A stretch of DNA of 64,000 nucleotides from Clostridia bacterium (GTDB taxonomy: Bacteria > Bacillota > Clostridia > Oscillospirales > Acutalibacteraceae), in NCBI GenBank assembly GCA_017409845.1, contig JAFQRY010000004.1, positions 45,845 through 109,844 on the forward strand, in the 5' to 3' direction. The notes beneath the pieces were generated by a model. That model made no database searches and was not told the origin of the DNA. It was given only the letters and a program-made list of their open reading frames with translations. A program made the translations under genes and the position numbers. Positions 1 to 64,000 of the stretch are shown here, piece after piece. How positions within the stretch are numbered: position 1 is the first letter of the stretch; each line of letters opens with the position of its first letter.

Positions 1-1
1 G

Positions 2-3000
2 CTTCTTGCAGAGGGCGAAACAAGACCCATCTTCATAGCAACCCATATTCCTCTGCATCATAACTCCAGAAACCCGAAGGCAAACAACAAGGATGCTGCC
101 GGAAACGTAGTCAGTACGGGATATAACGAAACTCTTTATTCTCGAGTTCTTTTTGAAACCATCAATGCTTATGCATCGGTTTTTGATATCATATTCTTCT
201 ATGGTCATAACCATTCGGGTGACTACGACGATTATCTTGGCGGTGCGGTCAACTATCTCGCAAAGGGTGAGAAAATCCGTATTCCTGATTCTTCTGTAAC
301 CCCGAGTGCAACATCATACACAGAAGAATCTCTTAACTTCACCTATATGAACTACGGTTATGTCGGCTATACAAACAATACAAACGACAAAACCCTCACT
401 ATGGGTGTGTTTGAAATCTGCCCCGACAGAATCGAGGTCACAAGATACTCGACTGAAGGCGTTTACAGAGAGCATACCATCAACCGAAATCTCAAAACAA
501 ATGAGGCTTCTGTTAGCATCGCAAGCTACGGTTCAGGTACTGTAGGTTCCGCTACGGGTGCTCTTGCAACCGCTACAGGTTTTACAGACCCTGTTTACAC
601 GTGGACTACAACCGATAATCAGATTACAACTATTACTGCAACCGGCAGAACCGCACAGATTTCTTACAATAAAGTCGGTACTGCAACCCTAACAGTTACT
701 GTAACGGAAAGAAACGATGCATCAAAAACTGCAACAGACTCTACTTCTATTACCGTTACAGATGAAGCAAAAGGCAAGGTTGCAACTATCCGAGTTGCCA
801 CTCAGGTGGTTGCACAGTCAGCTGTCGGCACAGATGCCGAGAAGATCGGTGTACTTGAATATTACAACGCAACTTTCGGCAAGGAAGTTTCGCTTGTAGG
901 CAGCTATGAAGGCTTTACCGCAAATGCAACAACTTTATGGTCCTCCTCTGACGCTAATGTTGCAACCGTAGACAACGGTGTTGTTAAGCTTGTCGGCAGC
1001 GGTACTGCATTTATCAGCTATACAGCAACCGATGCTAACGGTGATTCGTTTACAGCAAAGGTTAAGTTTGTAGTCAGCAATGCACCGAAGGTTCAATATT
1101 TATATGAAGAAGTTCCGAATACTTCAATTTCAGCAGGTAAAGAATATGCTATTGCAACCACCCGTGACGGCAACACTTATCTCTATAACAACACATTGGG
1201 AGATAACGGACAGGGTGCTACACTTGTCGGTACAAGCTGCACCTTTGCAGGCACAAGCCCTAACCGTACTGTTGAAGTAAGTGACGATTCATTTGTCTGG
1301 AGCACATCATCAACAGGAACTGATGGCGTATATTATCTGCAAAATTTATCCAGCGGAGAGTACCTCAGTTCTTCCCAGGTTACAAGTACTCCCATCAGAG
1401 GTAATTTTGTTCTGACGTCAAGTGTTCCGAGCGTTTCTGACGGCGGTTGGAGAATTGCAGCCAACAACAATCTCAGTAACGGCACTTACAACTGGTATGT
1501 AAGAGGCGGCGGTATAACCAACCTTCTTACCGATACTAAAACAGACTACGTTGTTTTGTTCGAAAAAAAGGCACTTAACCCAACTGCTTCGATTGACTTC
1601 CGAGGCGACGTTGTTGATAACACAAATCAGGTTCTTTATTCGGTAACAGATGTTCTGAAGGTTCCTGTTTACGGCATATACACCAACATTGAACAGCTCG
1701 GAGAAGAAACCTGGACTTCTTCAAATCAGAGCGTTGTCACCGTTGATTCAGACGGTATGCTCTCTTTCAAGGGTGTGGCAGGCACTTCGGATATTACTTA
1801 CACCGTAACCGATGCAAAAAGCGGACAGACCTACAGCGCAACATTCACAATTGAAGCAAAGCTCGGTGCCGAGCCTACACGTACTTTCAAATACACAAAA
1901 ACAATCCAACCCGGCAAAACCTATATGGTTATCAGTCAGAAAGCTATCGGTGACGCACTCGCTCTTTCGGGTTACAAAGTAACCTATGAAAAGCTTCTTG
2001 CTGAAGATATTACTGTTCAAGTCAACTCAAATAACGAATTTTTTGTTAATGTTCCCGCAGATTTCACGCATACCGTATGGATTCCCGAGAATGCAGGCGA
2101 CGGCACTTACTACCTCAAAAATGAGGCTGACGGAACATATTTCTATGCATGTTCAGACGGTACAGTCGATGATTACGGCGGTCTGAACGGCGAGGTTCTC
2201 ACAAGCGAATCCTATGAAACCAACACTGAGCGTTATAAATGGACTTATAACGGTACAAACCTTTATAATCAAAGCTCTTATACTAACCAGACAACGAGCG
2301 TGCTGTCTGATGTAACATATGTCAGACTTCGTTCAGCCAATTTCGCCGGCATTGCAACAATGAGTCAGTCCGAAATGTACTTCTACGAAGAAGTTCTGGC
2401 TGAACCCAACGGCGTTATCACATTGAGATATAACGTTCTCGGTGCAACCTATGTCAGAAACGAAATATGCCCCGGTCAGAGCGAAACCTTCGTTCCCAAG
2501 GCAGAAAACTTCCCCGATAACAATCAGGTTGATTTTATTTGGTCAATCCCCGAAGATGATCAGGATATTGCAACAGTAGACCCTGTAACTGGTGTTGTTA
2601 CTTATACCGGTAAATCAGGTAACGTTGACCTTACTCTTACATCAACATCAAGAATTTATGACGCAAACAGCGTCAAACCCGTTGACACAACAACAGTCAA
2701 GCTCATTGTTAACGGCGGCGAAATCGAAGTTCCCGAAGAACCCGAAGATCCCGATCAGCCCACTTTTGTTGAAAACGCTTACTATAAAACAACAACTCTT
2801 GTTCCCGGCAAAAAGTATGTTTTGCATACAAGCTATTCCGATGCTCCCAATCTTGCATTTTCGAATGAAAACAAGAGTGGTTACGTTCGTTTGCTTTGTG
2901 AAACAACAAATGCACCCCAGACGGACGAAAACGGAGAGTACATTGTAACAACAGATAATGCTCATATCTGGGAATGTGTTGAAAGCGGCGTTGACGGCTA

Positions 3001-6000
3001 TGTTTATCTTAAGAACATTGAAAACGGACAGTATTTGTTTACCAGTGAATCAGAAGCTGCAACAGCTAAGCGTCAGGCTGGTGTTGCGGCAGATTTAACC
3101 CATCCCGAAGCTGCCAATGTAACCAATGCCGCTGACAGTTTTCTTATCACTTATAACAGCTCCAACGGTATGCTGTTCTCAAAACAGGTTCAGGATACCG
3201 GATCAGTATATGGTGTTGGTAACGTAGCAAAATCCTCAGGCGGATACTATTACATCAGACCTACATATGACGGTTCAAGCGGTTCACCCGTCAGCTACAT
3301 TACTCTCTATGCAGAGCCTGATAAGGCTGAAACCGACAGCAACTATTACTATCTTACCGACAGCTTTGTTGCAGGTGAAAAGTATATTCTTCGTGCTGTT
3401 AAGGAAAATGAAAGCGGTGCAACGATAAGTATCGCAGTTTCAGGTACCAAAAACGGAGATACTAAGCTTGAAGGTGCGGCTGTTTCGCCTGTTGACAATG
3501 TGATTGAGAACGAAGATTCAAACATTGTCTGGATTGCCGAAGCAGGTTCAGACAGCAGTCATTTCTACTTGAAAAATGCCGATACCGGCGAATATCTCAG
3601 AATTGATAAAAACGGTGATATAGTAACAACAAGTGCAACCCAGGATGACAATGCTCAGTTGATTTACTATGAGAAGAATGGCCAATGGGTTATCGGCAGC
3701 AAGGCATCGCAAGCCAATCTGATCAGATATAACAATGCATTCTATGAGTCATCATCAGGTGCTGTGTTCGAGCTTTATCAGCAGGGCGATGCTCCCGAAG
3801 GCGGAGACACAATAACTGAAAAGAATGTTTATTATCTTACCGAAACATTTGAGGTTGGCAAGAAATATCTTATTTCAAACAGTAATACTGTGGGTGCTGC
3901 TGATGCACATGTAATGTCTAACCAGTATTACTCGGAAAACAAAATCCTTAAAGCTGTTTCAACTGAAATAAAAAGCAATGATAACGGCACATACATTTCG
4001 AATCCCGGTTCGGATGTTTTGATTGTTGAAGCAGTTACTTCAGATGTATCAAACTTTGTTAAGCTTAAAACAGAAGACGGTAAATATCTTGTAGTAGCAT
4101 ACAAAGATGCTGATGGTAATAGCTTGGCTTCAGGTGACAGAAAGGTTCTTCTTGCAGATGAAGGTGTTTATCTCCCTGATCAGTATCTCTTCAGGGCACG
4201 ATACAGTTCATCCAGCGGATTCAATGTCCTTATGACCAATGAAGGCGGTGCTTTGGTTTACAGCACGGGTACATCTGTTAACCGTTGGTCAACAAGCGGT
4301 ACTGCAAAAGCAATTTATATCTACGGCTTGGATGAAAGCACTGTTCCTCAACCTGTAGAGATGAAAGTGCAGATCAGAAAGCTTGATTATTTCGGTTCTG
4401 TTGATATAACAAACATAATAGAATACCGTTATGATATTGATAACGGTGACACAGAGCAGCTTTACAGATATACTGAATGTGTTCAGGATGGCTACACCTA
4501 CTCATGGTCTTCATCCGATACTTCGATTGCAACCATCGATCAGAGTACAGGTCTTGTTACCTATACGGGCAGGGAAGGTCACGTAACATTTAACCTTACA
4601 GTAACCGGCAATGATGATAACGGAGAAGCGGTTAATGAAACTGTTTCAACAACCTATAAGGTTTCAAGCGAACCCTACAGCCTTTCAGATGAGGATTACC
4701 CCGCATATCCCGATGAAGGTTCGGTTCGTATTAAGAAGACCGCGTCAAATGCTGCAGGCGGCTCAAACTTCCAGAACACAGGCGTTACCGAGATTGAACT
4801 TGGTGTAACGGGTGTTCCTGTTACTCAGCCTGTTGACGTTGTTGTTGTTCTTGACCACTCTGACTCCATGAACGGCAACAATCAGCTTCTTAACGCAATT
4901 AACGATACCCGTAACTTTGCACTTCAGCTTTTCAACGCAAATGAAAACAACCGAATTGCAGTTGTTACCTTCGACCAGTTCAGATATCACTACGAATCCA
5001 TAACTTCAACATCAATGATCAATTCGGAATCCGGTAATGAAGACAAAATCGTTACAGGTGACGGTACAATTCAGAATGCATTTGTTAAATTTGAACAAAT
5101 GGATAACCTTGCCGATGACCTTGACTCTCTCAAAGTTAATGCATACGGCGGTACAAACTATGACTCGGGTCTTAACTATGCGTACAGAATACTTCAGTAT
5201 GCAAAGACTGATCCCAATGCAAATGATAATCAGGTTGTTGTATTTATGTCGGACGGTGCTCCCACAAAGTTCAACGGTCTGAAACTTGGAAGCACCGAAA
5301 GCGGAACTCTTTCCGAGGCATGGATTACGGGTGATGAAACTAATGCCGAACTTGCAACATATCTTGCAGATACCGCAACATATCCTGCAGCGGCATATTT
5401 CAATACCGACGGTGAAAACTGGTTTGCAAAGGCAATCAAAACTCCCGAAGGTCAGGATGTTGAAGGTATGCCCAATGTAAGTCTTTATAACGGCTACCAT
5501 ACAGGTCTCGGTGCAAAGATTTACACCATTGGCTATAACTCGGGTTCGCAGGCTGCTCAGCTTCTTACAACAATGGCATCCAATCCGTCGAACTATTATC
5601 CTGCAACAACAAACCTTCAGGCAGCATATGACAGTATCCTTGAGCAGATTCTTTATGCTGCAGAGCATGCAGTTGTTACCGATAAGATGGGTGACCATTT
5701 CGATGTTCAGTTTGCAACTGAATTCTCAATCGGCGGTTCAACCGTAACCCTTAATCCTGTTCCCAAGTTTGAGATTGGTTACTGGACTCTCGACAACCTC
5801 GGTAACCGTGTAGAATATAATGTAATGGAAACTATTACATTTACTACAAATACTAACGGCGTTCTTACAGCTGCAAGCTCATCAATTATCGGTGATTGCT
5901 ATGATACAGCATCAAGCACCGTAATCGGTCAGTATGTTTCTTATAACCTCAACACCGAAACATTCACATGGAATGTCGGCGAGATCACCAGAAACGAAAT

Positions 6001-8866
6001 CACCCTCAAATATTATGCTTGCCTTGAAGGTGCGGCTAATGGTGAAAGAGAAGCAGGCACATTCGAAACCAACGAATATGCAACTCTTGCATATACAAAC
6101 TACAGAGGCACAGAATGTTCAAAGACTTTCCCCGTTCCCACTCTTGCATGGAAGCAGGCTGCTGTAAGCTACGATTTCTATCTCGTAAATGCTGCAGGTC
6201 AGCCCATCAACAGGCAAGGTGTTGCTGTTCCCTTTGCGGAAAGAGTTCTTATCGGCAGAGAGCAGACAAAGCAGCTCCTTCTCAACAGTAATGTAGAACT
6301 TACTGCATATGAGCTTATTGCAGGAAACGAAATTCCCTCGGGTTATGTTCTCTACAATAACGAAGCAAAATACAACATTTCTGTTTCGAGCACAAATGCT
6401 AACAGTTCGGCGGTAATTACCGACAGTACACTAACAACATATTACCGTGACGGTTCATATTCAATTAATGTTAACGGAAATGTTCCTAATGTTTCCGACT
6501 ATTCAAACACAGCAGTTTCATTCGCTGTTAAGTACACAGAAGGTATTATCCCTGACAGCGTTGTTATCGACTACGGTCTTCCCGTTAAAATCAGTGTTCT
6601 CGGCAACGACTATGCTGTAACAGGAGGTTCAATTACCAAGATTGGTAAGACTCTCGCAGATGGAACAATTCTTCACAGCGGTGCATACACAACAAGCCGG
6701 CTTACCGGCGGAACAACAGATGTCGCTCTCACCTACGGTAAAGCATCGATTGATGGCGGGTATGTAGTTTATACTCCCACAACCACTGCAATGGATAATG
6801 AAGAAGTATTCTATTATGAATATAAGACTGCAGATAACAAGTATTACTACACAACAATCACCGTTATTCCCGCAGCCAACATCTATTATGAAGAATCATT
6901 TATGACATTTGTTGACGGTCAGGATGACTACAAGTGGGAAGATGTCGGCACAGCAATCACCGGCAGATTCCAGGAAGAAGACAGACCCGGCACATTCTCA
7001 TTTGCTGAATACGATGCAGGTAATGCATATGGTGAAGATCCCGCATACGACGACAGCTATACTTATTCACTCGGCAACGCAAAGAAGACTACCGTTGATG
7101 CTGCTGCTTACGGCAAGGAAGCAACCGCAAAGTTCACCTTCTGCGGAACAGGCTTCGACCTCTTCAGCGTAACAAGCAATGAAACCGGTGCCGTTCAGGT
7201 TACTATTTACAAAGCAGGAACCACAACCATTTACAAGAACTTCCTTGTAAATACATACTATGGTTACAAGCTTGAAGAAGGCGTTCCTCTTCCCGATCTT
7301 AACAGCACAGCAGGTCTTTATCAGGTTCCCGTCATCAGTAGACGCGACCTTACTTACGGTACATACGATGTCGTTATCAAACCTCTTTACAGCTCTGCTT
7401 TTGACCCCAACTACAACAGCACTGCAAACAAGAAAGATAATGACTACAGCATTTATGTCGATTCAGTCAGAATTTTCAATCCCGCAGGTATAGGTGAATC
7501 GCTTGATAACGAAGTTATTAAGGACGTATACTACAAGGACGGCGAATACGCACCTTCATTCATGGAAATCAGAGATACCGTTCTTACTCTGGAAAATTTC
7601 TATGATGAACTTGTAGAAAATGAGGTTCTTGAAGGTCTTGGTTTTACCGGTTCAATCTTCCTTGACGGAAATTCAGCTAACGGTATTGATGATACAGCTC
7701 TTGCAACCTATAAGACTAACGGTCCCAAAAACGAACTTTATCTCGGCAAGGGTCAGGCTATTGCATTCACAGTAAGCTCTGCTGACAAAGAAGCTCTTGC
7801 AAGTCTTCAGCTTGGTATGAAGGTTGTTTCCGGCGGTGAAACAGCTAAGGTTACAATCATGAACACCAGCGAGAAGTATCCCAACAGCATCACCCTCAGC
7901 GGTACTCACGAAACATTCAAGAAGATTAACTCAGCGATTATCTGGGACCAGAATGAGATCAATTACGAGGATATGACCCAAAACGTATATTCAACTCTTT
8001 ATCCCATCGTAATTGCAAACACATCTGATACAGATACCGTTATTTCACTCACCAGCTTCAAGTGGGCACACACAACCAAGCCTGAAAGCGGTGATGCAGA
8101 ACCCGCTGCAGTTAATTTCATGGTTTATGACTCAACTCCCGCACTTGCAACAATGGCTCTCAGAAACGCTATGGCAGTTCAGGAAGTAAACGAAGAATCA
8201 AAGACCTACAACGAAGAGGATATCTCAATAGAATGGGTCGGCGATACATTCGTTGAAGGCAAGGAAGCAACCCTCAAAGTGACTACACCTCCCGAGGTTG
8301 TTAAGGTTACTGTTGACGGATCAGAAATTACTGAGTGCGAAATTGGCGAAAACGGTGACAAGCTCTGGAGCTATACATTTGTTACAGAACAGCCGGGCGA
8401 AAATGCATACGAAGTTGTATTCTATGACTATAACGGCGATGCAAGCGAGCCTGTTATGACAGAAACTATCGTTGTTGAGGAAGCTCCCGAAGAACCCACA
8501 ACTCAGGAGCCCACAACGGGCACACCTGAAGTAAGTGAGCCTGCAACAGACGTACCTGAAGTAAGCGAGCCTGCAACAGACGTACCTGAAGTAAGTGAGC
8601 CTGCAACAGACGTACCTGAAGTAAGCGAGCCTGCAACAGACGTACCTGAAGTAAGCGAGCCTGCAACAGATGAACCTGCAGTAAGTGAGCCTGCAACAGA
8701 TGAACCTGAAGTAAGCGAACCTGCAACAGATGAACCTGAAGTAAGCGAACCCGCAGCAGATGAGTCTGTTTATGAGAAGGTTATCCGCATTCTGTCAGAC
8801 TTCTTTACTAAGGTCTGGAATTTTATAAAGAGTATTATCGAATTTTTCTGGAGGTTATTTGCATGA
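2..8866 (+). CDS. Giant secreted metallophosphoesterase / Ig-like / VWA surface protein (5' partial)
   Basis: The reading frame is open from the first bases, so the N-terminus lies outside the window; 2954 residues are visible. The first ~90 residues look like the end of a calcineurin-type metallophosphoesterase, with THIPLHH and GHNHS metal-site motifs. Several Big_2-like Ig modules follow (patterns such as WSSSDANVATVDNG), alternating with about five related modules of the type PGKKYVL...VYLKN..GQYL. A von Willebrand A domain starts near base 4830; its MIDAS motif DHSDS is at base 4853, followed by GGTNYDSGL and MSDGAPT. Eight decapeptide repeats precede a C-terminal aromatic/hydrophobic helix ending in FFWRLFA, with no LPXTG signal. 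The stop overlaps the next start by ATGA. An extracellular adhesin or enzyme role is inferred; the substrate is unknown. Confidence 0.85.
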   Translation, partial: LLAEGETRPIFIATHIPLHHNSRNPKANNKDAAGNVVSTGYNETLYSRVLFETINAYASVFDIIFFYGHNHSGDYDDYLGGAVNYLAKGEKIRIPDSSVTPSATSYTEESLNFTYMNYGYVGYTNNTNDKTLTMGVFEICPDRIEVTRYSTEGVYREHTINRNLKTNEASVSIASYGSGTVGSATGALATATGFTDPVYTWTTTDNQITTITATGRTAQISYNKVGTATLTVTVTERNDASKTATDSTSITVTDEAKGKVATIRVATQVVAQSAVGTDAEKIGVLEYYNATFGKEVSLVGSYEGFTANATTLWSSSDANVATVDNGVVKLVGSGTAFISYTATDANGDSFTAKVKFVVSNAPKVQYLYEEVPNTSISAGKEYAIATTRDGNTYLYNNTLGDNGQGATLVGTSCTFAGTSPNRTVEVSDDSFVWSTSSTGTDGVYYLQNLSSGEYLSSSQVTSTPIRGNFVLTSSVPSVSDGGWRIAANNNLSNGTYNWYVRGGGITNLLTDTKTDYVVLFEKKALNPTASIDFRGDVVDNTNQVLYSVTDVLKVPVYGIYTNIEQLGEETWTSSNQSVVTVDSDGMLSFKGVAGTSDITYTVTDAKSGQTYSATFTIEAKLGAEPTRTFKYTKTIQPGKTYMVISQKAIGDALALSGYKVTYEKLLAEDITVQVNSNNEFFVNVPADFTHTVWIPENAGDGTYYLKNEADGTYFYACSDGTVDDYGGLNGEVLTSESYETNTERYKWTYNGTNLYNQSSYTNQTTSVLSDVTYVRLRSANFAGIATMSQSEMYFYEEVLAEPNGVITLRYNVLGATYVRNEICPGQSETFVPKAENFPDNNQVDFIWSIPEDDQDIATVDPVTGVVTYTGKSGNVDLTLTSTSRIYDANSVKPVDTTTVKLIVNGGEIEVPEEPEDPDQPTFVENAYYKTTTLVPGKKYVLHTSYSDAPNLAFSNENKSGYVRLLCETTNAPQTDENGEYIVTTDNAHIWECVESGVDGYVYLKNIENGQYLFTSESEAATAKRQAGVAADLTHPEAANVTNAADSFLITYNSSNGMLFSKQVQDTGSVYGVGNVAKSSGGYYYIRPTYDGSSGSPVSYITLYAEPDKAETDSNYYYLTDSFVAGEKYILRAVKENESGATISIAVSGTKNGDTKLEGAAVSPVDNVIENEDSNIVWIAEAGSDSSHFYLKNADTGEYLRIDKNGDIVTTSATQDDNAQLIYYEKNGQWVIGSKASQANLIRYNNAFYESSSGAVFELYQQGDAPEGGDTITEKNVYYLTETFEVGKKYLISNSNTVGAADAHVMSNQYYSENKILKAVSTEIKSNDNGTYISNPGSDVLIVEAVTSDVSNFVKLKTEDGKYLVVAYKDADGNSLASGDRKVLLADEGVYLPDQYLFRARYSSSSGFNVLMTNEGGALVYSTGTSVNRWSTSGTAKAIYIYGLDESTVPQPVEMKVQIRKLDYFGSVDITNIIEYRYDIDNGDTEQLYRYTECVQDGYTYSWSSSDTSIATIDQSTGLVTYTGREGHVTFNLTVTGNDDNGEAVNETVSTTYKVSSEPYSLSDEDYPAYPDEGSVRIKKTASNAAGGSNFQNTGVTEIELGVTGVPVTQPVDVVVVLDHSDSMNGNNQLLNAINDTRNFALQLFNANENNRIAVVTFDQFRYHYESITSTSMINSESGNEDKIVTGDGTIQNAFVKFEQMDNLADDLDSLKVNAYGGTNYDSGLNYAYRILQYAKTDPNANDNQVVVFMSDGAPTKFNGLKLGSTESGTLSEAWITGDETNAELATYLADTATYPAAAYFNTDGENWFAKAIKTPEGQDVEGMPNVSLYNGYHTGLGAKIYTIGYNSGSQAAQLLTTMASNPSNYYPATTNLQAAYDSILEQILYAAEHAVVTDKMGDHFDVQFATEFSIGGSTVTLNPVPKFEIGYWTLDNLGNRVEYNVMETITFTTNTNGVLTAASSSIIGDCYDTASSTVIGQYVSYNLNTETFTWNVGEITRNEITLKYYACLEGAANGEREAGTFETNEYATLAYTNYRGTECSKTFPVPTLAWKQAAVSYDFYLVNAAGQPINRQGVAVPFAERVLIGREQTKQLLLNSNVELTAYELIAGNEIPSGYVLYNNEAKYNISVSSTNANSSAVITDSTLTTYYRDGSYSINVNGNVPNVSDYSNTAVSFAVKYTEGIIPDSVVIDYGLPVKISVLGNDYAVTGGSITKIGKTLADGTILHSGAYTTSRLTGGTTDVALTYGKASIDGGYVVYTPTTTAMDNEEVFYYEYKTADNKYYYTTITVIPAANIYYEESFMTFVDGQDDYKWEDVGTAITGRFQEEDRPGTFSFAEYDAGNAYGEDPAYDDSYTYSLGNAKKTTVDAAAYGKEATAKFTFCGTGFDLFSVTSNETGAVQVTIYKAGTTTIYKNFLVNTYYGYKLEEGVPLPDLNSTAGLYQVPVISRRDLTYGTYDVVIKPLYSSAFDPNYNSTANKKDNDYSIYVDSVRIFNPAGIGESLDNEVIKDVYYKDGEYAPSFMEIRDTVLTLENFYDELVENEVLEGLGFTGSIFLDGNSANGIDDTALATYKTNGPKNELYLGKGQAIAFTVSSADKEALASLQLGMKVVSGGETAKVTIMNTSEKYPNSITLSGTHETFKKINSAIIWDQNEINYEDMTQNVYSTLYPIVIANTSDTDTVISLTSFKWAHTTKPESGDAEPAAVNFMVYDSTPALATMALRNAMAVQEVNEESKTYNEEDISIEWVGDTFVEGKEATLKVTTPPEVVKVTVDGSEITECEIGENGDKLWSYTFVTEQPGENAYEVVFYDYNGDASEPVMTETIVVEEAPEEPTTQEPTTGTPEVSEPATDVPEVSEPATDVPEVSEPATDVPEVSEPATDVPEVSEPATDEPAVSEPATDEPEVSEPATDEPEVSEPAADESVYEKVIRILSDFFTKVWNFIKSIIEFFWRLFA
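8525..8764 (+). repeat. Eight 30-bp tandem repeats encoding PEVSEPATD(V/E)
   Basis: Eight consecutive in-frame 30-bp units encode PEVSEPATDV (first four) and then PEVSEPATDE-type variants. This is an acidic, Pro-rich stalk near the C-terminus of the giant surface protein. The early units are almost identical at DNA level, so copy number probably varies between strains. There are no unique spacers, so this is not a CRISPR array. Confidence 0.95.
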
Positions 8867-9102
8867 AAAAGTATATAAAACCTGATATTTCTTTCCAGAA
8901 ATTGAATCTTTCAACAAACATTTCAGCCGGCTGTGAGCATACTGCTACACTGGATGCAGGTGTATGTCCCGCTGAAGTTCCCGGTCAGCCCGGACTTACG
9001 GTTTTTTTGGAGAACAGTGCTTGTATGGTTTATTCCCCCGATCTCGGCGGCTTAATCTGCTATCACGTTCCCACTGCTGACTCAAACGTATTTGAATCAT
9101 AA
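8863..9102 (+). CDS. Candidate RiPP precursor peptide, 79 aa, four cysteines
   Basis: The peptide starts MKKYIKPDISFQKLNLSTNI, with no signal peptide, followed by SAGCEH. Cysteines are at 24, 35, 54 and 66, and the last residue is Ser79. The start is set by a GGAGG site (8850-8854) inside the end of the upstream giant gene, whose stop overlaps this ATG by four bases, suggesting translational coupling. A hairpin follows, then genes for a radical SAM/SPASM enzyme, a PqqD-like protein, an HPr-kinase-like protein and an ABC exporter. Short Cys-containing peptides with such neighbours are commonly RiPP precursors. The charged/hydrophobic first ~22 residues would be the leader and the Cys-rich remainder the core. 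I do not recognise the exact family; the precursor role is inferred from context. Confidence 0.7.
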   Translation: MKKYIKPDISFQKLNLSTNISAGCEHTATLDAGVCPAEVPGQPGLTVFLENSACMVYSPDLGGLICYHVPTADSNVFES

Positions 9103-9110
9103 ATTTCCGC

Positions 9111-9153
9111 AAGCCGAGTCACCGCTTTGGTGACCCGGCTTTTCGGATTTTTA
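9111..9153 (+). terminator. Hairpin between precursor and maturation genes (terminator/attenuator)
   Basis: An 11-12 bp stem (AGCCGAGTCACC against GGTGACCCGGCT, one mismatch, small GCTT loop) is followed by TTTTCGGATTTTT. It lies 8 bases after the peptide gene stop and 14 bases before the lipoprotein start. It could partly terminate transcription, so that precursor is made in excess over the maturation genes. Confidence 0.75.
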
Positions 9154-9166
9154 AAAAGGTGAGCCT

Positions 9167-9838
9167 ATGAAATTGTTCAGAAAAGTTTCTGTGTTGATTC
9201 TTGTATCGGTGATGATAGTTTTATCTGCCTGCGACTCAAAAAAAGAAGCAGAAACATTCCATGGCGTTATATTTCCCGTTTCGGTTTACAGTGACGTGTT
9301 TGTGGAAGAAGCTGTAATCCGCACCTCCGATTTCCCCGAGGACGGAAGTTTTGAAGAAAAAAAGGATGTTCTTACTCTCAAAGTAAGAAATGAGGCTGAC
9401 AAAGCAATTCAGCTTCTCAGAATAAAGGTTACAACCGATCAGAAAGAAATGCTTTTTGAAATTACAACACTTCCCGCAAATATGGCGGTCAATGTTTTTG
9501 AAAAAAACGGACATACTCTTTCCAAGGGCGAAAAGATAGTTGATATTTCCGGCGAAAACAGAGTTGATTTTGAAAAAGCAATCGGTCTTCAAAGAGAAAC
9601 CTTTGAACTTGATGTTCACGACAAAGTTATCAATATCAGAAATATTTCAAAAAATGATATAGAATCCGATATTTATCTGTATTATAAAAAGAAAGATAAA
9701 GACGGAAGCTATTTCGGAGGAATAACGTTCCGTTCAAAGATAGACGGCCTCAGATCGGGCGAACTCAAGCAGATTCCCGCACCTCATTTTGCGCTGACTG
9801 ACAGCGAGGTGATTTTTTTAGATTATGCAGGTGAATAA
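9167..9838 (+). CDS. Lipoprotein of unknown function in peptide cassette
   Basis: This 223-residue protein has a basic N-terminus, a hydrophobic stretch and a lipobox LSAC with Cys22, so it is predicted to be lipid-anchored on the outer face of the membrane. The rest is a mixed alpha/beta-looking, charged sequence without a motif I recognise. The start has an AAAGGTGAG ribosome site. The gene overlaps the next one by 14 bases, tying it to the cassette operon. Possible roles are immunity, peptide capture or surface display; none is shown by the sequence. Confidence 0.75.
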   Translation: MKLFRKVSVLILVSVMIVLSACDSKKEAETFHGVIFPVSVYSDVFVEEAVIRTSDFPEDGSFEEKKDVLTLKVRNEADKAIQLLRIKVTTDQKEMLFEITTLPANMAVNVFEKNGHTLSKGEKIVDISGENRVDFEKAIGLQRETFELDVHDKVINIRNISKNDIESDIYLYYKKKDKDGSYFGGITFRSKIDGLRSGELKQIPAPHFALTDSEVIFLDYAGE

Positions 9839-10664
9839 ATATCTTTTTTGCGGCTGTTCGGTAGAATTGAAAAGCGATGATCCGATAGAAAAAGAAAGGG
9901 AATTCTCTGCATTTCTGTCAGAATATTCAGATGCCGATTATTCAATAAGAATAATCAGGACCGATGAATTGCCGCCAAAAACAGGAGAAGCGGTTTATCT
10001 TTCCGATCGCAGAAAAGTGTATTATGACGGCAGAACAAAGCTGTACACGGCATATTTCAATACAAAGGAATATAAGTATATTGATTATGCCTGCAAAATC
10101 GATAATTCAGAGCTTTACATCAAAAGCACTGACAGATTTGGAGAAATAACGGTTTTTGACAGCCTTAACCTGCCTGCGATACTGATTGAAAAGGGGATAG
10201 GTATTCTTCATTGTTCGTTTATTGAATATAAAGGATATGCAATTCTTTTTTCTGGTGATAAACAGGTCGGAAAATCGACTCAGGCTGCGCTCTGGAATGA
10301 GAATCTCAATACCGAAACAATAAACGGTGACAGAGCCGCATTATCTGTTGAAAACGGTGTTGTTTATGCAAACGGTATTCCGTTTTGCGGAACATCAAAA
10401 ATATGCAAAAATAAAAAACTTCCCGTCAAAGCGATAATCTGCCTTTCAAAGGGTACTGAGAACAAGATTAAAAGATTATCTGCGTCCGATGCTTTTATGT
10501 CGGTTATCGGTAAGTTTACCTATGATATGTGGGATAATAAGGCGTCGGAAACAATAGCCGATCTTGTGCAGACTGTTGCCGAAACCGTGCCCGTATATTC
10601 TTATTCGTGTCTTAAAGACAAGACTGCCGTGGATTTTCTTGAAAAAGAACTGTCTGCGCTGTAA
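9825..10664 (+). CDS. HPr kinase/phosphorylase-like P-loop protein
   Basis: A 279-residue protein with HCSFIEYKGYAILFSGDKQ leading into a Walker A motif, GDKQVGKST (residues 144-152), followed by NGDRAAL and IPFCGTSKI. This order resembles the catalytic half of HPr kinase (HprK) and its paralogues in RiPP gene clusters. It lacks the N-terminal DRTGG-type domain of true HprK; the first ~130 residues are different. HprK-like proteins occur beside PqqD-like and radical SAM genes, and one group phosphorylates the C-terminal serine of lasso-peptide precursors (the PadeK/ThcoK type). The peptide here also ends in serine, so it is a plausible substrate, but that is inference. It overlaps the lipoprotein gene by 14 bases. 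Confidence 0.7.
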   Translation: MQVNKYLFCGCSVELKSDDPIEKEREFSAFLSEYSDADYSIRIIRTDELPPKTGEAVYLSDRRKVYYDGRTKLYTAYFNTKEYKYIDYACKIDNSELYIKSTDRFGEITVFDSLNLPAILIEKGIGILHCSFIEYKGYAILFSGDKQVGKSTQAALWNENLNTETINGDRAALSVENGVVYANGIPFCGTSKICKNKKLPVKAIICLSKGTENKIKRLSASDAFMSVIGKFTYDMWDNKASETIADLVQTVAETVPVYSYSCLKDKTAVDFLEKELSAL

Positions 10665-10679
10665 ATGAGGTGATACAGT

Positions 10680-11825
10680 ATGGAAAACAAACCTGTTACA
10701 ATCAATCCCGTTTCATCAGAGCCGTTGATTTCAGCGTATCTTCATTCCAAGGCGAAAGAAAAAGGAATACCTCTTTCGGGAACCTTTGAGATAACGGGAA
10801 GATGTAATTTCAATTGCAGAATGTGTTATGTCCATAACTCGGACTGTAACAGAATGAAAGCTTCCGAATTACCTGCCGAATGGTGGATAAATCTGGGCAG
10901 AGAAGCGGTTGAAGCGGGAATGATTTTCCTTCTTATCACCGGAGGGGAACCGCTTATCCGCGATGATTTTGCTCAGATTTACACAGAGCTTTGCAAAATG
11001 GGATGTGTGGTTTCTCTGAATTCAAACGGTTATCTTATAAATGATAAAATAAAAGAACTGTTTAAAAAGTACCCGCCCAACAGAATCAACGTTTCAATTT
11101 ACGGTTCGGATGACGATACCTACGAAGGCTTTACGGGCGTAAGAGGCTTTACAAGAGTAATCCGTAATGTTGAAGAACTGCGTGAAATGGGTATTGATGT
11201 GAGATTCAATTGCAGCATCACTCCCGATAACCGCAGTGATATGGAAAACATTTTTAATGTTTGCAAGGAACACGGATTTCATGTTAAAACAACATCCTAT
11301 ATGTTTCCCCAGGTGAGAATCAACGGTGTTCACGGAGAAAATGAAAACCGATTATCACCCGAAGAGGCGGCAGAATGCCGTGTTGCCTGGTCAAAGCTAA
11401 AGTATTCGCCTGAAGATTTTGCTTCAAGAGCAATCGGAATGAAAAAGAAAATCGATGAGGTTCTCGGCAAAAAAGAGACGTATAACCCTGCCGAAGGTGT
11501 ACTGTGCAGGGCGGGAAGATCATGTTTTTGGGTGGACAAAGAGGGAAAAATGGCACCCTGCGGCATGATAAACAAAACATTTGATATCAAGTCAATCGGA
11601 TTTAACGAAGCATGGAATCAGGTGAAGAAATTCACATCCGAAATCCGTTTGCCTAAGGAATGCTCAAACTGTGCTTTCAGGCATTTTTGTAATGTTTGTG
11701 CGGCTGCCTGCTATACCGAAAGCGGAGATTATTCAAAGAAACCCGAATATATCTGCAAGTTCAGTGCGGAAACCGCACGCTTGACTCAACTCGAACTTGA
11801 AAGGCTTGAAAAAGATGGAAATTAA
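10680..11825 (+). CDS. Radical SAM/SPASM peptide-modifying enzyme
   Basis: A 381-residue protein. The radical SAM cluster motif CNFNCRMC (Cys42, 46, 49) is followed by the SAM-binding GGEPL motif and the strand motif NVSIYG. The C-terminal SPASM domain has cysteines at 276, 282, 294, 328, 331, 337, 340, 344 and 359, enough for two auxiliary Fe-S clusters. The family includes PqqE, AlbA and other enzymes that crosslink peptides through Cys thioethers or C-C bonds. The start has a GAGGTGAT site 16 bases after the kinase-like gene. With the four-Cys peptide and PqqD-like gene nearby, it is predicted to modify that peptide. The exact chemistry cannot be told from sequence. Confidence 0.9.
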   Translation: MENKPVTINPVSSEPLISAYLHSKAKEKGIPLSGTFEITGRCNFNCRMCYVHNSDCNRMKASELPAEWWINLGREAVEAGMIFLLITGGEPLIRDDFAQIYTELCKMGCVVSLNSNGYLINDKIKELFKKYPPNRINVSIYGSDDDTYEGFTGVRGFTRVIRNVEELREMGIDVRFNCSITPDNRSDMENIFNVCKEHGFHVKTTSYMFPQVRINGVHGENENRLSPEEAAECRVAWSKLKYSPEDFASRAIGMKKKIDEVLGKKETYNPAEGVLCRAGRSCFWVDKEGKMAPCGMINKTFDIKSIGFNEAWNQVKKFTSEIRLPKECSNCAFRHFCNVCAAACYTESGDYSKKPEYICKFSAETARLTQLELERLEKDGN

Positions 11826-12075
11826 AAAAAATGTGATTATGAGAACCGTTGCAGGTGAGCATATGCTTGTACCTGTCGGCGATACGGTTTTTCAGTATAA
11901 CGGAATATTTATGCTGACAGACAGCGGCAAGCTCTTATGGGATAAAATCCGTGATGGTGCTGAAAGCGAAGGGCTTGTAAAAGCTTTAATCGAAGAATAT
12001 GATATTGATGAGGCAACAGCCTCCAAAGATGTTGCGGATTTTCTTGAAAAACTGCAGTCATATGAAATTATCTGA
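11815..12075 (+). CDS. PqqD-like peptide chaperone (RiPP recognition element)
   Basis: An 86-residue protein with the PqqD fold pattern: an N-terminal beta region (VIMRTVAGEHMLVPVG), VFQYNGIFMLTDSGKLLWD, then helices with IEEYDIDEATASKDVADFLE. PqqD-like proteins bind the leader of the precursor and present it to the radical SAM enzyme. An upstream in-frame TTG at 11797 is possible, but ATG 11815 gives the canonical length. The gene overlaps the radical SAM gene by 11 bases, so the two are probably translationally coupled and work as a pair. Confidence 0.85.
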   Translation: MEIKKNVIMRTVAGEHMLVPVGDTVFQYNGIFMLTDSGKLLWDKIRDGAESEGLVKALIEEYDIDEATASKDVADFLEKLQSYEII

Positions 12076-12095
12076 TTGAGAAACGGGATGATATT

Positions 12096-13820
12096 ATGAA
12101 GAAGCCAACTGAATATGTTCAGCTTTTCCGTTCACTCGGAAATGAGTGGAAATGGCTTCTGCGATATGCTTCACGGTACCGTTTGCAGATAGCTCTGTAT
12201 GTTGTTATCGGAATTGTGAGCACTGCGATGGGTCTTGGATCAAGTGTAGCAACTAAATATCTGATAGACTCCGTTGTTTCGCACAATGATGATACTATTC
12301 TCAGAAATGCACTTCTTGCAGTCGGTCTGAGCCTTTCTCAGATTATTGTGGGTGCGGTGATATCGAGAATAGTTGCGGTGGTCGGAACAAAAATCAGCAG
12401 TGAAATCCGAAGCAGTATCTATGAGCATATAACCTACTCAAAATGGGAGAATATCAGAAAATTTCATTCGGGCGATTTGCTTAACAGAATTGAAGGTGAT
12501 GTTGCTTCGGTTTCAAACAGCATTATCACCTATATCCCGGGAATTTTCACAAAAGGTGCGCAGTTTGTCGGCTGCCTTGCGGTTGTGCTTTATTACGACC
12601 CCACAATGGCGATATTTGCTTTTCTCAGCGCTCCGTTTCTTGTTATTTCATCAAAGATAACAATGAAAATGATTCGCAAATACAACAAAGAGAGCCGCGA
12701 AATGAACGGCAGAATTCTTTCGTTTTATTCCGAATCAATACAGAATTTACAGACAATCAAGGCGTTCGACATAACAAAAAGATATGTTGATCAGATGAAA
12801 ACGAATCTTCAGCTTCACAGAAAAATCAAGCTTGATCACGACCGTTTTACCATCGCAATGAGTCTCTGTATGTCGGTTATAGGGCTTGTGGTGGCTTACT
12901 CCTGCTACGGCTGGGGTGTCTACCGCCTCTGGCAGGGTGCGATTTCATACGGAACAATGACCTTGTTCCTGCAGATTTCGGGTCAGCTTACGGGCTCGTT
13001 TTCAAGCCTTGTTTCGCTTGTTCCGGGTGCAATTTCAATCGCCACCGCCGCAGGAAGAATAATGGAAATAACCGATCTTCCGCTTGAAGAGCACAGGGAC
13101 AGCAAAAAGGCTGAAAAAATGGAAAAATCCGCAAACGAAAACGGCGTGACAATCGTTTGCGATAATCTGAAATATACATATCCCGACGGAGACGAACCCG
13201 TAGTCGGCAATGCGACCTTCAGGGCGGAGCCCGGTGAAACAATAGCATTTGTCGGTCCCTCGGGCGAAGGCAAAACAACGCTTCTCAGGCTCATTCTCGG
13301 GCTTGTTGAGCCCGATTCGGGCACACTGAGCGTCGAAACAAAAGACGGAATGAAGCTCGGCATTTCCGAAAGCACCAGAAGATTCTGTTCCTATGTGCCC
13401 CAGGGAAATGCAGTCTTTTCGGGCACTGTTGCGGATAATCTCCGAATTGTCCGACCCGAAGCTGCAGATGATGAAATAATTGCCGCTCTCAGGGTTGCGG
13501 ATGCATGGAGCTTCGTTGAGGAGCTGCCTCTCGGAATTAATACCGTGATAAGCGAAAAGGGTGTTAATTTCTCAGAGGGTCAGGTGCAGAGAATCTCAAT
13601 CGCAAGAGCGATTCTCCGCGATGCTCCCATCATTGTTATGGACGAGGCAACAAGTGCGCTCGATGCCGAAACAGAGGCAAGGGTTGTTGCAAACATGATG
13701 AATGCTTACCCAAACAGAACAAGAATCATCACAACCCACCGCCCCGCAATGCTCAGATACTGCACAAGGGTTTATTCAATTGAGAAAAACGGAAGATTGG
13801 TTGAAATATCAGAAGAATAA
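12096..13820 (+). CDS. ABC exporter, fused membrane and ATPase domains
   Basis: A 574-residue half-transporter. Six membrane segments occupy about residues 25-310. The nucleotide-binding domain has Walker A GPSGEGKTT (387-395), signature FSEGQVQR, Walker B IIVMDEATSALD with Asp516-Glu517, and the H-loop TTHRP. It forms a homodimer in the cytoplasmic membrane. There is no N-terminal C39 peptidase domain, so it would export the peptide without cutting the leader itself. Position between the PqqD-like and glycosyltransferase genes, with short gaps, suggests export of the modified peptide. Confidence 0.9.
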   Translation: MKKPTEYVQLFRSLGNEWKWLLRYASRYRLQIALYVVIGIVSTAMGLGSSVATKYLIDSVVSHNDDTILRNALLAVGLSLSQIIVGAVISRIVAVVGTKISSEIRSSIYEHITYSKWENIRKFHSGDLLNRIEGDVASVSNSIITYIPGIFTKGAQFVGCLAVVLYYDPTMAIFAFLSAPFLVISSKITMKMIRKYNKESREMNGRILSFYSESIQNLQTIKAFDITKRYVDQMKTNLQLHRKIKLDHDRFTIAMSLCMSVIGLVVAYSCYGWGVYRLWQGAISYGTMTLFLQISGQLTGSFSSLVSLVPGAISIATAAGRIMEITDLPLEEHRDSKKAEKMEKSANENGVTIVCDNLKYTYPDGDEPVVGNATFRAEPGETIAFVGPSGEGKTTLLRLILGLVEPDSGTLSVETKDGMKLGISESTRRFCSYVPQGNAVFSGTVADNLRIVRPEAADDEIIAALRVADAWSFVEELPLGINTVISEKGVNFSEGQVQRISIARAILRDAPIIVMDEATSALDAETEARVVANMMNAYPNRTRIITTHRPAMLRYCTRVYSIEKNGRLVEISEE

Positions 13821-13829
13821 GGTGATAAG

Positions 13830-14753
13830 ATGGTCAGGGGATTTGTAACATTAGCTACGGGGAATATCATATATTATAGAATGGCTGCTAATTTGCTTGC
13901 CTCTTTTAAAATTCACAATCCGGGTGTTCCGTTTGCGATAATTTGTGACAGAACAAACGAATATACTGATATGTTCGATGATGTTGTTTTGCTTGAAAAA
14001 GCAAATGGAAACTATATTGACAAATTATCGCTGCTTATTAAATCACCATATGATGAGTCTATATTTATTGAGCCGGATTGTCTCATTTACAGAAATCTGG
14101 ATTTTTTTTGGGATTTATTATCACATGAATCGGATTGTTCAAGTTTTGGTTGGAATGATGGTGGCTTGAAACGTTGGTTCGGTACTGAGGAAGTGAGGGC
14201 TCGTTTATTTGAACTTATCTCTGAACTTGATGAGAATATGGTGGTTCCTCTTTTTAATCCGGGATATATTTTTATAAGAAAAGGTTCGAAGTGCAAGAAA
14301 ATGTATGAGGATTGCCTTGATGTTGCAGAAAAAATAAGTAAAGACTCCCTTCTGAGTCAATATTCACCGTTATCGGCCGGAGGTAAACTTCGTGACGATC
14401 CAATATTCAGTATTGCTATGGGAATGAACGGGTTTATTTGTCATTCAGAGCCCAAAAAATCTAAATGCATAGCTCTTCCTTCCAAGTACACGATTAATAA
14501 AATCGATATAATTGAAGGCGGTTTGGATGTAACAGATAAGAATGGTCGAAAATTTGACGATTGTGCACTTCTACATTTTTCTACGAGAAAAGCATTGGAA
14601 GAAGGTTTGTATCTTTGGCAGACCATTCTTTTGTTTTTACATAAAAAAAACTGTAAATTATATAAAATTTTAAACAACAAGGTTTTTTGTACAGTGTGTG
14701 AACTGTTTAGAAAAGCTAAAAAGACAATAAAGCTTTTATTGAATAAAAACTGA
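13830..14753 (+). CDS. GT-A-like glycosyltransferase
   Basis: A 307-residue protein beginning MVRGFVTLATGNIIYYRMA, with a region IFIEPDCLIYRNLDFFWDLL that matches the metal/nucleotide-sugar site region of GT-A enzymes such as GT8-type proteins (EPD in the DxD position), and later LFNPGYIFIRKGS. It starts 9 bases after the ABC gene with a GGTGAT site, so it is likely co-transcribed. Base composition is visibly more AT-rich than the preceding genes, suggesting separate acquisition. It may glycosylate the peptide or a surface glycan; the sequence does not decide. Confidence 0.6.
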   Translation: MVRGFVTLATGNIIYYRMAANLLASFKIHNPGVPFAIICDRTNEYTDMFDDVVLLEKANGNYIDKLSLLIKSPYDESIFIEPDCLIYRNLDFFWDLLSHESDCSSFGWNDGGLKRWFGTEEVRARLFELISELDENMVVPLFNPGYIFIRKGSKCKKMYEDCLDVAEKISKDSLLSQYSPLSAGGKLRDDPIFSIAMGMNGFICHSEPKKSKCIALPSKYTINKIDIIEGGLDVTDKNGRKFDDCALLHFSTRKALEEGLYLWQTILLFLHKKNCKLYKILNNKVFCTVCELFRKAKKTIKLLLNKN

Positions 14754-14861
14754 TTATTCTATATTGTGAGTTTTTGAGTGAAGAAAATTAGTATTAATAA
14801 TGAAAACAATCTCCAATTAGAAGTGAATCCCAAAGATTAGACAAAATAATAGATTGTTAGT

Positions 14862-14899
14862 GAATGAGTTCAGTATTGTACCGGACTCATTCTTTTTTA
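14862..14899 (+). terminator. Rho-independent terminator after peptide cassette
   Basis: GAATGAGTTC and GGACTCATTC form a 10-bp stem (one G-U pair) around an 11-base loop, followed by TTTTTT. It lies about 110 bases after the glycosyltransferase and marks the end of the operon. Confidence 0.85.
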
Positions 14900-15182
14900 T
14901 TTCATAGATATTCTGTCGTTGTTGTAGTAAAAATTATATTTATTTAGTCCATCAATGAATGAATTAACACTATCAGATTTTTCTATAGAACAATTCTACT
15001 TTAAGTCTGCAAAAAAAGTTTTCGATAACTCCGTTATCCATATAATTACTTTTTTGGGCATACTTTGCTCTATGTTATCAGTTTCGCTGGCTGTTTTTTG
15101 TTTGTGCAGTTTGGTTTCAAAAAAATTTTTGCACTCTTTTTTCGCTTACATCTGTCATAACCCAATTAAAGGTGGTGATAAG
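14900..15182. other. AT-rich stretch with first copy of 12-bp motif
   Basis: No convincing gene. An in-frame upstream extension of the next gene starts at 14955, but it has no ribosome site and the real start is at 15183. The stretch holds AAAAATTTTTGCA at 15121-15133 and ATCTGTCATAAC at 15150-15161; both sequences recur (the first with one extra T) at 17245-17276. Confidence 0.5.
15150..15161 (+). repeat. ATCTGTCATAAC motif, copy 1
   Basis: First of four exact copies of ATCTGTCATAAC. It lies 21 bases upstream of the 85-residue protein gene. Like copy 4, it is preceded by an A5-T5/6-GCA sequence. Confidence 0.85.
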
Positions 15183-15440
15183 ATGAGTATCAGAATCAAA
15201 ATCGAGCCGGTTAAATCGAAAAAGTTATTCAATGATTTTGTCAAAGGGCATAAATTTGAGTTCGCGGGAATGTCTGTCAGCGATAGTAAAAAATCACATA
15301 CCCAGCATTTGATGTGTATTTGCGACGAACCGTTAACAGAAACTGTAAAGACTGCATTGGCGAGCGTTGATGTGGATTACATTTTATATTTGGGCAAAGC
15401 GTACGGAAAATTCTGTGTTGCGGTTGAGATAAAGTATTGA
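15183..15440 (+). CDS. Small hypothetical protein in mobile island
   Basis: An 85-residue protein starting MSIRIKIEPVKSKKLFNDFV. ATG 15183 is chosen because AAAGGTGGTGA (15168-15178) precedes it at good spacing, while the longer frame from 14955 has none. It is rich in short beta-like and charged segments and has no motif I recognise. It is flanked by copies of ATCTGTCATAAC (15150 and 15467) and lies upstream of a tyrosine recombinase, so it probably belongs to the mobile element. Confidence 0.6.
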   Translation: MSIRIKIEPVKSKKLFNDFVKGHKFEFAGMSVSDSKKSHTQHLMCICDEPLTETVKTALASVDVDYILYLGKAYGKFCVAVEIKY

Positions 15441-15466
15441 TAAAAATGCGAGTGTTTTGTCAACGG

Positions 15467-15478
15467 ATCTGTCATAAC
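15467..15478 (+). repeat. ATCTGTCATAAC motif, copy 2
   Basis: Second exact copy of the 12-base motif. It follows the 85-residue protein gene and opens the hairpin-rich non-coding stretch. Confidence 0.85.
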
Positions 15479-15479
15479 C

Positions 15480-15760
15480 ATATCAAATACAGACGTTGGG
15501 AGAGTGACAGCCGAACAAAACAAAAAATGCTGGTCAGGAGAGCCATCGTGAAGGAGCGTGAAATATTTACGCAAAAATGGTTATATCCGATTACTCATCG
15601 GGTAAATCGGGAATATAACCAGATTTTGCGGCGGCGAAACGGATTGCTCAGGCAATCGGGCATCATCGTGATCGGGAGTGTCGAACCGATCAGATCCGTC
15701 GCTCGGGGGTGTGATATCACGCCGAAAAACAGAGCCAAGACAATTTACCAGAATAATAAA
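15480..15760 (+). ncRNA. Hairpin-dense non-coding region in mobile island
   Basis: At least five inverted repeats occur within about 170 bases: 15556-15572; 15579-15620 (GGTTATAT-CCGATT pairing with AATCGG-ATATAACC across a 2-base bulge); 15642-15657 (GATTGC-TCAG-GCAATC); 15670-15691 (GATCGG...CCGATC); and 15708-15723 (a near palindrome around GTGATATCAC). The frames crossing it lack ribosome sites and family likeness. It could be a structured RNA, a folded single-strand recombination or replication site, or a cluster of protein-binding sites. No known RNA class is recognised. Confidence 0.4.
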
Positions 15761-15773
15761 AAGGAATGATTTT

Positions 15774-16172
15774 ATGTGTGAAAAATTTTATGTATGCAGA
15801 GAAAATGAATTGAAAGAATCTCTGAGAAGTAAAAAGCTTAGGAAAACACCGAAAATTTACATGGTGGGATATACACAGTTCTCAAATTGGATTTATGAGG
15901 ATTACAGTCCCGACTGTGATTATCATCACGAGAGTCTGTATTTTGTTGATTATTCAAATGATGGAGAAGACGTGGTGTGGGACAAGTTTTTTAACTATAC
16001 GGCATTGAAAATTTTCAATGAAGGAAAATATGAAAAAATAACGATAGACAGAGAAGAATACAGCATTGATGTTATTTGCGATGAGTATTCATGTTACAGT
16101 TTATCTGCGTTCTGGCACAGCGCAGAAATGAGCGGAGAGGAGATTGAATGGCTAAAAGACAAAGACGGCTAA
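15774..16172 (+). CDS. Hypothetical protein beside tyrosine recombinase
   Basis: A 132-residue protein starting MCEKFYVCRENELKESLRSK, acidic and rich in Tyr/Asp, with no recognised domain. ATG 15774 is preceded by AAGGAA at 7-base spacing; the longer open frame from 15678 crosses the hairpin region and is not used. Its 3' end overlaps the recombinase gene by 25 bases, indicating co-expression. It may be an accessory protein of the element. Confidence 0.65.
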   Translation: MCEKFYVCRENELKESLRSKKLRKTPKIYMVGYTQFSNWIYEDYSPDCDYHHESLYFVDYSNDGEDVVWDKFFNYTALKIFNEGKYEKITIDREEYSIDVICDEYSCYSLSAFWHSAEMSGEEIEWLKDKDG

Positions 16173-17119
16173 GTATAACTCAACAGATAATGAAAAATGT
16201 TGATGAGCGGTTAAAAGCGAAGAATTACGCGAACCATAAAACCTATCGTCAGTTTCTTAGGCACAGTTACCGATATGTGAAATTTTGCAGGGAGAATTTT
16301 GACTGCCGCGATTATAAGTCTTGCTGTAATTTAGAATATGTGCAGGCTTACTGTGACAGTATGATTGACTTATACACGGCCAGCACAATCCATACCTATC
16401 TTGCGGCTGTGGCTGTATCGTTTGACGGCGTAAAACTCAAAATTATCAACAAACCTGTGCGGCATACCGCTGAATACATCCGAGGAAGGAAAGAACCTTT
16501 TGCTCCTCAGAAATCATCCGATTTATCGCACGAAGCGTGGAAAAGTATCGTAGATTTCAATTTAAAAGTCGGGATCAGAAAACGCGAACTTCAAAACTTA
16601 AAAGGTTGTAACTTCAAAAAAGACGAGAGCGGATATTGGTGTGTTGAGGTTCTTCGAGGCAAGGGAGGAAAGTACACTTTAAATCGCTTGAACAGCGAAG
16701 AAGATGTTGAATTTATCAGACAATATTTTGAACGGGTGGAACCAGATGAACCCGTGTTTCCACCCGAAATGTTCAACAACCATCTGAATCTGCATAAACT
16801 CAGAGCTGAATCGGCGAAAGAATATTATAAGATTCAAGTTGAGAAAATTCTTGAAAATCCCGAATACGCAAAACAGTTGGAGAGGGAAATTCTGTCACGA
16901 TGGAATAAATACTATATCAACCCCAAAACGGGCAAACCGCGTTATTTTGACAAAAAAGAAATATGTGGCTGGTGGGTATTGCGTGGAAAAAATCGCGAAA
17001 AAGCGCGTCAATTGGGTAACGACGGAAAATACCTGAAAATGGCGGTGCTCGCGACAAGCATTTTTAAATTATCACATTGGAGAAATGATACAACAATTTT
17101 CTCATACCTAAACACATAA
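16148..17119 (+). CDS. Tyrosine recombinase/integrase with internal insertion
   Basis: A 323-residue integrase-type protein. The N-terminal SAM-like DNA-binding part (about 10-100) is followed by a catalytic domain: GIRKREL with Arg144 or nearby, RGKGGKY with the beta-hairpin Lys, NLHKLR giving His216 and Arg219, and a C-terminal LSHWRNDTTIFSYL with His310 and probable nucleophile Tyr320. About 90 residues separate HxxR from His310, whereas the family normally has about 25, so there is a charged insertion of roughly 65 residues. The start has GGAGAGGAG upstream. It overlaps the previous gene and lies between copies of a 12-bp motif that may be its binding site. Confidence 0.8.
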   Translation: MAKRQRRLSITQQIMKNVDERLKAKNYANHKTYRQFLRHSYRYVKFCRENFDCRDYKSCCNLEYVQAYCDSMIDLYTASTIHTYLAAVAVSFDGVKLKIINKPVRHTAEYIRGRKEPFAPQKSSDLSHEAWKSIVDFNLKVGIRKRELQNLKGCNFKKDESGYWCVEVLRGKGGKYTLNRLNSEEDVEFIRQYFERVEPDEPVFPPEMFNNHLNLHKLRAESAKEYYKIQVEKILENPEYAKQLEREILSRWNKYYINPKTGKPRYFDKKEICGWWVLRGKNREKARQLGNDGKYLKMAVLATSIFKLSHWRNDTTIFSYLNT

Positions 17120-17147
17120 GTCTGTTTTCTGAATTGTTTTTTCGGCA

Positions 17148-17159
17148 ATCTGTCATAAC
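17148..17159 (+). repeat. ATCTGTCATAAC motif, copy 3
   Basis: Third exact copy, 28 bases after the recombinase stop. It is preceded by TTTTTTCGG and followed by AAAAGGTGA, similar to the flanks of copy 1. Confidence 0.85.
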
Positions 17160-17244
17160 TGTAAAAGGTGAGTCATTCGGAGAAAAAATAAATTTTTTTA
17201 AAAAAATCTTCGGAAAATGACAGAATCTGTAAAAAACCATAGCG

Positions 17245-17276
17245 AAAAATTTTTTGCATTTTGAATCTGTCATAAC
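17245..17276 (+). repeat. ATCTGTCATAAC motif, copy 4, with shared upstream flank
   Basis: Fourth copy (17265-17276), with AAAAATTTTTTGCA at 17245. The pair of elements matches 15121-15161, so this is an imperfect direct repeat of about 30-40 bp bracketing about 2.1 kb that includes the tyrosine recombinase. Confidence 0.7.
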
Positions 17277-17308
17277 TTAGGCAAAAACTAACCGAAAGGA
17301 GCAGATTT

Positions 17309-17650
17309 GTGCCGAACAGTTACAATTCAGAAAATGTTTTCGGAATAGAAAACGAAAAAAATTCCAAAAATTATTCCGTAAGGAGTGATTCAGGATTGAA
17401 CGATTACGAGATGCTCAGAAATGCCGATATCTCCGTCTGTAATGCCGACGAACTCGTCGACCTGAGAAATATCAAGACAAACCGAAAAACGGCTTTAAAA
17501 CGCCGTACGGATGATTTTATAGCTCAGGTCGGCAATCCGTATCTTTTCAAAGTCGATGATGTTGTTGTTAAGGTTGAATTCAGCGGCGGAAAAGATTTTT
17601 CGGAAGTTCTCGCGGATGCAATTATTGCAGAGACTTTTCTTGCAGGATAA
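17309..17650 (+). CDS. Small recombinase-associated protein
   Basis: A 113-residue protein with a GTG start supported by AAGGAG at 17296-17301. The C-terminal half (NADISVCNADELVDLRNI, then RTDDFIAQVGNPYLFKVDD, then VVVKVEFS) resembles small proteins of unknown function that I recall next to serine recombinases in Clostridia mobile elements; the N-terminal ~35 residues are low complexity. It lies 85 bases upstream of the serine recombinase. A helper or regulatory role in the element is only inferred. Confidence 0.6.
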   Translation: MPNSYNSENVFGIENEKNSKNYSVRSDSGLNDYEMLRNADISVCNADELVDLRNIKTNRKTALKRRTDDFIAQVGNPYLFKVDDVVVKVEFSGGKDFSEVLADAIIAETFLAG

Positions 17651-17672
17651 ATTTACAGATTGTAATTCGGGC

Positions 17673-17713
17673 GGCGGCACGGTATAATTCAAGCGTATGA
17701 TAACCGTGCTGCC
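17673..17713 (+). promoter_or_regulatory. Long hairpin upstream of serine recombinase
   Basis: GGCGGCACGGT and ACCGTGCTGCC form an 11-bp stem (one G-U pair), 22 bases before the recombinase ATG. No T-run follows, so it is not a normal terminator. It may be a translational control hairpin or part of a recombination site. Confidence 0.5.
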
Positions 17714-17735
17714 CCGTAACGGAGGTAGCTGAACT

Positions 17736-19403
17736 ATGTATAAAAACAATATGGCATCAGAGCAGCTTAGGGATCTCAGCCCTTGTAAGACCGCTCTTTA
17801 TATTCGTCTTTCAAAGGAAGACGGCGACAAAGACGAGAGTGATTCTGTTGTATCGCAGAAAGAGATTCTCAAGGAATTCCTGAAGCTTCATCCTGAACTT
17901 GAATTCTACAGCTTTTATATCGATGACGGTTGTACCGGAACGGATTTTGACAGATCGGGATTCGAACGAATGAAAAAAGATATTGAATCCGGTATCATAA
18001 AATGCGTTGTTGTTAAAGATCTCTCAAGATTCGGCAGAAACTATGCCGACGGAGGTTATTATATTGAAGACTTCTTCGTGCGACACTCTGTCAGACTGAT
18101 TGCGATCAATAATTCTGTCGATACAGCTCCGGGCAATATGAACGCCTTTACTCAGTGCATAACAATCGGTGTTACCAATGTTATTAATGAAAGTGTTTCA
18201 GCGGCAACGTCGGTTAACATCAGAGGTACGCTCAATATGAGACGCATAAACGGCGAATTTATCGGAGCGTTTCCCACTTACGGATATCTGAAAAATCCCG
18301 AAGACCGCCATAAGCTGATAATTGACGAAGAGGCTGCGGAAGTGGTCAGGATGATATTCAGAAAATATGTTTCCGGCTCTACGATTCTCGGTATAACAAG
18401 AGAACTTAATTTGCTTGGAATACTTAATCCGTCAGCTTATAAAAAATCAAAAGGCTTCAAATATAAACATCAGGTCCGCAAGACAAACGAAGGTCTGTGG
18501 CCCGAAAGCTCGGTGCGCAGAATTCTGAAAAACGAGATGTATCTCGGCAATATGGTGCAGGGCAAAAACATGAAATTGAGTTATAAAATCAGACAGTGCG
18601 TTGCCGTGCCGAAAGAAGATTGGTATGTTGTTGAGGGTACTCACGAGGCGATAATCGATAAAGACACTTTTGATAAGGCACAGGCTTTGCTTGGCCGTAA
18701 TATAAAGGAATCGAAAACAGAACAGAGCGCCGGACTTTTTGCGGGTCTGGTGAGATGTGCAGACTGCAGAGGCGGAATGGCAAAGAAGTCCAATAAGCAG
18801 AACGGCAAAGAATACCATTATTACCGCTGTTCAACGGTAAGGGTGAGCAAGGACGCCTGCACTCTTCACACAATCCGTATCGATAAGCTTGAAGAAGCGG
18901 TGCTTGTTTTCCTTCAGAAAATGGTTGAGGTTGCAACGGAATATGATGAAATCATAAAAGTCATAAACAACAGTGCAAAAAGAAAAACCGAAAATGATAT
19001 TATCGGAAAAGCACTTGAAAAGCACAGAAAAGACAGAGAATTTACTGAAGGCATGATACGCGACCTATACCCCGACTGGAAAAGGGGAGATATCACGCAA
19101 GAGGAATATCATAATCTGAAAAATGATTTCCAGGAAAAAATCAGGAAGATTGATGAGGAAATCGAACATCTGGAATCAAAGCTTGAAGGATATGAAAACG
19201 GTATGAAGCAGAATTCATTTATCGAAAGCTTCAAGAAACTCGGCAATATTGAAAAACTGACAAGACCTCTTGTTCTGGAGCTTATTGATGAAATTCTTAT
19301 TCACGAAGGCGAAAGAATCACAATCAGACTCAAGTGCAAAGATGCATTCGAGCAGGCGACGGAATATATCGAAATCAATAAAGATGATGTAAAAACGGCA
19401 TAA
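17736..19403 (+). CDS. Large serine recombinase
   Basis: A 555-residue recombinase. The resolvase domain has YIRLSKED with catalytic Ser26, SDSVVSQK, and KDLSRFGRNYADGGYYIE. A recombinase domain follows with GEFIGAFPTYGYLKNP, then a zinc-ribbon CADC...YRC...C segment (about 345-385) and a C-terminal coiled coil (about 415-500). Length and order match Tn-type large serine integrases that excise and integrate mobile elements. The start is preceded by GGAGGT. No other conjugation or cargo genes are nearby, so this may be a remnant or a very small element. Confidence 0.92.
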   Translation: MYKNNMASEQLRDLSPCKTALYIRLSKEDGDKDESDSVVSQKEILKEFLKLHPELEFYSFYIDDGCTGTDFDRSGFERMKKDIESGIIKCVVVKDLSRFGRNYADGGYYIEDFFVRHSVRLIAINNSVDTAPGNMNAFTQCITIGVTNVINESVSAATSVNIRGTLNMRRINGEFIGAFPTYGYLKNPEDRHKLIIDEEAAEVVRMIFRKYVSGSTILGITRELNLLGILNPSAYKKSKGFKYKHQVRKTNEGLWPESSVRRILKNEMYLGNMVQGKNMKLSYKIRQCVAVPKEDWYVVEGTHEAIIDKDTFDKAQALLGRNIKESKTEQSAGLFAGLVRCADCRGGMAKKSNKQNGKEYHYYRCSTVRVSKDACTLHTIRIDKLEEAVLVFLQKMVEVATEYDEIIKVINNSAKRKTENDIIGKALEKHRKDREFTEGMIRDLYPDWKRGDITQEEYHNLKNDFQEKIRKIDEEIEHLESKLEGYENGMKQNSFIESFKKLGNIEKLTRPLVLELIDEILIHEGERITIRLKCKDAFEQATEYIEINKDDVKTA

Positions 19404-19406
19404 GAA

Positions 19407-19439
19407 AACCCGTGCAGTTCAAATCGAACTGCACGGGTT
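19407..19439. terminator. Perfect 14-bp inverted repeat, bidirectional terminator
   Basis: AACCCGTGCAGTTC and GAACTGCACGGGTT flank a 5-base spacer, between the converging serine recombinase and GH98-like genes. On the minus strand it is followed by TTTTC, supporting termination of the glycosidase transcript; on the plus strand the T content is weaker. Confidence 0.85.
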
Positions 19440-19445
19440 AATGTT

Positions 19446-21392
19446 TTACTCAATCGTTATCCTTACCTCGCCGTTTGAAATAATGGTGAGAGTCAATGTT
19501 TTTGTTTTTTCATTCCATTCTGCTCTGCCCTTTGCACCGTTTGAGCCCCATGCATTGACGCTCGGCGGTGTGTCAAATCCCGTAAGTGTGATAACCGAGG
19601 TTCGGAAATCTCTCGGATTATCCATTTTTCCGCCGTTGGCGTAAGCAATCATAAAGGTGTTTTCGTCCTCAAGTCCTGCGCATACCGCATCGGTATCGAG
19701 TCGCAGATTGCATAAATCAATGTCGATTTTTTCTTTGCTTTCTTTTATGACTGCGTAGGTGTGTGCAACAAAATCCGCAGTAATTTCAATTTCACTTTTC
19801 TGAAGGGTGTAATTCACGGTCTGACTGCTGTTAATTGTTTTGTTTTCGTTGCTGTTGAAAATATAAACATAATCATTTATGTCAAACAGCACTCCGTCGC
19901 CTTCGTATGTTTTTTCATAATACTTGTTAAAAAAATTAACCTTTATCGGATTTATGAAAAGAAGATTTAAGAAATAACTGAAATCGTTGAGAATTCTGCT
20001 TTCGGGCAAAATCTCTCCGGGGTTTGAATAAATCGGAAGAATGGGAATTATGTGATATCTTCCCGTTGAGGGAACCCAGTCCTTTGTGCAGTCAAAATAC
20101 GGTGTGGTATCAATTTTTTCCTGCAAAAGAGTGAAGGTATCGCAGTAAAGTCCCTGAAGAAAATGAGCGTCGTTACCGCTGAGGGGATAGGAATACGGCA
20201 GAGTCATTTTATAGGCGACCTTGATTTTTTCTTTAACCTGCTCCTTGCTCGGTACGGAGCCGTTCAGAATCATCTGATAAATCGGGTAAAGCACATCCCA
20301 GAATGTGGCGGTCATAACAACTTCGCCGTTGATGAAATGATAAAGTCCGCCCCGGCTGAATGTGCCTTCGATTGCATAGACTGTTGCACCGCCCACCATA
20401 TCGGCAATCATGTCAATGCCGAAAAGAGCAGGGGGATATTTTGCTGTGGTAATCGGGTCAGGCTCGTTGGGCTTTACTCCGACGTCGTCGTATTCGATAA
20501 ATCCTTCTTCGTACCACAGAAAATTTTCAAGATTTACGCCCCAGTTGCCGCAGACATCATCGAGCCAGCAGCCGAGAATATTTGCCTGGCTTGCAAAATG
20601 TCTGCCGTGACCGTTGTGCTTATCCATAATAACGATGTTTTCGGTATTGCTTTTGAGAAGGTCATAAAGCTCTCTGTCCTTGAGAATATGGTTAACATAA
20701 TTGAGCTTTTTCCAATAGATATATTCCATATCCTGCCAGATGAAAAGACCGCCGTTTTCGGCACATGCCCTGATGCAGGATTTCATTCTTGCAAGGATAT
20801 TTTTATTGACTCCGTTATCCTCCGTTACCTCGTCATACGCAAGCTTTTCGTTTGTAACGCCGTTTGTCGAAAGCTCAACCTGAACAAAGCCGATGAGTGA
20901 GGGATGCTTTTTGAATACGGCGGAAAGCTCTTCCTGAGTGAACGGGTCACGGGTTTTGTTGGTGCAGAAGCATTCGGACTGGCACACAATCGGAACATTC
21001 GCCGCATCGGTAACGGTCAGAAGCTCATCCCAGAATTCAAGCTGCCTTGCGGGAGTCATGGTTGTCGGTCCCTCGTCGATGTAGATAACAGCAAAGTTTC
21101 TGACATCCTCGGGCAGTGCGTAATATGTTTTGATTGCATATTCCGCAAAAGCCTCACCCGTCTGAGGGCCGCCCCATATCGGGCAGTTTCTTATCATAAA
21201 GAGCGGATTTTCTTCGTCTACATACATACGCAGTCCGTCAACCTGCTTGCGTGTTCTGATTTCGGTTGTACCGTTTGATTTTTGCGGAAGGTCAACCAAT
21301 CCCGTGTCAAATGAGGTGTCCTGTGCGGAAACGTCAAACGGAATTATCACAAGCATTGATAAAATCAGCAGTATACTTATAATCTTTTTCAT
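19446..21392 (-). CDS. Secreted GH98-like endo-glycosidase
   Basis: A 648-residue protein with a signal peptide (MKKIISILLILSMLVIIPF, likely cut after VSA). The region ENPLFMIRNC...LPEDVRNFAVIYID, then CAENGGLFIWQ, then CGNWGVNLENFLWYE, and ILNGSVPSKEQVKEKIKV line up, from memory, with glycoside hydrolase family 98 catalytic domains. These cut internal linkages in blood-group/mucin-type glycans or xylans. A C-terminal beta-rich region (about 540-648) completes the usual family layout. It is transcribed divergently from the galacturonokinase-like gene. The exact substrate cannot be read from the sequence. Confidence 0.7.
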   Translation of the reverse strand: MKKIISILLILSMLVIIPFDVSAQDTSFDTGLVDLPQKSNGTTEIRTRKQVDGLRMYVDEENPLFMIRNCPIWGGPQTGEAFAEYAIKTYYALPEDVRNFAVIYIDEGPTTMTPARQLEFWDELLTVTDAANVPIVCQSECFCTNKTRDPFTQEELSAVFKKHPSLIGFVQVELSTNGVTNEKLAYDEVTEDNGVNKNILARMKSCIRACAENGGLFIWQDMEYIYWKKLNYVNHILKDRELYDLLKSNTENIVIMDKHNGHGRHFASQANILGCWLDDVCGNWGVNLENFLWYEEGFIEYDDVGVKPNEPDPITTAKYPPALFGIDMIADMVGGATVYAIEGTFSRGGLYHFINGEVVMTATFWDVLYPIYQMILNGSVPSKEQVKEKIKVAYKMTLPYSYPLSGNDAHFLQGLYCDTFTLLQEKIDTTPYFDCTKDWVPSTGRYHIIPILPIYSNPGEILPESRILNDFSYFLNLLFINPIKVNFFNKYYEKTYEGDGVLFDINDYVYIFNSNENKTINSSQTVNYTLQKSEIEITADFVAHTYAVIKESKEKIDIDLCNLRLDTDAVCAGLEDENTFMIAYANGGKMDNPRDFRTSVITLTGFDTPPSVNAWGSNGAKGRAEWNEKTKTLTLTIISNGEVRITIE

Positions 21393-21422
21393 TTTTTCTG
21401 CTCCCTTTAAAAATTCTGTTAG

Positions 21423-21451
21423 ATTATATCATACAAGCTGTAATGTATCAA
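21423..21451 (-). promoter_or_regulatory. Promoter of GH98-like gene
   Basis: On the minus strand, TTGATA and TATAAT are separated by 17 bases, about 30 bases before the ATG at 21392. AAAGGGAG forms the ribosome site. Confidence 0.7.
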
Positions 21452-21472
21452 GAGCAGACTTTCATAATTTGA

Positions 21473-21501
21473 TTGACGGAAAGCATTTTATAAGATATAA
21501 T
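21473..21501 (+). promoter_or_regulatory. Promoter of sugar-kinase operon
   Basis: TTGACG, a 17-base spacer and TATAAT. The predicted transcription start is near 21508, so the in-frame ATG at 21507 cannot be the start and ATG 21537 is favoured. It is arranged divergently with the GH98-like promoter, about 20 bases apart, allowing joint control. Confidence 0.8.
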
Positions 21502-21536
21502 GTAAAATGGAATATTTTAATGCGGAGGAAATAAAA

Positions 21537-22712
21537 ATGACTGCTGCCCGTATGTTTGAACAGACATATAAAAAATCTGCACAGTATACCGCGTTTACGC
21601 CCTACAGAATCTGCCCCGTCGGTGCACACAGCGACCATCAGCTCGGTAAAATCACGGGCTTTGCCATTGACAAAGGAATACATATCGCTTACGGACCCAA
21701 GGAAAACGGCGTTATTGAAATCAAATCAATGCAGTTTGACAAGCGTGCACAGTGGCATGTTGCGGCAACTCCCGAAACCGTGCAGGGTGACTGGGCGGAC
21801 CATCTCAGAGGTGCAACAATCGCTCTCAACAAGCGTTATCCTCTTCGCAGAGGGCTTTGTGCGGTTGTTGACGGCGAATTACCCATCGGCGGACTTTCAT
21901 CCTCCGCGGCGGTAATCATCACATTCCTTTCGGCTCTCTGCACGATGAACGGAATCGGACTTGAACCTGCCGAGCTTATCACAATTTCACAGGAAGCCGA
22001 GAATGAATATGTGGGAGTTTCCTGCGGAAAATTAGACCAGTCCTGCGAAGTTTATTGCAAAAAAGACCATCTTCTCTATATGGATTTGCAGACCGATACA
22101 TATGAGCTTATCCCTCGGAATCCCGACATGAAGCCTTTTAAAATTGCGATATTCTTCAGCGGAATCGAACGTTCCCTTGCCGGCTCGGCTTTCAACATGC
22201 GTGTTGATGAATGCAGAAGTGCCGCTTATGCCCTCAAAGCCTATGCAGGCATGGAATACGGCAAGTTTGAAGAAACTAATCTCCGTGATGTTCCCTATGA
22301 GATTTATCTTGAGCATAAGGATAAGCTTCCTGAAAACTGGCGTAAGCGTGCCGAGCATTGGTATACGGAATTTGACCGTGTGCAGAAGGGTGCAGAGGCA
22401 TGGAGAAACGGCGATATCGAAGAATTCGGCAGGCTTTCATCCGAAAGCGGCAGATCTTCAATATATAATTGGGAAACAGGCTCTCCCGAGCTGAAAAAAT
22501 TATATGAAATAATGACCCGTACAGAAGGAATTTACGGCGGACGCTTCTCGGGTGCGGGATTCAAGGGCTGCTGCATGGCACTTATCAATCCCGACTTTGA
22601 AGAAAGTATTATTGAATCCGTAACCCGCGAATATCTTGAAGCATTCCCTCATCTTGAGGGTAAATATTCCGTGCATATCTGCGAAAGTGCAGACGGCGTG
22701 AATTTAGGCTGA
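21537..22712 (+). CDS. GHMP sugar kinase, galacturonokinase-like
   Basis: A 391-residue GHMP kinase. PYRICPVGAHSDHQLG (about 22-37) replaces the galactokinase signature GR.NLIGEHTDY, and instead resembles the RICPLGAHIDHQGG motif of plant galacturonic acid kinase. GGLSSSAAV (118-126) binds ATP phosphate. Further agreement with plant GalAK, from memory, includes RAEH...RV.KG.EAW..G..EEFG and RFSGAGF.GCC. Such enzymes make sugar-1-phosphates from galacturonate or galactose. ATG 21537 is chosen for its GGAGGAA site and the promoter position. It is followed by a nucleotidyltransferase that could use the product. Galactokinase activity is the alternative. Confidence 0.75.
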   Translation: MTAARMFEQTYKKSAQYTAFTPYRICPVGAHSDHQLGKITGFAIDKGIHIAYGPKENGVIEIKSMQFDKRAQWHVAATPETVQGDWADHLRGATIALNKRYPLRRGLCAVVDGELPIGGLSSSAAVIITFLSALCTMNGIGLEPAELITISQEAENEYVGVSCGKLDQSCEVYCKKDHLLYMDLQTDTYELIPRNPDMKPFKIAIFFSGIERSLAGSAFNMRVDECRSAAYALKAYAGMEYGKFEETNLRDVPYEIYLEHKDKLPENWRKRAEHWYTEFDRVQKGAEAWRNGDIEEFGRLSSESGRSSIYNWETGSPELKKLYEIMTRTEGIYGGRFSGAGFKGCCMALINPDFEESIIESVTREYLEAFPHLEGKYSVHICESADGVNLG

Positions 22713-22726
22713 CAGGAGGAATTTTT

Positions 22727-23464
22727 ATGAAATGTCTTATTCTGGCGGCGGGCTACGCTACCCGTCTTTATCCTCTGACCGAAAATTTCCCGAAACCGCT
22801 TCTCAAGGTTGGCGAAAAGACCATTCTTGACTGGCTGGTTGACGATATCGACACTTCAGGTGAAATTGATGAATATGTTGTGATTTCAAACAGCAAATAT
22901 GCTCATCATTTTGACGAATGGGTAAAAACGAAGCCGCAGAAGATTACCGTTGTTGATGACGGCACGGATACCAACGAAACCCGCTTGGGTGCTGTTAAAG
23001 ATATTCAGTTTGCGATTGAAAAGCTGAAGCTTGACGATGATATGCTCGTTATTGCGGGCGATAACGTTCTCGATTTCAGCCTCACAAAGTTTGTTGCCTA
23101 TGCAAAAGAGAAAAACACCTCCTGCATAATGAGATATTTTGAGCCCGAGTTCAACAAGCTCCTCAAATGCGGCGTTGTGACGGTTGACGGAAACGATAAA
23201 GTTCTCAATATGACGGAAAAATCTCCGAATCCCGCAACAAACTGGTGCTGTCCGCCTTTCTATTACTACACAAAGTCCGATGCAAGGCTTGTGCAGAAGG
23301 GTATCGAAAGCGGATGCGGTACGGATGCACCCGGAAGCTATATTGCTTGGCTCTGCACACAGACCGTGGTGCACGCAATGGAGATGCCCGGCAGCCGCTA
23401 TGATATCGGCAATCTTGAAAGCTATGAAAAAGTAAAAGCAGAATACAAAGGCATAAACAAATAA
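22727..23464 (+). CDS. Sugar-1-phosphate nucleotidyltransferase
   Basis: A 245-residue NTP-transferase with the N-terminal signature LILAAGYATRLYPLTENFPK (residues 4-23), then KPLL, followed by AGDNVLDFSL, which provides the metal-binding Asp, and a family-typical C-terminal region. The family joins NTPs to sugar-1-phosphates. It begins 14 bases after the GHMP kinase with an AGGAGG site, so the product of the kinase (perhaps galacturonate-1-phosphate) is a plausible substrate. Nucleotide and sugar specificity are not clear from sequence. Confidence 0.85.
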   Translation: MKCLILAAGYATRLYPLTENFPKPLLKVGEKTILDWLVDDIDTSGEIDEYVVISNSKYAHHFDEWVKTKPQKITVVDDGTDTNETRLGAVKDIQFAIEKLKLDDDMLVIAGDNVLDFSLTKFVAYAKEKNTSCIMRYFEPEFNKLLKCGVVTVDGNDKVLNMTEKSPNPATNWCCPPFYYYTKSDARLVQKGIESGCGTDAPGSYIAWLCTQTVVHAMEMPGSRYDIGNLESYEKVKAEYKGINK

Positions 23465-23482
23465 AATGGAGGTTTTGTTTTT

Positions 23483-25573
23483 ATGGAAGAAAAAACAGGA
23501 ATTATATCAAAAGCCAAGGGTGCAATCCGTAATGTGAAAGAATACTGGAATGTGCCGCCGAAGGGCAGATATATATCATATAAAGAAACCGCGGCACTCA
23601 GCGGTGCGGGGTTCGGCGTTAACTGGGCAATGCTCCTCGCCTCAAACATAAGCCTCAGTGCAGGTAATTTCCTTGTCGGTGCAAGCATCGGACTGCGTCC
23701 CATGGATTTGCAGATAATGCTGACGGTGGCCAATATCATCGGCATTCCTATCGGCATTTTCAGAAGCTGGTATTATGACAACCATCATATTCCCGGTGGC
23801 AAATTCCTGCCGTTCATAAAAAGAACGGGCTTCCCGATTGTTCTGATGTCCATGATTTTTGCATGGCTTCCGTATGAATATTTCAGCTACAATACCAAGG
23901 CCGTTGTTGTCTGGCTGATGTTTTTTATTCTCAGTCAATTCCAGAATTTCTACAATGAAAGCTACACCTATTTTCAGCAGATAATATCGCCCGATGCTCA
24001 GGAAAGAGCCAATGTAATGAGCATCTCTCAGGTTATCTATTCCCTTGCACCCACGATTTCAAATCTGATTATTCCGATGATTGCGGGCTGGACATGGGGT
24101 CTCGATAACATATGGACCTACCGCGTTATTTATCCTTTTTTCACAATAATCGGATTTGTTATCAGCACAATTTTCTTCCGTCAGGTGAAGGAAAGACTTA
24201 TTCTTCCCAAAAAGAAGCCGGAGCCCGTAAGATTGCTTGATGCAATCCGTGAGGTTGCAAAGAATAAGTATTACTGGATTATTCATGCGGCTGCATGGGT
24301 TGTTTTCCTCGAATCGGGCTACGGCATAATCCTCAGCTGGTCGTTCGTTTATGCTTATAACGGAGAATATCAGTCCTATCTGGGCATTGCAAACACCGTT
24401 ATCGGCAATGCGGCTTTATGGTCGATGCTTCTTGCCCCGCTTGCAATCAAGATTATGGGAAAAAGAAATCTTCTTATAACCGCAAACTCAATCAACATAG
24501 TAGTTCTTGTTATCCTTTATTTTACATATAAAAATCTCATCCTTATTTGTGTTCTCTGGTATTTCAACACCTTCATCAACACCTTCTGGAATATTGTTCA
24601 GCATCAGATAAGTGCCGATATGAGGGACTACCACCAATGGAAAACGGGCGTCAGGGTTGACGGTCTTTTCGGACCTCTCGGCATGATAGGCACCGTTATC
24701 GGATTCTTCACGGGCATGGTGTATCCTGCAATCTATGAAAAAATGGGTCTGCTTGAGGATTACAGCGTGCTTTATGATGACACAATAAGAAACGGACTTT
24801 TTGAGGTTCTTATCATCTGCTCCGCCGTCGGTGCGTTTCTCAATCTTCTTCCGTATTGCTTCTATGACCTTACCGAAAATAAGCACAGAGCCTATGTCGG
24901 AGTTCTGAAAATCCGTGCAATGTTTGAAAATTATTCTCTCGGAGTTCTTGAAAACGAAGAGCTTGCCGATGCCATGGAGATTATTCACGAGGCGAAGGAA
25001 AACTTCGGAAAAGAGAAGGTCAGGGCAGATAAAACCGCTTCAAAAGAAGAAAAGAAAGCAATAAAAGAAACAAATCTTGCTATCGAAAGAGCCGCCATAA
25101 TCATGCAGGATCTCAATAAATTTTCGGGCGAAGCGGGCATTGCAAGATTAGCTCAGGCAAAAGCCGACTACGCAAAAGGAGCTCTTTATTTCTATGAAAA
25201 TGCAGAGGAAGAAATGAAGAAAGCAAAGAGCCTGCCGAAGTCAACGGAGGCTGAAAAGGAAATCCGTTCCGATGCAATCAAAAATGCACGCACTAAGAAG
25301 GAATCCGCATCCCTCATCAGAAAATACGGCATAGATAACATTGAAGCTCCCGATGAAGCGGTCAAGGAAGAAATTATAAACAGAGAATCCCACAGCTTCA
25401 TTGAAAGCATGAAAATCAAGCGTGAGCTGAATGAATGGCTTAAAAAGGTTTCTGTTTACGAAAGAATCGTAAAGCCCTATACCGATGCAAAAAATCTTAT
25501 TGAACAAGCGGAAAACTACACTCATTACGAAGAGCTCGAAGAAAGATATTGCTCTGTCGGCACAAATCAATAA
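23483..25573 (+). CDS. GPH/MFS-type sugar transporter with long C-terminal extension
   Basis: A 696-residue protein. About residues 30-480 contain roughly twelve hydrophobic segments in an MFS pattern resembling glycoside-pentoside-hexuronide:cation symporters. About 210 charged, helix-prone residues then follow (KASKEEKKAIKETNLAIERA and similar), predicted cytoplasmic and coiled-coil rich. Normal family members end near 450-500 residues, so the tail is unusual. It starts 18 bases after the nucleotidyltransferase with GGAGGT. It likely imports a sugar, perhaps a uronide released by secreted glycosidases, for the kinase. Confidence 0.75.
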   Translation: MEEKTGIISKAKGAIRNVKEYWNVPPKGRYISYKETAALSGAGFGVNWAMLLASNISLSAGNFLVGASIGLRPMDLQIMLTVANIIGIPIGIFRSWYYDNHHIPGGKFLPFIKRTGFPIVLMSMIFAWLPYEYFSYNTKAVVVWLMFFILSQFQNFYNESYTYFQQIISPDAQERANVMSISQVIYSLAPTISNLIIPMIAGWTWGLDNIWTYRVIYPFFTIIGFVISTIFFRQVKERLILPKKKPEPVRLLDAIREVAKNKYYWIIHAAAWVVFLESGYGIILSWSFVYAYNGEYQSYLGIANTVIGNAALWSMLLAPLAIKIMGKRNLLITANSINIVVLVILYFTYKNLILICVLWYFNTFINTFWNIVQHQISADMRDYHQWKTGVRVDGLFGPLGMIGTVIGFFTGMVYPAIYEKMGLLEDYSVLYDDTIRNGLFEVLIICSAVGAFLNLLPYCFYDLTENKHRAYVGVLKIRAMFENYSLGVLENEELADAMEIIHEAKENFGKEKVRADKTASKEEKKAIKETNLAIERAAIIMQDLNKFSGEAGIARLAQAKADYAKGALYFYENAEEEMKKAKSLPKSTEAEKEIRSDAIKNARTKKESASLIRKYGIDNIEAPDEAVKEEIINRESHSFIESMKIKRELNEWLKKVSVYERIVKPYTDAKNLIEQAENYTHYEELEERYCSVGTNQ

Positions 25574-25585
25574 CAAAGCTGAAAG

Positions 25586-25617
25586 AAGCTGCCTGAAAAC
25601 GGCAGCTTCCTTTTTTA
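25586..25617 (+). terminator. Terminator after transporter
   Basis: AAGCTGCC and GGCAGCTT form an 8-bp stem around TGAAAAC, followed by CCTTTTTTA, just after the transporter stop. Confidence 0.9.
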
Positions 25618-25627
25618 TGGTGTAACC

Positions 25628-26035
25628 TTGACATCAGCACCTGCTGCGTGCCGCACCATATCGGATTTTCTGAACGATACCGGCACTGTGCCTGCCGATT
25701 ATGACATGATTCTGACGGGTGACCTGGGCTCCGTCGGCTCTCAGCTTCTCTGCGAGCTTATGATAAAGCAGGAGAATATTGATATCTGCGGCGTCCACGA
25801 GGACTGCGGTCTTTTGCTTTATGACATGACGAAGCAGAAGGATGTCGGTGCCGGTGGCTCGGGCTGCGGCTGCAGCGGTGCCGTTCTTTGCTCGGATATA
25901 CTAGGAAGAATAGAAAACGGAGAGCTTAAAAAGGTTTTGTTTGTCGGCACGGGAGCACTTTTGTCAAGCGTATCACCGCTCCAGAGCGAAACAATACCCG
26001 GAATCGCTCATGCCGTTCTCATAAGCGGAGGTTAA
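25628..26035 (+). pseudogene. spoVAD: Truncated spoVAD (C-terminal fragment)
   Basis: 135 residues match the C-terminal part of stage V sporulation protein AD: APAAC.TI..FL.DTGT, DYD.ILTGDLG.VGS.LL, CGLLLYD, AGGSGCGCS.AVLC and ESIPGIAHAVL-type sequence are recognisable. Intact SpoVAD is about 340 residues, so the first ~200 are missing. An in-frame stop (25580-25582) lies upstream, then the transporter terminator, and the only start is a TTG at 25628 without a good ribosome site. It is therefore a remnant at a recombination breakpoint, although a short product is possible. SpoVAD helps dipicolinic acid uptake into spores. Confidence 0.8.
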
Positions 26036-26038
26036 CGT

Positions 26039-26179
26039 ATGAATGAAATAAAAAACACACTCAGGCTTGCGGCTGCGGCAATGAATGCCGTGAGAGTGAT
26101 TGATATTACGAAAAAGCTCGTGATTGCAGGTGCGGCAGTAGGATGCGGCATTTTTGCGGTGCGTTTTTTCAGAAAATAA
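26039..26179 (+). CDS. 46-residue single-pass membrane protein
   Basis: The peptide starts MNEIKNTLRLAAAAMNAVRV and has one hydrophobic segment (about 27-44, LVIAGAAVGCGIFAVRFF) ending in Arg-Lys. A GGAGGT site overlaps the end of the spoVAD fragment. The glucan synthase-like gene starts 13 bases downstream. No family is recognised. Confidence 0.65.
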   Translation: MNEIKNTLRLAAAAMNAVRVIDITKKLVIAGAAVGCGIFAVRFFRK

Positions 26180-26192
26180 AAGGAGCGTGCCT

Positions 26193-29100
26193 ATGAATAA
26201 AAGCCCCGAAAGAATGATGAAGGATGCCGCCTCTGTTTTCAGAAGCAGAGCGAGGCATTCCGATAAAACAGATCCGGATTCGGCACGTCGGCTTACAGAT
26301 AATTATTATGTTCTTGAGCAACGCACCGCTCAGGTGATCAAGGAAATCAGACATATAAAAGGTCATTTTAAAGGCCCGGAAGCGTTTCCGGGTCTTTTTG
26401 AAAAATGCAGGGAGCTTTGCGAAGGCGGAGTTTTGCCGTGTGAAAAGGATATAATTGAATTTTTTGAAAAAAGCGGCGGCATCAGCGGTATCGGACTCCG
26501 TCTTTTGCCGCTTGCCGTTACCTGTGCCCTGATAAGCCACGCATCCGACGGAGTAAAGTCGGGCGGTCATAAGGGCTCGGGTCAGCTTGCAAATGCCGTT
26601 TCTTCTCTCAGAAAAATAAGCGAAACAGATTTTGAAAAAATAACGGAAAAGCTTTTTTCTGCGGAAGAAATTCTTATGCGTGACAAGGATTATCCTTTCA
26701 TGGATGAATATTCAAAGAATGTTTATCGCGAAAGAGTTGCAGAGCTTGCCGCAGCAAAGAAGAAATCCGAAACGGAAATCGCACGGGAAGCGGCGGAAAA
26801 AACCGTGAAAAAGGGCTGCCATATCGGAGAATATCTTTTCAGCGGCAAAAAGAAAACAAAAAACGGTTATCTTTATCTTGCCATGGAGCTTATTATGCCG
26901 GCAGCTGTTTCGTTTTGTCTGTCGGTGTTTCTGAAAAGCATTACTGTCGGTTTGCTAACTTTTATTCCTCTTTGGGAAATATTGCGTTACCCGATTGAAG
27001 CAGCATCTCTCAGAACGGCAAAGCCAAAAAAACACCTGCGTCTTTCGGAAAAATGCGAAAAAGTGAAAAATGTTCATGCTCTTGTGACCGTTTCAACCAT
27101 TCTGCCCGATGCAAATAAAATGAAAGAGCTCGGCGAGCATCTTGAGCAGCTTTATCTGAGCAACTGCACGGAAAATATAAAGCTCTGCTGTCTTGCCGAC
27201 CTTAAGGCGGCGGGAATGCCGAGAAAGCCCGAGGATAAAGCCGTTATCAAAGCCGCAAAGGAAACGGTTGACAGACTTAATGCCGCCTATCACGGAGGAT
27301 TTATTCTTGCAATAAGACCGAGGGTGCATTCCGTAACCCAGAATGAATTTATCGGCAGAGAACGCAAAAGAGGTGCAATAACCGAGCTTATACGAGCGAT
27401 AAAGGGCAACAGAAAAGGCTTTTCCGTTCTTCACGGAGATACCGACGAGCTTGAAAAGGTTAAATATCTCATTGCACTTGATGCGGATACACAGCCCGTT
27501 TTTGATTCCGCACGGGAGCTTATATGCGTTGCAGAGCATCCGCTCAACAGACCCGTTATCGTCAACGGCAGGGTGGTCAGGGGCTACGGGATTCTTGCTC
27601 CCAAAACGGAAAACACCCTGGAAAGCAAAAATTCAACCGTTTTCGGCCGTCTTATGGCAGGCGATTCGGGGATATCGGCATATGACAACGCAGTAAGTGA
27701 AAGATATCAGGATTTATTCGGCGAAGGAATATTCTGCGGCAAGGGGCTTATTGATGTTGACAGCTATCATTCCCTTCTCGGTAAGGGTCTGCCTCAGGAA
27801 AAAATACTGAGCCACGATATTGTTGAAAGCGGCTACCTCAGAACGGGCTATGTTCCCGAAATCGTGATAACCGAAGGGATGCCGCAATCTGTTTTGCCCT
27901 ATTATCGCAGACTTCACCGATGGGTGAGGGGCGACTGGCAGAATATCGGCTTTATCTTCGGAAGAAATCCGCTGAATTTTCTCTCAAGATACAAAATGCT
28001 TGATAATCTCAGACGGAGCATAACTCCCGTTGCCGCCGTTTTTTCGGCAGCGGTATCAATGTTTACGGAGGATTATGAGGCTGTCTGCATCACCCTTTGC
28101 TCCATGGCGGCATTCGGTGCACGGTATCTTTATCCCGCTTTTTCGTCACTGCTCAGCGGCGGTTTATCCTCGCTGACACGGCTTTATTTTTCAAAAGCTC
28201 TTCCTCCTGCACTTCATTTTTTTGCAAGAAGCTTTGCTGCCGTTGCGTTTTCGGTAAGAGAGGCTCTGGTCTGTGCGGATGCAATTGTCAAATCCTTGTG
28301 GAGGCTTTTTATCAGCAAAAAGAAGCTTCTCGAATGGACCACCGCAGCACAGAGCGAAAAAAACGGCAGCATAAAAGCTACTCTTATTTCGTGTGTACCC
28401 TCTATGATTGCGGCATTTTTGCTTCTTGTATTCGGCAATTCGCTTCACAGACTGCTCGGTCTGATAATCCTTGCAGATGTTCCGCTTGCACTTGTTGCGT
28501 CCTCAAAAATTGATTTCATACCGCCCGAAGCCACGGAAAACCAAAAGGAAACGGTTGTTTCATATGCCTCGGCAATGTGGGGATTTTTTGAAAAACTGTG
28601 CGGAAAGGAAAATAATTTTCTGCCGCCCGATAATATACAGTTTTCACCCGTGAAAGCTACCGCAAGCCGGACTTCACCGACCAATATCGGACTTATGCTC
28701 GCATCTTTTCTCTCGGCACGCGATATGGGATTCATAACAACGGCGGAGCTTTATATGAGAATGAATCTCAGCCTGACATCCATAGAAAAGCTTGAAAAAT
28801 ATAAAGGAAATCTTCTGAACTGGTACAGCACCCAGACCCTTCAGCCGCTTCAGCCAAGGTTTGTTTCAACCGTTGACAGCGGCAATTTTCTCTGCTGCCT
28901 TACCGCGGTAAAGGAAGGTCTTCGCGAATATGCAACGGAATGTCCGCCTCTGAACGGCATAATCGGAAGGCTTGAGAAAATCATCTCCGAAACCGAGCTC
29001 AGTCCGTTTTATAATGAGCAAAGGCAGCTTTTTCATATCGGAATCAATCCCGACAGCGGAGAAAAAAGCAACAGCTTTTATGATTTATATATGAGCGAAG

Positions 29101-32100
29101 CAAGAATGACCTCTTATTTTGCGGTTGCAAGGGGAGATGTTCCGAAAAAGCATTGGGGAGCACTCGGCAGACTGACCGTTGCAAGCGGCAGATATACGGG
29201 TCTTGCATCATGGACGGGCACAATGTTTGAATACTTCATGCCGAATCTTTTTATTCCGTCACCCGTCGGAAGTCTGAGCCGTGAAGCACTGAGCTTTTGT
29301 CTGTTCTGTCAGCGTAAAAGAACGGGAAGAATGCCCTTCGGCATCTCGGAAAGCGGCTTTTATTCCTTTGACCGTGATCTCAATTATCAGTATAAGGCAC
29401 ACGGAGTACGCAAGCTTGCTCTCAGTCACGGAAAAAATGACGGGCCGGTTATTTCGCCTTATTCAACCTTCCTTGTGCTTCCCGATGCACCGAAGGCAGC
29501 CTTGAAAAATTTCAGAAAGCTTGAAAAGCTCGGGATGCTCGGTATCTACGGCTTCTATGAAGCAATTGATTTCACGAAGGGCAGAGGGAGTGCGGGCCCG
29601 TCTGCGGTCAGGTCATATATGTCGCATCATGTCGGAATGAGTATGGTTGCCGCTGATAATTTTCTTTTCGGCAATATAATGCAGAAACGCTTTATGAACG
29701 ACAGAATTATGCGAAGGGCTTCATCACTCCTTGATGAAAAAATACAGACAGATTCTTCCGTTTTCAGAGGTATCAGAACGGATGAGATAAAAAATATAAG
29801 GGAACGGGTTCACGGAAACGCCTCTGTTTACGGAGATCCCGACCCGTTCAACCGTGAAGCAATGCTTCTTTCAAACGGAAGGATGACAACATGCATCACC
29901 GATTGCGGAACGGGAGTTACCTTGTTTGACGGGCTTGATATTACAGTCAATTCAACGGATTCCTTCATGCGGCCGCAGGGTATTTTCGGAGTGTTTGCGG
30001 GCGAAAAAGAGGTTGTTCCTTTTGTCCGTGCTCTTGACAAAGCCTCATCCGCAGCTTATTCCGCAGCGTTTTCTCGCAACAAAGCGGTGCACACGGCAAA
30101 AAAAGACAGTATTCAGCTGAAAATGGAAACCGTTCTGCTGCGTAAGCTGAACTGCGAGCTGAGAAGCTTTACCGTTGAAAATCTCAGCAGAAAGGATGCT
30201 CTGATCGGAAATCTTCTGATTTATTTTGAGCCGTGTATAGAAAAAAGAAAGGCTTATGCTTCTCATCCGATGTTTTCAAAGCTTTTTCTGGTTGATGAAA
30301 AGGACGATGAAAACCGATGTGTTCTTTTTTCGAGAAGGTCCTCCGCTGACGGAAACGAGGTCGGAGCAGCGGTTGGTTTAATCGAAAATATTGATTACGA
30401 ATGCGAAACCTCAAGAGAACGAGTTCTGAAATCACCCGAAGGAATCTTTTCTCTCGGCAGAATAATAATGCCGGGGAGTGACAGAGGCAATCCCGACTGC
30501 TGTGCGGCATTTTTTGTAAAAATAAATCTCGGACCGGGTAAAAAACAGACCGTAACAATGGCGGTTTCGGCAGGTGAAAACAAAGAGCAGGCTCTTAACG
30601 GACTTCTTGCGGTAAGAGCAGGTAAATCCGTTAAGCAGCGAAGCGAAAATCCGTTTTTCGGTGATTCAACCGAAGCACGGCTTGCCTCGGGGCTTCTGCC
30701 GTCAATGCTCTTTCCGCCGCTTGCATCGGGAATGATAAAAACGGGTGAGAAAAGCGTGTTCACAAAGAATGATCTGTGGAGCCTCGGCATATCCGGCGAA
30801 AATCCGGTTATTGTTGTTGAAACGGACGGAGAGGAAAATGCAGGGGAAATAATTCCTTATATCCGCATCAATAAAGAGTTGCGGAATCGCGGAATAAAAA
30901 CCGATCTTGCCGTTGTTTTCGGCGGCGAAGAAAAATATTTTCTTCCGATAACAAATGCCGTAAAAAGGATTGCTGAAAATGAGGATTGCGGACTGATGCT
31001 CGGCGTGAACGGCGGTATTCATGTTATTGACAAAACGCTTTTTGACTATGCTGCAATGACCGCACTTGAAAATACTGCCTCTGTTTATATCCGTGAGGGA
31101 AAAACGGCTGAAAAAACAGAAAAATCACGCTTCAGACCGATAAAGCTTGTTTGCGAAAAAGAAAATAAAAGTGTCACAAAAAAAGCGCGGCATGTAAAGC
31201 AATATAACTTTACAGAAGGCAAAATTACAGTTAAAAAAACGCCTGAAACCCTTGATATACCTTGGTGTTATGTTCTGAGCAACCAAAGCTTCGGAACAAT
31301 GGTGTCTGACAAGGTATTGGGCTTTACATGGGCGCTCAATTCGAGAGAAAACAAACTGACTCCGTGGTATAACGATCTGATGAGTGACAACCGCGGGGAA
31401 TTGCTGATAGTGAAATATAACGGCGTTTTATACGATCTGGCAGCCATGGGAGATGCTGAATTTACTCCGGATTGTGCTTCATGGAAAGTCAAAATTTCAG
31501 GTGTTGAATTTACGGCAAAAGTGACTGTTCCGCAAAAGGGAACGGTTAAAAAATGCACCGTAGAATTCACCAATAATTCCGATTCAATCAGGAATTTTGA
31601 CATCATGTATTTCACCTTACCCGTGCTTGGTGTCAGCAGGGATGAATGCGGTATGCTGTATGCGTCAAAGTCCGATTGCGGAGTTACCGTTGAAAATCCT
31701 TTTTCTGAGATACACGGCTGCTCGTATCTCGGCTGCTCGTGCAAGGCAGATTATATCTGTCTGTCAAAGAAAAATTTTTTTGAAGGAAATTTCTCTTCGC
31801 CCGACGGAGAAATCACCAACGATTGCTGTGTGTCGCTCGGCAGGAATTATGTGCTTAAGAAGGGCGAAAAAGCATCACTTGAATTTTATCTTTCGTGGGC
31901 TGCAACCGAAAGAGCGGCAAAGGAAATGCCTGCGGTTTCCCCGTTTGGCGGAAGGATGCTTAATCCTCTGAAAATCAGCAGTAAAAACAAAAACCTTGAT
32001 CTGTTTTTTAATTCGTTTCTTTACTCTCAGATCAAACAGACAAGATTCTGGGGTCGAACGGGCTTTTATCAATGCTCGGGTGCATACGGATTCCGTGATC

Positions 32101-33293
32101 AGCTTCAGGATTCGCTTGCTTTTATCGACTTTGAACCTCAGTTGACACTTGCTCATATTGCAAGATGTGCTTCAGTTCAGTTTGAGGAGGGAGATGTGCT
32201 TCATTGGTGGCATGTGATTACAAACAAAAAACAGCAGATAAGAGGAATACGCACTCGCTGCAGCGATGACATGCTATGGCTGCCGTATGTGTGCATAAAG
32301 TATCGGCAAAAAACGGGTGATACGGATTTTCTTGATATCAGAACCCCGTTTTTGCAGGGAGAAACTCTTGCAGAGGATGAAAATGAGAGGTATTCTGTCT
32401 TTGAGAGAAGCGACTGCAGAGAGAGCATTCTCGTGCATTGCATCAAAGCTGTGGATAAATCCCTCAATTACGGCAAAAACGGTTTTCCCTTAATCGGTTC
32501 GTGTGACTGGAATGACGGATTCAGCAGAATAGGTGAGGAAAACGCAGAAAGCGTGTGGCTTGCAATGTTTCAGATTATCGTTCTCGATGGCATGGCTGAG
32601 CTTTGTGAAGAAAAAAATTTAACCGAAAAGGGCTCGGAATACAGAAAAACAGCTGAAAGGCTGAGAAATCTGACTGAAGAAAAAGCATGGTGTTCTGACA
32701 GATATGCAAGAATTATTCTCGAAAACGGAGAACCATTCGGAAAAGACCGCGATTTTATTGATATTTTACCGCAGGCATTTGCCGTTTTTGCAGGTCTGGG
32801 TAAGAATGGCCGTGCCGATAAGGCACTGAGTACAGCTGTTGAGAAGCTTTGTGACGGAAAAACTCTGAGACTTCTTTCACCGGCGTTTGATGAAGATGAA
32901 TGTCGCAGGATTGGCTATATAGCATCTTATCCGTGCGGAATCAGAGAAAATTCGGGGCAGTATACTCATGCCGCCGTGTGGCTGGCACAGGCGTTGATGA
33001 TGAATAAAAGATCCGAAGAGGCGGAAAAAGTTATAAATCTGCTTAACCCTCTGAGCTTTTACGGTGATGAAAGTAACGCTGCACGCTACAGAGCAGAGCC
33101 GTATGTGCTCGCAGGTGATGTTTCAGCCGGAGATTCGGTAAGCGGAAGGGCAGGGTGGACTCATTTTACGGGCAGTGCATCATGGTTTTACCGATGTGTT
33201 TATGAAAATGCACAGCTGCTGAATTGCAGCACGGAAAATAACACGGTAAAGCATCGGGACTTTACAAATGCCAAAAAACATGAAAAACAATAG
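26193..33293 (+). CDS. Cyclic beta-1,2-glucan synthase-like GT84/GH94 protein
   Basis: 2366 residues from ATG 26193 (AAAGGAG upstream; a longer frame from 26154 overlaps the previous gene). N-terminal helical and membrane segments lead to a GT84-type glycosyltransferase domain with DAD (430-432), HDIVESGYLRTG and RRLHRW (572-577). More membrane helices follow, then a glycoamylase-like domain around TMFEYFMPNLF (about 1010), in the position that performs cyclization (GH189) in known cyclic glucan synthases. The C-terminal GH94 domain has GAYGFRDQLQD (about 1960) and CDWNDG (2104-2109), containing the catalytic acid. Proteobacterial NdvB/Cgs proteins are about 2800 residues, so this is shorter. 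It would make beta-1,2-glucan at the membrane from UDP-glucose. Confidence 0.85.
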   Translation: MNKSPERMMKDAASVFRSRARHSDKTDPDSARRLTDNYYVLEQRTAQVIKEIRHIKGHFKGPEAFPGLFEKCRELCEGGVLPCEKDIIEFFEKSGGISGIGLRLLPLAVTCALISHASDGVKSGGHKGSGQLANAVSSLRKISETDFEKITEKLFSAEEILMRDKDYPFMDEYSKNVYRERVAELAAAKKKSETEIAREAAEKTVKKGCHIGEYLFSGKKKTKNGYLYLAMELIMPAAVSFCLSVFLKSITVGLLTFIPLWEILRYPIEAASLRTAKPKKHLRLSEKCEKVKNVHALVTVSTILPDANKMKELGEHLEQLYLSNCTENIKLCCLADLKAAGMPRKPEDKAVIKAAKETVDRLNAAYHGGFILAIRPRVHSVTQNEFIGRERKRGAITELIRAIKGNRKGFSVLHGDTDELEKVKYLIALDADTQPVFDSARELICVAEHPLNRPVIVNGRVVRGYGILAPKTENTLESKNSTVFGRLMAGDSGISAYDNAVSERYQDLFGEGIFCGKGLIDVDSYHSLLGKGLPQEKILSHDIVESGYLRTGYVPEIVITEGMPQSVLPYYRRLHRWVRGDWQNIGFIFGRNPLNFLSRYKMLDNLRRSITPVAAVFSAAVSMFTEDYEAVCITLCSMAAFGARYLYPAFSSLLSGGLSSLTRLYFSKALPPALHFFARSFAAVAFSVREALVCADAIVKSLWRLFISKKKLLEWTTAAQSEKNGSIKATLISCVPSMIAAFLLLVFGNSLHRLLGLIILADVPLALVASSKIDFIPPEATENQKETVVSYASAMWGFFEKLCGKENNFLPPDNIQFSPVKATASRTSPTNIGLMLASFLSARDMGFITTAELYMRMNLSLTSIEKLEKYKGNLLNWYSTQTLQPLQPRFVSTVDSGNFLCCLTAVKEGLREYATECPPLNGIIGRLEKIISETELSPFYNEQRQLFHIGINPDSGEKSNSFYDLYMSEARMTSYFAVARGDVPKKHWGALGRLTVASGRYTGLASWTGTMFEYFMPNLFIPSPVGSLSREALSFCLFCQRKRTGRMPFGISESGFYSFDRDLNYQYKAHGVRKLALSHGKNDGPVISPYSTFLVLPDAPKAALKNFRKLEKLGMLGIYGFYEAIDFTKGRGSAGPSAVRSYMSHHVGMSMVAADNFLFGNIMQKRFMNDRIMRRASSLLDEKIQTDSSVFRGIRTDEIKNIRERVHGNASVYGDPDPFNREAMLLSNGRMTTCITDCGTGVTLFDGLDITVNSTDSFMRPQGIFGVFAGEKEVVPFVRALDKASSAAYSAAFSRNKAVHTAKKDSIQLKMETVLLRKLNCELRSFTVENLSRKDALIGNLLIYFEPCIEKRKAYASHPMFSKLFLVDEKDDENRCVLFSRRSSADGNEVGAAVGLIENIDYECETSRERVLKSPEGIFSLGRIIMPGSDRGNPDCCAAFFVKINLGPGKKQTVTMAVSAGENKEQALNGLLAVRAGKSVKQRSENPFFGDSTEARLASGLLPSMLFPPLASGMIKTGEKSVFTKNDLWSLGISGENPVIVVETDGEENAGEIIPYIRINKELRNRGIKTDLAVVFGGEEKYFLPITNAVKRIAENEDCGLMLGVNGGIHVIDKTLFDYAAMTALENTASVYIREGKTAEKTEKSRFRPIKLVCEKENKSVTKKARHVKQYNFTEGKITVKKTPETLDIPWCYVLSNQSFGTMVSDKVLGFTWALNSRENKLTPWYNDLMSDNRGELLIVKYNGVLYDLAAMGDAEFTPDCASWKVKISGVEFTAKVTVPQKGTVKKCTVEFTNNSDSIRNFDIMYFTLPVLGVSRDECGMLYASKSDCGVTVENPFSEIHGCSYLGCSCKADYICLSKKNFFEGNFSSPDGEITNDCCVSLGRNYVLKKGEKASLEFYLSWAATERAAKEMPAVSPFGGRMLNPLKISSKNKNLDLFFNSFLYSQIKQTRFWGRTGFYQCSGAYGFRDQLQDSLAFIDFEPQLTLAHIARCASVQFEEGDVLHWWHVITNKKQQIRGIRTRCSDDMLWLPYVCIKYRQKTGDTDFLDIRTPFLQGETLAEDENERYSVFERSDCRESILVHCIKAVDKSLNYGKNGFPLIGSCDWNDGFSRIGEENAESVWLAMFQIIVLDGMAELCEEKNLTEKGSEYRKTAERLRNLTEEKAWCSDRYARIILENGEPFGKDRDFIDILPQAFAVFAGLGKNGRADKALSTAVEKLCDGKTLRLLSPAFDEDECRRIGYIASYPCGIRENSGQYTHAAVWLAQALMMNKRSEEAEKVINLLNPLSFYGDESNAARYRAEPYVLAGDVSAGDSVSGRAGWTHFTGSASWFYRCVYENAQLLNCSTENNTVKHRDFTNAKKHEKQ

Positions 33294-33424
33294 AGAATTT
33301 TTAAAATTTCGCAAAAAGATGACTGAAAAACAGCCTGAATCGCAATGGTTTTCGATTAAGACAAAAATAAAAATCGGTCTTAAAACGGAAGAAAAACAAA
33401 ATATACGTAAAGGCTGATAACTTT

Positions 33425-33474
33425 ACACGGATGCTTTTTGTTGCCAAAAACGGTGAAAAGTATCCGTGTTTTTT
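33425..33474 (+). terminator. Strong terminator after glucan synthase gene
   Basis: ACACGGATGCTTTT and AAAAGTATCCGTGT form a 14-bp stem (one G-U pair), followed by TTTTTT. Confidence 0.92.
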
Positions 33475-33706
33475 CCTGAAATTACTATACATTTTATATA
33501 TATATCATCACAGAGCGAAATTTCTGATAGTTTTCAGTCAAATTTCATCTGCGGTCAATAAAGATAAAATGTAAAGCTATTATACTTTACATAATAAAAA
33601 AATACTGTTTTATCAAATCGCGACAACAAAGAGTATCAATATGACCAAAAAAAGCGAATTTGAATTGTTGATTATTAACAAAATATTAATTGAATTTTGA
33701 AAATCG
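33475..33706. other. AT-rich intergenic stretch
   Basis: No gene is seen. The stretch is very AT-rich, which would favour promoter activity of the adjoining TTGACA/TATAGT promoter. Confidence 0.6.
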
Positions 33707-33735
33707 TTGACATCCGCCGCAATTTTAGGTATAGT
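33707..33735 (+). promoter_or_regulatory. Promoter of dockerin-protein gene
   Basis: TTGACA, a 17-base spacer and TATAGT: a near-perfect vegetative-type promoter. It lies about 290 bases before the TTG start at 34023, leaving a long untranslated leader. Confidence 0.8.
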
Positions 33736-33741
33736 TAATAT

Positions 33742-34009
33742 GACCATATAGTGGTTTTCTATCTGATATTGCGCCTTTTTATAGGGTAATATCATATGGA
33801 AGCTGCAGTGGACAATAAAAATTTGTGATTCTGACTGTGTCGCTTTGCGCCGGATATGGCGTTTCCGGTGCAGGCAATCAAGCAAGGAGGTCGGTCAGCC
33901 GTGCAGCGTGCAACAGTATTTATATAGTATAGGCAAATGCCGTGCTGTTATTGCCGGTGCACAAATCTCAGATTTATTTGTCCCGAATTTTCAAAGTGCA
34001 AAATTTTTT
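33742..34009 (+). promoter_or_regulatory. Long structured 5' leader (possible riboswitch-like element)
   Basis: About 270 nt between promoter and ribosome site. It can form GATATT...AATATC with an inner CC/GG (33765-33793) and TGCGCCGG...CCGGTGCA (33846-33872), with GC-rich segments after. An internal AAGGAGGTCGG near 33893 could pair or act as a decoy ribosome site. It does not match a riboswitch consensus I know; c-di-GMP-I was considered and not found. Confidence 0.4.
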
Positions 34010-34022
34010 GGAGGTGTACAAT

Positions 34023-37000
34023 TTGAAAAAGTCAATCCGCATTCTCTCACTCCTTATGGCTTTTGCAATGCTCATCGGTTCCTTCTCCGTAATGGGTAAT
34101 GCATATGAAGCATATAAGGGCAGCGCAGTCGAGTACAATGATGTTGACGCTCCTGAATTCACAACAGAGCAGTATGCATCAATGGGTCTTGACGAAGTTG
34201 ATCGTATGTTGCTTAAAGAAAAGCTTGAAGTAGATATTTATATCGGTAAGCTTGACCTTGGCAGCATCGACACCACTCTTGCAAGCGTTGTTTCACTTGT
34301 TGCGAGTGTTCAGAACCTTCTTCCCCTTCTCGGTGATGCTTCGGCTCTTCCCTCATTCATTGAGCCCATCGAGACAGTAAGAAGAAAGACACACACAGAC
34401 GTTCAGGTTATTCAGGCTCTCTTTGATTTCATTTCAAACATCGCTCCTCTCGGTGAGAAGTATGTTAAGGGTACTGTAAGCCTCGGCGTTATGAACTCCT
34501 TCATTTCAGACTTCCTCTTCGACGTAAGAGAGCTTGTTATCGGTCTTGTCTTCGGTATGACTGAAGAAGGCAAGGCAATGGGTGAGCTTGATGACGAAGG
34601 CAATCCCGAAGGATATGATTACTTTGACGATGAGGGTGAAAAAGATATCCCCGCAAAGTATATTGATCCCGACAACGGTGCTCTCACTCTTGCTCAGACT
34701 CTCATCAACAACCTCGTTCTTGGTGAGTGGAAGCTTCTTGACGAAGAGTTCGACAGCCCCTACACAGACGTTAACTACAACTTCTACGGTTTCAAGACAG
34801 ATCCCGAATACAACGAAACCAAGCCCGACACAGCTACGTACGACTACTATGGTTGGGTACACCCCGATCATTGGGTAACAGTTGGTCTCGGCGGCTACAA
34901 GAGAGTTGCTCAGGGTGCTGCTGCTCCCGAAGCCGATTATTCACTCCTTGATATCGGCGCAGGTAAGATCGGCTACGACTTCATCGAAGATCTTCTTCGT
35001 GCAGCTTACAGCAACCTTCTTATCCCCATTCTCAACAGAGATACAGTTCGTTGGGTACGTAAAGACCTTTGCGGTGTTACATACCTTGATAAATATGCTA
35101 AGGAAACATTCTTCGGCGATGACCCCGCAACAGATGTTGTTGAAGGTCAGGGCGATGTTCCCGGCGTATGGTACAACAACCCCGATTACGATCCCAGCTA
35201 CAGCGGTGAAGAAGTAACAGACGAAGTTCTCGCTGAGCTTCAGGAAAAATCAGTATTTGCAAAGATCTTCAAGCTCCAGACCGCTCTTGAGCTTAAGGTT
35301 GAAACAATTCCCGCAACAACAACCGTTGTTGACTACTTCAACACTCTTCTCGGTCACGTTGTTGAAGAAGTAGCAGTTGACTCACTCACAGTCGGCGGCG
35401 TTACTTACACATGGGATTGGGACTACGGCACCAACCCCAACGGCGACAACTCACTCCTCTTCGATAACATCTGCGAAGTTGGTAAGTTCATCCTTCAGGT
35501 ATCAGGCAGCGAATTCTTCGGCCAGACTGCTTTCAAGGAAGAATTCCCCACAGCAGCTGAAATCGGCCAGATGAACAACCAGCAGATCGTTGCTCTTCTC
35601 GTTAGAGGTATCCTCAACAGCTCAGTTGACTACATCTATGTTGGCGACGATTGCCAGACTCTTGCTGATGTTGGTTACAAGGCAGTTGAGCAGCTCGCTT
35701 CACAGGATATTCCTCAGTTCTCATACACCAAGCCCGTAAGAAGCAACTATGCTGATGACGAAGCTTATTATGCAGCTATCGTTGACAAGATGATCACAAT
35801 CCTCTTCGACATCGCTGTTTATAACCTCAACCAGGGCATGGATATGGTTCCCGCAGACGGCAATGATCCCGTAAATGCTGAAGGTCTTCTTCAGTATCAG
35901 GGTGACGAAGGCCACTACAGCAACCTCCTTACTCAGATTGCTGCATGGGCATTCAGCGATTACGCTCCTCTCCTTTCATTCGGTAAGAACCTCAACTGCT
36001 ACAATGCTGAAGGTTCAGACGAAGGTCTCACAGAAGACATGGTATGGGAAGACCTCGACACAATCATCAATTCACTTATCCCCATCAAGGGCGACGGTGC
36101 ATGGATTGCTGCTGAAATCGCAGGTGACGGTTCACAGATCGTTTCCAAGGCATTCATCTTCGACTTCATTCTCAAGCCTCTCTATACTCTTGATGCAACT
36201 AACCTTGCAGTTATCTTCAAGAAGAATCCCAACGGTGCGTTCGCAGAGATGGACGGTGTTGAAATCATCATTGACATCCTTAACAACGTATTCGACCTTC
36301 TCTTCCCCGGCGTATTCCAGGCAAAGGATACAATCGACGAAATCCTTAATAACGAGCTTCTTGCAGGTATGGTTTCAGACCTTCTCAAGTCACTCGGCAC
36401 AAAGTCCTTCACATCTTCAACAGGTGCTACAATCCAGGGCAGAGCAAACGACATCATCGTTGTTGCACTTCCCATCGTTTGTATGGTCCTCGGTCTCAGC
36501 GATGACCAGGAGTTCGAAGAGATGGAAATCTACCTTCCCGAAACAATCGCAGCTACCGGTGACCTTCCCTCATTCGAAGTTATCAACGGTTCAAGCGGTG
36601 TTAATACCTTCTATACTGATGAGAACGGTAACACAACTCAGGATAAGCTTTATGAGTATGAAATCGTTAACGTTGTTCTCAATACTTATAATGTAAACGG
36701 TGACGCTGTTCAGACTCTCGGTCAGACAGGTCTTTCAGCAGGTCTCAAGATCTCCGGCGGTGACGTTGTTAACGTTCAGCTTACCGGTTCAAGAGCTGAA
36801 GGTGATGTTGTTGAACTTACAGTTAACTACAAGATCTACGGCGAAGACGGTAAAGCAATGACAACCGATACTCTTTCAAAGACTGTTTACGCATATGTTG
36901 GTGCAGCAGACGAAGATGACGATGCTATCACTCTTTATGAAACAGTAAACGGCCGCGAAGTTCAGTACGAAGATACCATCTACCTCGGTGCAGGCGATGG

Positions 37001-39155
37001 CCTCGACGATATCGAAGGCTACACAATCCGTATCAAGGATAACGATGGCAAGACAGAAGCAACAGGTGCAGTTACCAACGTTGCTATGCAGTCATCAGAA
37101 CTCGCAAACAGATTCCCCTTCGTAACAATCAATCCCGGCACAGAAAATGCTCTCAGCCAGACTATGACCGGTGAAGAAGTTATCTACTTCTTCAATCCCT
37201 TCGCAGTTGCTGAAAAGACTGCAGATCAGAAGTATGAGAGATTCGAATATTTCTATCAGGTAAATGAAGAAACAGGTGAGCTTGTTCTCGACGAAAACGG
37301 CGAACCCATTCCCGTTGGCAACAACGAGGGTGTTGAAGACGGTCAGTACAATGTAACCACAACTCTTAATGTTGCAGGTACATCTCACCCCATTAACACA
37401 ACAATCCACCTTTATGATGACCACGGTCTTGAAAGCATGTTCAACAGAGCAGTTGCTGCAAACCGTCAGTTCTCAAACTACGATAACCAGGCACAGGAAG
37501 GTGCAGCTGAAGGCTACTGGAACAACTATAAGGCAGCTCTTATGAATGCTGCAAGACTTGTTCTTATGCCCAAGCAGGGTCATAACTTTGCTTCAAAGAT
37601 CGCTGCAACCAAGGAAGGCTATGACAACAGATACGAAGAGCTCGCTGAAGAACTTGAAGCAGCTATCGAAGCTCTCGATGAGTTCGAGCTTGATACAGGT
37701 ATCAACGGCCTTAAGAATGCTCTCGCAGCAGTAAGCGGTATCAACTACATTTCAACAACTACCAATGCAGTTACTGCAGACGGTCAGGCTTACACAATCG
37801 TAACTAAGGAAGATATCGAATACTACGAAGATGCATATGTACACTTCGGTATGCGTGACTATGTTCCTCACACTTACAACCAGTACAGAGAAGCAAGAAA
37901 CCTTGCTACAGACATCATCAGCTCTCAGGAATTCTTCGCTCCCGAAGATCCCAGAGACAGAGAGTATTATGTTCCCTCGGCTGAAGAAATCCAGCAGTAT
38001 GAAGAAGCTATGGCTCAGTACATAGAAAGAAGACTTGATCTTCCCGCTGTTAACTCGATCGAAGCAACATATGCTATCCACATGATCAACCTCACAGCTT
38101 CACGTCTTATCAGACTTCCCGGTAACACAACCAAGCTTCAGGAAACATTCAATCAGTTCGGCGGTGTTGACACATCAGTAGGTAACTACATCGGTGAATC
38201 AGCAACCAACTACAACAACGCTGTTACATTTGCACAGAAGATTCTTGCAAAGGCAGATCCTCGTCCCTCAGAAATCAATGAGGCAACAACTCAGCTCGTT
38301 TACACATGGAAGCATCTTGCTATCGCAGGTGACTACGCTAACGTTAACGCAGCACTTGCAGAAGCAAAGGCTACCTATGAAGCAAACGGCAACGATCCCG
38401 CAGCTCAGTTCATTTATACTGAAGCATCATACAGAGATTTCGCTGAAGCATATAACGAAGCTCTCAGAGCAAGCGTTGAAAAGCCCTACTCAGTAAATGA
38501 GCAGGATACAATCGACGAAATCGCAGCAAACCTTGTTGCAGCTCAGGGTGCTCTTGTACTCGCAGGCGCAGCAGGCGGTTCAGAACCTGTAATCGACTTC
38601 ATCACAGAAGATCCCGGTATCTACTTTGACCACGACTACGGTATGACCTTCATTCCTCAGCTTTCACAGGGTTCACTCAACCACGAATACTACTCGGCTA
38701 CTCTTGCCGACGGTACTCCCGTTGACGGTTACCTTTGTGGTTTCGGTGTAAATCCCGACGAAACGGCAATCCAGACAGCATTCGTTACAGAAAACTGTGA
38801 AATTGTAATTACTCCCAACGAAGCAGGCGGATACTCAACAGGTGCAGTTGTTCAGTTCTATGACAACAGCGGTGCTCTTGTTAAGACATATATCGTAATG
38901 CTTATCGGTGACATTAACGGTGACGGCGAATACAGCAGCGGTGACGCAGTTGCTATCTACGATAACGGTTACTATAAGACCGACTTCGAATACGGCGGCA
39001 CAAACGAAGAGTATAAGGCTGCAGCAGGTGACATCACCAACGACGGTATGTTCGATAACGGTGACGCAGCTGTTCTTAACGATATCGGTTTCTTCAAGGG
39101 TACAATCAACCAGATGGTTGCTAGCGACGGTACATCATCATACATCGAGTATTAA
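34023..39155 (+). CDS. Giant secreted protein with FIVAR-like and dockerin modules
   Basis: 1710 residues. The TTG start at 34023 is supported by GGAGGTG at 34010-34016 and gives a clean signal peptide (MKKSIRILSLLMAFAMLIGS). The first ~830 residues are a helical, acidic region without a recognised family. Ig-like beta modules follow (about 850-1130). Helical FIVAR-like repeats come next (about 1140-1530: ALAEAKATYEA..., YR.FAEAYNEA). A C-terminal dockerin-like pair has EF-hand loops DINGDGEYSSGDA (about 1630) and DITNDGMFDNGDA (about 1670). Dockerins bind cohesins, so non-covalent assembly at the surface is likely. It has its own promoter and a long leader. Confidence 0.8.
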   Translation: MKKSIRILSLLMAFAMLIGSFSVMGNAYEAYKGSAVEYNDVDAPEFTTEQYASMGLDEVDRMLLKEKLEVDIYIGKLDLGSIDTTLASVVSLVASVQNLLPLLGDASALPSFIEPIETVRRKTHTDVQVIQALFDFISNIAPLGEKYVKGTVSLGVMNSFISDFLFDVRELVIGLVFGMTEEGKAMGELDDEGNPEGYDYFDDEGEKDIPAKYIDPDNGALTLAQTLINNLVLGEWKLLDEEFDSPYTDVNYNFYGFKTDPEYNETKPDTATYDYYGWVHPDHWVTVGLGGYKRVAQGAAAPEADYSLLDIGAGKIGYDFIEDLLRAAYSNLLIPILNRDTVRWVRKDLCGVTYLDKYAKETFFGDDPATDVVEGQGDVPGVWYNNPDYDPSYSGEEVTDEVLAELQEKSVFAKIFKLQTALELKVETIPATTTVVDYFNTLLGHVVEEVAVDSLTVGGVTYTWDWDYGTNPNGDNSLLFDNICEVGKFILQVSGSEFFGQTAFKEEFPTAAEIGQMNNQQIVALLVRGILNSSVDYIYVGDDCQTLADVGYKAVEQLASQDIPQFSYTKPVRSNYADDEAYYAAIVDKMITILFDIAVYNLNQGMDMVPADGNDPVNAEGLLQYQGDEGHYSNLLTQIAAWAFSDYAPLLSFGKNLNCYNAEGSDEGLTEDMVWEDLDTIINSLIPIKGDGAWIAAEIAGDGSQIVSKAFIFDFILKPLYTLDATNLAVIFKKNPNGAFAEMDGVEIIIDILNNVFDLLFPGVFQAKDTIDEILNNELLAGMVSDLLKSLGTKSFTSSTGATIQGRANDIIVVALPIVCMVLGLSDDQEFEEMEIYLPETIAATGDLPSFEVINGSSGVNTFYTDENGNTTQDKLYEYEIVNVVLNTYNVNGDAVQTLGQTGLSAGLKISGGDVVNVQLTGSRAEGDVVELTVNYKIYGEDGKAMTTDTLSKTVYAYVGAADEDDDAITLYETVNGREVQYEDTIYLGAGDGLDDIEGYTIRIKDNDGKTEATGAVTNVAMQSSELANRFPFVTINPGTENALSQTMTGEEVIYFFNPFAVAEKTADQKYERFEYFYQVNEETGELVLDENGEPIPVGNNEGVEDGQYNVTTTLNVAGTSHPINTTIHLYDDHGLESMFNRAVAANRQFSNYDNQAQEGAAEGYWNNYKAALMNAARLVLMPKQGHNFASKIAATKEGYDNRYEELAEELEAAIEALDEFELDTGINGLKNALAAVSGINYISTTTNAVTADGQAYTIVTKEDIEYYEDAYVHFGMRDYVPHTYNQYREARNLATDIISSQEFFAPEDPRDREYYVPSAEEIQQYEEAMAQYIERRLDLPAVNSIEATYAIHMINLTASRLIRLPGNTTKLQETFNQFGGVDTSVGNYIGESATNYNNAVTFAQKILAKADPRPSEINEATTQLVYTWKHLAIAGDYANVNAALAEAKATYEANGNDPAAQFIYTEASYRDFAEAYNEALRASVEKPYSVNEQDTIDEIAANLVAAQGALVLAGAAGGSEPVIDFITEDPGIYFDHDYGMTFIPQLSQGSLNHEYYSATLADGTPVDGYLCGFGVNPDETAIQTAFVTENCEIVITPNEAGGYSTGAVVQFYDNSGALVKTYIVMLIGDINGDGEYSSGDAVAIYDNGYYKTDFEYGGTNEEYKAAAGDITNDGMFDNGDAAVLNDIGFFKGTINQMVASDGTSSYIEY

Positions 39156-39191
39156 TTTTACACCTCACAAGCAAAGATTTAATTGAATTTT

Positions 39192-39227
39192 GGTATAACC
39201 CATGTCTTAAGGGATATGGGTTATACC
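39192..39227 (+). promoter_or_regulatory. Perfect 12-bp hairpin without T-tract
   Basis: GGTATAACCCAT and ATGGGTTATACC pair perfectly around a 12-base loop, between two giant surface-protein genes. No U-run follows, so it may be an mRNA processing or stability element, or a protein-binding palindrome, rather than a classic terminator. Confidence 0.6.
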
Positions 39228-39307
39228 CCATAGCTTTATATATCCGACGATGCTCATTAAATTGTCCTATGTTATATAGCATATAAATAAAAGGAGGAAA
39301 CGAGCAA

Positions 39308-42300
39308 ATGTCAAAATTTAAACGCGCATTGAGTGCACTCCTTGCAGTTGCGATTGTATTCGGAATGTTCTCATGCCTTGCTCCGGCTGTAGCTCCTTTT
39401 GCTTCGGCAGAATCAGCAGCAGGCGCAACAGTTACAGTTAAAAAGTCAACAGATGCTAACGGTGCAGAAGTAACCACAGCAGCAGACGGCATTATCTCCT
39501 ATGCTGACCTTGTAGAAGATTATGGTACAGCAACAGGTGCAGACGGTCTTACTGACGGTTTCGTCTACATCGCCAGCGAATACTATGAAGACGACGGTAA
39601 CATCACCGACTATAACATTCAGCCCGGTGAAACTCTTACCGCAAGAGTTTACATCAAGAGTAACATGTATCTTGGTGAAGCTACCATCATGTCTTTCTTT
39701 GACAACTCAGTCTGGGATGTCAAGAAGGCAATCGCAGGCACACCCACATACGATGCTAACGGCTATACTTCAGGTTCACAGGCTGATAGCAACCAGAGTC
39801 ATCCTGCATGGACTTCAAATGCTTACAAGTGTATGGTAACCAGTATCAACATCACAAATGTTGGTTGGATCAAGAATACTTGCGGATTTGACGCAGCATA
39901 TCTTGCAGGCACAGACCTTGTTCAGGTTCAGACACAGGTTGACGCAGGTACCAGCTCAGCAGCATATCAGCTCACATCTGATGAATGGCTTCTTACTCAT
40001 ACTGTAACTCTTAAAGATACAGTTGAAGTTGGTTCAACAGTTGAAGTAACATCACCTGATGTTGTTTGGGCTACATATGTCAATCCCTCAACCAAAAAGC
40101 ATGATACAAGAAAGCGTGCATACACTCCTTGTGCTCATATTACAGCAACAGGTATCAATTCAGTTTCAAACTGTAAGACAATGGCAAGCCAGTTAGACAG
40201 CGGCGCTCTTGACTACTCAATCAGAGCTCTTGATCATACCTTCAATGTTACTGCATCTGACGAAGTTTCAGGCGGCGGCGGTTCAGCAACTGTTAAGCCC
40301 ACATATACCTATAAGGTAATCAAGTCAACTTACACAGCTGATACTCAGCTCAATCCCGAAACATTCACAAGCGATAAGAGCGATATCTCATATGCAGATC
40401 TCGTTGCAACATACGGCACAAACGTAGGTGCAGACGGCCTCACCGACGGTTTCATCTACATGAACTCAGAATTCTATGAAGCAGACGGCACTCTTACCGA
40501 CTACTACATCAAGGCTGGCGAAACTCTTACTGCAAGAGTATACGTCAAGAGTAATATGTACCTTGGTGAAGCAACCCTCATGCAGTTCTTTGATAACAGC
40601 CTTTGGGATGTTAAGAAGGCTATCGCAGGCACTCCCACATACGATGCAAACGGCTACACCTCAGGTTCACAGGCTGAAAGCAACACGAATCATCCTATCT
40701 GGACTTCAAACGCATACAAGTGCATGGTTACCAGTATCAACATCACAAACGTTGGCTGGATCAAGAATACTTGCGGATTTGACGCAGCATATCTTGCAGG
40801 CACAGATCTTATTCAGGTTCAGACACAGGTTGATGCAGGTACCAGCTCAGCTGCATATCAGCCCACATCAGATGAATGGCTTCTCACTTATGTTGTAACA
40901 GCTAAGGCTGGTCTTGCAGACGGCACAGAGCTTCCCGTTACATCACCTGACGTTGTTTGGGGTTCATGGATCAATCCCTCAACCAATAAGCATGATACAA
41001 GAAAGCGTGCTTACATTCCTTGTGCACATATTACAGCAACAGGTATCAATTCAGTTTCAAACTGTAAGACAATGGCAAGCCAGTTAGACAGCGGCGCTCT
41101 CGATTATATCATCAGAGGCTTTGACCACACATTCCACATCGGCAATCCTCCCGCAGCAGGTTCATTCACAGCAACATTCAAGGTTGACGGCGAAACATAC
41201 GACACCCAGAGCGTTGCAACAGGCGGTTCAATCAATGCTCCCGCAACAGCTCCCTCAAAGGACGGCTACAACTTCCTTGGTTGGGCAGTTGAAGGCGCAG
41301 AAGATACTATCCTTACATTCCCCCAGACCATGGGCAATGCAAATGTAACTTATGTTGCAGTATTTGCAGAAGTTGCTAAGTATAAGGCAACATTCATGGT
41401 TGACGGCGCTGTTTACGGCGAAGTTAAGGAATATGCAGAAGGCGCAGCAATCGTTGCTCCCGCAGATCCCTCAAAGACAGGTTACACATTTGCAGGCTGG
41501 AATCCCACAGTTGGTACTATGGGCTCAGCAGATATCACATTCACAGCTCAGTGGACTGCAAAGACCTACAATGTATCCTACTATAAGGAAACAACAGACA
41601 CAACAGCTTATCAGACTCTTACTGCAACATTTGATGCAGCATACAGTCTTCCCACAGCACCCACAAAGCTTGGTTACACATTCAGCAAGTGGGTTGATGC
41701 TTCCGGTGCAGATATGCCCGCTAAGCACACAGTTGCAGCCGATGTTAAGTTCTATGCATCATGGACTGCAGGCACATTCAACGCAACCTTCAAGGCTAAC
41801 GGCGGTACATTCGCTGACGGCTCAACAGAAAAGGTAGTTCCCACAGTATTCGGTCAGGCTATCGTTGCTCCCGAGGCTCCCACAAAGGCCGGCGGCGTAT
41901 TCGAAGGCTGGTCACCCGAAGTTGGCAACATGACAGCTGAAGGCATGACCTTCACAGCTCAGTGGTCAGCAGCTCAGATCGGCGTTTACTTCATGGACGG
42001 CGAAACACAGCTCGCAGCTCTTACCGGCGATTCAGGTTCAGATATCGCTGCTATGTCACCCAACCCCTCAAAGGATGGTTACACATTCAAGGGCTGGCAG
42101 TATGCTGACGGCTCAACAGCTGACTTCCCCATCACTCTTGGTATTGAACCCGTATATGTATACGCTGTATGGGAAGCTAAGTCATACTACATCGAATTCT
42201 ACGATGCAAGCGGCAACTGGCTCGATGGCGGCAACCAGCTTTGCGGTAATCCCATCGTTGCTCCCACAGCTCCCACAGTAAACGGCAGCACATTCATCGG

Positions 42301-45300
42301 TTGGTTCGATGAAGACGGCAATGCAATGCCCGAAACAGTTCCTGCTGTTGACAATCAGGTTTACCATGCCAGATACGAGGCAGCTAAGTACACTGCTACA
42401 TTCTATGTAGACAGCACTAAGGCTGAAATCCACGACACATACGAAGGCACATACCAGAGCGTTATCCCCGCTCCTGAAACTCCCGTTAAGGAAGGTCACA
42501 CCTTCAAGCACTGGAGCCAGGAAGGCAGGACAACCAAGGTTAACTTCACAGCAACAGCTCCCAAGATGCCTGTTAACGGTATCAACTATGTTGGTCAGTG
42601 GACAGTTAACAGCTACGATATCGTTTACTATGTAGACAACGTAGAAGTTAACAGAGAGACCTACACCTACGGTGCAGCTATCACTCCCTGGACCTACACT
42701 CCCGCAGCCGGCGAAACATTCTCAGGCTGGACAACAGAAATTCCCGCAACAATGCCTGCAAACGAAGTAAGCATTTACGGTTCAACAGGCACTGCTGTTT
42801 ACAACGCAACATTCACAATCAACGGTGAAGAATATAAGGTTGTTCCCGTTGAATTCGGTGCAGCTATCGTTGTTCCCGAATATACAGTTCCCGAAGGTCA
42901 CACATTCAGCGGTTGGGATGTTCCCGCAACAATGCCTGCCGGTGATCAGACATTCGATGCAACTCTCACAGCAAATACCTATAACGCAATCTTCTATCTT
43001 GACGATGCAAAGACTCAGGAATACACAAGAGTTCCCACCGTTTACGGTCAGGAAATCGCATTCCCCGTTGCTCCTGAAGTTCCCGGTAAGGAATTCATCG
43101 CATGGGATAACAGCGCAACAGTAATGGGCGCCGGCGATATGGAATTCGTTGCTATGTTCAATAACATCGAATACTTTATCGAAGTTTATGACGCTGAAGG
43201 CGAAATCGTTGACGAATGGGTAGCATACTACGGCGACGAAGTTGCTGCAGATGATCTTCCCGAAGTTACCAAGGAAGGCTTCGACTTCGTTGGTTGGTTC
43301 GTAGACGGCGTTCAGGTAACATTCCCCTATGTTATCACTGCTGATACAGCATTCGAACCCGGATTTGACGTTCAGAGCCTCAAGGTTATCTACTATGTAG
43401 ACGGTGCTCAGTATGAATTCGATGCATACGATTTCGGTGCACCCATCACTCTCCGTGACGCTCTTGTTAAGGAAGGCTACACCTTCTCAGGCTGGAAGGA
43501 TGCAGACGGTAATGATGCTGTTCTTCCCGAAACAATGCCCGCAGAAGACATCAAGGTTTACGGTACATTCACTGTTAACCAGTATCCTGTAACCTTCAAC
43601 GCAGGCGAAGGTGCTTTCGCTGACGGTTCAAAGGAAATCACAATTAATGTTGACTTCGGCACAATTCCCGTTGCTCCCGAAACTCCTGCTCTTGCAGGTT
43701 ACGGCTTCGGCGGTTGGGAACCCGAACTTGCTCCTGTAACTGTTGACGGTGCAACATACATCGCTAAGTTCTCAGCAGGTATGGTTAACTACACAGTTGA
43801 AACCTACACAATGGATACAACAGGTGCTTACGGCGAACCCGTTGTTGAAACAAAGAGTGCAGAAACAGACGCAACTGTTACTGAAGCTCCCGTTGCAGCA
43901 GAAGGCTTCACACTTGACACTGCAGCAAGCGTTCTCGAAGGCACAGTTGCAGCTGACGGCTCAACAGTTCTTAAGATCTACTTCATCCGTAACCAGTATG
44001 ACCTCACAATCACCGTTGACGGTGTTGCTGATACAAAGACATACTACTATGATGAAGAAGTTCCCGCAGTAGAAGATCCCGCTAAGACAGGTTACACCTT
44101 CCTTGGCTGGTCAGAAGAAATTCCTGCAAAGATGCCCGCAAAGGATCTTGATATCACTGCAAACTTCAAGATCAACCAGTACACAATCACATTTGTTGAT
44201 ACCGGTGATGTTGCATATGAAGAAATCACTCAGGATTATGCAACAGCAATCGCTGATGTAGCAGATCCCGTGAAGACAGGTTACACATTCAACGGCTGGG
44301 ATGTTGAAATTCCCGAAACAATGCCCGCTGAAAACCTCACAATCACCGCACAGTGGACTATCAACCAGTACACAATCACATTCGTTGATACCGGTGATGT
44401 TGCATATGAACCTATCACTCAGGATTACGCAACAGATATCGCTGACGTAGCAGATCCCACTAAGGAAGGTCATAACTTCCTCGGTTGGACTCCTGAAATC
44501 CCCGCAACAATGCCCGCAGAAGACCTTACTGTCACAGCTCAGTGGGAAGCAATCATCTATGATGCAACATTCATCATCGACGGTGCAACAACAGTTGTTC
44601 CCACAGCATTCGGCACAGTTCCCGTTGCTCCCACACCCACTAAGGTTGGTTATACCTTCACAGGTTGGGAAGAAGGCGAAGTTGTTGCTATGGTAGTTGG
44701 CGGTGCAACTTATACTGCAATCTTCGAGGCTAACACATATGATGTTATCTTCGACGCAGCAGGCGGTCAGTTCGCAGACGGTCAGGCAACAGTAACTGTT
44801 CCCACCGTATTCGATCAGCCTATCGTTGCTCCCGCAGATCCCACAAGAGAAGCTTATATCTTCGCTGGTTGGGATAAGGAAGTTGGCAACCTCACAACTG
44901 AAGGCATCACCTTCGTTGCACAGTGGACCAACGATACATCATTCTGCCGTGTTCAGAGTGTTGAGCTCGTAGCTCCCACAACTCTCACAAGCATCACCAA
45001 GGCTGCATACGAAATCAAGGTTATGGAAAGCCCCGTTAAGATTCAGATCGCAGGCGGCGAAGACTACACCTTCACATGGACCTATGACAGACTTGATGAA
45101 ACAGTTCCCGGTGACCTTTCAGAAGCAGGTCTTGTAGCTATCAAGCAGTATAACAAGGCTGACGAGCTCATCACTGACGAAACAACAGATAAGACTGTTG
45201 CTTACGAAAAGTGGACTATCGTTACAATGCTTTCAGAAGGCGCTTATAAGGTACGCGCAAAGGTTGGCTACACATCAGCTGATTGGGAAGACATTAACTT

Positions 45301-46015
45301 CGCATACGACTACGCAGTTGAATTTGCAGAAGTTGAAGCTGCAAGCGATATGATCGTTTCAGTAACTCCCGCTGCTAATGTTGTTAAGCGCGGTAACAAC
45401 TCAACAATCACAGTTGTTGCTAAGTCAGAAGTAACAAGACTCAGACTTGTTATGACTAACGCTGAAGGCGAAAGCCTCACAGTTTCATACTCACCCACAG
45501 CTACAACTTATGCAACCGTTACAGATAACGGCGACGGCACATCAACATGGGTACTCCAGATGAGATTCACATACACCGGCACTGAACTCGAGCAGGATCA
45601 GAAGTGGGTTGTATGGTATCGCACAGAAGGCGGCGACTCATGGCTTGAAACCGATAAGGCTGCAGAAGTTAAGGTTACTAAGTATGAGCAGACTGACTCA
45701 CCCTCAACATCATACGATGCATATTCAATCGTATCCGTAACACCTCCCACAGATGCTGTTAAGGCTACATATGCACCCGTAGTTGTTGTTACAACTTCCG
45801 ACGTAACTAAGGTTCGCCTTGGCTACAACGGCAAGACCAGCACATACCTCCAGACTTCAAACAACGTAACATACGCTGACAACGGCGATGGTACAGCTAC
45901 ATGGACTATCAACTACAGATTCGCAACTGCAGGCGAGCAGACATGGACAGCACAGTGCCGTGGTAACAAGTGGTCAGCAGCAACAGAATTCACATTCACA
46001 GTTGCTGAAGCATAA
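39308..46015 (+). CDS. Giant secreted InlB-repeat protein, 2235 aa
   Basis: ATG start with an AGGAGG site; signal peptide MSKFKRALSALLAVAIVFGM with cleavage likely after ASA. Two tandem ~297-residue modules follow (about 50-310 and 350-610), each with PGETLTARVY(I/V)KSNMYL, then GEAT...FFDNS and WIKNTCGFDAAYL. About 18 InlB B-type (Listeria-Bacteroides) repeats of 60-75 residues follow, each with a GYTFxGW-like core. The C-terminal ~350 residues are Ig-like. There is no LPXTG or dockerin, so the anchoring mode is unclear. InlB-type repeats act as stalks or bind host or matrix molecules. Codons are uniform and biased, suggesting high expression. Confidence 0.85.
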   Translation: MSKFKRALSALLAVAIVFGMFSCLAPAVAPFASAESAAGATVTVKKSTDANGAEVTTAADGIISYADLVEDYGTATGADGLTDGFVYIASEYYEDDGNITDYNIQPGETLTARVYIKSNMYLGEATIMSFFDNSVWDVKKAIAGTPTYDANGYTSGSQADSNQSHPAWTSNAYKCMVTSINITNVGWIKNTCGFDAAYLAGTDLVQVQTQVDAGTSSAAYQLTSDEWLLTHTVTLKDTVEVGSTVEVTSPDVVWATYVNPSTKKHDTRKRAYTPCAHITATGINSVSNCKTMASQLDSGALDYSIRALDHTFNVTASDEVSGGGGSATVKPTYTYKVIKSTYTADTQLNPETFTSDKSDISYADLVATYGTNVGADGLTDGFIYMNSEFYEADGTLTDYYIKAGETLTARVYVKSNMYLGEATLMQFFDNSLWDVKKAIAGTPTYDANGYTSGSQAESNTNHPIWTSNAYKCMVTSINITNVGWIKNTCGFDAAYLAGTDLIQVQTQVDAGTSSAAYQPTSDEWLLTYVVTAKAGLADGTELPVTSPDVVWGSWINPSTNKHDTRKRAYIPCAHITATGINSVSNCKTMASQLDSGALDYIIRGFDHTFHIGNPPAAGSFTATFKVDGETYDTQSVATGGSINAPATAPSKDGYNFLGWAVEGAEDTILTFPQTMGNANVTYVAVFAEVAKYKATFMVDGAVYGEVKEYAEGAAIVAPADPSKTGYTFAGWNPTVGTMGSADITFTAQWTAKTYNVSYYKETTDTTAYQTLTATFDAAYSLPTAPTKLGYTFSKWVDASGADMPAKHTVAADVKFYASWTAGTFNATFKANGGTFADGSTEKVVPTVFGQAIVAPEAPTKAGGVFEGWSPEVGNMTAEGMTFTAQWSAAQIGVYFMDGETQLAALTGDSGSDIAAMSPNPSKDGYTFKGWQYADGSTADFPITLGIEPVYVYAVWEAKSYYIEFYDASGNWLDGGNQLCGNPIVAPTAPTVNGSTFIGWFDEDGNAMPETVPAVDNQVYHARYEAAKYTATFYVDSTKAEIHDTYEGTYQSVIPAPETPVKEGHTFKHWSQEGRTTKVNFTATAPKMPVNGINYVGQWTVNSYDIVYYVDNVEVNRETYTYGAAITPWTYTPAAGETFSGWTTEIPATMPANEVSIYGSTGTAVYNATFTINGEEYKVVPVEFGAAIVVPEYTVPEGHTFSGWDVPATMPAGDQTFDATLTANTYNAIFYLDDAKTQEYTRVPTVYGQEIAFPVAPEVPGKEFIAWDNSATVMGAGDMEFVAMFNNIEYFIEVYDAEGEIVDEWVAYYGDEVAADDLPEVTKEGFDFVGWFVDGVQVTFPYVITADTAFEPGFDVQSLKVIYYVDGAQYEFDAYDFGAPITLRDALVKEGYTFSGWKDADGNDAVLPETMPAEDIKVYGTFTVNQYPVTFNAGEGAFADGSKEITINVDFGTIPVAPETPALAGYGFGGWEPELAPVTVDGATYIAKFSAGMVNYTVETYTMDTTGAYGEPVVETKSAETDATVTEAPVAAEGFTLDTAASVLEGTVAADGSTVLKIYFIRNQYDLTITVDGVADTKTYYYDEEVPAVEDPAKTGYTFLGWSEEIPAKMPAKDLDITANFKINQYTITFVDTGDVAYEEITQDYATAIADVADPVKTGYTFNGWDVEIPETMPAENLTITAQWTINQYTITFVDTGDVAYEPITQDYATDIADVADPTKEGHNFLGWTPEIPATMPAEDLTVTAQWEAIIYDATFIIDGATTVVPTAFGTVPVAPTPTKVGYTFTGWEEGEVVAMVVGGATYTAIFEANTYDVIFDAAGGQFADGQATVTVPTVFDQPIVAPADPTREAYIFAGWDKEVGNLTTEGITFVAQWTNDTSFCRVQSVELVAPTTLTSITKAAYEIKVMESPVKIQIAGGEDYTFTWTYDRLDETVPGDLSEAGLVAIKQYNKADELITDETTDKTVAYEKWTIVTMLSEGAYKVRAKVGYTSADWEDINFAYDYAVEFAEVEAASDMIVSVTPAANVVKRGNNSTITVVAKSEVTRLRLVMTNAEGESLTVSYSPTATTYATVTDNGDGTSTWVLQMRFTYTGTELEQDQKWVVWYRTEGGDSWLETDKAAEVKVTKYEQTDSPSTSYDAYSIVSVTPPTDAVKATYAPVVVVTTSDVTKVRLGYNGKTSTYLQTSNNVTYADNGDGTATWTINYRFATAGEQTWTAQCRGNKWSAATEFTFTVAEA
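39554..41130 (+). repeat. Two tandem 891-bp module repeats
   Basis: The N-terminal module of the 2235-residue protein is duplicated with an 891-bp offset (for example ATCACAAATG at 39851 and its counterpart at 40742). Some stretches of over 60 bases are identical, such as that starting near 40142 and 41033, indicating recent duplication or gene conversion. Confidence 0.85.
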
Positions 46016-46049
46016 TGCTTGTTTGATGTAAAAATTGCATAAATTTTTG

Positions 46050-46079
46050 GCCGCAGGGGCTTGCTCCTGCGGCTTTTTT
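46050..46079 (+). terminator. Terminator after 2235-aa protein gene
   Basis: GCCGCAGG and CCTGCGGC (8 bp) are followed by TTTTTT, 35 bases after the stop. Confidence 0.92.
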
Positions 46080-47054
46080 CTTTGTCTGTAAAGGGGTTTT
46101 GGTTGTCAGAATGAAAGTTGTATCACAAACGCACAAAAGCTCTTAAAACGCCTCAGAAAGCCCGAAACAAGCAATTTAAACACAAGGCAAGCACCGGAAG
46201 GTGATGATATGTTGAAGAGAAATAGTCTGATGGAGAATAAATCGTTTAAAATATATCCGGAATTTGTTGAAATACAGCAAAAAAGACGCTGAATATGCCC
46301 TGAAGCAGGGGAGAAAAAAGAAATTTATTTATTCAGAAATGAAAAAAACAGGCAGACAATGAACCTGAAAATTCTCAAAAGTAATTCGCAATTAATAAAA
46401 AATAATACTGAAATAATATAAATAATATAAAGAAAACAAGTCTAAAAAGATACCTGAAGTATGGTGAAAATGGTGTGACATCAGCATAAAATTAATGCTC
46501 AGACTGCAAATAACAATGCCTGAAACAGCAAAAAAAGGTGTTAAAAACATCAAATTGAAGATGCTGAAAACCATAAAATTATGAATAATTTGTTCAAGTT
46601 TGCGGTTTTTATAAATCGGAAAAAATATCATAAATCAGAAAAAACAGGCTGAATCTGAACAAATGGCTCTGTGCCAAATATACAAAAACAAAGTGTCAGA
46701 ACTGTGCAAAACAAACAAATGATTAATGGCATTTTTGTTTCCGGAAGGAATAAAAATCGGGGCTGAAAATGCGTTTTTTATGATGCAAAATCAAGGAAAA
46801 TCGGTTAAAAATCAAGGTGAATACGATGAAAAAATATGTCTGAAAACGAAATAACGGTGAGCAAAAATATGAACAAACTGACGATGAAATTTTGAAATTA
46901 AATTGCGTAAATGTAAACGAATTATGAACAAAACAAACTTCGATTCGGCGTTATAAACAAAAGCGGGCAACGCATTTTGTGCATATGTGATAGGCTATAG
47001 AAATATAAATAAAAATTTTATTTATAATTATAAGAAAAGAAATAGCATAATTTA
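46080..47054. other. Long A-rich intergenic region with many CTGAA words
   Basis: Nearly 1 kb without a supported gene. The plus strand is strikingly rich in A. Between 46289 and 46844 the word CTGAA occurs eleven times (46289, 46300, 46365, 46408, 46454, 46520, 46564, 46649, 46655, 46763, 46840). A 79-residue minus-strand frame (46392-46631) has no ribosome site. The function is unknown. Confidence 0.6.
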
Positions 47055-47083
47055 TTGACACCGTTGACAGTAGGTGATATAAT
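47055..47083 (+). promoter_or_regulatory. Perfect consensus promoter of 2742-aa protein gene
   Basis: TTGACA, 17 bases, TATAAT. A second TTGACA (47064-47069) is nested in the spacer. The start codon lies about 60 bases downstream. An AT-rich stretch just upstream may act as an UP element. Confidence 0.88.
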
Positions 47084-47145
47084 AACAACGTGTAATAGTG
47101 ACCACCTATTTCATGTTCAAAATTTTTAATTTGGAGGGATTATTT

Positions 47146-50100
47146 TTGAGCAAAGCAAAGAAAATCATCAGCATGCTTCTGGCTGTTGCAATGGTTTTGA
47201 CCGCAGCTCCCGTAACCGTATTTGCGTCTGCAGCTGACGTTGAATACACCTACGGTGACGTTTCGTTCTCCAAAACGGATTTTTCGGTCGACACCTCTGC
47301 CACAACAGACGTAATCCGTGTTGCTCATTCAGCCGGTAGCTTCTCGCTTCCGACGCCCGGCACCGCCGGTCAGATCGTTGCAGCAACACCCTCGGGTATC
47401 CCCAAGGCAGATACCGGTAACTACATTCAGGTTGCTTATGCTAAGGAAACCCCGGCATTCCCGCAGATCTCGTTCAAGATTACCGGAGCAACCCCCGACG
47501 CTGTTCCGACAATCGTTGCAACAGGTCTCAGCTCCAACCCCACAATCACACACAACGACGGCAGCCCCGCAGTAAGTGCTGACGGCAACACAAGAACCTA
47601 CACATGGACGATTACCAATGGTACTGCCATGAAGGGTCAGAATGCTGTTTTTGAGATTACTTACAACATCAAGGGTACAGCTTACAAGGCATATGCCTTC
47701 AGCCATGTTGAGCACATCCTCATCATGGGCGGCTGGGTTGGTCATCTTACCAGGACAAACGGTACAAACGATCCCTGGCGTCATGCCATTATCATGCAGC
47801 TTCAGTCGAAGAACATGTATACCGACCACGTTGTTATCGAAAATGATACCGAGGATTACTACTCAGGTATGAATAACCCCGGCACCAACAATAACGCTAT
47901 CGGTTACATCAACTACGCTTCCGAAGGTGCGATGAGCGGCGGATCGCTTAAAGGCTGCGGTAACGAAGATAACCTTAACGGTGAAACTGCCGCATACGCT
48001 GCTTCCGCTCCCATCACAACAATCCCCGGTACCGAGGTCGGTGCTCTTATCAAATTCCGTAAGGAACAGAGCGGCGGTCGTTACAACGGCTGCTTCGGCA
48101 ACGACGGACACACCTCAGAGCCTATTGTTTATATCGACAGAAGAAACGAAAGCATCAGAAACCTCAACATGAGAGTTACCTTCCAGTACGGTGAACAGAG
48201 CGGATTCCAGAGCTTCACCGTTCAGGAAATGACCTTCCACACCTCGCCCCATACTTTCGGTAGTGAAGATTACGACTTCACATCATCGGCATCAGCTGCT
48301 CAGCTTTCAGCTGTTAACCTTACCTCGGGTACAACAAACTCGGCAACCGTCAATGTTTCAGCAGGCTTCGGTGCATATGTTATGGTTCCTCTTACAGGTA
48401 CCGGCCCCGACTCGAGCACAAACGGTGATAACCCCTGGGGTATCACAGCCGATATCTACTGTAATGATACCTATCTTGCTGGTTCAATGAACCTTGATTT
48501 CAGAATCTACGACTCAACCGTTCTCTGGAATGTTTATTACGGTTGTCTTAACGGTAAGGCACTCGACGGTGCGCCTTCATACACAACTCCTTCAAACTGG
48601 GCATCAGCTCCCAACTTTGAATGTAACTTCAGCAAGGGTGCTCATCCTCAGGCTTCAATGTATACCGACGGCTGGGATAACTACCTTGCAAAGCTCAAGA
48701 CAGCAGGCTCGCTTCTTGCAGCTCCCGACGTAACTCAGGCTCAGCTTGATACTGCAGCGGTTGAGCTCTATGTTGCTTATGATGCTCTTCAGGGCTACAA
48801 TGCAAACGTTGAATGGGAAATCAAGCACTGCATTGAAGGCACAACTACGGAGCTTCTTCCCACTCAGACTTCTGACAGCATTGAGCCCATTGCAGATCAG
48901 CCTCAGCCCGCAGGCTCGGTATGGTATGCCGAAGCTGCAACAATCAAGGGCTATGAGCTCAGCAAGCAGAGCACACCCTCACAGCAGATGACAATCTCAG
49001 GCTTTAATGCTAAAGAAACCTTTATCTTCTATTATAAAGCAAGAGAATATAACCTTGTTGTTGACCCCAACACAGACACAACAAACGAAGATAACGTAAC
49101 AATTCTTACACCTTATCAGGCAAAGGTTTATGAAGATTCTCTTGATTACGGCACCAAGGAGTTCTATACCTTCGATGGCTGGTACTATGATGACGGGGTT
49201 TGGTCACAGCCCGTTTTCAGTGATGATGTATCAGAAGGCGGCATGAGATATTTTGAAATGCCCAACACAGCAAAGAATATCTATGCAAAATGGATAGCAA
49301 CTCCCATTGATATCGAATATGTTCCTATCGCAAACGGCGTTGAGCTCGAGCATGTATTCCTCGACGGCGATGAGGTTGAATTTGACGGCGGCACAACTGC
49401 TACCTTCAACAGACCTGCCGACCTCAACCTTGACGGTTACCTTTTCGTTAACTACTATGCCGATAAGGAACTCACAACAGCTGCAACCTTCCCCATGACA
49501 TTCACCCTCGGCGAAACAGAAAATCCCTATAAGATTTATGTCCGTATGGTTGATGTCAACGGAAAGATTTCATTTGAATCAAACGGCGGTACCAACGTTC
49601 CCGATATCAACTTCACTGCAGGTCAGTCAGTAAGCCCTGAATCTGCTCCTTATCTGAAGGGCTATACCTTCGCAGGTTGGTATACAAAGGAACATGCGGA
49701 TGCAGGTATCGTAGCAGATCCTCCCACTCCCGATTACTTCACAAACGGTACTCAGGCTAACGGTTGGACCGACGGTACTCAGTCAATGCCCAACAACACA
49801 GGTTTCATTGCCTATGCGATGTATACTCCCAACCCCTACACAATCAGCTTTGATCTCGGCACACCTTCATCAAAGTTTGATACCGAGTCACTCGAGTCCA
49901 TAACCGGTCTTGCAGATTCGGCAATCAATCCCGATGATGTTCCTGCTGCACCCAAGAAGTTCGGTTATGTGTTCCACCATTGGGAGCTCAACGGCGAAAG
50001 ATATGATCTTGTAACATATCCCACCGAAGACATCACACTTACTCCCTACTGGGTTGAAACCGATTACTCGGCATTCATTGATATCACCGCTTATGAAAAG

Positions 50101-53100
50101 CTTTCAGGTAACTACCATGAAGTTTCAACAGCTCAGAATGAAGATGTTATCACCTTCAGAATGACCTCACAGACCAACTTCTACACAGGTTCGTCAGTGT
50201 TTGTATTCATGTATGACAAGAGCTTCTTCGAGCTTATTGACACAGATTCGGCTGCTTTCGTTCTTAACGAAGACAATGAATATGTCAGCGGTATCAATGC
50301 AACTCACATCGGCGTAACAAACGATTCTGTTCTTCCCTGGCCCGATTCAATCATAACCGAAAGAAACACTTATCAGGCAATGATGATCGCTATTGATCCT
50401 CAGGTTACTGCTACTGACTACACAACCTCTCCCATGAAGGACGGCGAGTGGCTTGTTGAGTTCCAGCTCAGAGTCAAGGCAGATGCAACCGGCACAGGTA
50501 AGGTTTATATGTCAAATGACTGGACCAGAACTCCCGATAATATCATGGGTACTCAGTTCTACGGCTGGTCACATGAAGAAGACGAAGTATATAATACATT
50601 TAATAATGTAGTTATTCCCGACCTTGACCAGGCTGTTGCTGAAATCACAATTGAAGAAACAGTAACTCCCGATACAAAGGTTACTCTTTATCCCAACGGC
50701 GGTGCTTATGCAGACTCAGCTGAGTTTAAAGAATACACAGGCCGTGCGGAAACAGAGATTCTTGATTATGAAGCTCCCACTCGTGAAGGCTATGAGCTCA
50801 TAGGCTGGACCAACAGAGCAGACAGCTCCGTTGTTACATGGACTGATGAATTCTACTATCCTCCCGAGGCTACTCCCGAAGCAATCTATGATGCTAACTG
50901 GGAAGCAAAGCTTTATCCCATAACCTTCTATCTCAACGATACTCTTTCAAATGTCTACTATAAGCTTGATGTTGCTTATGATTCATCTGTAACAGCTCCT
51001 CCCTCAGCTCCCGCTAAGGAAGGCTATGTATTCAGAGCATGGGTCAACACGGAAACAGGTGCAGACACAGCATTCCCCTACACATGTAACGGCGAAGCAT
51101 CATATTATCCTGCATATGATCCGTCACCCAACACCAAGTTTGTTATCAAGGCAAACTACACCAACAACATGACCGGTGCGGCAGCATCAACAAGCAAGAA
51201 CTACACCGGCACAACAGGCTACACCGTAGCTATCGTTGAAACTGCAGGCTCGGCAGCAAACACCGTTTACATTACTCCTGCTGATCTTCCCGTAATCAAC
51301 GGCTATGAGTTTGATCCTGCCAATAACACACTTCCCATCACAGGCACAATTGCTCCCGACGGTTCACTTGTTCTTGAAGTTAACTACAAGGCTTCGATAA
51401 TCAATGTTACTCTTGATGCAAACGGCGGTACTTTCGCTGACGGCTCATCAACAGCAACAATCAGCGGTCCCTTCCAGACAGCAATCATGGAAGAAGACCT
51501 TCCCGCAGCCCCCACAAGAACAGGCTATATCTTCACCGGATATCAGGGTCTTACCTTCACAGACGGTGTAAGCTCACAGAAATATGTTCCCAACAGAAAC
51601 TACAAAGCAATCTGGGAAGCAGTCAAGTACACAATGACATTTGATGCAGGCGAAGGTGCTTATGCAGACGGTTCAAAGTCAAAGACTGCTGAAGTTGCAA
51701 TGGGCGGTGCAATCGCAGCTCCCGAAGTTCCCGCTCTTCTCGGCTACACCTTCAAGGGCTGGTCACTCAACGGCGGCGATCCCACAGCATCACTCGGCAC
51801 TCTCGATGCTGCTGAAGCAAGAAACTACACTGCAGTCTTCGAGAAGACTCCCTTCAATGTAACTTACTACATTGACGGCGTAGCAGATGATTCACGCTCA
51901 GAAATCAAATATATCGGCGACACAGTAACAATCGCAGGCGAACCCGCAAAATACGGTTATGATTTCAGCGGTTGGACCTTCGGCGACGGCAGTGAAGCAA
52001 CAAACTTCACAATCACCGAAGAAGGTGACATCGACATTTACGGTGAGTTCACAGCAAAAACTCTCAACGTAACCTTCGATGCAAACGGCGGTATCTTTGA
52101 TAACGACGAAGCAATCACTTCAAAGGCTGTTTCCACAGTATTTGATACAACAATCAAGGCTCCCGCAAGCAATCCCACAAGAGCCGGTTATGAGTTCCTC
52201 GGCTGGGCTGTTTCGGCTGAAGAAGCTGAAGCAAAGAACACCGTAACATCATTCCCCGTTCTTACAACAGAAGATGCAGTTACATACTACGCAGCATGGA
52301 ACGCAACAATCTGGGATTACACAGTTGAATTCTACTATCAGGATGTAACAGGTGCTTACGGCGAAGCTAAGGATGACGAAACACTCACATATTCCGGTCA
52401 GGTAGAAAGCGTTGTAAGCTACAATGCAGAAGACAACAAGACAGGCTTCACACTCGACACCGCAAACAGCACACTTTCAGGTACTGTTTCAGTTGAGGAT
52501 CCCCTCGTTCTTAAAGTCAAGTATGCAAGAAATCAGCATACATTAAATATAGTAGTTGATGATAAGACAACTACTACCGAGGTTTACTTCGGTGCAGCAG
52601 TCAATGTTCCCGCTGATCCCACAAAGGCAGGTTACAAGTTCGACGGTTGGAGCAACTACACCGAAGGCATGACAATGCCCGACACAGACCTCACAATCAC
52701 AGCAACATGGACTGCAAATCAGTACACTGTAACTTACTATACTGACAGCACAAAATCAGAAGTTGCTTATACCAGAACAGCTGCTTATAACAGCGACTAC
52801 ACAGTTCCCAGCCCCGACAAGGCAGGTCATACCTTCGCAGGTTGGATGAACAGTGACGGAACTGCTTCAGGTCTTGCAGCGGGTTCGACAACTCAGATTC
52901 CTCTTGACGGTGCAGAGTATTACGCAACATGGACCGTAAACAGCTACAAGCTTGTTTACCGTACAAACGGCGGTACTTTCTCAGACGGAACAAACACCAA
53001 GGAATACATGATTCCTTACGGAACAGCAAAGGCTGACTGGGATGTTCCCGAAACACCCGTCAGACCCGGCTACACATGGAATAACTGGAACACAGCATCC

Positions 53101-55374
53101 GCTCCCGCAACAATGCCTGCAGAACAGGTTAACATTGTTGGTCAGTGGACTCAGGAAACCTACAAAGTAATTTTCGCGGATTCACTTTCCGACGAGATCT
53201 ACAGCGAAGAACCTCTTACATACGGTGCTATGGTTTCAATTCCCGAGCCCGAAAAGGAAGGCTATGAATTCCTTTACTGGATGGATGAAGAAGGCAACGA
53301 AGTAACTCCCATGGATACCATGGAAGACATCGGTGCAAACGGTGCAACAGTAACCTACACAGCTAAGTGGAACGCTCTTCCCTTCACAATCACCTTCGTT
53401 GATACCGGTGATGTTGCTTATAAAGCAATCACCAAGAACTTCGGCGAAGCAGTCGGCACAGTAGCTGATCCCGTAAAGACAGGCTACACCTTCAAGGGCT
53501 GGAGCACAGCAATTCCCGAAACAATGCCCGCTGAGGATCTTACAATCACTGCAAATTGGCAGATCAATCAGTACACAATCACATTTGTTGACACAGGTGA
53601 CGTTGCTTATGAAGCAATCACCAAGGATTACAAGGCAGCAATCGGCACAGTAGCTGATCCCGTCAAGACAGGTTACACCTTCGATGGTTGGGATACTGAT
53701 ATTCCCGAAACAATGCCTGCTGAGGATCTTACAATCACTGCAAAGTGGATTGTCAACACCTATGTAATCACATTTGCTGATACAGGCGATTCATCAATCA
53801 CTCCCATCACTCAGGCTTACGGCACAGCAATCACAGCTCCCAAGGATCCCACCAAGACAGGCTACACCTTCGACGGTTGGGATACCGAAATCCCCGGCAC
53901 AATGCCCGCAACAAACATGACCATCACTGCAAAGTGGAAGGTTAATCAGTACACAATCAGCTTTGTTGACACCGGCGATGTTGCTTATGCAGATATCACC
54001 AAGAACTTCGGCGAAGCAGTCGGTACTGTTAACGATCCCGTGAAGACAGGTTACAGATTCGTTGACTGGGATAAGGATATTCCCGAAACAATGCCTGCTG
54101 AAGATACTGTAATCACAGCTATCTGGGCAATCAACGAATACAGCATCAGCTTTGAAATGGACGGTGGCGATGCAATCGCTCCCATCGTTCAGAATTACAA
54201 CACCGACATCGACGCATCTGCAATCGTTCCCACCAAGACAGGTTATGTCTTCACAGGCTGGGTAGATGCAAACGGCGATTCAGTTACAATTCCCGAAAAG
54301 ATGCCTGCTGCAAACCTTACTCTCACGGCAACATGGGAACTTGATCAGTTCACATTCACATTTGTTGTTTACGACGGTACAGAAGTTGCACCTCTCACTC
54401 AGGATTACACATCCGCAATTGATGCAGATGCACTCACAACCGAAAAAGAAGGCTACACCTTCCTCGGCTGGTCTCTTAAGGAGAATCCCGCAGAAGCAGA
54501 TAAGGCAGACCTTCCCGCAACAATGCCCGCAGAAGACAGAACCTACTACGCAATCTGGAAGATCAACGTTTACACAGTTACCTTCCTTGATGCAGCAGGT
54601 GAAGAATTCTACTCAACAGAGCTCGAATATAAAGCAACAATCGAAGCTCCCGAAGGAACTCCCGATAAGACACACTACAGCTTCGTAGGCTGGTCACTCA
54701 CAGAGGTAGCTCTCGGCACAGCAGATACACCCGTTGATACAACAAAGCTTATCGACTTTGTAAATGCTGCTCCCACAGTTATCGCAGACGATATGACCAT
54801 CTACCCCGCATTTGACAGAGTAGTTGTTACTCTTACTCTTGTTGCAGGTTCAACAGCAGTTGTTGATACCGAAAGAGCAACAGATCCCATCACAGGTTAC
54901 ATTTACGGTCTCAGACAGAAGCTCAAGGTTGCAACTCTTACAAGCGAATACCTTGCAGTTGAAGGTGACGGCAGACTTGAAGTAACTCCCACAATGTACG
55001 GCCGCTGCGGTACCGGCACAAAGGTTGAGGTTATCGACAACGTTGAAAACGAAGTTGTTGAAGTTTACTACATCATCATCTTCGGCGATGTAAACGGTGA
55101 CTCTGCAATCGACGCAGCCGATATCACTGCAGTCACAGCAGAAAACGCAGCTATCACAAACTGGTCAAAGGTTCTTGTTACCGAAGAATATGACTACTGC
55201 AAGGTTCTTGCAGCAGATATCGTAGGTATGAATGACCTTGACGGTGACGGCATTGATGATGACGGTCATATCGGTGACACAATGATTACCGCTAACGATG
55301 CTACCGAGCTCAACCTTGTTGTTCTCGGCTACAAGGAACTCGACCAGACTTCAGGCGTAACCGCATCAATCTGA
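47146..55374 (+). CDS. Giant secreted InlB-repeat protein with dockerin, 2742 aa
   Basis: The TTG start at 47146 is supported by GGAGGG at 47133-47138 and yields the signal peptide LSKAKKIISMLLAVAMVLTA. The N-terminal ~480 residues are unique beta-rich sequence. About 20 InlB-type repeats follow, including four near-identical 63-residue units (53390-54130). One interrupting module (about 980-1170) has VFMYDKSFFEL, similar to modules in both neighbours. The C-terminus carries dockerin-like loops GDVNGDSAIDAADI (about 2646) and a second with DLDGDGIDDDGHIGD (about 2700), with a longer spacer than standard dockerins. It is probably held at the cell surface through a cohesin partner. Confidence 0.85.
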   Translation: MSKAKKIISMLLAVAMVLTAAPVTVFASAADVEYTYGDVSFSKTDFSVDTSATTDVIRVAHSAGSFSLPTPGTAGQIVAATPSGIPKADTGNYIQVAYAKETPAFPQISFKITGATPDAVPTIVATGLSSNPTITHNDGSPAVSADGNTRTYTWTITNGTAMKGQNAVFEITYNIKGTAYKAYAFSHVEHILIMGGWVGHLTRTNGTNDPWRHAIIMQLQSKNMYTDHVVIENDTEDYYSGMNNPGTNNNAIGYINYASEGAMSGGSLKGCGNEDNLNGETAAYAASAPITTIPGTEVGALIKFRKEQSGGRYNGCFGNDGHTSEPIVYIDRRNESIRNLNMRVTFQYGEQSGFQSFTVQEMTFHTSPHTFGSEDYDFTSSASAAQLSAVNLTSGTTNSATVNVSAGFGAYVMVPLTGTGPDSSTNGDNPWGITADIYCNDTYLAGSMNLDFRIYDSTVLWNVYYGCLNGKALDGAPSYTTPSNWASAPNFECNFSKGAHPQASMYTDGWDNYLAKLKTAGSLLAAPDVTQAQLDTAAVELYVAYDALQGYNANVEWEIKHCIEGTTTELLPTQTSDSIEPIADQPQPAGSVWYAEAATIKGYELSKQSTPSQQMTISGFNAKETFIFYYKAREYNLVVDPNTDTTNEDNVTILTPYQAKVYEDSLDYGTKEFYTFDGWYYDDGVWSQPVFSDDVSEGGMRYFEMPNTAKNIYAKWIATPIDIEYVPIANGVELEHVFLDGDEVEFDGGTTATFNRPADLNLDGYLFVNYYADKELTTAATFPMTFTLGETENPYKIYVRMVDVNGKISFESNGGTNVPDINFTAGQSVSPESAPYLKGYTFAGWYTKEHADAGIVADPPTPDYFTNGTQANGWTDGTQSMPNNTGFIAYAMYTPNPYTISFDLGTPSSKFDTESLESITGLADSAINPDDVPAAPKKFGYVFHHWELNGERYDLVTYPTEDITLTPYWVETDYSAFIDITAYEKLSGNYHEVSTAQNEDVITFRMTSQTNFYTGSSVFVFMYDKSFFELIDTDSAAFVLNEDNEYVSGINATHIGVTNDSVLPWPDSIITERNTYQAMMIAIDPQVTATDYTTSPMKDGEWLVEFQLRVKADATGTGKVYMSNDWTRTPDNIMGTQFYGWSHEEDEVYNTFNNVVIPDLDQAVAEITIEETVTPDTKVTLYPNGGAYADSAEFKEYTGRAETEILDYEAPTREGYELIGWTNRADSSVVTWTDEFYYPPEATPEAIYDANWEAKLYPITFYLNDTLSNVYYKLDVAYDSSVTAPPSAPAKEGYVFRAWVNTETGADTAFPYTCNGEASYYPAYDPSPNTKFVIKANYTNNMTGAAASTSKNYTGTTGYTVAIVETAGSAANTVYITPADLPVINGYEFDPANNTLPITGTIAPDGSLVLEVNYKASIINVTLDANGGTFADGSSTATISGPFQTAIMEEDLPAAPTRTGYIFTGYQGLTFTDGVSSQKYVPNRNYKAIWEAVKYTMTFDAGEGAYADGSKSKTAEVAMGGAIAAPEVPALLGYTFKGWSLNGGDPTASLGTLDAAEARNYTAVFEKTPFNVTYYIDGVADDSRSEIKYIGDTVTIAGEPAKYGYDFSGWTFGDGSEATNFTITEEGDIDIYGEFTAKTLNVTFDANGGIFDNDEAITSKAVSTVFDTTIKAPASNPTRAGYEFLGWAVSAEEAEAKNTVTSFPVLTTEDAVTYYAAWNATIWDYTVEFYYQDVTGAYGEAKDDETLTYSGQVESVVSYNAEDNKTGFTLDTANSTLSGTVSVEDPLVLKVKYARNQHTLNIVVDDKTTTTEVYFGAAVNVPADPTKAGYKFDGWSNYTEGMTMPDTDLTITATWTANQYTVTYYTDSTKSEVAYTRTAAYNSDYTVPSPDKAGHTFAGWMNSDGTASGLAAGSTTQIPLDGAEYYATWTVNSYKLVYRTNGGTFSDGTNTKEYMIPYGTAKADWDVPETPVRPGYTWNNWNTASAPATMPAEQVNIVGQWTQETYKVIFADSLSDEIYSEEPLTYGAMVSIPEPEKEGYEFLYWMDEEGNEVTPMDTMEDIGANGATVTYTAKWNALPFTITFVDTGDVAYKAITKNFGEAVGTVADPVKTGYTFKGWSTAIPETMPAEDLTITANWQINQYTITFVDTGDVAYEAITKDYKAAIGTVADPVKTGYTFDGWDTDIPETMPAEDLTITAKWIVNTYVITFADTGDSSITPITQAYGTAITAPKDPTKTGYTFDGWDTEIPGTMPATNMTITAKWKVNQYTISFVDTGDVAYADITKNFGEAVGTVNDPVKTGYRFVDWDKDIPETMPAEDTVITAIWAINEYSISFEMDGGDAIAPIVQNYNTDIDASAIVPTKTGYVFTGWVDANGDSVTIPEKMPAANLTLTATWELDQFTFTFVVYDGTEVAPLTQDYTSAIDADALTTEKEGYTFLGWSLKENPAEADKADLPATMPAEDRTYYAIWKINVYTVTFLDAAGEEFYSTELEYKATIEAPEGTPDKTHYSFVGWSLTEVALGTADTPVDTTKLIDFVNAAPTVIADDMTIYPAFDRVVVTLTLVAGSTAVVDTERATDPITGYIYGLRQKLKVATLTSEYLAVEGDGRLEVTPTMYGRCGTGTKVEVIDNVENEVVEVYYIIIFGDVNGDSAIDAADITAVTAENAAITNWSKVLVTEEYDYCKVLAADIVGMNDLDGDGIDDDGHIGDTMITANDATELNLVVLGYKELDQTSGVTASI
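53390..54130 (+). repeat. Four tandem ~189-bp InlB-type units
   Basis: Units starting near 53398 and 53587 and two further copies encode FVDTGDVAY..ITK, then GTV.DPVKTGYTF, then PETMPAED. The first two copies are offset by exactly 189 bp. Similar units are also present in both neighbouring giant genes. Confidence 0.8.
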
Positions 55375-55405
55375 AATAACGCTGGCTAACTAAAATCATT
55401 AAACT

Positions 55406-55451
55406 TGCGGGCAGAAGCCCTGCCCGCAGGTTTCGGCAAAAAGCCGGTTTT
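55406..55451 (+). terminator. Tandem hairpin terminator
   Basis: TGCGGGCAG and CTGCCCGCA (9 bp) are followed by TTT and a second small hairpin CGGC-AAAAA-GCCG with GTTTT. Confidence 0.8.
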
Positions 55452-55519
55452 AACAGCAGTTATTTATCGGCGAATTTTGGCGAGAAAGAGATAATTTTTC
55501 AAGGAGGAAACAGAAGCAT

Positions 55520-58500
55520 ATGACAAAAACAAAAAAAGTCGTTGCCCTCATGCTTGCTTTTTTGATGATTTTCAGTTCTGCTTCAGTGTTGGCATCCGCC
55601 TGGGATGCATCCGTTGATGACGGCAGCACACTTGAAATCAGCACTAAATTTTTCAAAGAGGTAGACGGTCAGTGGGTTGAGACCGAAAAGGTCAGACCCG
55701 GCGACAACGTCAAAGCAAGAGTATATCTGGGAACGGATTATTACTCAAACGGCAGCACCTTGCTTTTCTTCTACGACAAGGATTTCTTTACCCATGCATA
55801 CAGCACCTCAAGTCCTAATGCACTTGCAGTCAACCCCGCAATCAGCAATGTTTCGGGTTCGTTTGCTGCAGATTATGACATGAGCAAAAAAGCTGCAGAC
55901 AACGGAGTAGATTCAGCATTCCTTGCTGATAATTCGGCAATGTATGTAACTCTTGTTGTCAACGACGGTAACAACATGATGTTTAACGATTCAACATGGA
56001 TGTTTGAATTTGATTTTGTTGTTGCAGGCGATGCAGACGGCGAAGGCGATCTCTTCGTTAAGGAATCAACAATTCAGAACACATCAAATGAAGATGCGCT
56101 CGTTAACGTACCCAAGGGTCCCGCAGGCGGCAATTCACTTACCGCATGGCCTATGTGGCTCTGGGATGCAACACCCGTTCTCGACAGTCAGCCCGTTTCA
56201 ACCATCAGCTCCGTTACATTCAATGCTAACGGCGGTGAGTATGAAGACGGCACAGACACTTATAAGGTTGAAGATCTTATTGATGCAGCAATTGACGCTT
56301 CAACAATTCCTGCTCCTTCAAAGACAGGCTACAGCTTCATGGGTTGGATTGATGCAGCAGACACAACTCCCACTTATGAAGAAATCATTGAAATCCCCGC
56401 AGCAATTCCTGAAAACGACCTCGTTCTCAATGCATATTGGATGGAGAACGTAACAATCACCTTCGAAACAGGTGAAGGTACTCCCATTGCTCCTCACGAA
56501 AATGTAACACCTTATGCAGATTTTGCAGATGTTACTCCTCCCACAAGAGACGGATACACATTCGTTGGTTGGGATGTAAGAGGAAACATGGAGCTTCCCG
56601 AAACATATCCTGCAGAGAGCACAACCTATACCGCAATCTGGGCACTTAACGTAACAGTTTCGTTCAACACAGACGGCGGCACAGAAATCGCTCCCATCAA
56701 GGGCGTCGAAGGCGAACCCTTTGATGCATCAGCAGTTGCTGACCCCACCAAGGCAGGTCACAACTTCATCATGTGGGATCCCTCACTTCCCGAGAAGTTC
56801 CCCGAGCAGGACACAACCTATAACGCAATTTTTGAAACAAGAACCTACAGAATCTGGTATTACGCTGTAAATGCACAGGGCAAAACAGAAGCTTCGGCAG
56901 TTGTTCAGCGTGAATACGGCTCAGCCGTTCCCACCAGCATTCCCACAATGAAGCTTCCCGAAGGTAAAGAATTTGCTTCGGAAACATGGTATACGGATGC
57001 AGCTTGCACAGTTGCTCTTGCAGACGGTGCAGTTGTTACCGATAACATGAAGCTTTACAAGAAGACTCAGTATGCAACATATGATGCAATCTTCATGGTT
57101 GACGGTGAAGAATACAGAAGAGTTCCCACCGTATACGGCGAAGAAATCGCTATTCCCGAAAATCCTGCAAAGGCCGGTTATGTATTTGACGGCTGGTCAC
57201 CCGCAGCTCAGATTCTCGGTGAGCCCAACGATATGATCTTCAAGGCAGCATGGAGAGAAGCAGAAAACGAAGTAATCTACATCAAAGACGGTTCAGAGTA
57301 CGAAACCTATAAGATTGAAACAGGCGAGCTGTTTGATGTTCCTGCCGATCCTTATAAGGAAGGCTACACATTCAAGGGCTGGACAGATGTTGAAGGCGGC
57401 ACAACTGCAGTTGAGCTTCCCGAAACAATGCCTGCAGTCGCTTCGCTGACCTACTATGCTATCTTCGAAATCAATGAGTATACCATCACTTTTGATACCG
57501 ATGAAGGCACAGCAGTTGATTCAATTACCGAAGATTTCGGCACTGCAATCACAGCTCCCGCTGATCCCACCAAGACAGGTTATACCTTCAAGGGTTGGGC
57601 TCTTACAAAGGGTGCAGCAGAAGCAGATAAGGTTGCTCTTCCCGCAACAATGCCTGCAAAGGACCAGACATATTATGCAATCTGGGTAATCAACGAATAT
57701 ACAATCACCTTCGTTGACACAGGCGATGTTGCTTATGAAGCAATCACTCAGGATTACAATACTGCAATCGAAGAAGTTGCAGATCCCGTAAAGACAGGTT
57801 ATACCTTCAAGGGCTGGGATACTGAAATTCCCGCAACAATGCCTGCAAAGGATATGACTATCACCGCAACATGGGAAGCAAATTCCTATAAGGCAACCTT
57901 CCTTGCAGACGGCGGTGTATTTGAAGAAACAGGCAATGCCACATACGAAAAGAATTTCGCATTTGATTCGAATATCGTTGCTCCCAAGGATCCCACCAAG
58001 ACAGGTTATACCTTCGGCGGTTGGACTCCTGCAGTAGGCAAGATGGACAGCGTTGACGGCAAGACCTTCACCGCTATCTGGAATGCAAACGGCAACACTG
58101 CTTACACAGTAAGCATCTACACAATGGATACAGAAGGCAATTACGGCGAGCCCGAAGTTCTTGACTTCACAGCTGCAACAGATTCTCCCGTATCCTATGC
58201 TCCCGAAGCCAAGAACGGTTTCGCTCTTGACGATGAGAATAATGTTCTCAGCGACACAGTTGCTCCCGACGGTTCAACAAACCTTGTGGTTTACTACATC
58301 CGTAATCAGTACACCTTCAAGACTGTTGCAGACGGTAAGGAAACAACAGAAACTTATTACTTTGATGAAGCAGTTACAGCTCCCGCAGCTCCCTCCAAGA
58401 CCGGTCACACCTTTGACGGTTGGGATGGAGAGGTTCCCTCAAAGATGCCTGCAAATGATGTAACTCTTACAGCAAAGTGGACTGTAAATCCCTACACCGT

Positions 58501-61500
58501 AACATGGATTATTGACGGTGCAGAAAAAGAAGAAACCTATAATTACGGTGCAACAATCGTTGCTCCCAAAGCTTCAAAGACAGGTTACAGCTTCAAGGGC
58601 TGGACTCCCGCATTCGTTGAGGGAACAGCAATGCCCGCTGAAAACCTTGAATTCACAGCAGTATTTGAAGCAGAATTCTATGATGCAACATTCCTTGCAG
58701 ACGGCGGTGTATTCGAAGAAAACGGTAAGGATACATATGTAGTTTCAACCGCATATGATTCAGAAATCGTTGCTCCCAAGAATCCCACCAAGACAGGCTT
58801 CGTATTCAGCGGCTGGACTCCCGCAACCGGTATGGATAAGATGGATACAGTCGGCGGCGAAACCTACACTGCAACATGGTCAAACGCAAAGAATACTCCC
58901 TATACCGTTAATGTATACACAATGGGTACAGACGGCGTATACGGTGTAGCCGATGTGAAGAATCTCACAGGCGAAACCAATACAACCGCAAAGTATGAGC
59001 CCGTTATCACCGACGGCTTCAAGATCAACGCATCAAGCGTTCTTGAAGGCAACATCGAACCTGACGGCTCACTTGTACTCAATGTTTATATCGACAGAAT
59101 TTCTTACACCTTCAAGGCAGTTTCAAACGGCGAAACAATGGCTGAAGAAACAGTTCTTTACGGTGCAAAGACTCCTGCAGTTGCAGATCCCGAAAACAAG
59201 GTAGGCTATACCTTCGTTGAGTGGAATCCTGAAATTCCCGCAACAATGCCCGCAGGCGACCTCACTGTTGAGGCTGTATTTGAGGCAAACAGCGACACCG
59301 AGTACAAGGTAGTTGTTAATTACACAGACCTTGCAACAGGTGCTCATGCAGAAGAATTCTACTATGCAGGTACATCAGATAACGCAATCGCTATCGTTGA
59401 TGAAATTCCTGACCCCGCAGCTGACAACACAGATTACGTTCTTATGAGCGATCTTGCAGTTGCAAACTACGTTCTCGACACAACAGCTGACAACGACCTT
59501 ACAGGCACAGTTGCAGCAGACGGCACAACAGTTCTTAACCTCTACTATGTAGCAGTTAAGTACACAGCAACCTTCAACGCTGTTGACGGTGATTATGTTG
59601 CCAAGTTTGAGGACGGCGACACATCAAAGGCAGTAGAGCTTCCCTATAACTCACTCGTTAAGGCGAATGCTCCTTCAGATCCCGTAAGAGAAGGCTATAC
59701 CTTCACAGGCTGGAACGGTCTTAACGATGCAACCAGACTTACCGGTAACAGAGCCTTCACTCCTTCATGGGATGCCAATGCTTATGAAATCACATGGGTG
59801 CTCGACGGTAAAGAAACAACAGAAGAAGTTGATTGCGATGCTCTTATCGTCAAGAAGACAGCTCCTGTAAAGACCGGTTGGACATTCCAGTATTGGGTAG
59901 ATGCTGAGGGTAATCAGACTGAAATTCCCGACACAATGCCCGCAAACGATCTTTATTTCGAAACATATTACACAATCAATCCTCACACCGTAACATGGAT
60001 CAACGACGGTGCAACCGAAACAGATAACTATGTATACGGTGACACAATCGTTGTTGATACTCCCGTTAAGGATGGCTACACATTCGACGGTTGGTATGAT
60101 GATGAAGGCAAGAAGCCTGAGGATTATGTAACAGTTCCCGATAAGGATCTCACCTTCACTGCAAAGTGGAATATCAATCAGTATACAATCACATTTGCTG
60201 ATACCGGCGATTCATCAATTCCCGCTATCAAGCAGAATTTCGGCACAGCAATTACTGCTCCTGCTGATCCCACAAAGACAGGTTATACCTTCGACAGCTG
60301 GGATACAGAAATTCCCGCAACAATGCCTGCAAAGGATATGACCATCACTGCAAAGTGGAATGTTAATCAGTACACAATCACCTTCAACGCTGACGGCGGT
60401 GTTGCTGATTCAACAGTAACAGCTGACTACAAGTCACCCGTTGCAGCTCCTGCAGAACCCACCAAGGCAGGTTACACCTTCAAGGGTTGGGCAACAACCA
60501 AGGGCGTAACAGATGCATCTCAGGCAGTTACATTCCCCGTTGAAATGCCTCTTAACGGCACAACATACTACGCAATCTGGGTAGTAAATGAATACACAAT
60601 CAGCTTCGATACCCTCGGCGGTACTCCCGCAGTTGATTCTGTAACAGCAGATTATCTTTCAGCTGTTGCAAAGCCTGCAACAGAGCCCACCAAGACCGGT
60701 TACACCTTCAAGGGCTGGTCAGAAACAAGCGGCTCAACAGCAGCTGTAACATTCCCCTATGAGATGCCTCTCGGCGGCACAACTCTTTACGCAATCTGGC
60801 AGATCAATACCTACACCGTAACATGGGATAACGAAGGCGACAAGTCAACAGTTGACTATGATTACAACGAGGTAATCGTTCTTCCCACAGAGCCCACCAA
60901 GACCGGCTACTCATTCGGCGGCTGGAACGGCTACACAGAAGGCATGAAGATGCCTGCTGAAGATGTAACCTTCACAGCAGTCTGGACAGCAAACAATTAT
61001 CCCGCAACCTTCAATGCAAATTACGGTGCATTCGCAGACGGCGAAAAGTCAAAGACCATTCAGGTTGCATATGATTCAAACATCGTATTCGCAGAAGAGC
61101 CTGTAAGAGCAGGTTATGAATTCAATGGCTGGACTCCCGCAGTAGGCAAGATGGATGATGTCAACGGCAAGACATTTGAAGCAACATGGCTTGCAGATAC
61201 CGATATCACCTACACAATCGAAACCTACATCATGGATACAACCGGTGCATACGGCGAGCCTACTACCGATAAGAAGGCAGGCACAACAGATGCTTCCGTA
61301 TCCACAACACACGAAACCAAGGAAGGCTTCACACCTGACCTTGGCAAGAGCGTTCTTACCGGTGTTGTAGCTGCAGACGGTTCAACAACCCTCAAGGTTT
61401 ACTACATCCGTAATCAGTACGCATTCATAACTGATGTTGACGGCGCAACAACCTCAACAAATTACTACTACGAGGCAACAGTTGCAGCTCCTGCAGATCC

Positions 61501-64000
61501 TGAGAAGACAGGCTACACCTTCGCATCATGGAATCCCGCAGTTCCCGCAACAATGCCCGCAAACGACGTAACAGTTACCGCAACATGGACAATCAACAAG
61601 CATGACGTTATCTACATGGTAGACGGTGTTCAGTACAGCAAGGTTGAAGATGTTGAATTCGGCACACTTGTTACTCCCATTGCAGCTCCCGTTCAGGAAG
61701 GCTACACCTTCAGCGGATGGGATAAGGCAGAGGCATTCAACATGCCCGATGCTGATGTAACAATCAGCGGTACCTTTACTGCAAACGAATACACAATCAC
61801 ATTTGATTCAAACGGCGGTTCAGCTGTTGGTTCAATCACTCAGGCTTACAAGTCAGCCGTTACTGCTCCCGCAGATCCCACCAGAGACGGTTACACCTTC
61901 GCAGGTTGGGAAGATGCAGACGGCAATAAGGTAAGCGTTCCCGCAACAATGCCTCTCGGCGGTGCTGCTCTCAATGCAACATGGACCGCAATCGACTACA
62001 CAGTAACCTATTATGTAGACGATACAAAGACTGAAGTTGCATACACAAGAACAGCTGCTTACGAAAGCAACTACAATGTTCCCACTCCCACCAAGGAAGG
62101 TCACACCTTCGTTGCATGGATGAATGCTGACGGAACAGAATCGGGTCTCAATCCCACAGACGTAACCACAATTCCTCTTAAGGGTGCTGAGTATTACGCA
62201 ACATGGACCGTAAACAGCTATGAGCTTGTTTACCGTACAAACGGCGGTACATTCTCAGACGGTAAGAATGTCAAGACATTCATGATTCCTTACGGAACAG
62301 CTAAGGCAGACTGGGATGTTGCTGAAACACCCAACAATCCCGGCTACACATGGGAAGGCTGGAACACAGCAACTGCTCCCGCAACAATGCCCGCTGAACG
62401 CGTTACCATCACAGGTAAGTGGACTCAGGAATTCTACACAGTAACCTTCGTGGATTCACTTTCCGATGAAGTTTACAGCGAAGAATCACTTCTTGCTTAC
62501 GGTGATCCCGTAACAGTAATTGACAATCCCGAGAAGGAAGGCTACACATTCCTTTACTGGGCAGACGCTGAAGGTAACGAAGTAACTCCTGCCGACACCA
62601 TGGATGACATCGGTGCAAACGGTGCGGTTCTTACCTACACAGCAATCTGGGATGCAAACGAATACACAATCACATTCGTAACCGACGGTACTCCCGTTGC
62701 AGCAATTACCCAGGATTACGGCACACCCATCACAGCTGATACCACAACAACCAAGGCAGGCTATACATTTGCAGGTTGGAAGAACGAAGCAGGCAAGATT
62801 GTGGAAGTTCCCGCAACAATGCCCGCAGGTAACATGACTCTTACCGCAACATGGAATGCAAACGAAGGTATCGCATATACCGTTAAGACATTCGTAATGA
62901 ATTCAGACGGTGCAACCTACGCAGAAAGCGAAGAAACTCTTTACGGCAAGGCAGGCGAAACTGCAACAGCAGCAACACCTGACAAGGAAGGCTTCACCTT
63001 CAACGCTGAAAAGAGCACCATCAGCGGCACAATCGCCGGTGACGGTTCACTCGTTCTCGAAGTTTACTACGACAGAAACAAGATTTCGGTTGACGTAAAC
63101 GGCGATAAGGACGATTACTACTACGATGATGAAATCACCGAGCCTACAATCCCCGTTGATCCCAACGGCGGTGAATTCGACGGTTGGGAAGATGAAGACG
63201 GCGATCCCGTTGACTTCCCCTACAATGTACCCGACGAAGATGACAAGGAAATCATCATCACTCCCGTATACAACTACACAGTTGTTTACAAGTCAGACGA
63301 TACTGAAATTTACAGCATCAAGGACAGAGCAGGCACAACCTACACTGTTCCCTCAACAGGCAAGACCGGCTATACATTCAACGGCTGGACACTTGACGGT
63401 GCAGACGCAGGTCTCACAGTTGGCGGCGAAGCAAGCATTCCCGTTGGCGGCGCAACCTACATTGCATCATGGCTTGCAAACGAAGGTATCGCATACACCG
63501 TTAAGACATTCGTAATGAATTCAGACGGTGCAACCTACGCAGAAAGCGAAGAAACTCTTTACGGCAAGGCAGGCGAAACTGCAACAGCAGCAACACCTGA
63601 CAAGGAAGGCTTCACCTTCAACGCTGAAAAGAGTAACATCAGCGGCACAATCGCCGGTGACGGTTCACTCGTTCTCGAAGTTTACTACGACAGAAACAAG
63701 ATTTCGGTTGACGTAAACGGCGATAAGGACGATTACTACTACGATGATGAAATCACCGAGCCCACAATCCCCGTTGATCCCAACGGCGGTGAATTCGACG
63801 GCTGGGAGGATGAAGACGGCGATCCCGTTGACTTCCCCTACAACGTACCCGACGAAGATGACAAGGAAATCATCATCACTCCCGTATACAACTACACAGT
63901 AGTTTATACATCAGACAATGCTGAAGTTTACAGCATCAAGGACAGAGCAGGCACAACCTACACTGTTCCCGCTGCAAGCAAGACAGGCTACACCTTCGCA
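55520..64000 (+). CDS. Giant secreted InlB-repeat protein (3' partial)
   Basis: The frame stays open from ATG 55520 to the window end (2827 codons). AAGGAGGAAA lies just upstream, and the signal peptide is MTKTKKVVALMLAFLMIFSS with likely cleavage after LASA. A first module (about 35-200) has VRPGDNVKARVYLGTDYY and LFFYDKDFF, resembling modules in the two preceding genes. More than 25 InlB-type repeats with G(Y/H)TFxGW-like cores follow. The right end has a 206-residue tandem duplication. The C-terminus is not seen, so whether it has a dockerin or other anchor is unknown. No clear own promoter is visible upstream. Confidence 0.85.
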   Translation, partial: MTKTKKVVALMLAFLMIFSSASVLASAWDASVDDGSTLEISTKFFKEVDGQWVETEKVRPGDNVKARVYLGTDYYSNGSTLLFFYDKDFFTHAYSTSSPNALAVNPAISNVSGSFAADYDMSKKAADNGVDSAFLADNSAMYVTLVVNDGNNMMFNDSTWMFEFDFVVAGDADGEGDLFVKESTIQNTSNEDALVNVPKGPAGGNSLTAWPMWLWDATPVLDSQPVSTISSVTFNANGGEYEDGTDTYKVEDLIDAAIDASTIPAPSKTGYSFMGWIDAADTTPTYEEIIEIPAAIPENDLVLNAYWMENVTITFETGEGTPIAPHENVTPYADFADVTPPTRDGYTFVGWDVRGNMELPETYPAESTTYTAIWALNVTVSFNTDGGTEIAPIKGVEGEPFDASAVADPTKAGHNFIMWDPSLPEKFPEQDTTYNAIFETRTYRIWYYAVNAQGKTEASAVVQREYGSAVPTSIPTMKLPEGKEFASETWYTDAACTVALADGAVVTDNMKLYKKTQYATYDAIFMVDGEEYRRVPTVYGEEIAIPENPAKAGYVFDGWSPAAQILGEPNDMIFKAAWREAENEVIYIKDGSEYETYKIETGELFDVPADPYKEGYTFKGWTDVEGGTTAVELPETMPAVASLTYYAIFEINEYTITFDTDEGTAVDSITEDFGTAITAPADPTKTGYTFKGWALTKGAAEADKVALPATMPAKDQTYYAIWVINEYTITFVDTGDVAYEAITQDYNTAIEEVADPVKTGYTFKGWDTEIPATMPAKDMTITATWEANSYKATFLADGGVFEETGNATYEKNFAFDSNIVAPKDPTKTGYTFGGWTPAVGKMDSVDGKTFTAIWNANGNTAYTVSIYTMDTEGNYGEPEVLDFTAATDSPVSYAPEAKNGFALDDENNVLSDTVAPDGSTNLVVYYIRNQYTFKTVADGKETTETYYFDEAVTAPAAPSKTGHTFDGWDGEVPSKMPANDVTLTAKWTVNPYTVTWIIDGAEKEETYNYGATIVAPKASKTGYSFKGWTPAFVEGTAMPAENLEFTAVFEAEFYDATFLADGGVFEENGKDTYVVSTAYDSEIVAPKNPTKTGFVFSGWTPATGMDKMDTVGGETYTATWSNAKNTPYTVNVYTMGTDGVYGVADVKNLTGETNTTAKYEPVITDGFKINASSVLEGNIEPDGSLVLNVYIDRISYTFKAVSNGETMAEETVLYGAKTPAVADPENKVGYTFVEWNPEIPATMPAGDLTVEAVFEANSDTEYKVVVNYTDLATGAHAEEFYYAGTSDNAIAIVDEIPDPAADNTDYVLMSDLAVANYVLDTTADNDLTGTVAADGTTVLNLYYVAVKYTATFNAVDGDYVAKFEDGDTSKAVELPYNSLVKANAPSDPVREGYTFTGWNGLNDATRLTGNRAFTPSWDANAYEITWVLDGKETTEEVDCDALIVKKTAPVKTGWTFQYWVDAEGNQTEIPDTMPANDLYFETYYTINPHTVTWINDGATETDNYVYGDTIVVDTPVKDGYTFDGWYDDEGKKPEDYVTVPDKDLTFTAKWNINQYTITFADTGDSSIPAIKQNFGTAITAPADPTKTGYTFDSWDTEIPATMPAKDMTITAKWNVNQYTITFNADGGVADSTVTADYKSPVAAPAEPTKAGYTFKGWATTKGVTDASQAVTFPVEMPLNGTTYYAIWVVNEYTISFDTLGGTPAVDSVTADYLSAVAKPATEPTKTGYTFKGWSETSGSTAAVTFPYEMPLGGTTLYAIWQINTYTVTWDNEGDKSTVDYDYNEVIVLPTEPTKTGYSFGGWNGYTEGMKMPAEDVTFTAVWTANNYPATFNANYGAFADGEKSKTIQVAYDSNIVFAEEPVRAGYEFNGWTPAVGKMDDVNGKTFEATWLADTDITYTIETYIMDTTGAYGEPTTDKKAGTTDASVSTTHETKEGFTPDLGKSVLTGVVAADGSTTLKVYYIRNQYAFITDVDGATTSTNYYYEATVAAPADPEKTGYTFASWNPAVPATMPANDVTVTATWTINKHDVIYMVDGVQYSKVEDVEFGTLVTPIAAPVQEGYTFSGWDKAEAFNMPDADVTISGTFTANEYTITFDSNGGSAVGSITQAYKSAVTAPADPTRDGYTFAGWEDADGNKVSVPATMPLGGAALNATWTAIDYTVTYYVDDTKTEVAYTRTAAYESNYNVPTPTKEGHTFVAWMNADGTESGLNPTDVTTIPLKGAEYYATWTVNSYELVYRTNGGTFSDGKNVKTFMIPYGTAKADWDVAETPNNPGYTWEGWNTATAPATMPAERVTITGKWTQEFYTVTFVDSLSDEVYSEESLLAYGDPVTVIDNPEKEGYTFLYWADAEGNEVTPADTMDDIGANGAVLTYTAIWDANEYTITFVTDGTPVAAITQDYGTPITADTTTTKAGYTFAGWKNEAGKIVEVPATMPAGNMTLTATWNANEGIAYTVKTFVMNSDGATYAESEETLYGKAGETATAATPDKEGFTFNAEKSTISGTIAGDGSLVLEVYYDRNKISVDVNGDKDDYYYDDEITEPTIPVDPNGGEFDGWEDEDGDPVDFPYNVPDEDDKEIIITPVYNYTVVYKSDDTEIYSIKDRAGTTYTVPSTGKTGYTFNGWTLDGADAGLTVGGEASIPVGGATYIASWLANEGIAYTVKTFVMNSDGATYAESEETLYGKAGETATAATPDKEGFTFNAEKSNISGTIAGDGSLVLEVYYDRNKISVDVNGDKDDYYYDDEITEPTIPVDPNGGEFDGWEDEDGDPVDFPYNVPDEDDKEIIITPVYNYTVVYTSDNAEVYSIKDRAGTTYTVPAASKTGYTFA
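62861..64000 (+). repeat. 618-bp near-identical tandem duplication (second copy cut by window end)
   Basis: The sequence starting AACGAAGGTATCGCATA at 62861 starts again at 63479 with only a few substitutions over the visible 520 bases. The offset of 618 bp equals 206 codons. Such identity marks a very recent, in-frame duplication. Confidence 0.93.

Follow-up and report, generated by a model that had tools for sequence, protein, structure and literature searches.

At this locus of a gut bacterium, the gene for a 79-residue peptide overlaps the end of a giant gene by 4 nt (start at 8863, giant end at 8866) and is followed by genes for modification enzymes, which raises the question of what the peptide becomes and whether the giant belongs to the same system. 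We analyzed the window, meaning the whole stretch of 64,000 nt, together with related loci and genomes. The cassette listed in Table 1 recurs across Clostridia, and members of its family occur both in MAGs and in cultured gut bacteria, among the latter Intestinibacter bartlettii DSM 16795 and isolates of Lachnoclostridium and Pseudoflavonifractor. We consider it reasonably likely that the product is a RiPP that is phosphorylated on its C-terminal Ser, cross-linked by the SPASM enzyme, and active together with giant proteins at the cell surface.

Gene content of the cassette

The first-pass annotation had described a peptide with Cys 24/35/54/66 and, behind it, genes for a lipoprotein, an HprK-like protein, a radical SAM enzyme, a PqqD-like protein and an ABC exporter, all of which were confirmed. 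The extent that it gave to the cassette (8863..13820) covers these genes but is too narrow, since the giant gene also belongs to it. The peptide had been taken for a stand-alone product, and the giant partner gene, the invariant C-terminal Ser and a lasso/LPP-type leader had been overlooked. Pfam matches were obtained for radical SAM (7.8e-23) and PqqD (2.4e-15); that for SPASM (0.024) was under the cut-off, with a CxxxCxxC motif and a SPASM-like cysteine pattern visible. The RRE was nearest to lasso B1 proteins in the PDB sequence search. A precursor with a conserved leader adjoins modifying enzymes and an RRE, the arrangement generally expected of RiPP genes.

Two further genes proved more variable than had been proposed. 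The third gene encodes a lipoprotein in the window, but its relatives often resemble single-pass membrane proteins, as judged by eye from their N-termini. The exporter is present in the window, but it is not a constant neighbour: it adjoins the peptide in 14 of 60 peptide loci and occurs in 14/19 peptide genomes compared with 7/26 others (p 0.002), a loose co-occurrence, and we rejected it as a defining part.

For the giant, an ATG 557 nt upstream of the window (locus L185) was chosen as the start, the start at position 347 being internal. Immediately ahead of the giant gene are polysaccharide genes of the CpsB/CapC and Wzz types. No leader peptidase was identified, with no SpI-like enzyme among the genes at 8863–14753, and neither a macrolactam synthetase nor a B2 protease was found among the same genes. 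The protein encoded at 13830–14753 showed no Pfam or NCBIfam match and no relatives in the 40 loci compared. A plasmid search gave no DNA match. Consensus scans returned promoter-like sites near the chance level (18 versus 13.3 expected) and terminator-like sites little above it (8 versus 5.2), the latter list lacking the hairpin behind the peptide gene.

Table 1. Coordinates of the cassette features in the window
Feature	Position	Strand	Remarks
Giant secreted protein, 3,140 aa in full	1..8866	+	VWA, GBS104-like Ig and Big_2 domains; Sec-type signal peptide by eye
Conserved C-terminal module of the giant	6134..7807	+	consensus YGYDxAY..YSxGSA..FTFxGTGFDLIS; aligned with 18 other giants
Amphipathic C-terminal tail of the giant	8771..8863	+	no LPXTG
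Precursor peptide, 79 aa	8863..9102	+	Cys24/35/54/66, C-terminal Ser79
Leader motif YIKPDI	8872..8889	+	type [Y/W]xxPx[L/V/I/F/A], bound by discrete lasso/LPP RREs
Codon of Ser79 (invariant C-terminal Ser)	9097..9099	+	proposed phosphorylation site, by analogy with PadeK
Terminator/attenuator-like hairpin between peptide gene and downstream genes	9106..9153	+	fold z -5.35
Membrane-anchored extracytoplasmic accessory protein (lipoprotein in the window)	9167..9838	+	
HprK-fold kinase (predicted)	9825..10664	+	P-loop GDKQVGKST, His129, Asp169
Radical SAM/SPASM enzyme	10680..11825	+	CNFNCRMC; SkfB is best PDB sequence match
PqqD-type discrete RRE	11815..12075	+	lasso TbiB1 is best PDB sequence match
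MsbA-like ABC exporter, facultative neighbour	12096..13820	+	no peptidase domain among Pfam matches
Glycosyltransferase-like protein	13830..14753	+	by eye

Conservation of the precursor and the RNA fold behind its gene

We aligned the peptide with 46 relatives and found Tyr4, Cys66 and the C-terminal Ser79 to be invariant, with Cys35 missing in some of them. Among 82 distinct peptide ORFs (<90% identity), 80 ended in Ser, compared with 53 of 1091 other ORFs, and both exceptions appear broken; in the alignment the last residue is fixed while the remaining sequence varies. An aromatic residue (F/Y) stood two positions before the end in 72/82, and in the alignment the terminal Ser was the more invariant of the two. 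The YxxP leader was present in 79/82, a count that is in part a product of the procedure, in which long ORFs were cut back to a motif of this type; the alignment is the better evidence for this leader.

An 80%-identical peptide was present in another genome of the same genus (L061), with identical gene order through PqqD and a dN/dS of 0.14 for the peptide. Since a profile search also detected the peptide in 19 of 45 genus genomes, the window cassette is not a chance arrangement. We used the profile search for such counts because the single-sequence search mixed a real match (G004) with several chance matches weaker than approximately E 0.001, which had internal stops. From the class-level search described below, a further weak match (G000:C33, E 8e-4), located in the genome of the window and likewise with internal stops, was dropped.

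Stable RNA folds (z<-2) followed 64/85 peptide genes, compared with 16/102 kinase, 9/91 radical SAM and 10/60 accessory genes; only 45/85 peptide genes had such a fold that also ended at a T-run.

The HprK-like kinase and its co-occurrence with the peptide

The predicted structure of the HprK-like protein (pLDDT 94) was matched by Foldseek to PEPCK (4.6e-7) and HprK/P (2.4e-6) with a probability of 1.0 and low TM scores, 0.56 at best among the matches listed. In the PDB sequence search the HprK matches were weak (E 0.49), and the protein did not reach the NCBIfam cut-offs for HprK_rel_A (14.6 of 200 bits) or ScmC (16.7 of 125 bits). The P-loop, His129, Lys150 and Asp169 were invariant (17/17), and the His-Lys-Asp-Asp motif of lasso kinases was partly seen, with the His, the Lys and one Asp invariant in 17/17 and no second invariant Asp. 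Excerpts of PMC9266682 describe PadeK-type HprK-like kinases as phosphorylating the C-terminal Ser of lasso precursors.

Within the genus, an HprK-like gene (E<=1e-30) was present in all 19 peptide genomes and in 20 of 45 genomes overall; with the single-sequence peptide search at E<0.001, the corresponding value was 15/15. Across the family, 18 of 19 peptide genomes carried HprK, as did 21 of 300 genomes overall (135/300 at the looser E<=1e-5), and the giant module was found in 18 of 19 peptide genomes and in 23 of 300 overall. These family-level values are inflated because these genomes had also supplied the profile seeds, those from outside the genus being taken from HprK loci, and the p values for co-occurrence ignore shared ancestry. 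Among 391 genomes at the class level, we detected the module in 3, the peptide in 5 and the adjacent pair in 3 (G000, G374 and G629), a result weaker than it appears because the window itself comes from G000 and the contig of G374 matches that of seed L147 in length (51,205), which leaves G629 as the only independent case. The peptide matches in G513 and G573 span half of the profile; in the former (L229), a 107-aa ORF ends in Ser beside HprK, radical SAM and PqqD genes, with no giant module within 9.1 kb.

The expectation that the peptide always adjoins these enzymes did not hold, as the peptide genes of L062, L064, L072, L073, L074, L076, L077 and L078 have no adjacent enzymes, and L062 has no giant either. 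Homologues without enzymes exist locally but not genome-wide, the enzymes lying on other contigs in the six genomes concerned (G007, G008, G014, G036, G038 and G044). The idea that kinase and SPASM enzyme jointly handle one RiPP gained support from conservation, from the 19/19 co-occurrence in the genus and from HprK-radical SAM gene fusions, which exist in both domain orders.

In a sister family, all ten precursors ended in Ser, without an aromatic residue two positions before it. Wzz-type genes were also observed at sister locus L094. No recognisable precursor was found at several HprK loci (e.g. L127, L131, L138, L151, L166 and L183), and many other small ORFs listed at HprK loci were set aside as spurious on visual inspection, on account of overlap, location on the opposite strand or lack of an F..N[EQ] motif.

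Giant proteins paired with the peptide

The giants share a C-terminal module of approximately 500 aa behind a variable N-terminus, and usually an amphipathic tail. The module of the window giant had no Pfam match; its predicted structure (mean pLDDT 74) gave scattered Foldseek matches, all with low TM scores, to beta-sandwiches of the carbohydrate-binding and adhesin kinds, and for this reason we claim no fold. In module ORFs that include a stop codon, the sortase signal LPx[T/S]G was absent from the 60 C-terminal residues. A dockerin match occurred in 1 of 18 giants, and a few giants were SLH-like by eye.

Of the 60 peptide loci, 47 carry a giant with this C-terminal module; their records bear the names of several families, and three gene orders occur among them. 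The median gap in the giant-peptide pairs (n=60) was 15 nt. The peptide lay directly behind 59 or, with wider start handling, 60 of 84 distinct module ORFs with a stop, leaving 24 or 25 without one, in a set that is biased in that most loci were fetched via HprK or peptide matches and the peptide-free ones mainly via module searches; a count of 65 pairs was not used because it includes chance ORFs (L199, L204 and L208). At loci L147 and L148, giant and peptide belong to one operon without the peptide following the giant directly, and in L062, L136 and L229 no giant is in reach. Given peptide-free module ORFs and giant-free peptides, a strict one-to-one rule was rejected.

Comparison with known systems

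According to excerpts of PMC13381572, LPP clusters comprise an HprK-like kinase, a discrete RRE, an MsbA-like exporter, a YxxP leader and nearby polysaccharide genes, features that the window cassette shares (the exporter in 14/60 loci). The LPP core described there has a SpI-like leader peptidase and an NTP transferase and does not list a radical SAM enzyme, whereas the window cassette has radical SAM and no SpI-like peptidase; with regard to the NTP transferase, the gene at 13830–14753 encodes a protein that resembles a glycosyltransferase by eye and has no Pfam match. The LPP kinase phosphorylates an internal Ser3, in contrast to the proposed C-terminal Ser79, and those excerpts mention no giant protein. 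With paeninodin-type lasso clusters, as outlined in parts of PMC9266682, the cassette shares the HprK-like kinase, the conserved C-terminal Ser and the RRE; it differs by radical SAM in place of macrolactam synthetase and B2 protease, and by 3-4 conserved Cys. It resembles the sactipeptide/ranthipeptide type (SkfB system) in its SPASM enzyme and Cys-rich precursor, and adds the discrete RRE, the kinase, the C-terminal Ser and the giant partner gene. Sortase/LPXTG, SLH and dockerin display likewise involves giant modular secreted enzymes or adhesins with a common C-terminal element, but the window giant ends in the module and the amphipathic tail without LPXTG, and its partner gene encodes a small peptide. 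In searches of an open-access library, we found no paper placing a kinase and a radical SAM enzyme in one RiPP pathway, and the terms HprK, radical SAM and RiPP were never found together in one paper; PMC4289311 mentions HPr kinase, radical SAM and RiPP, its excerpts placing the kinase in lasso clusters only.

A proposed pathway and its alternatives

Gene content, conservation, co-occurrence, the predicted kinase fold, the terminal Ser and the RNA fold after the peptide gene are direct observations, and from known families we infer each enzymatic step. The PqqD-type RRE would bind the YxxP leader of the precursor; the HprK-fold kinase would phosphorylate, perhaps polyphosphorylate, the invariant C-terminal Ser; and the SPASM enzyme would use conserved cysteines to cross-link the core, with thioethers as the most likely type of link. 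The window peptide is probably both cross-linked and phosphorylated on its last residue. Export would fall to the MsbA-like ABC protein, whose gene is a neighbour in the window and lies elsewhere in some relatives; the product may then meet the co-transcribed giant outside the cell and would most likely bind or anchor it via the conserved module and the amphipathic tail. This surface partnership is speculative. A more specific version is tentative at best: RiPP-based surface display, in which the cross-linked, C-terminal-Ser-charged peptide would be the anchor or ligand of giant glycan-active exoproteins via their module, perhaps with its phosphate linked to a polymer of the wall or capsule, and would replace sortase signals or S-layer domains.

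The peptide could instead be an ordinary secreted bacteriocin of the sactipeptide/ranthipeptide type, with the membrane-anchored protein as immunity factor and the giant as a mere operon neighbour. The best PDB match of the SPASM enzyme is SkfB, the precursor is Cys-rich, the membrane-anchored protein is present in 40 of 60 peptide loci, a stable fold closes the expression unit, and L062, L136 and L229 encode peptides without a nearby giant. We nevertheless regard a bacteriocin as unlikely, in view of the same-module giant in 47/60 loci, with records named for several families and with three gene orders, a terminal residue that is invariant although the rest varies, and peptide genes that stand beside a giant without the membrane protein (L074 and L077). 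Less probable still is that the C-terminal [FY]-x-Ser is a radical SAM substrate motif (e.g. for a cyclophane), with the kinase acting elsewhere and the kinase-like protein serving as chaperone or regulator. C-terminal F-x-S motifs are modified in other radical SAM RiPPs, and the aromatic residue in 72/82 peptides would fit; however, conservation is stronger for the Ser than for the aromatic, the terminal Ser recurs in the ten sister-family precursors although these have no such aromatic, and the kinase keeps its P-loop, His and Asp in 17/17 sequences. A signal or regulatory peptide controlling expression of the giant or of neighbouring polysaccharide genes seems very unlikely to us: the peptide and giant genes are closely coupled, and CpsB/CapC and Wzz-type genes precede the window cassette, with Wzz-type genes in L094 also, but no conserved regulator was found among the genes recognised at the compared loci.

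Under the preferred reading of a phosphorylated and cross-linked RiPP, a single precursor is predicted to carry two different modifications, the sites of which are set by conservation. According to the discussion of PMC13381572, it is unknown what role is played by the RiPPs for which HprK phosphorylation is established, namely paeninodins and LPPs. Because the peptide gene usually lies directly behind a giant gene, our results suggest a previously unnoticed partnership of peptide and giant at the bacterial surface. Tied to a concrete giant partner with a common module, the role of HprK-phosphorylated peptides would become directly testable.

Peptide gene and its putative maturation enzymes

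All six genes that the first-pass annotation had named were present where it had placed them, and the peptide has the 79 aa and the Cys residues (24, 35, 54 and 66) that it had claimed. At locus L061, from another genome of the same genus, the peptide is 80% identical and the gene order is identical as far as PqqD; the dN/dS between the window and L061 is 0.14 for the peptide and 0.08–0.16 for the other four genes. Because of this relative with matching gene order and the low dN/dS, the window peptide is, judged from sequence, a real gene.

In the HprK-like kinase, His129, GKSTQ and NGD are invariant (17/17), and the top Foldseek matches of its model (pLDDT 94) were PEPCK (4.6e-7) and HprK/P (2.4e-6), with low TM scores. 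The best PDB sequence matches were SkfB for the radical SAM (rSAM)/SPASM enzyme (2e-13) and lasso B1 proteins for the PqqD-type recognition domain (RRE; TbiB1, 9.6e-6; 9x90, 0.0015). Kinase–rSAM fusion ORFs occur in both orders, with 661 aa at L088/L115 (one and the same contig) and 650 aa at L182.

We gathered 80 named loci with a kinase profile, including those of Intestinibacter bartlettii DSM 16795, Clostridium celatum DSM 1785, Pseudoflavonifractor sp. An44, Lachnoclostridium sp. An76 and rumen and gut MAGs. The peptide was found in 60 of these, together with rSAM (57), PqqD (43), the membrane-anchored protein (40), an ABC exporter (14) and a giant protein carrying a conserved C-terminal module (47). 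At 10 of the 13 peptide loci without a giant, a contig edge lies at most 2.3 kb upstream of the peptide; the remaining three comprise two loci of a sister precursor family (L132, L164) and L136, where there was no giant within the 9 kb examined. In the genus sample, the kinase was detected at E ≤ 1e-30 in 19/19 peptide genomes versus 1/26 others, and in 15/15 peptide genomes defined by a single-sequence search (E < 0.001); in the family sample, it was detected in 18/19 peptide genomes at E ≤ 1e-30 and 19/19 at E ≤ 1e-5. Six genomes (G007, G008, G014, G036, G038 and G044) harbor enzyme-free peptide genes with the enzymes on other contigs, an arrangement suggesting that enzyme action in trans is probably possible.

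Conserved terminal serine

Three residues (Tyr4, Cys66 and the terminal Ser) did not vary across 46 diverse relatives, and Lys6, Pro7, Cys24 and Cys54 were conserved in at least 90%. A terminal Ser was present in 80 of 82 peptide ORFs (<90% identity), compared with 53 of 1091 other ORFs, and 72 of the 82 had F or Y two residues from the end. One report describes the C-terminal Ser of the lasso precursor as the target of HprK-like lasso kinases (PMC9266682). Since the terminal Ser is conserved and lasso kinases target such a residue, we infer that Ser79 would be phosphorylated. However, the internal phosphorylation site of linear polyphosphorylated peptides (LPP), as given in PMC13381572, and the missing second Asp of the cassette kinases both counsel caution.

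The sister precursors (L093, L094, L095, L132, L164, L168, L180 and L182) were observed at eight loci with kinase and rSAM, seven of which have an exporter. All 10 precursors end in Ser and lack the aromatic residue; the leader contains [YWF]xxP, followed by F..N[EQ]. An S24-like peptidase is encoded at L094 and, with a weaker match, at L183, which has no precursor, so the sister family may represent an LPP relative that carries a radical SAM enzyme.

Giant protein encoded before the peptide

The reading frame ending at position 8866, which has a 4-base overlap with the peptide ATG, encodes a secreted giant. Its ATG likely lies 557 nt upstream of the window start, giving a protein of 3,140 aa. 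Its domains are VWA, GBS104-like Ig and Big_2, and visual inspection suggests a Sec-type signal peptide. The closest giant, that of L085, has an additional N-terminal calcineurin-like phosphoesterase match. In an alignment of 18 giants, some possibly truncated at the 5' end, identity to the first was 18–39%; the N-termini were variable (E ≤ 0.01: GH2, 3/18; GH88, 1/18; metallophosphoesterase, 1/18; VWA_2, 8/18) and the C-terminal region was common to all. Aligned by itself (A4), the module has 20 invariant columns, and this region of the window giant had no Pfam match. The tails are amphipathic, with median hydrophobic moments of 0.60 in 59 module ORFs with the peptide, 0.54 in 25 without it and 0.38 in 539 other ORFs; LPXTG was absent from the last 60 residues.

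For 60 distinct pairs, the gap from giant to peptide ranged from –19 to +157 nt (median 15) and was at most 45 nt in 58. Peptide and module were each found in 19/45 genus genomes (both in 17), and in 19/300 and 23/300 family genomes, respectively (both in 18); two of the five module-only family genomes (G069, G122) have a divergent Ser-ending peptide behind the giant (L213 and L212, respectively). In the class sample, they occurred together in 3/391 genomes, only one of which was independent of the search seeds. Strict pairing is contradicted by the 24 or 25 of 84 module ORFs without a peptide gene immediately behind them and by peptides with no giant in reach (L062, L136, L229). The terminal-Ser and genus-level results are unaffected by the class-level weakness, seed bias and giant-free peptides.

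On G004:C5, two giant–peptide cassettes of differing gene order (L082, L083) flank one ABC exporter, as if they shared it; one of the two peptides is truncated by a stop. The ORF preceding the L065 peptide has an amphipathic tail like those of giants and lacks the module.

Expression and surroundings

The window peptide gene is followed by a stable hairpin and T-run (z –5.35; 0/200 shuffles equal), which was not among the sites listed by a simple terminator scan of the window. Folds with z < –2 occurred in the 75 nt after 64/85 peptide genes (also T-run-ended in 45/85), and after 16/102 kinase, 9/91 rSAM and 10/60 accessory genes. These folds suggest that giant and peptide probably form a single strong transcript, with downstream enzymes reached via read-through.

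Ahead of the giant, the opposite strand carries polysaccharide genes (CpsB/CapC, 5e-59; Wzz-type, 6e-6). The Flg_new giants further downstream were not among the module matches of the window genome.

Positions of features in the window and in compared loci
Sequence	Position	Feature	Remark
Window	6134–7807	Module of giant	
Window	8863–9102	Peptide gene	
Window	16148–19403	Weakly integrase-like ORF (0.032, below cut-off) and serine recombinase	Downstream of cassette; possible mobile element
Window	19446–25573	GH98-family glycosidase (–); then galactokinase-like, nucleotidyltransferase and MFS sugar transporter genes (+)	
Window	26154–33293	2,379-aa protein	GH94 and glycoamylase-type domains
Window	39308–64000	Three more giant ORFs	Many Listeria-Bacteroides repeats (Flg_new)
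L065	387–1187	266-aa ORF immediately 5' of peptide gene	N-terminal actin-like domain (ALP_N, 5.5e-14)
L088	10579–12564	Kinase–rSAM fusion	Order opposite to L182
L094	7302–7760	S24-like peptidase	1.9e-6
L182	8882–10834	Kinase–rSAM fusion	Order opposite to L088

Relation to known systems

The recognition and kinase parts are of the same kind as in lasso peptides and LPP, whose RREs bind [Y/W]xxP leaders according to PMC13381572. However, the cassette is not a lasso system, because neither a macrolactam synthetase nor B2 was found for it, and is not an LPP system, because no SpI peptidase was found among its genes and a radical SAM enzyme is present. In the proposed pathway, the RRE would bind the YxxP leader, the kinase would phosphorylate the terminal Ser, the SPASM enzyme would make cross-links through the conserved Cys, and the modified peptide would be exported and work together with the giant at the surface, with our confidence declining from each step to the next. 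No leader peptidase was identified among the cassette genes. In the open-access library searched, we found no description of this cassette and no RiPP pathway reported to combine an HprK-like kinase with a radical SAM enzyme. The cassette may have a new biological role.
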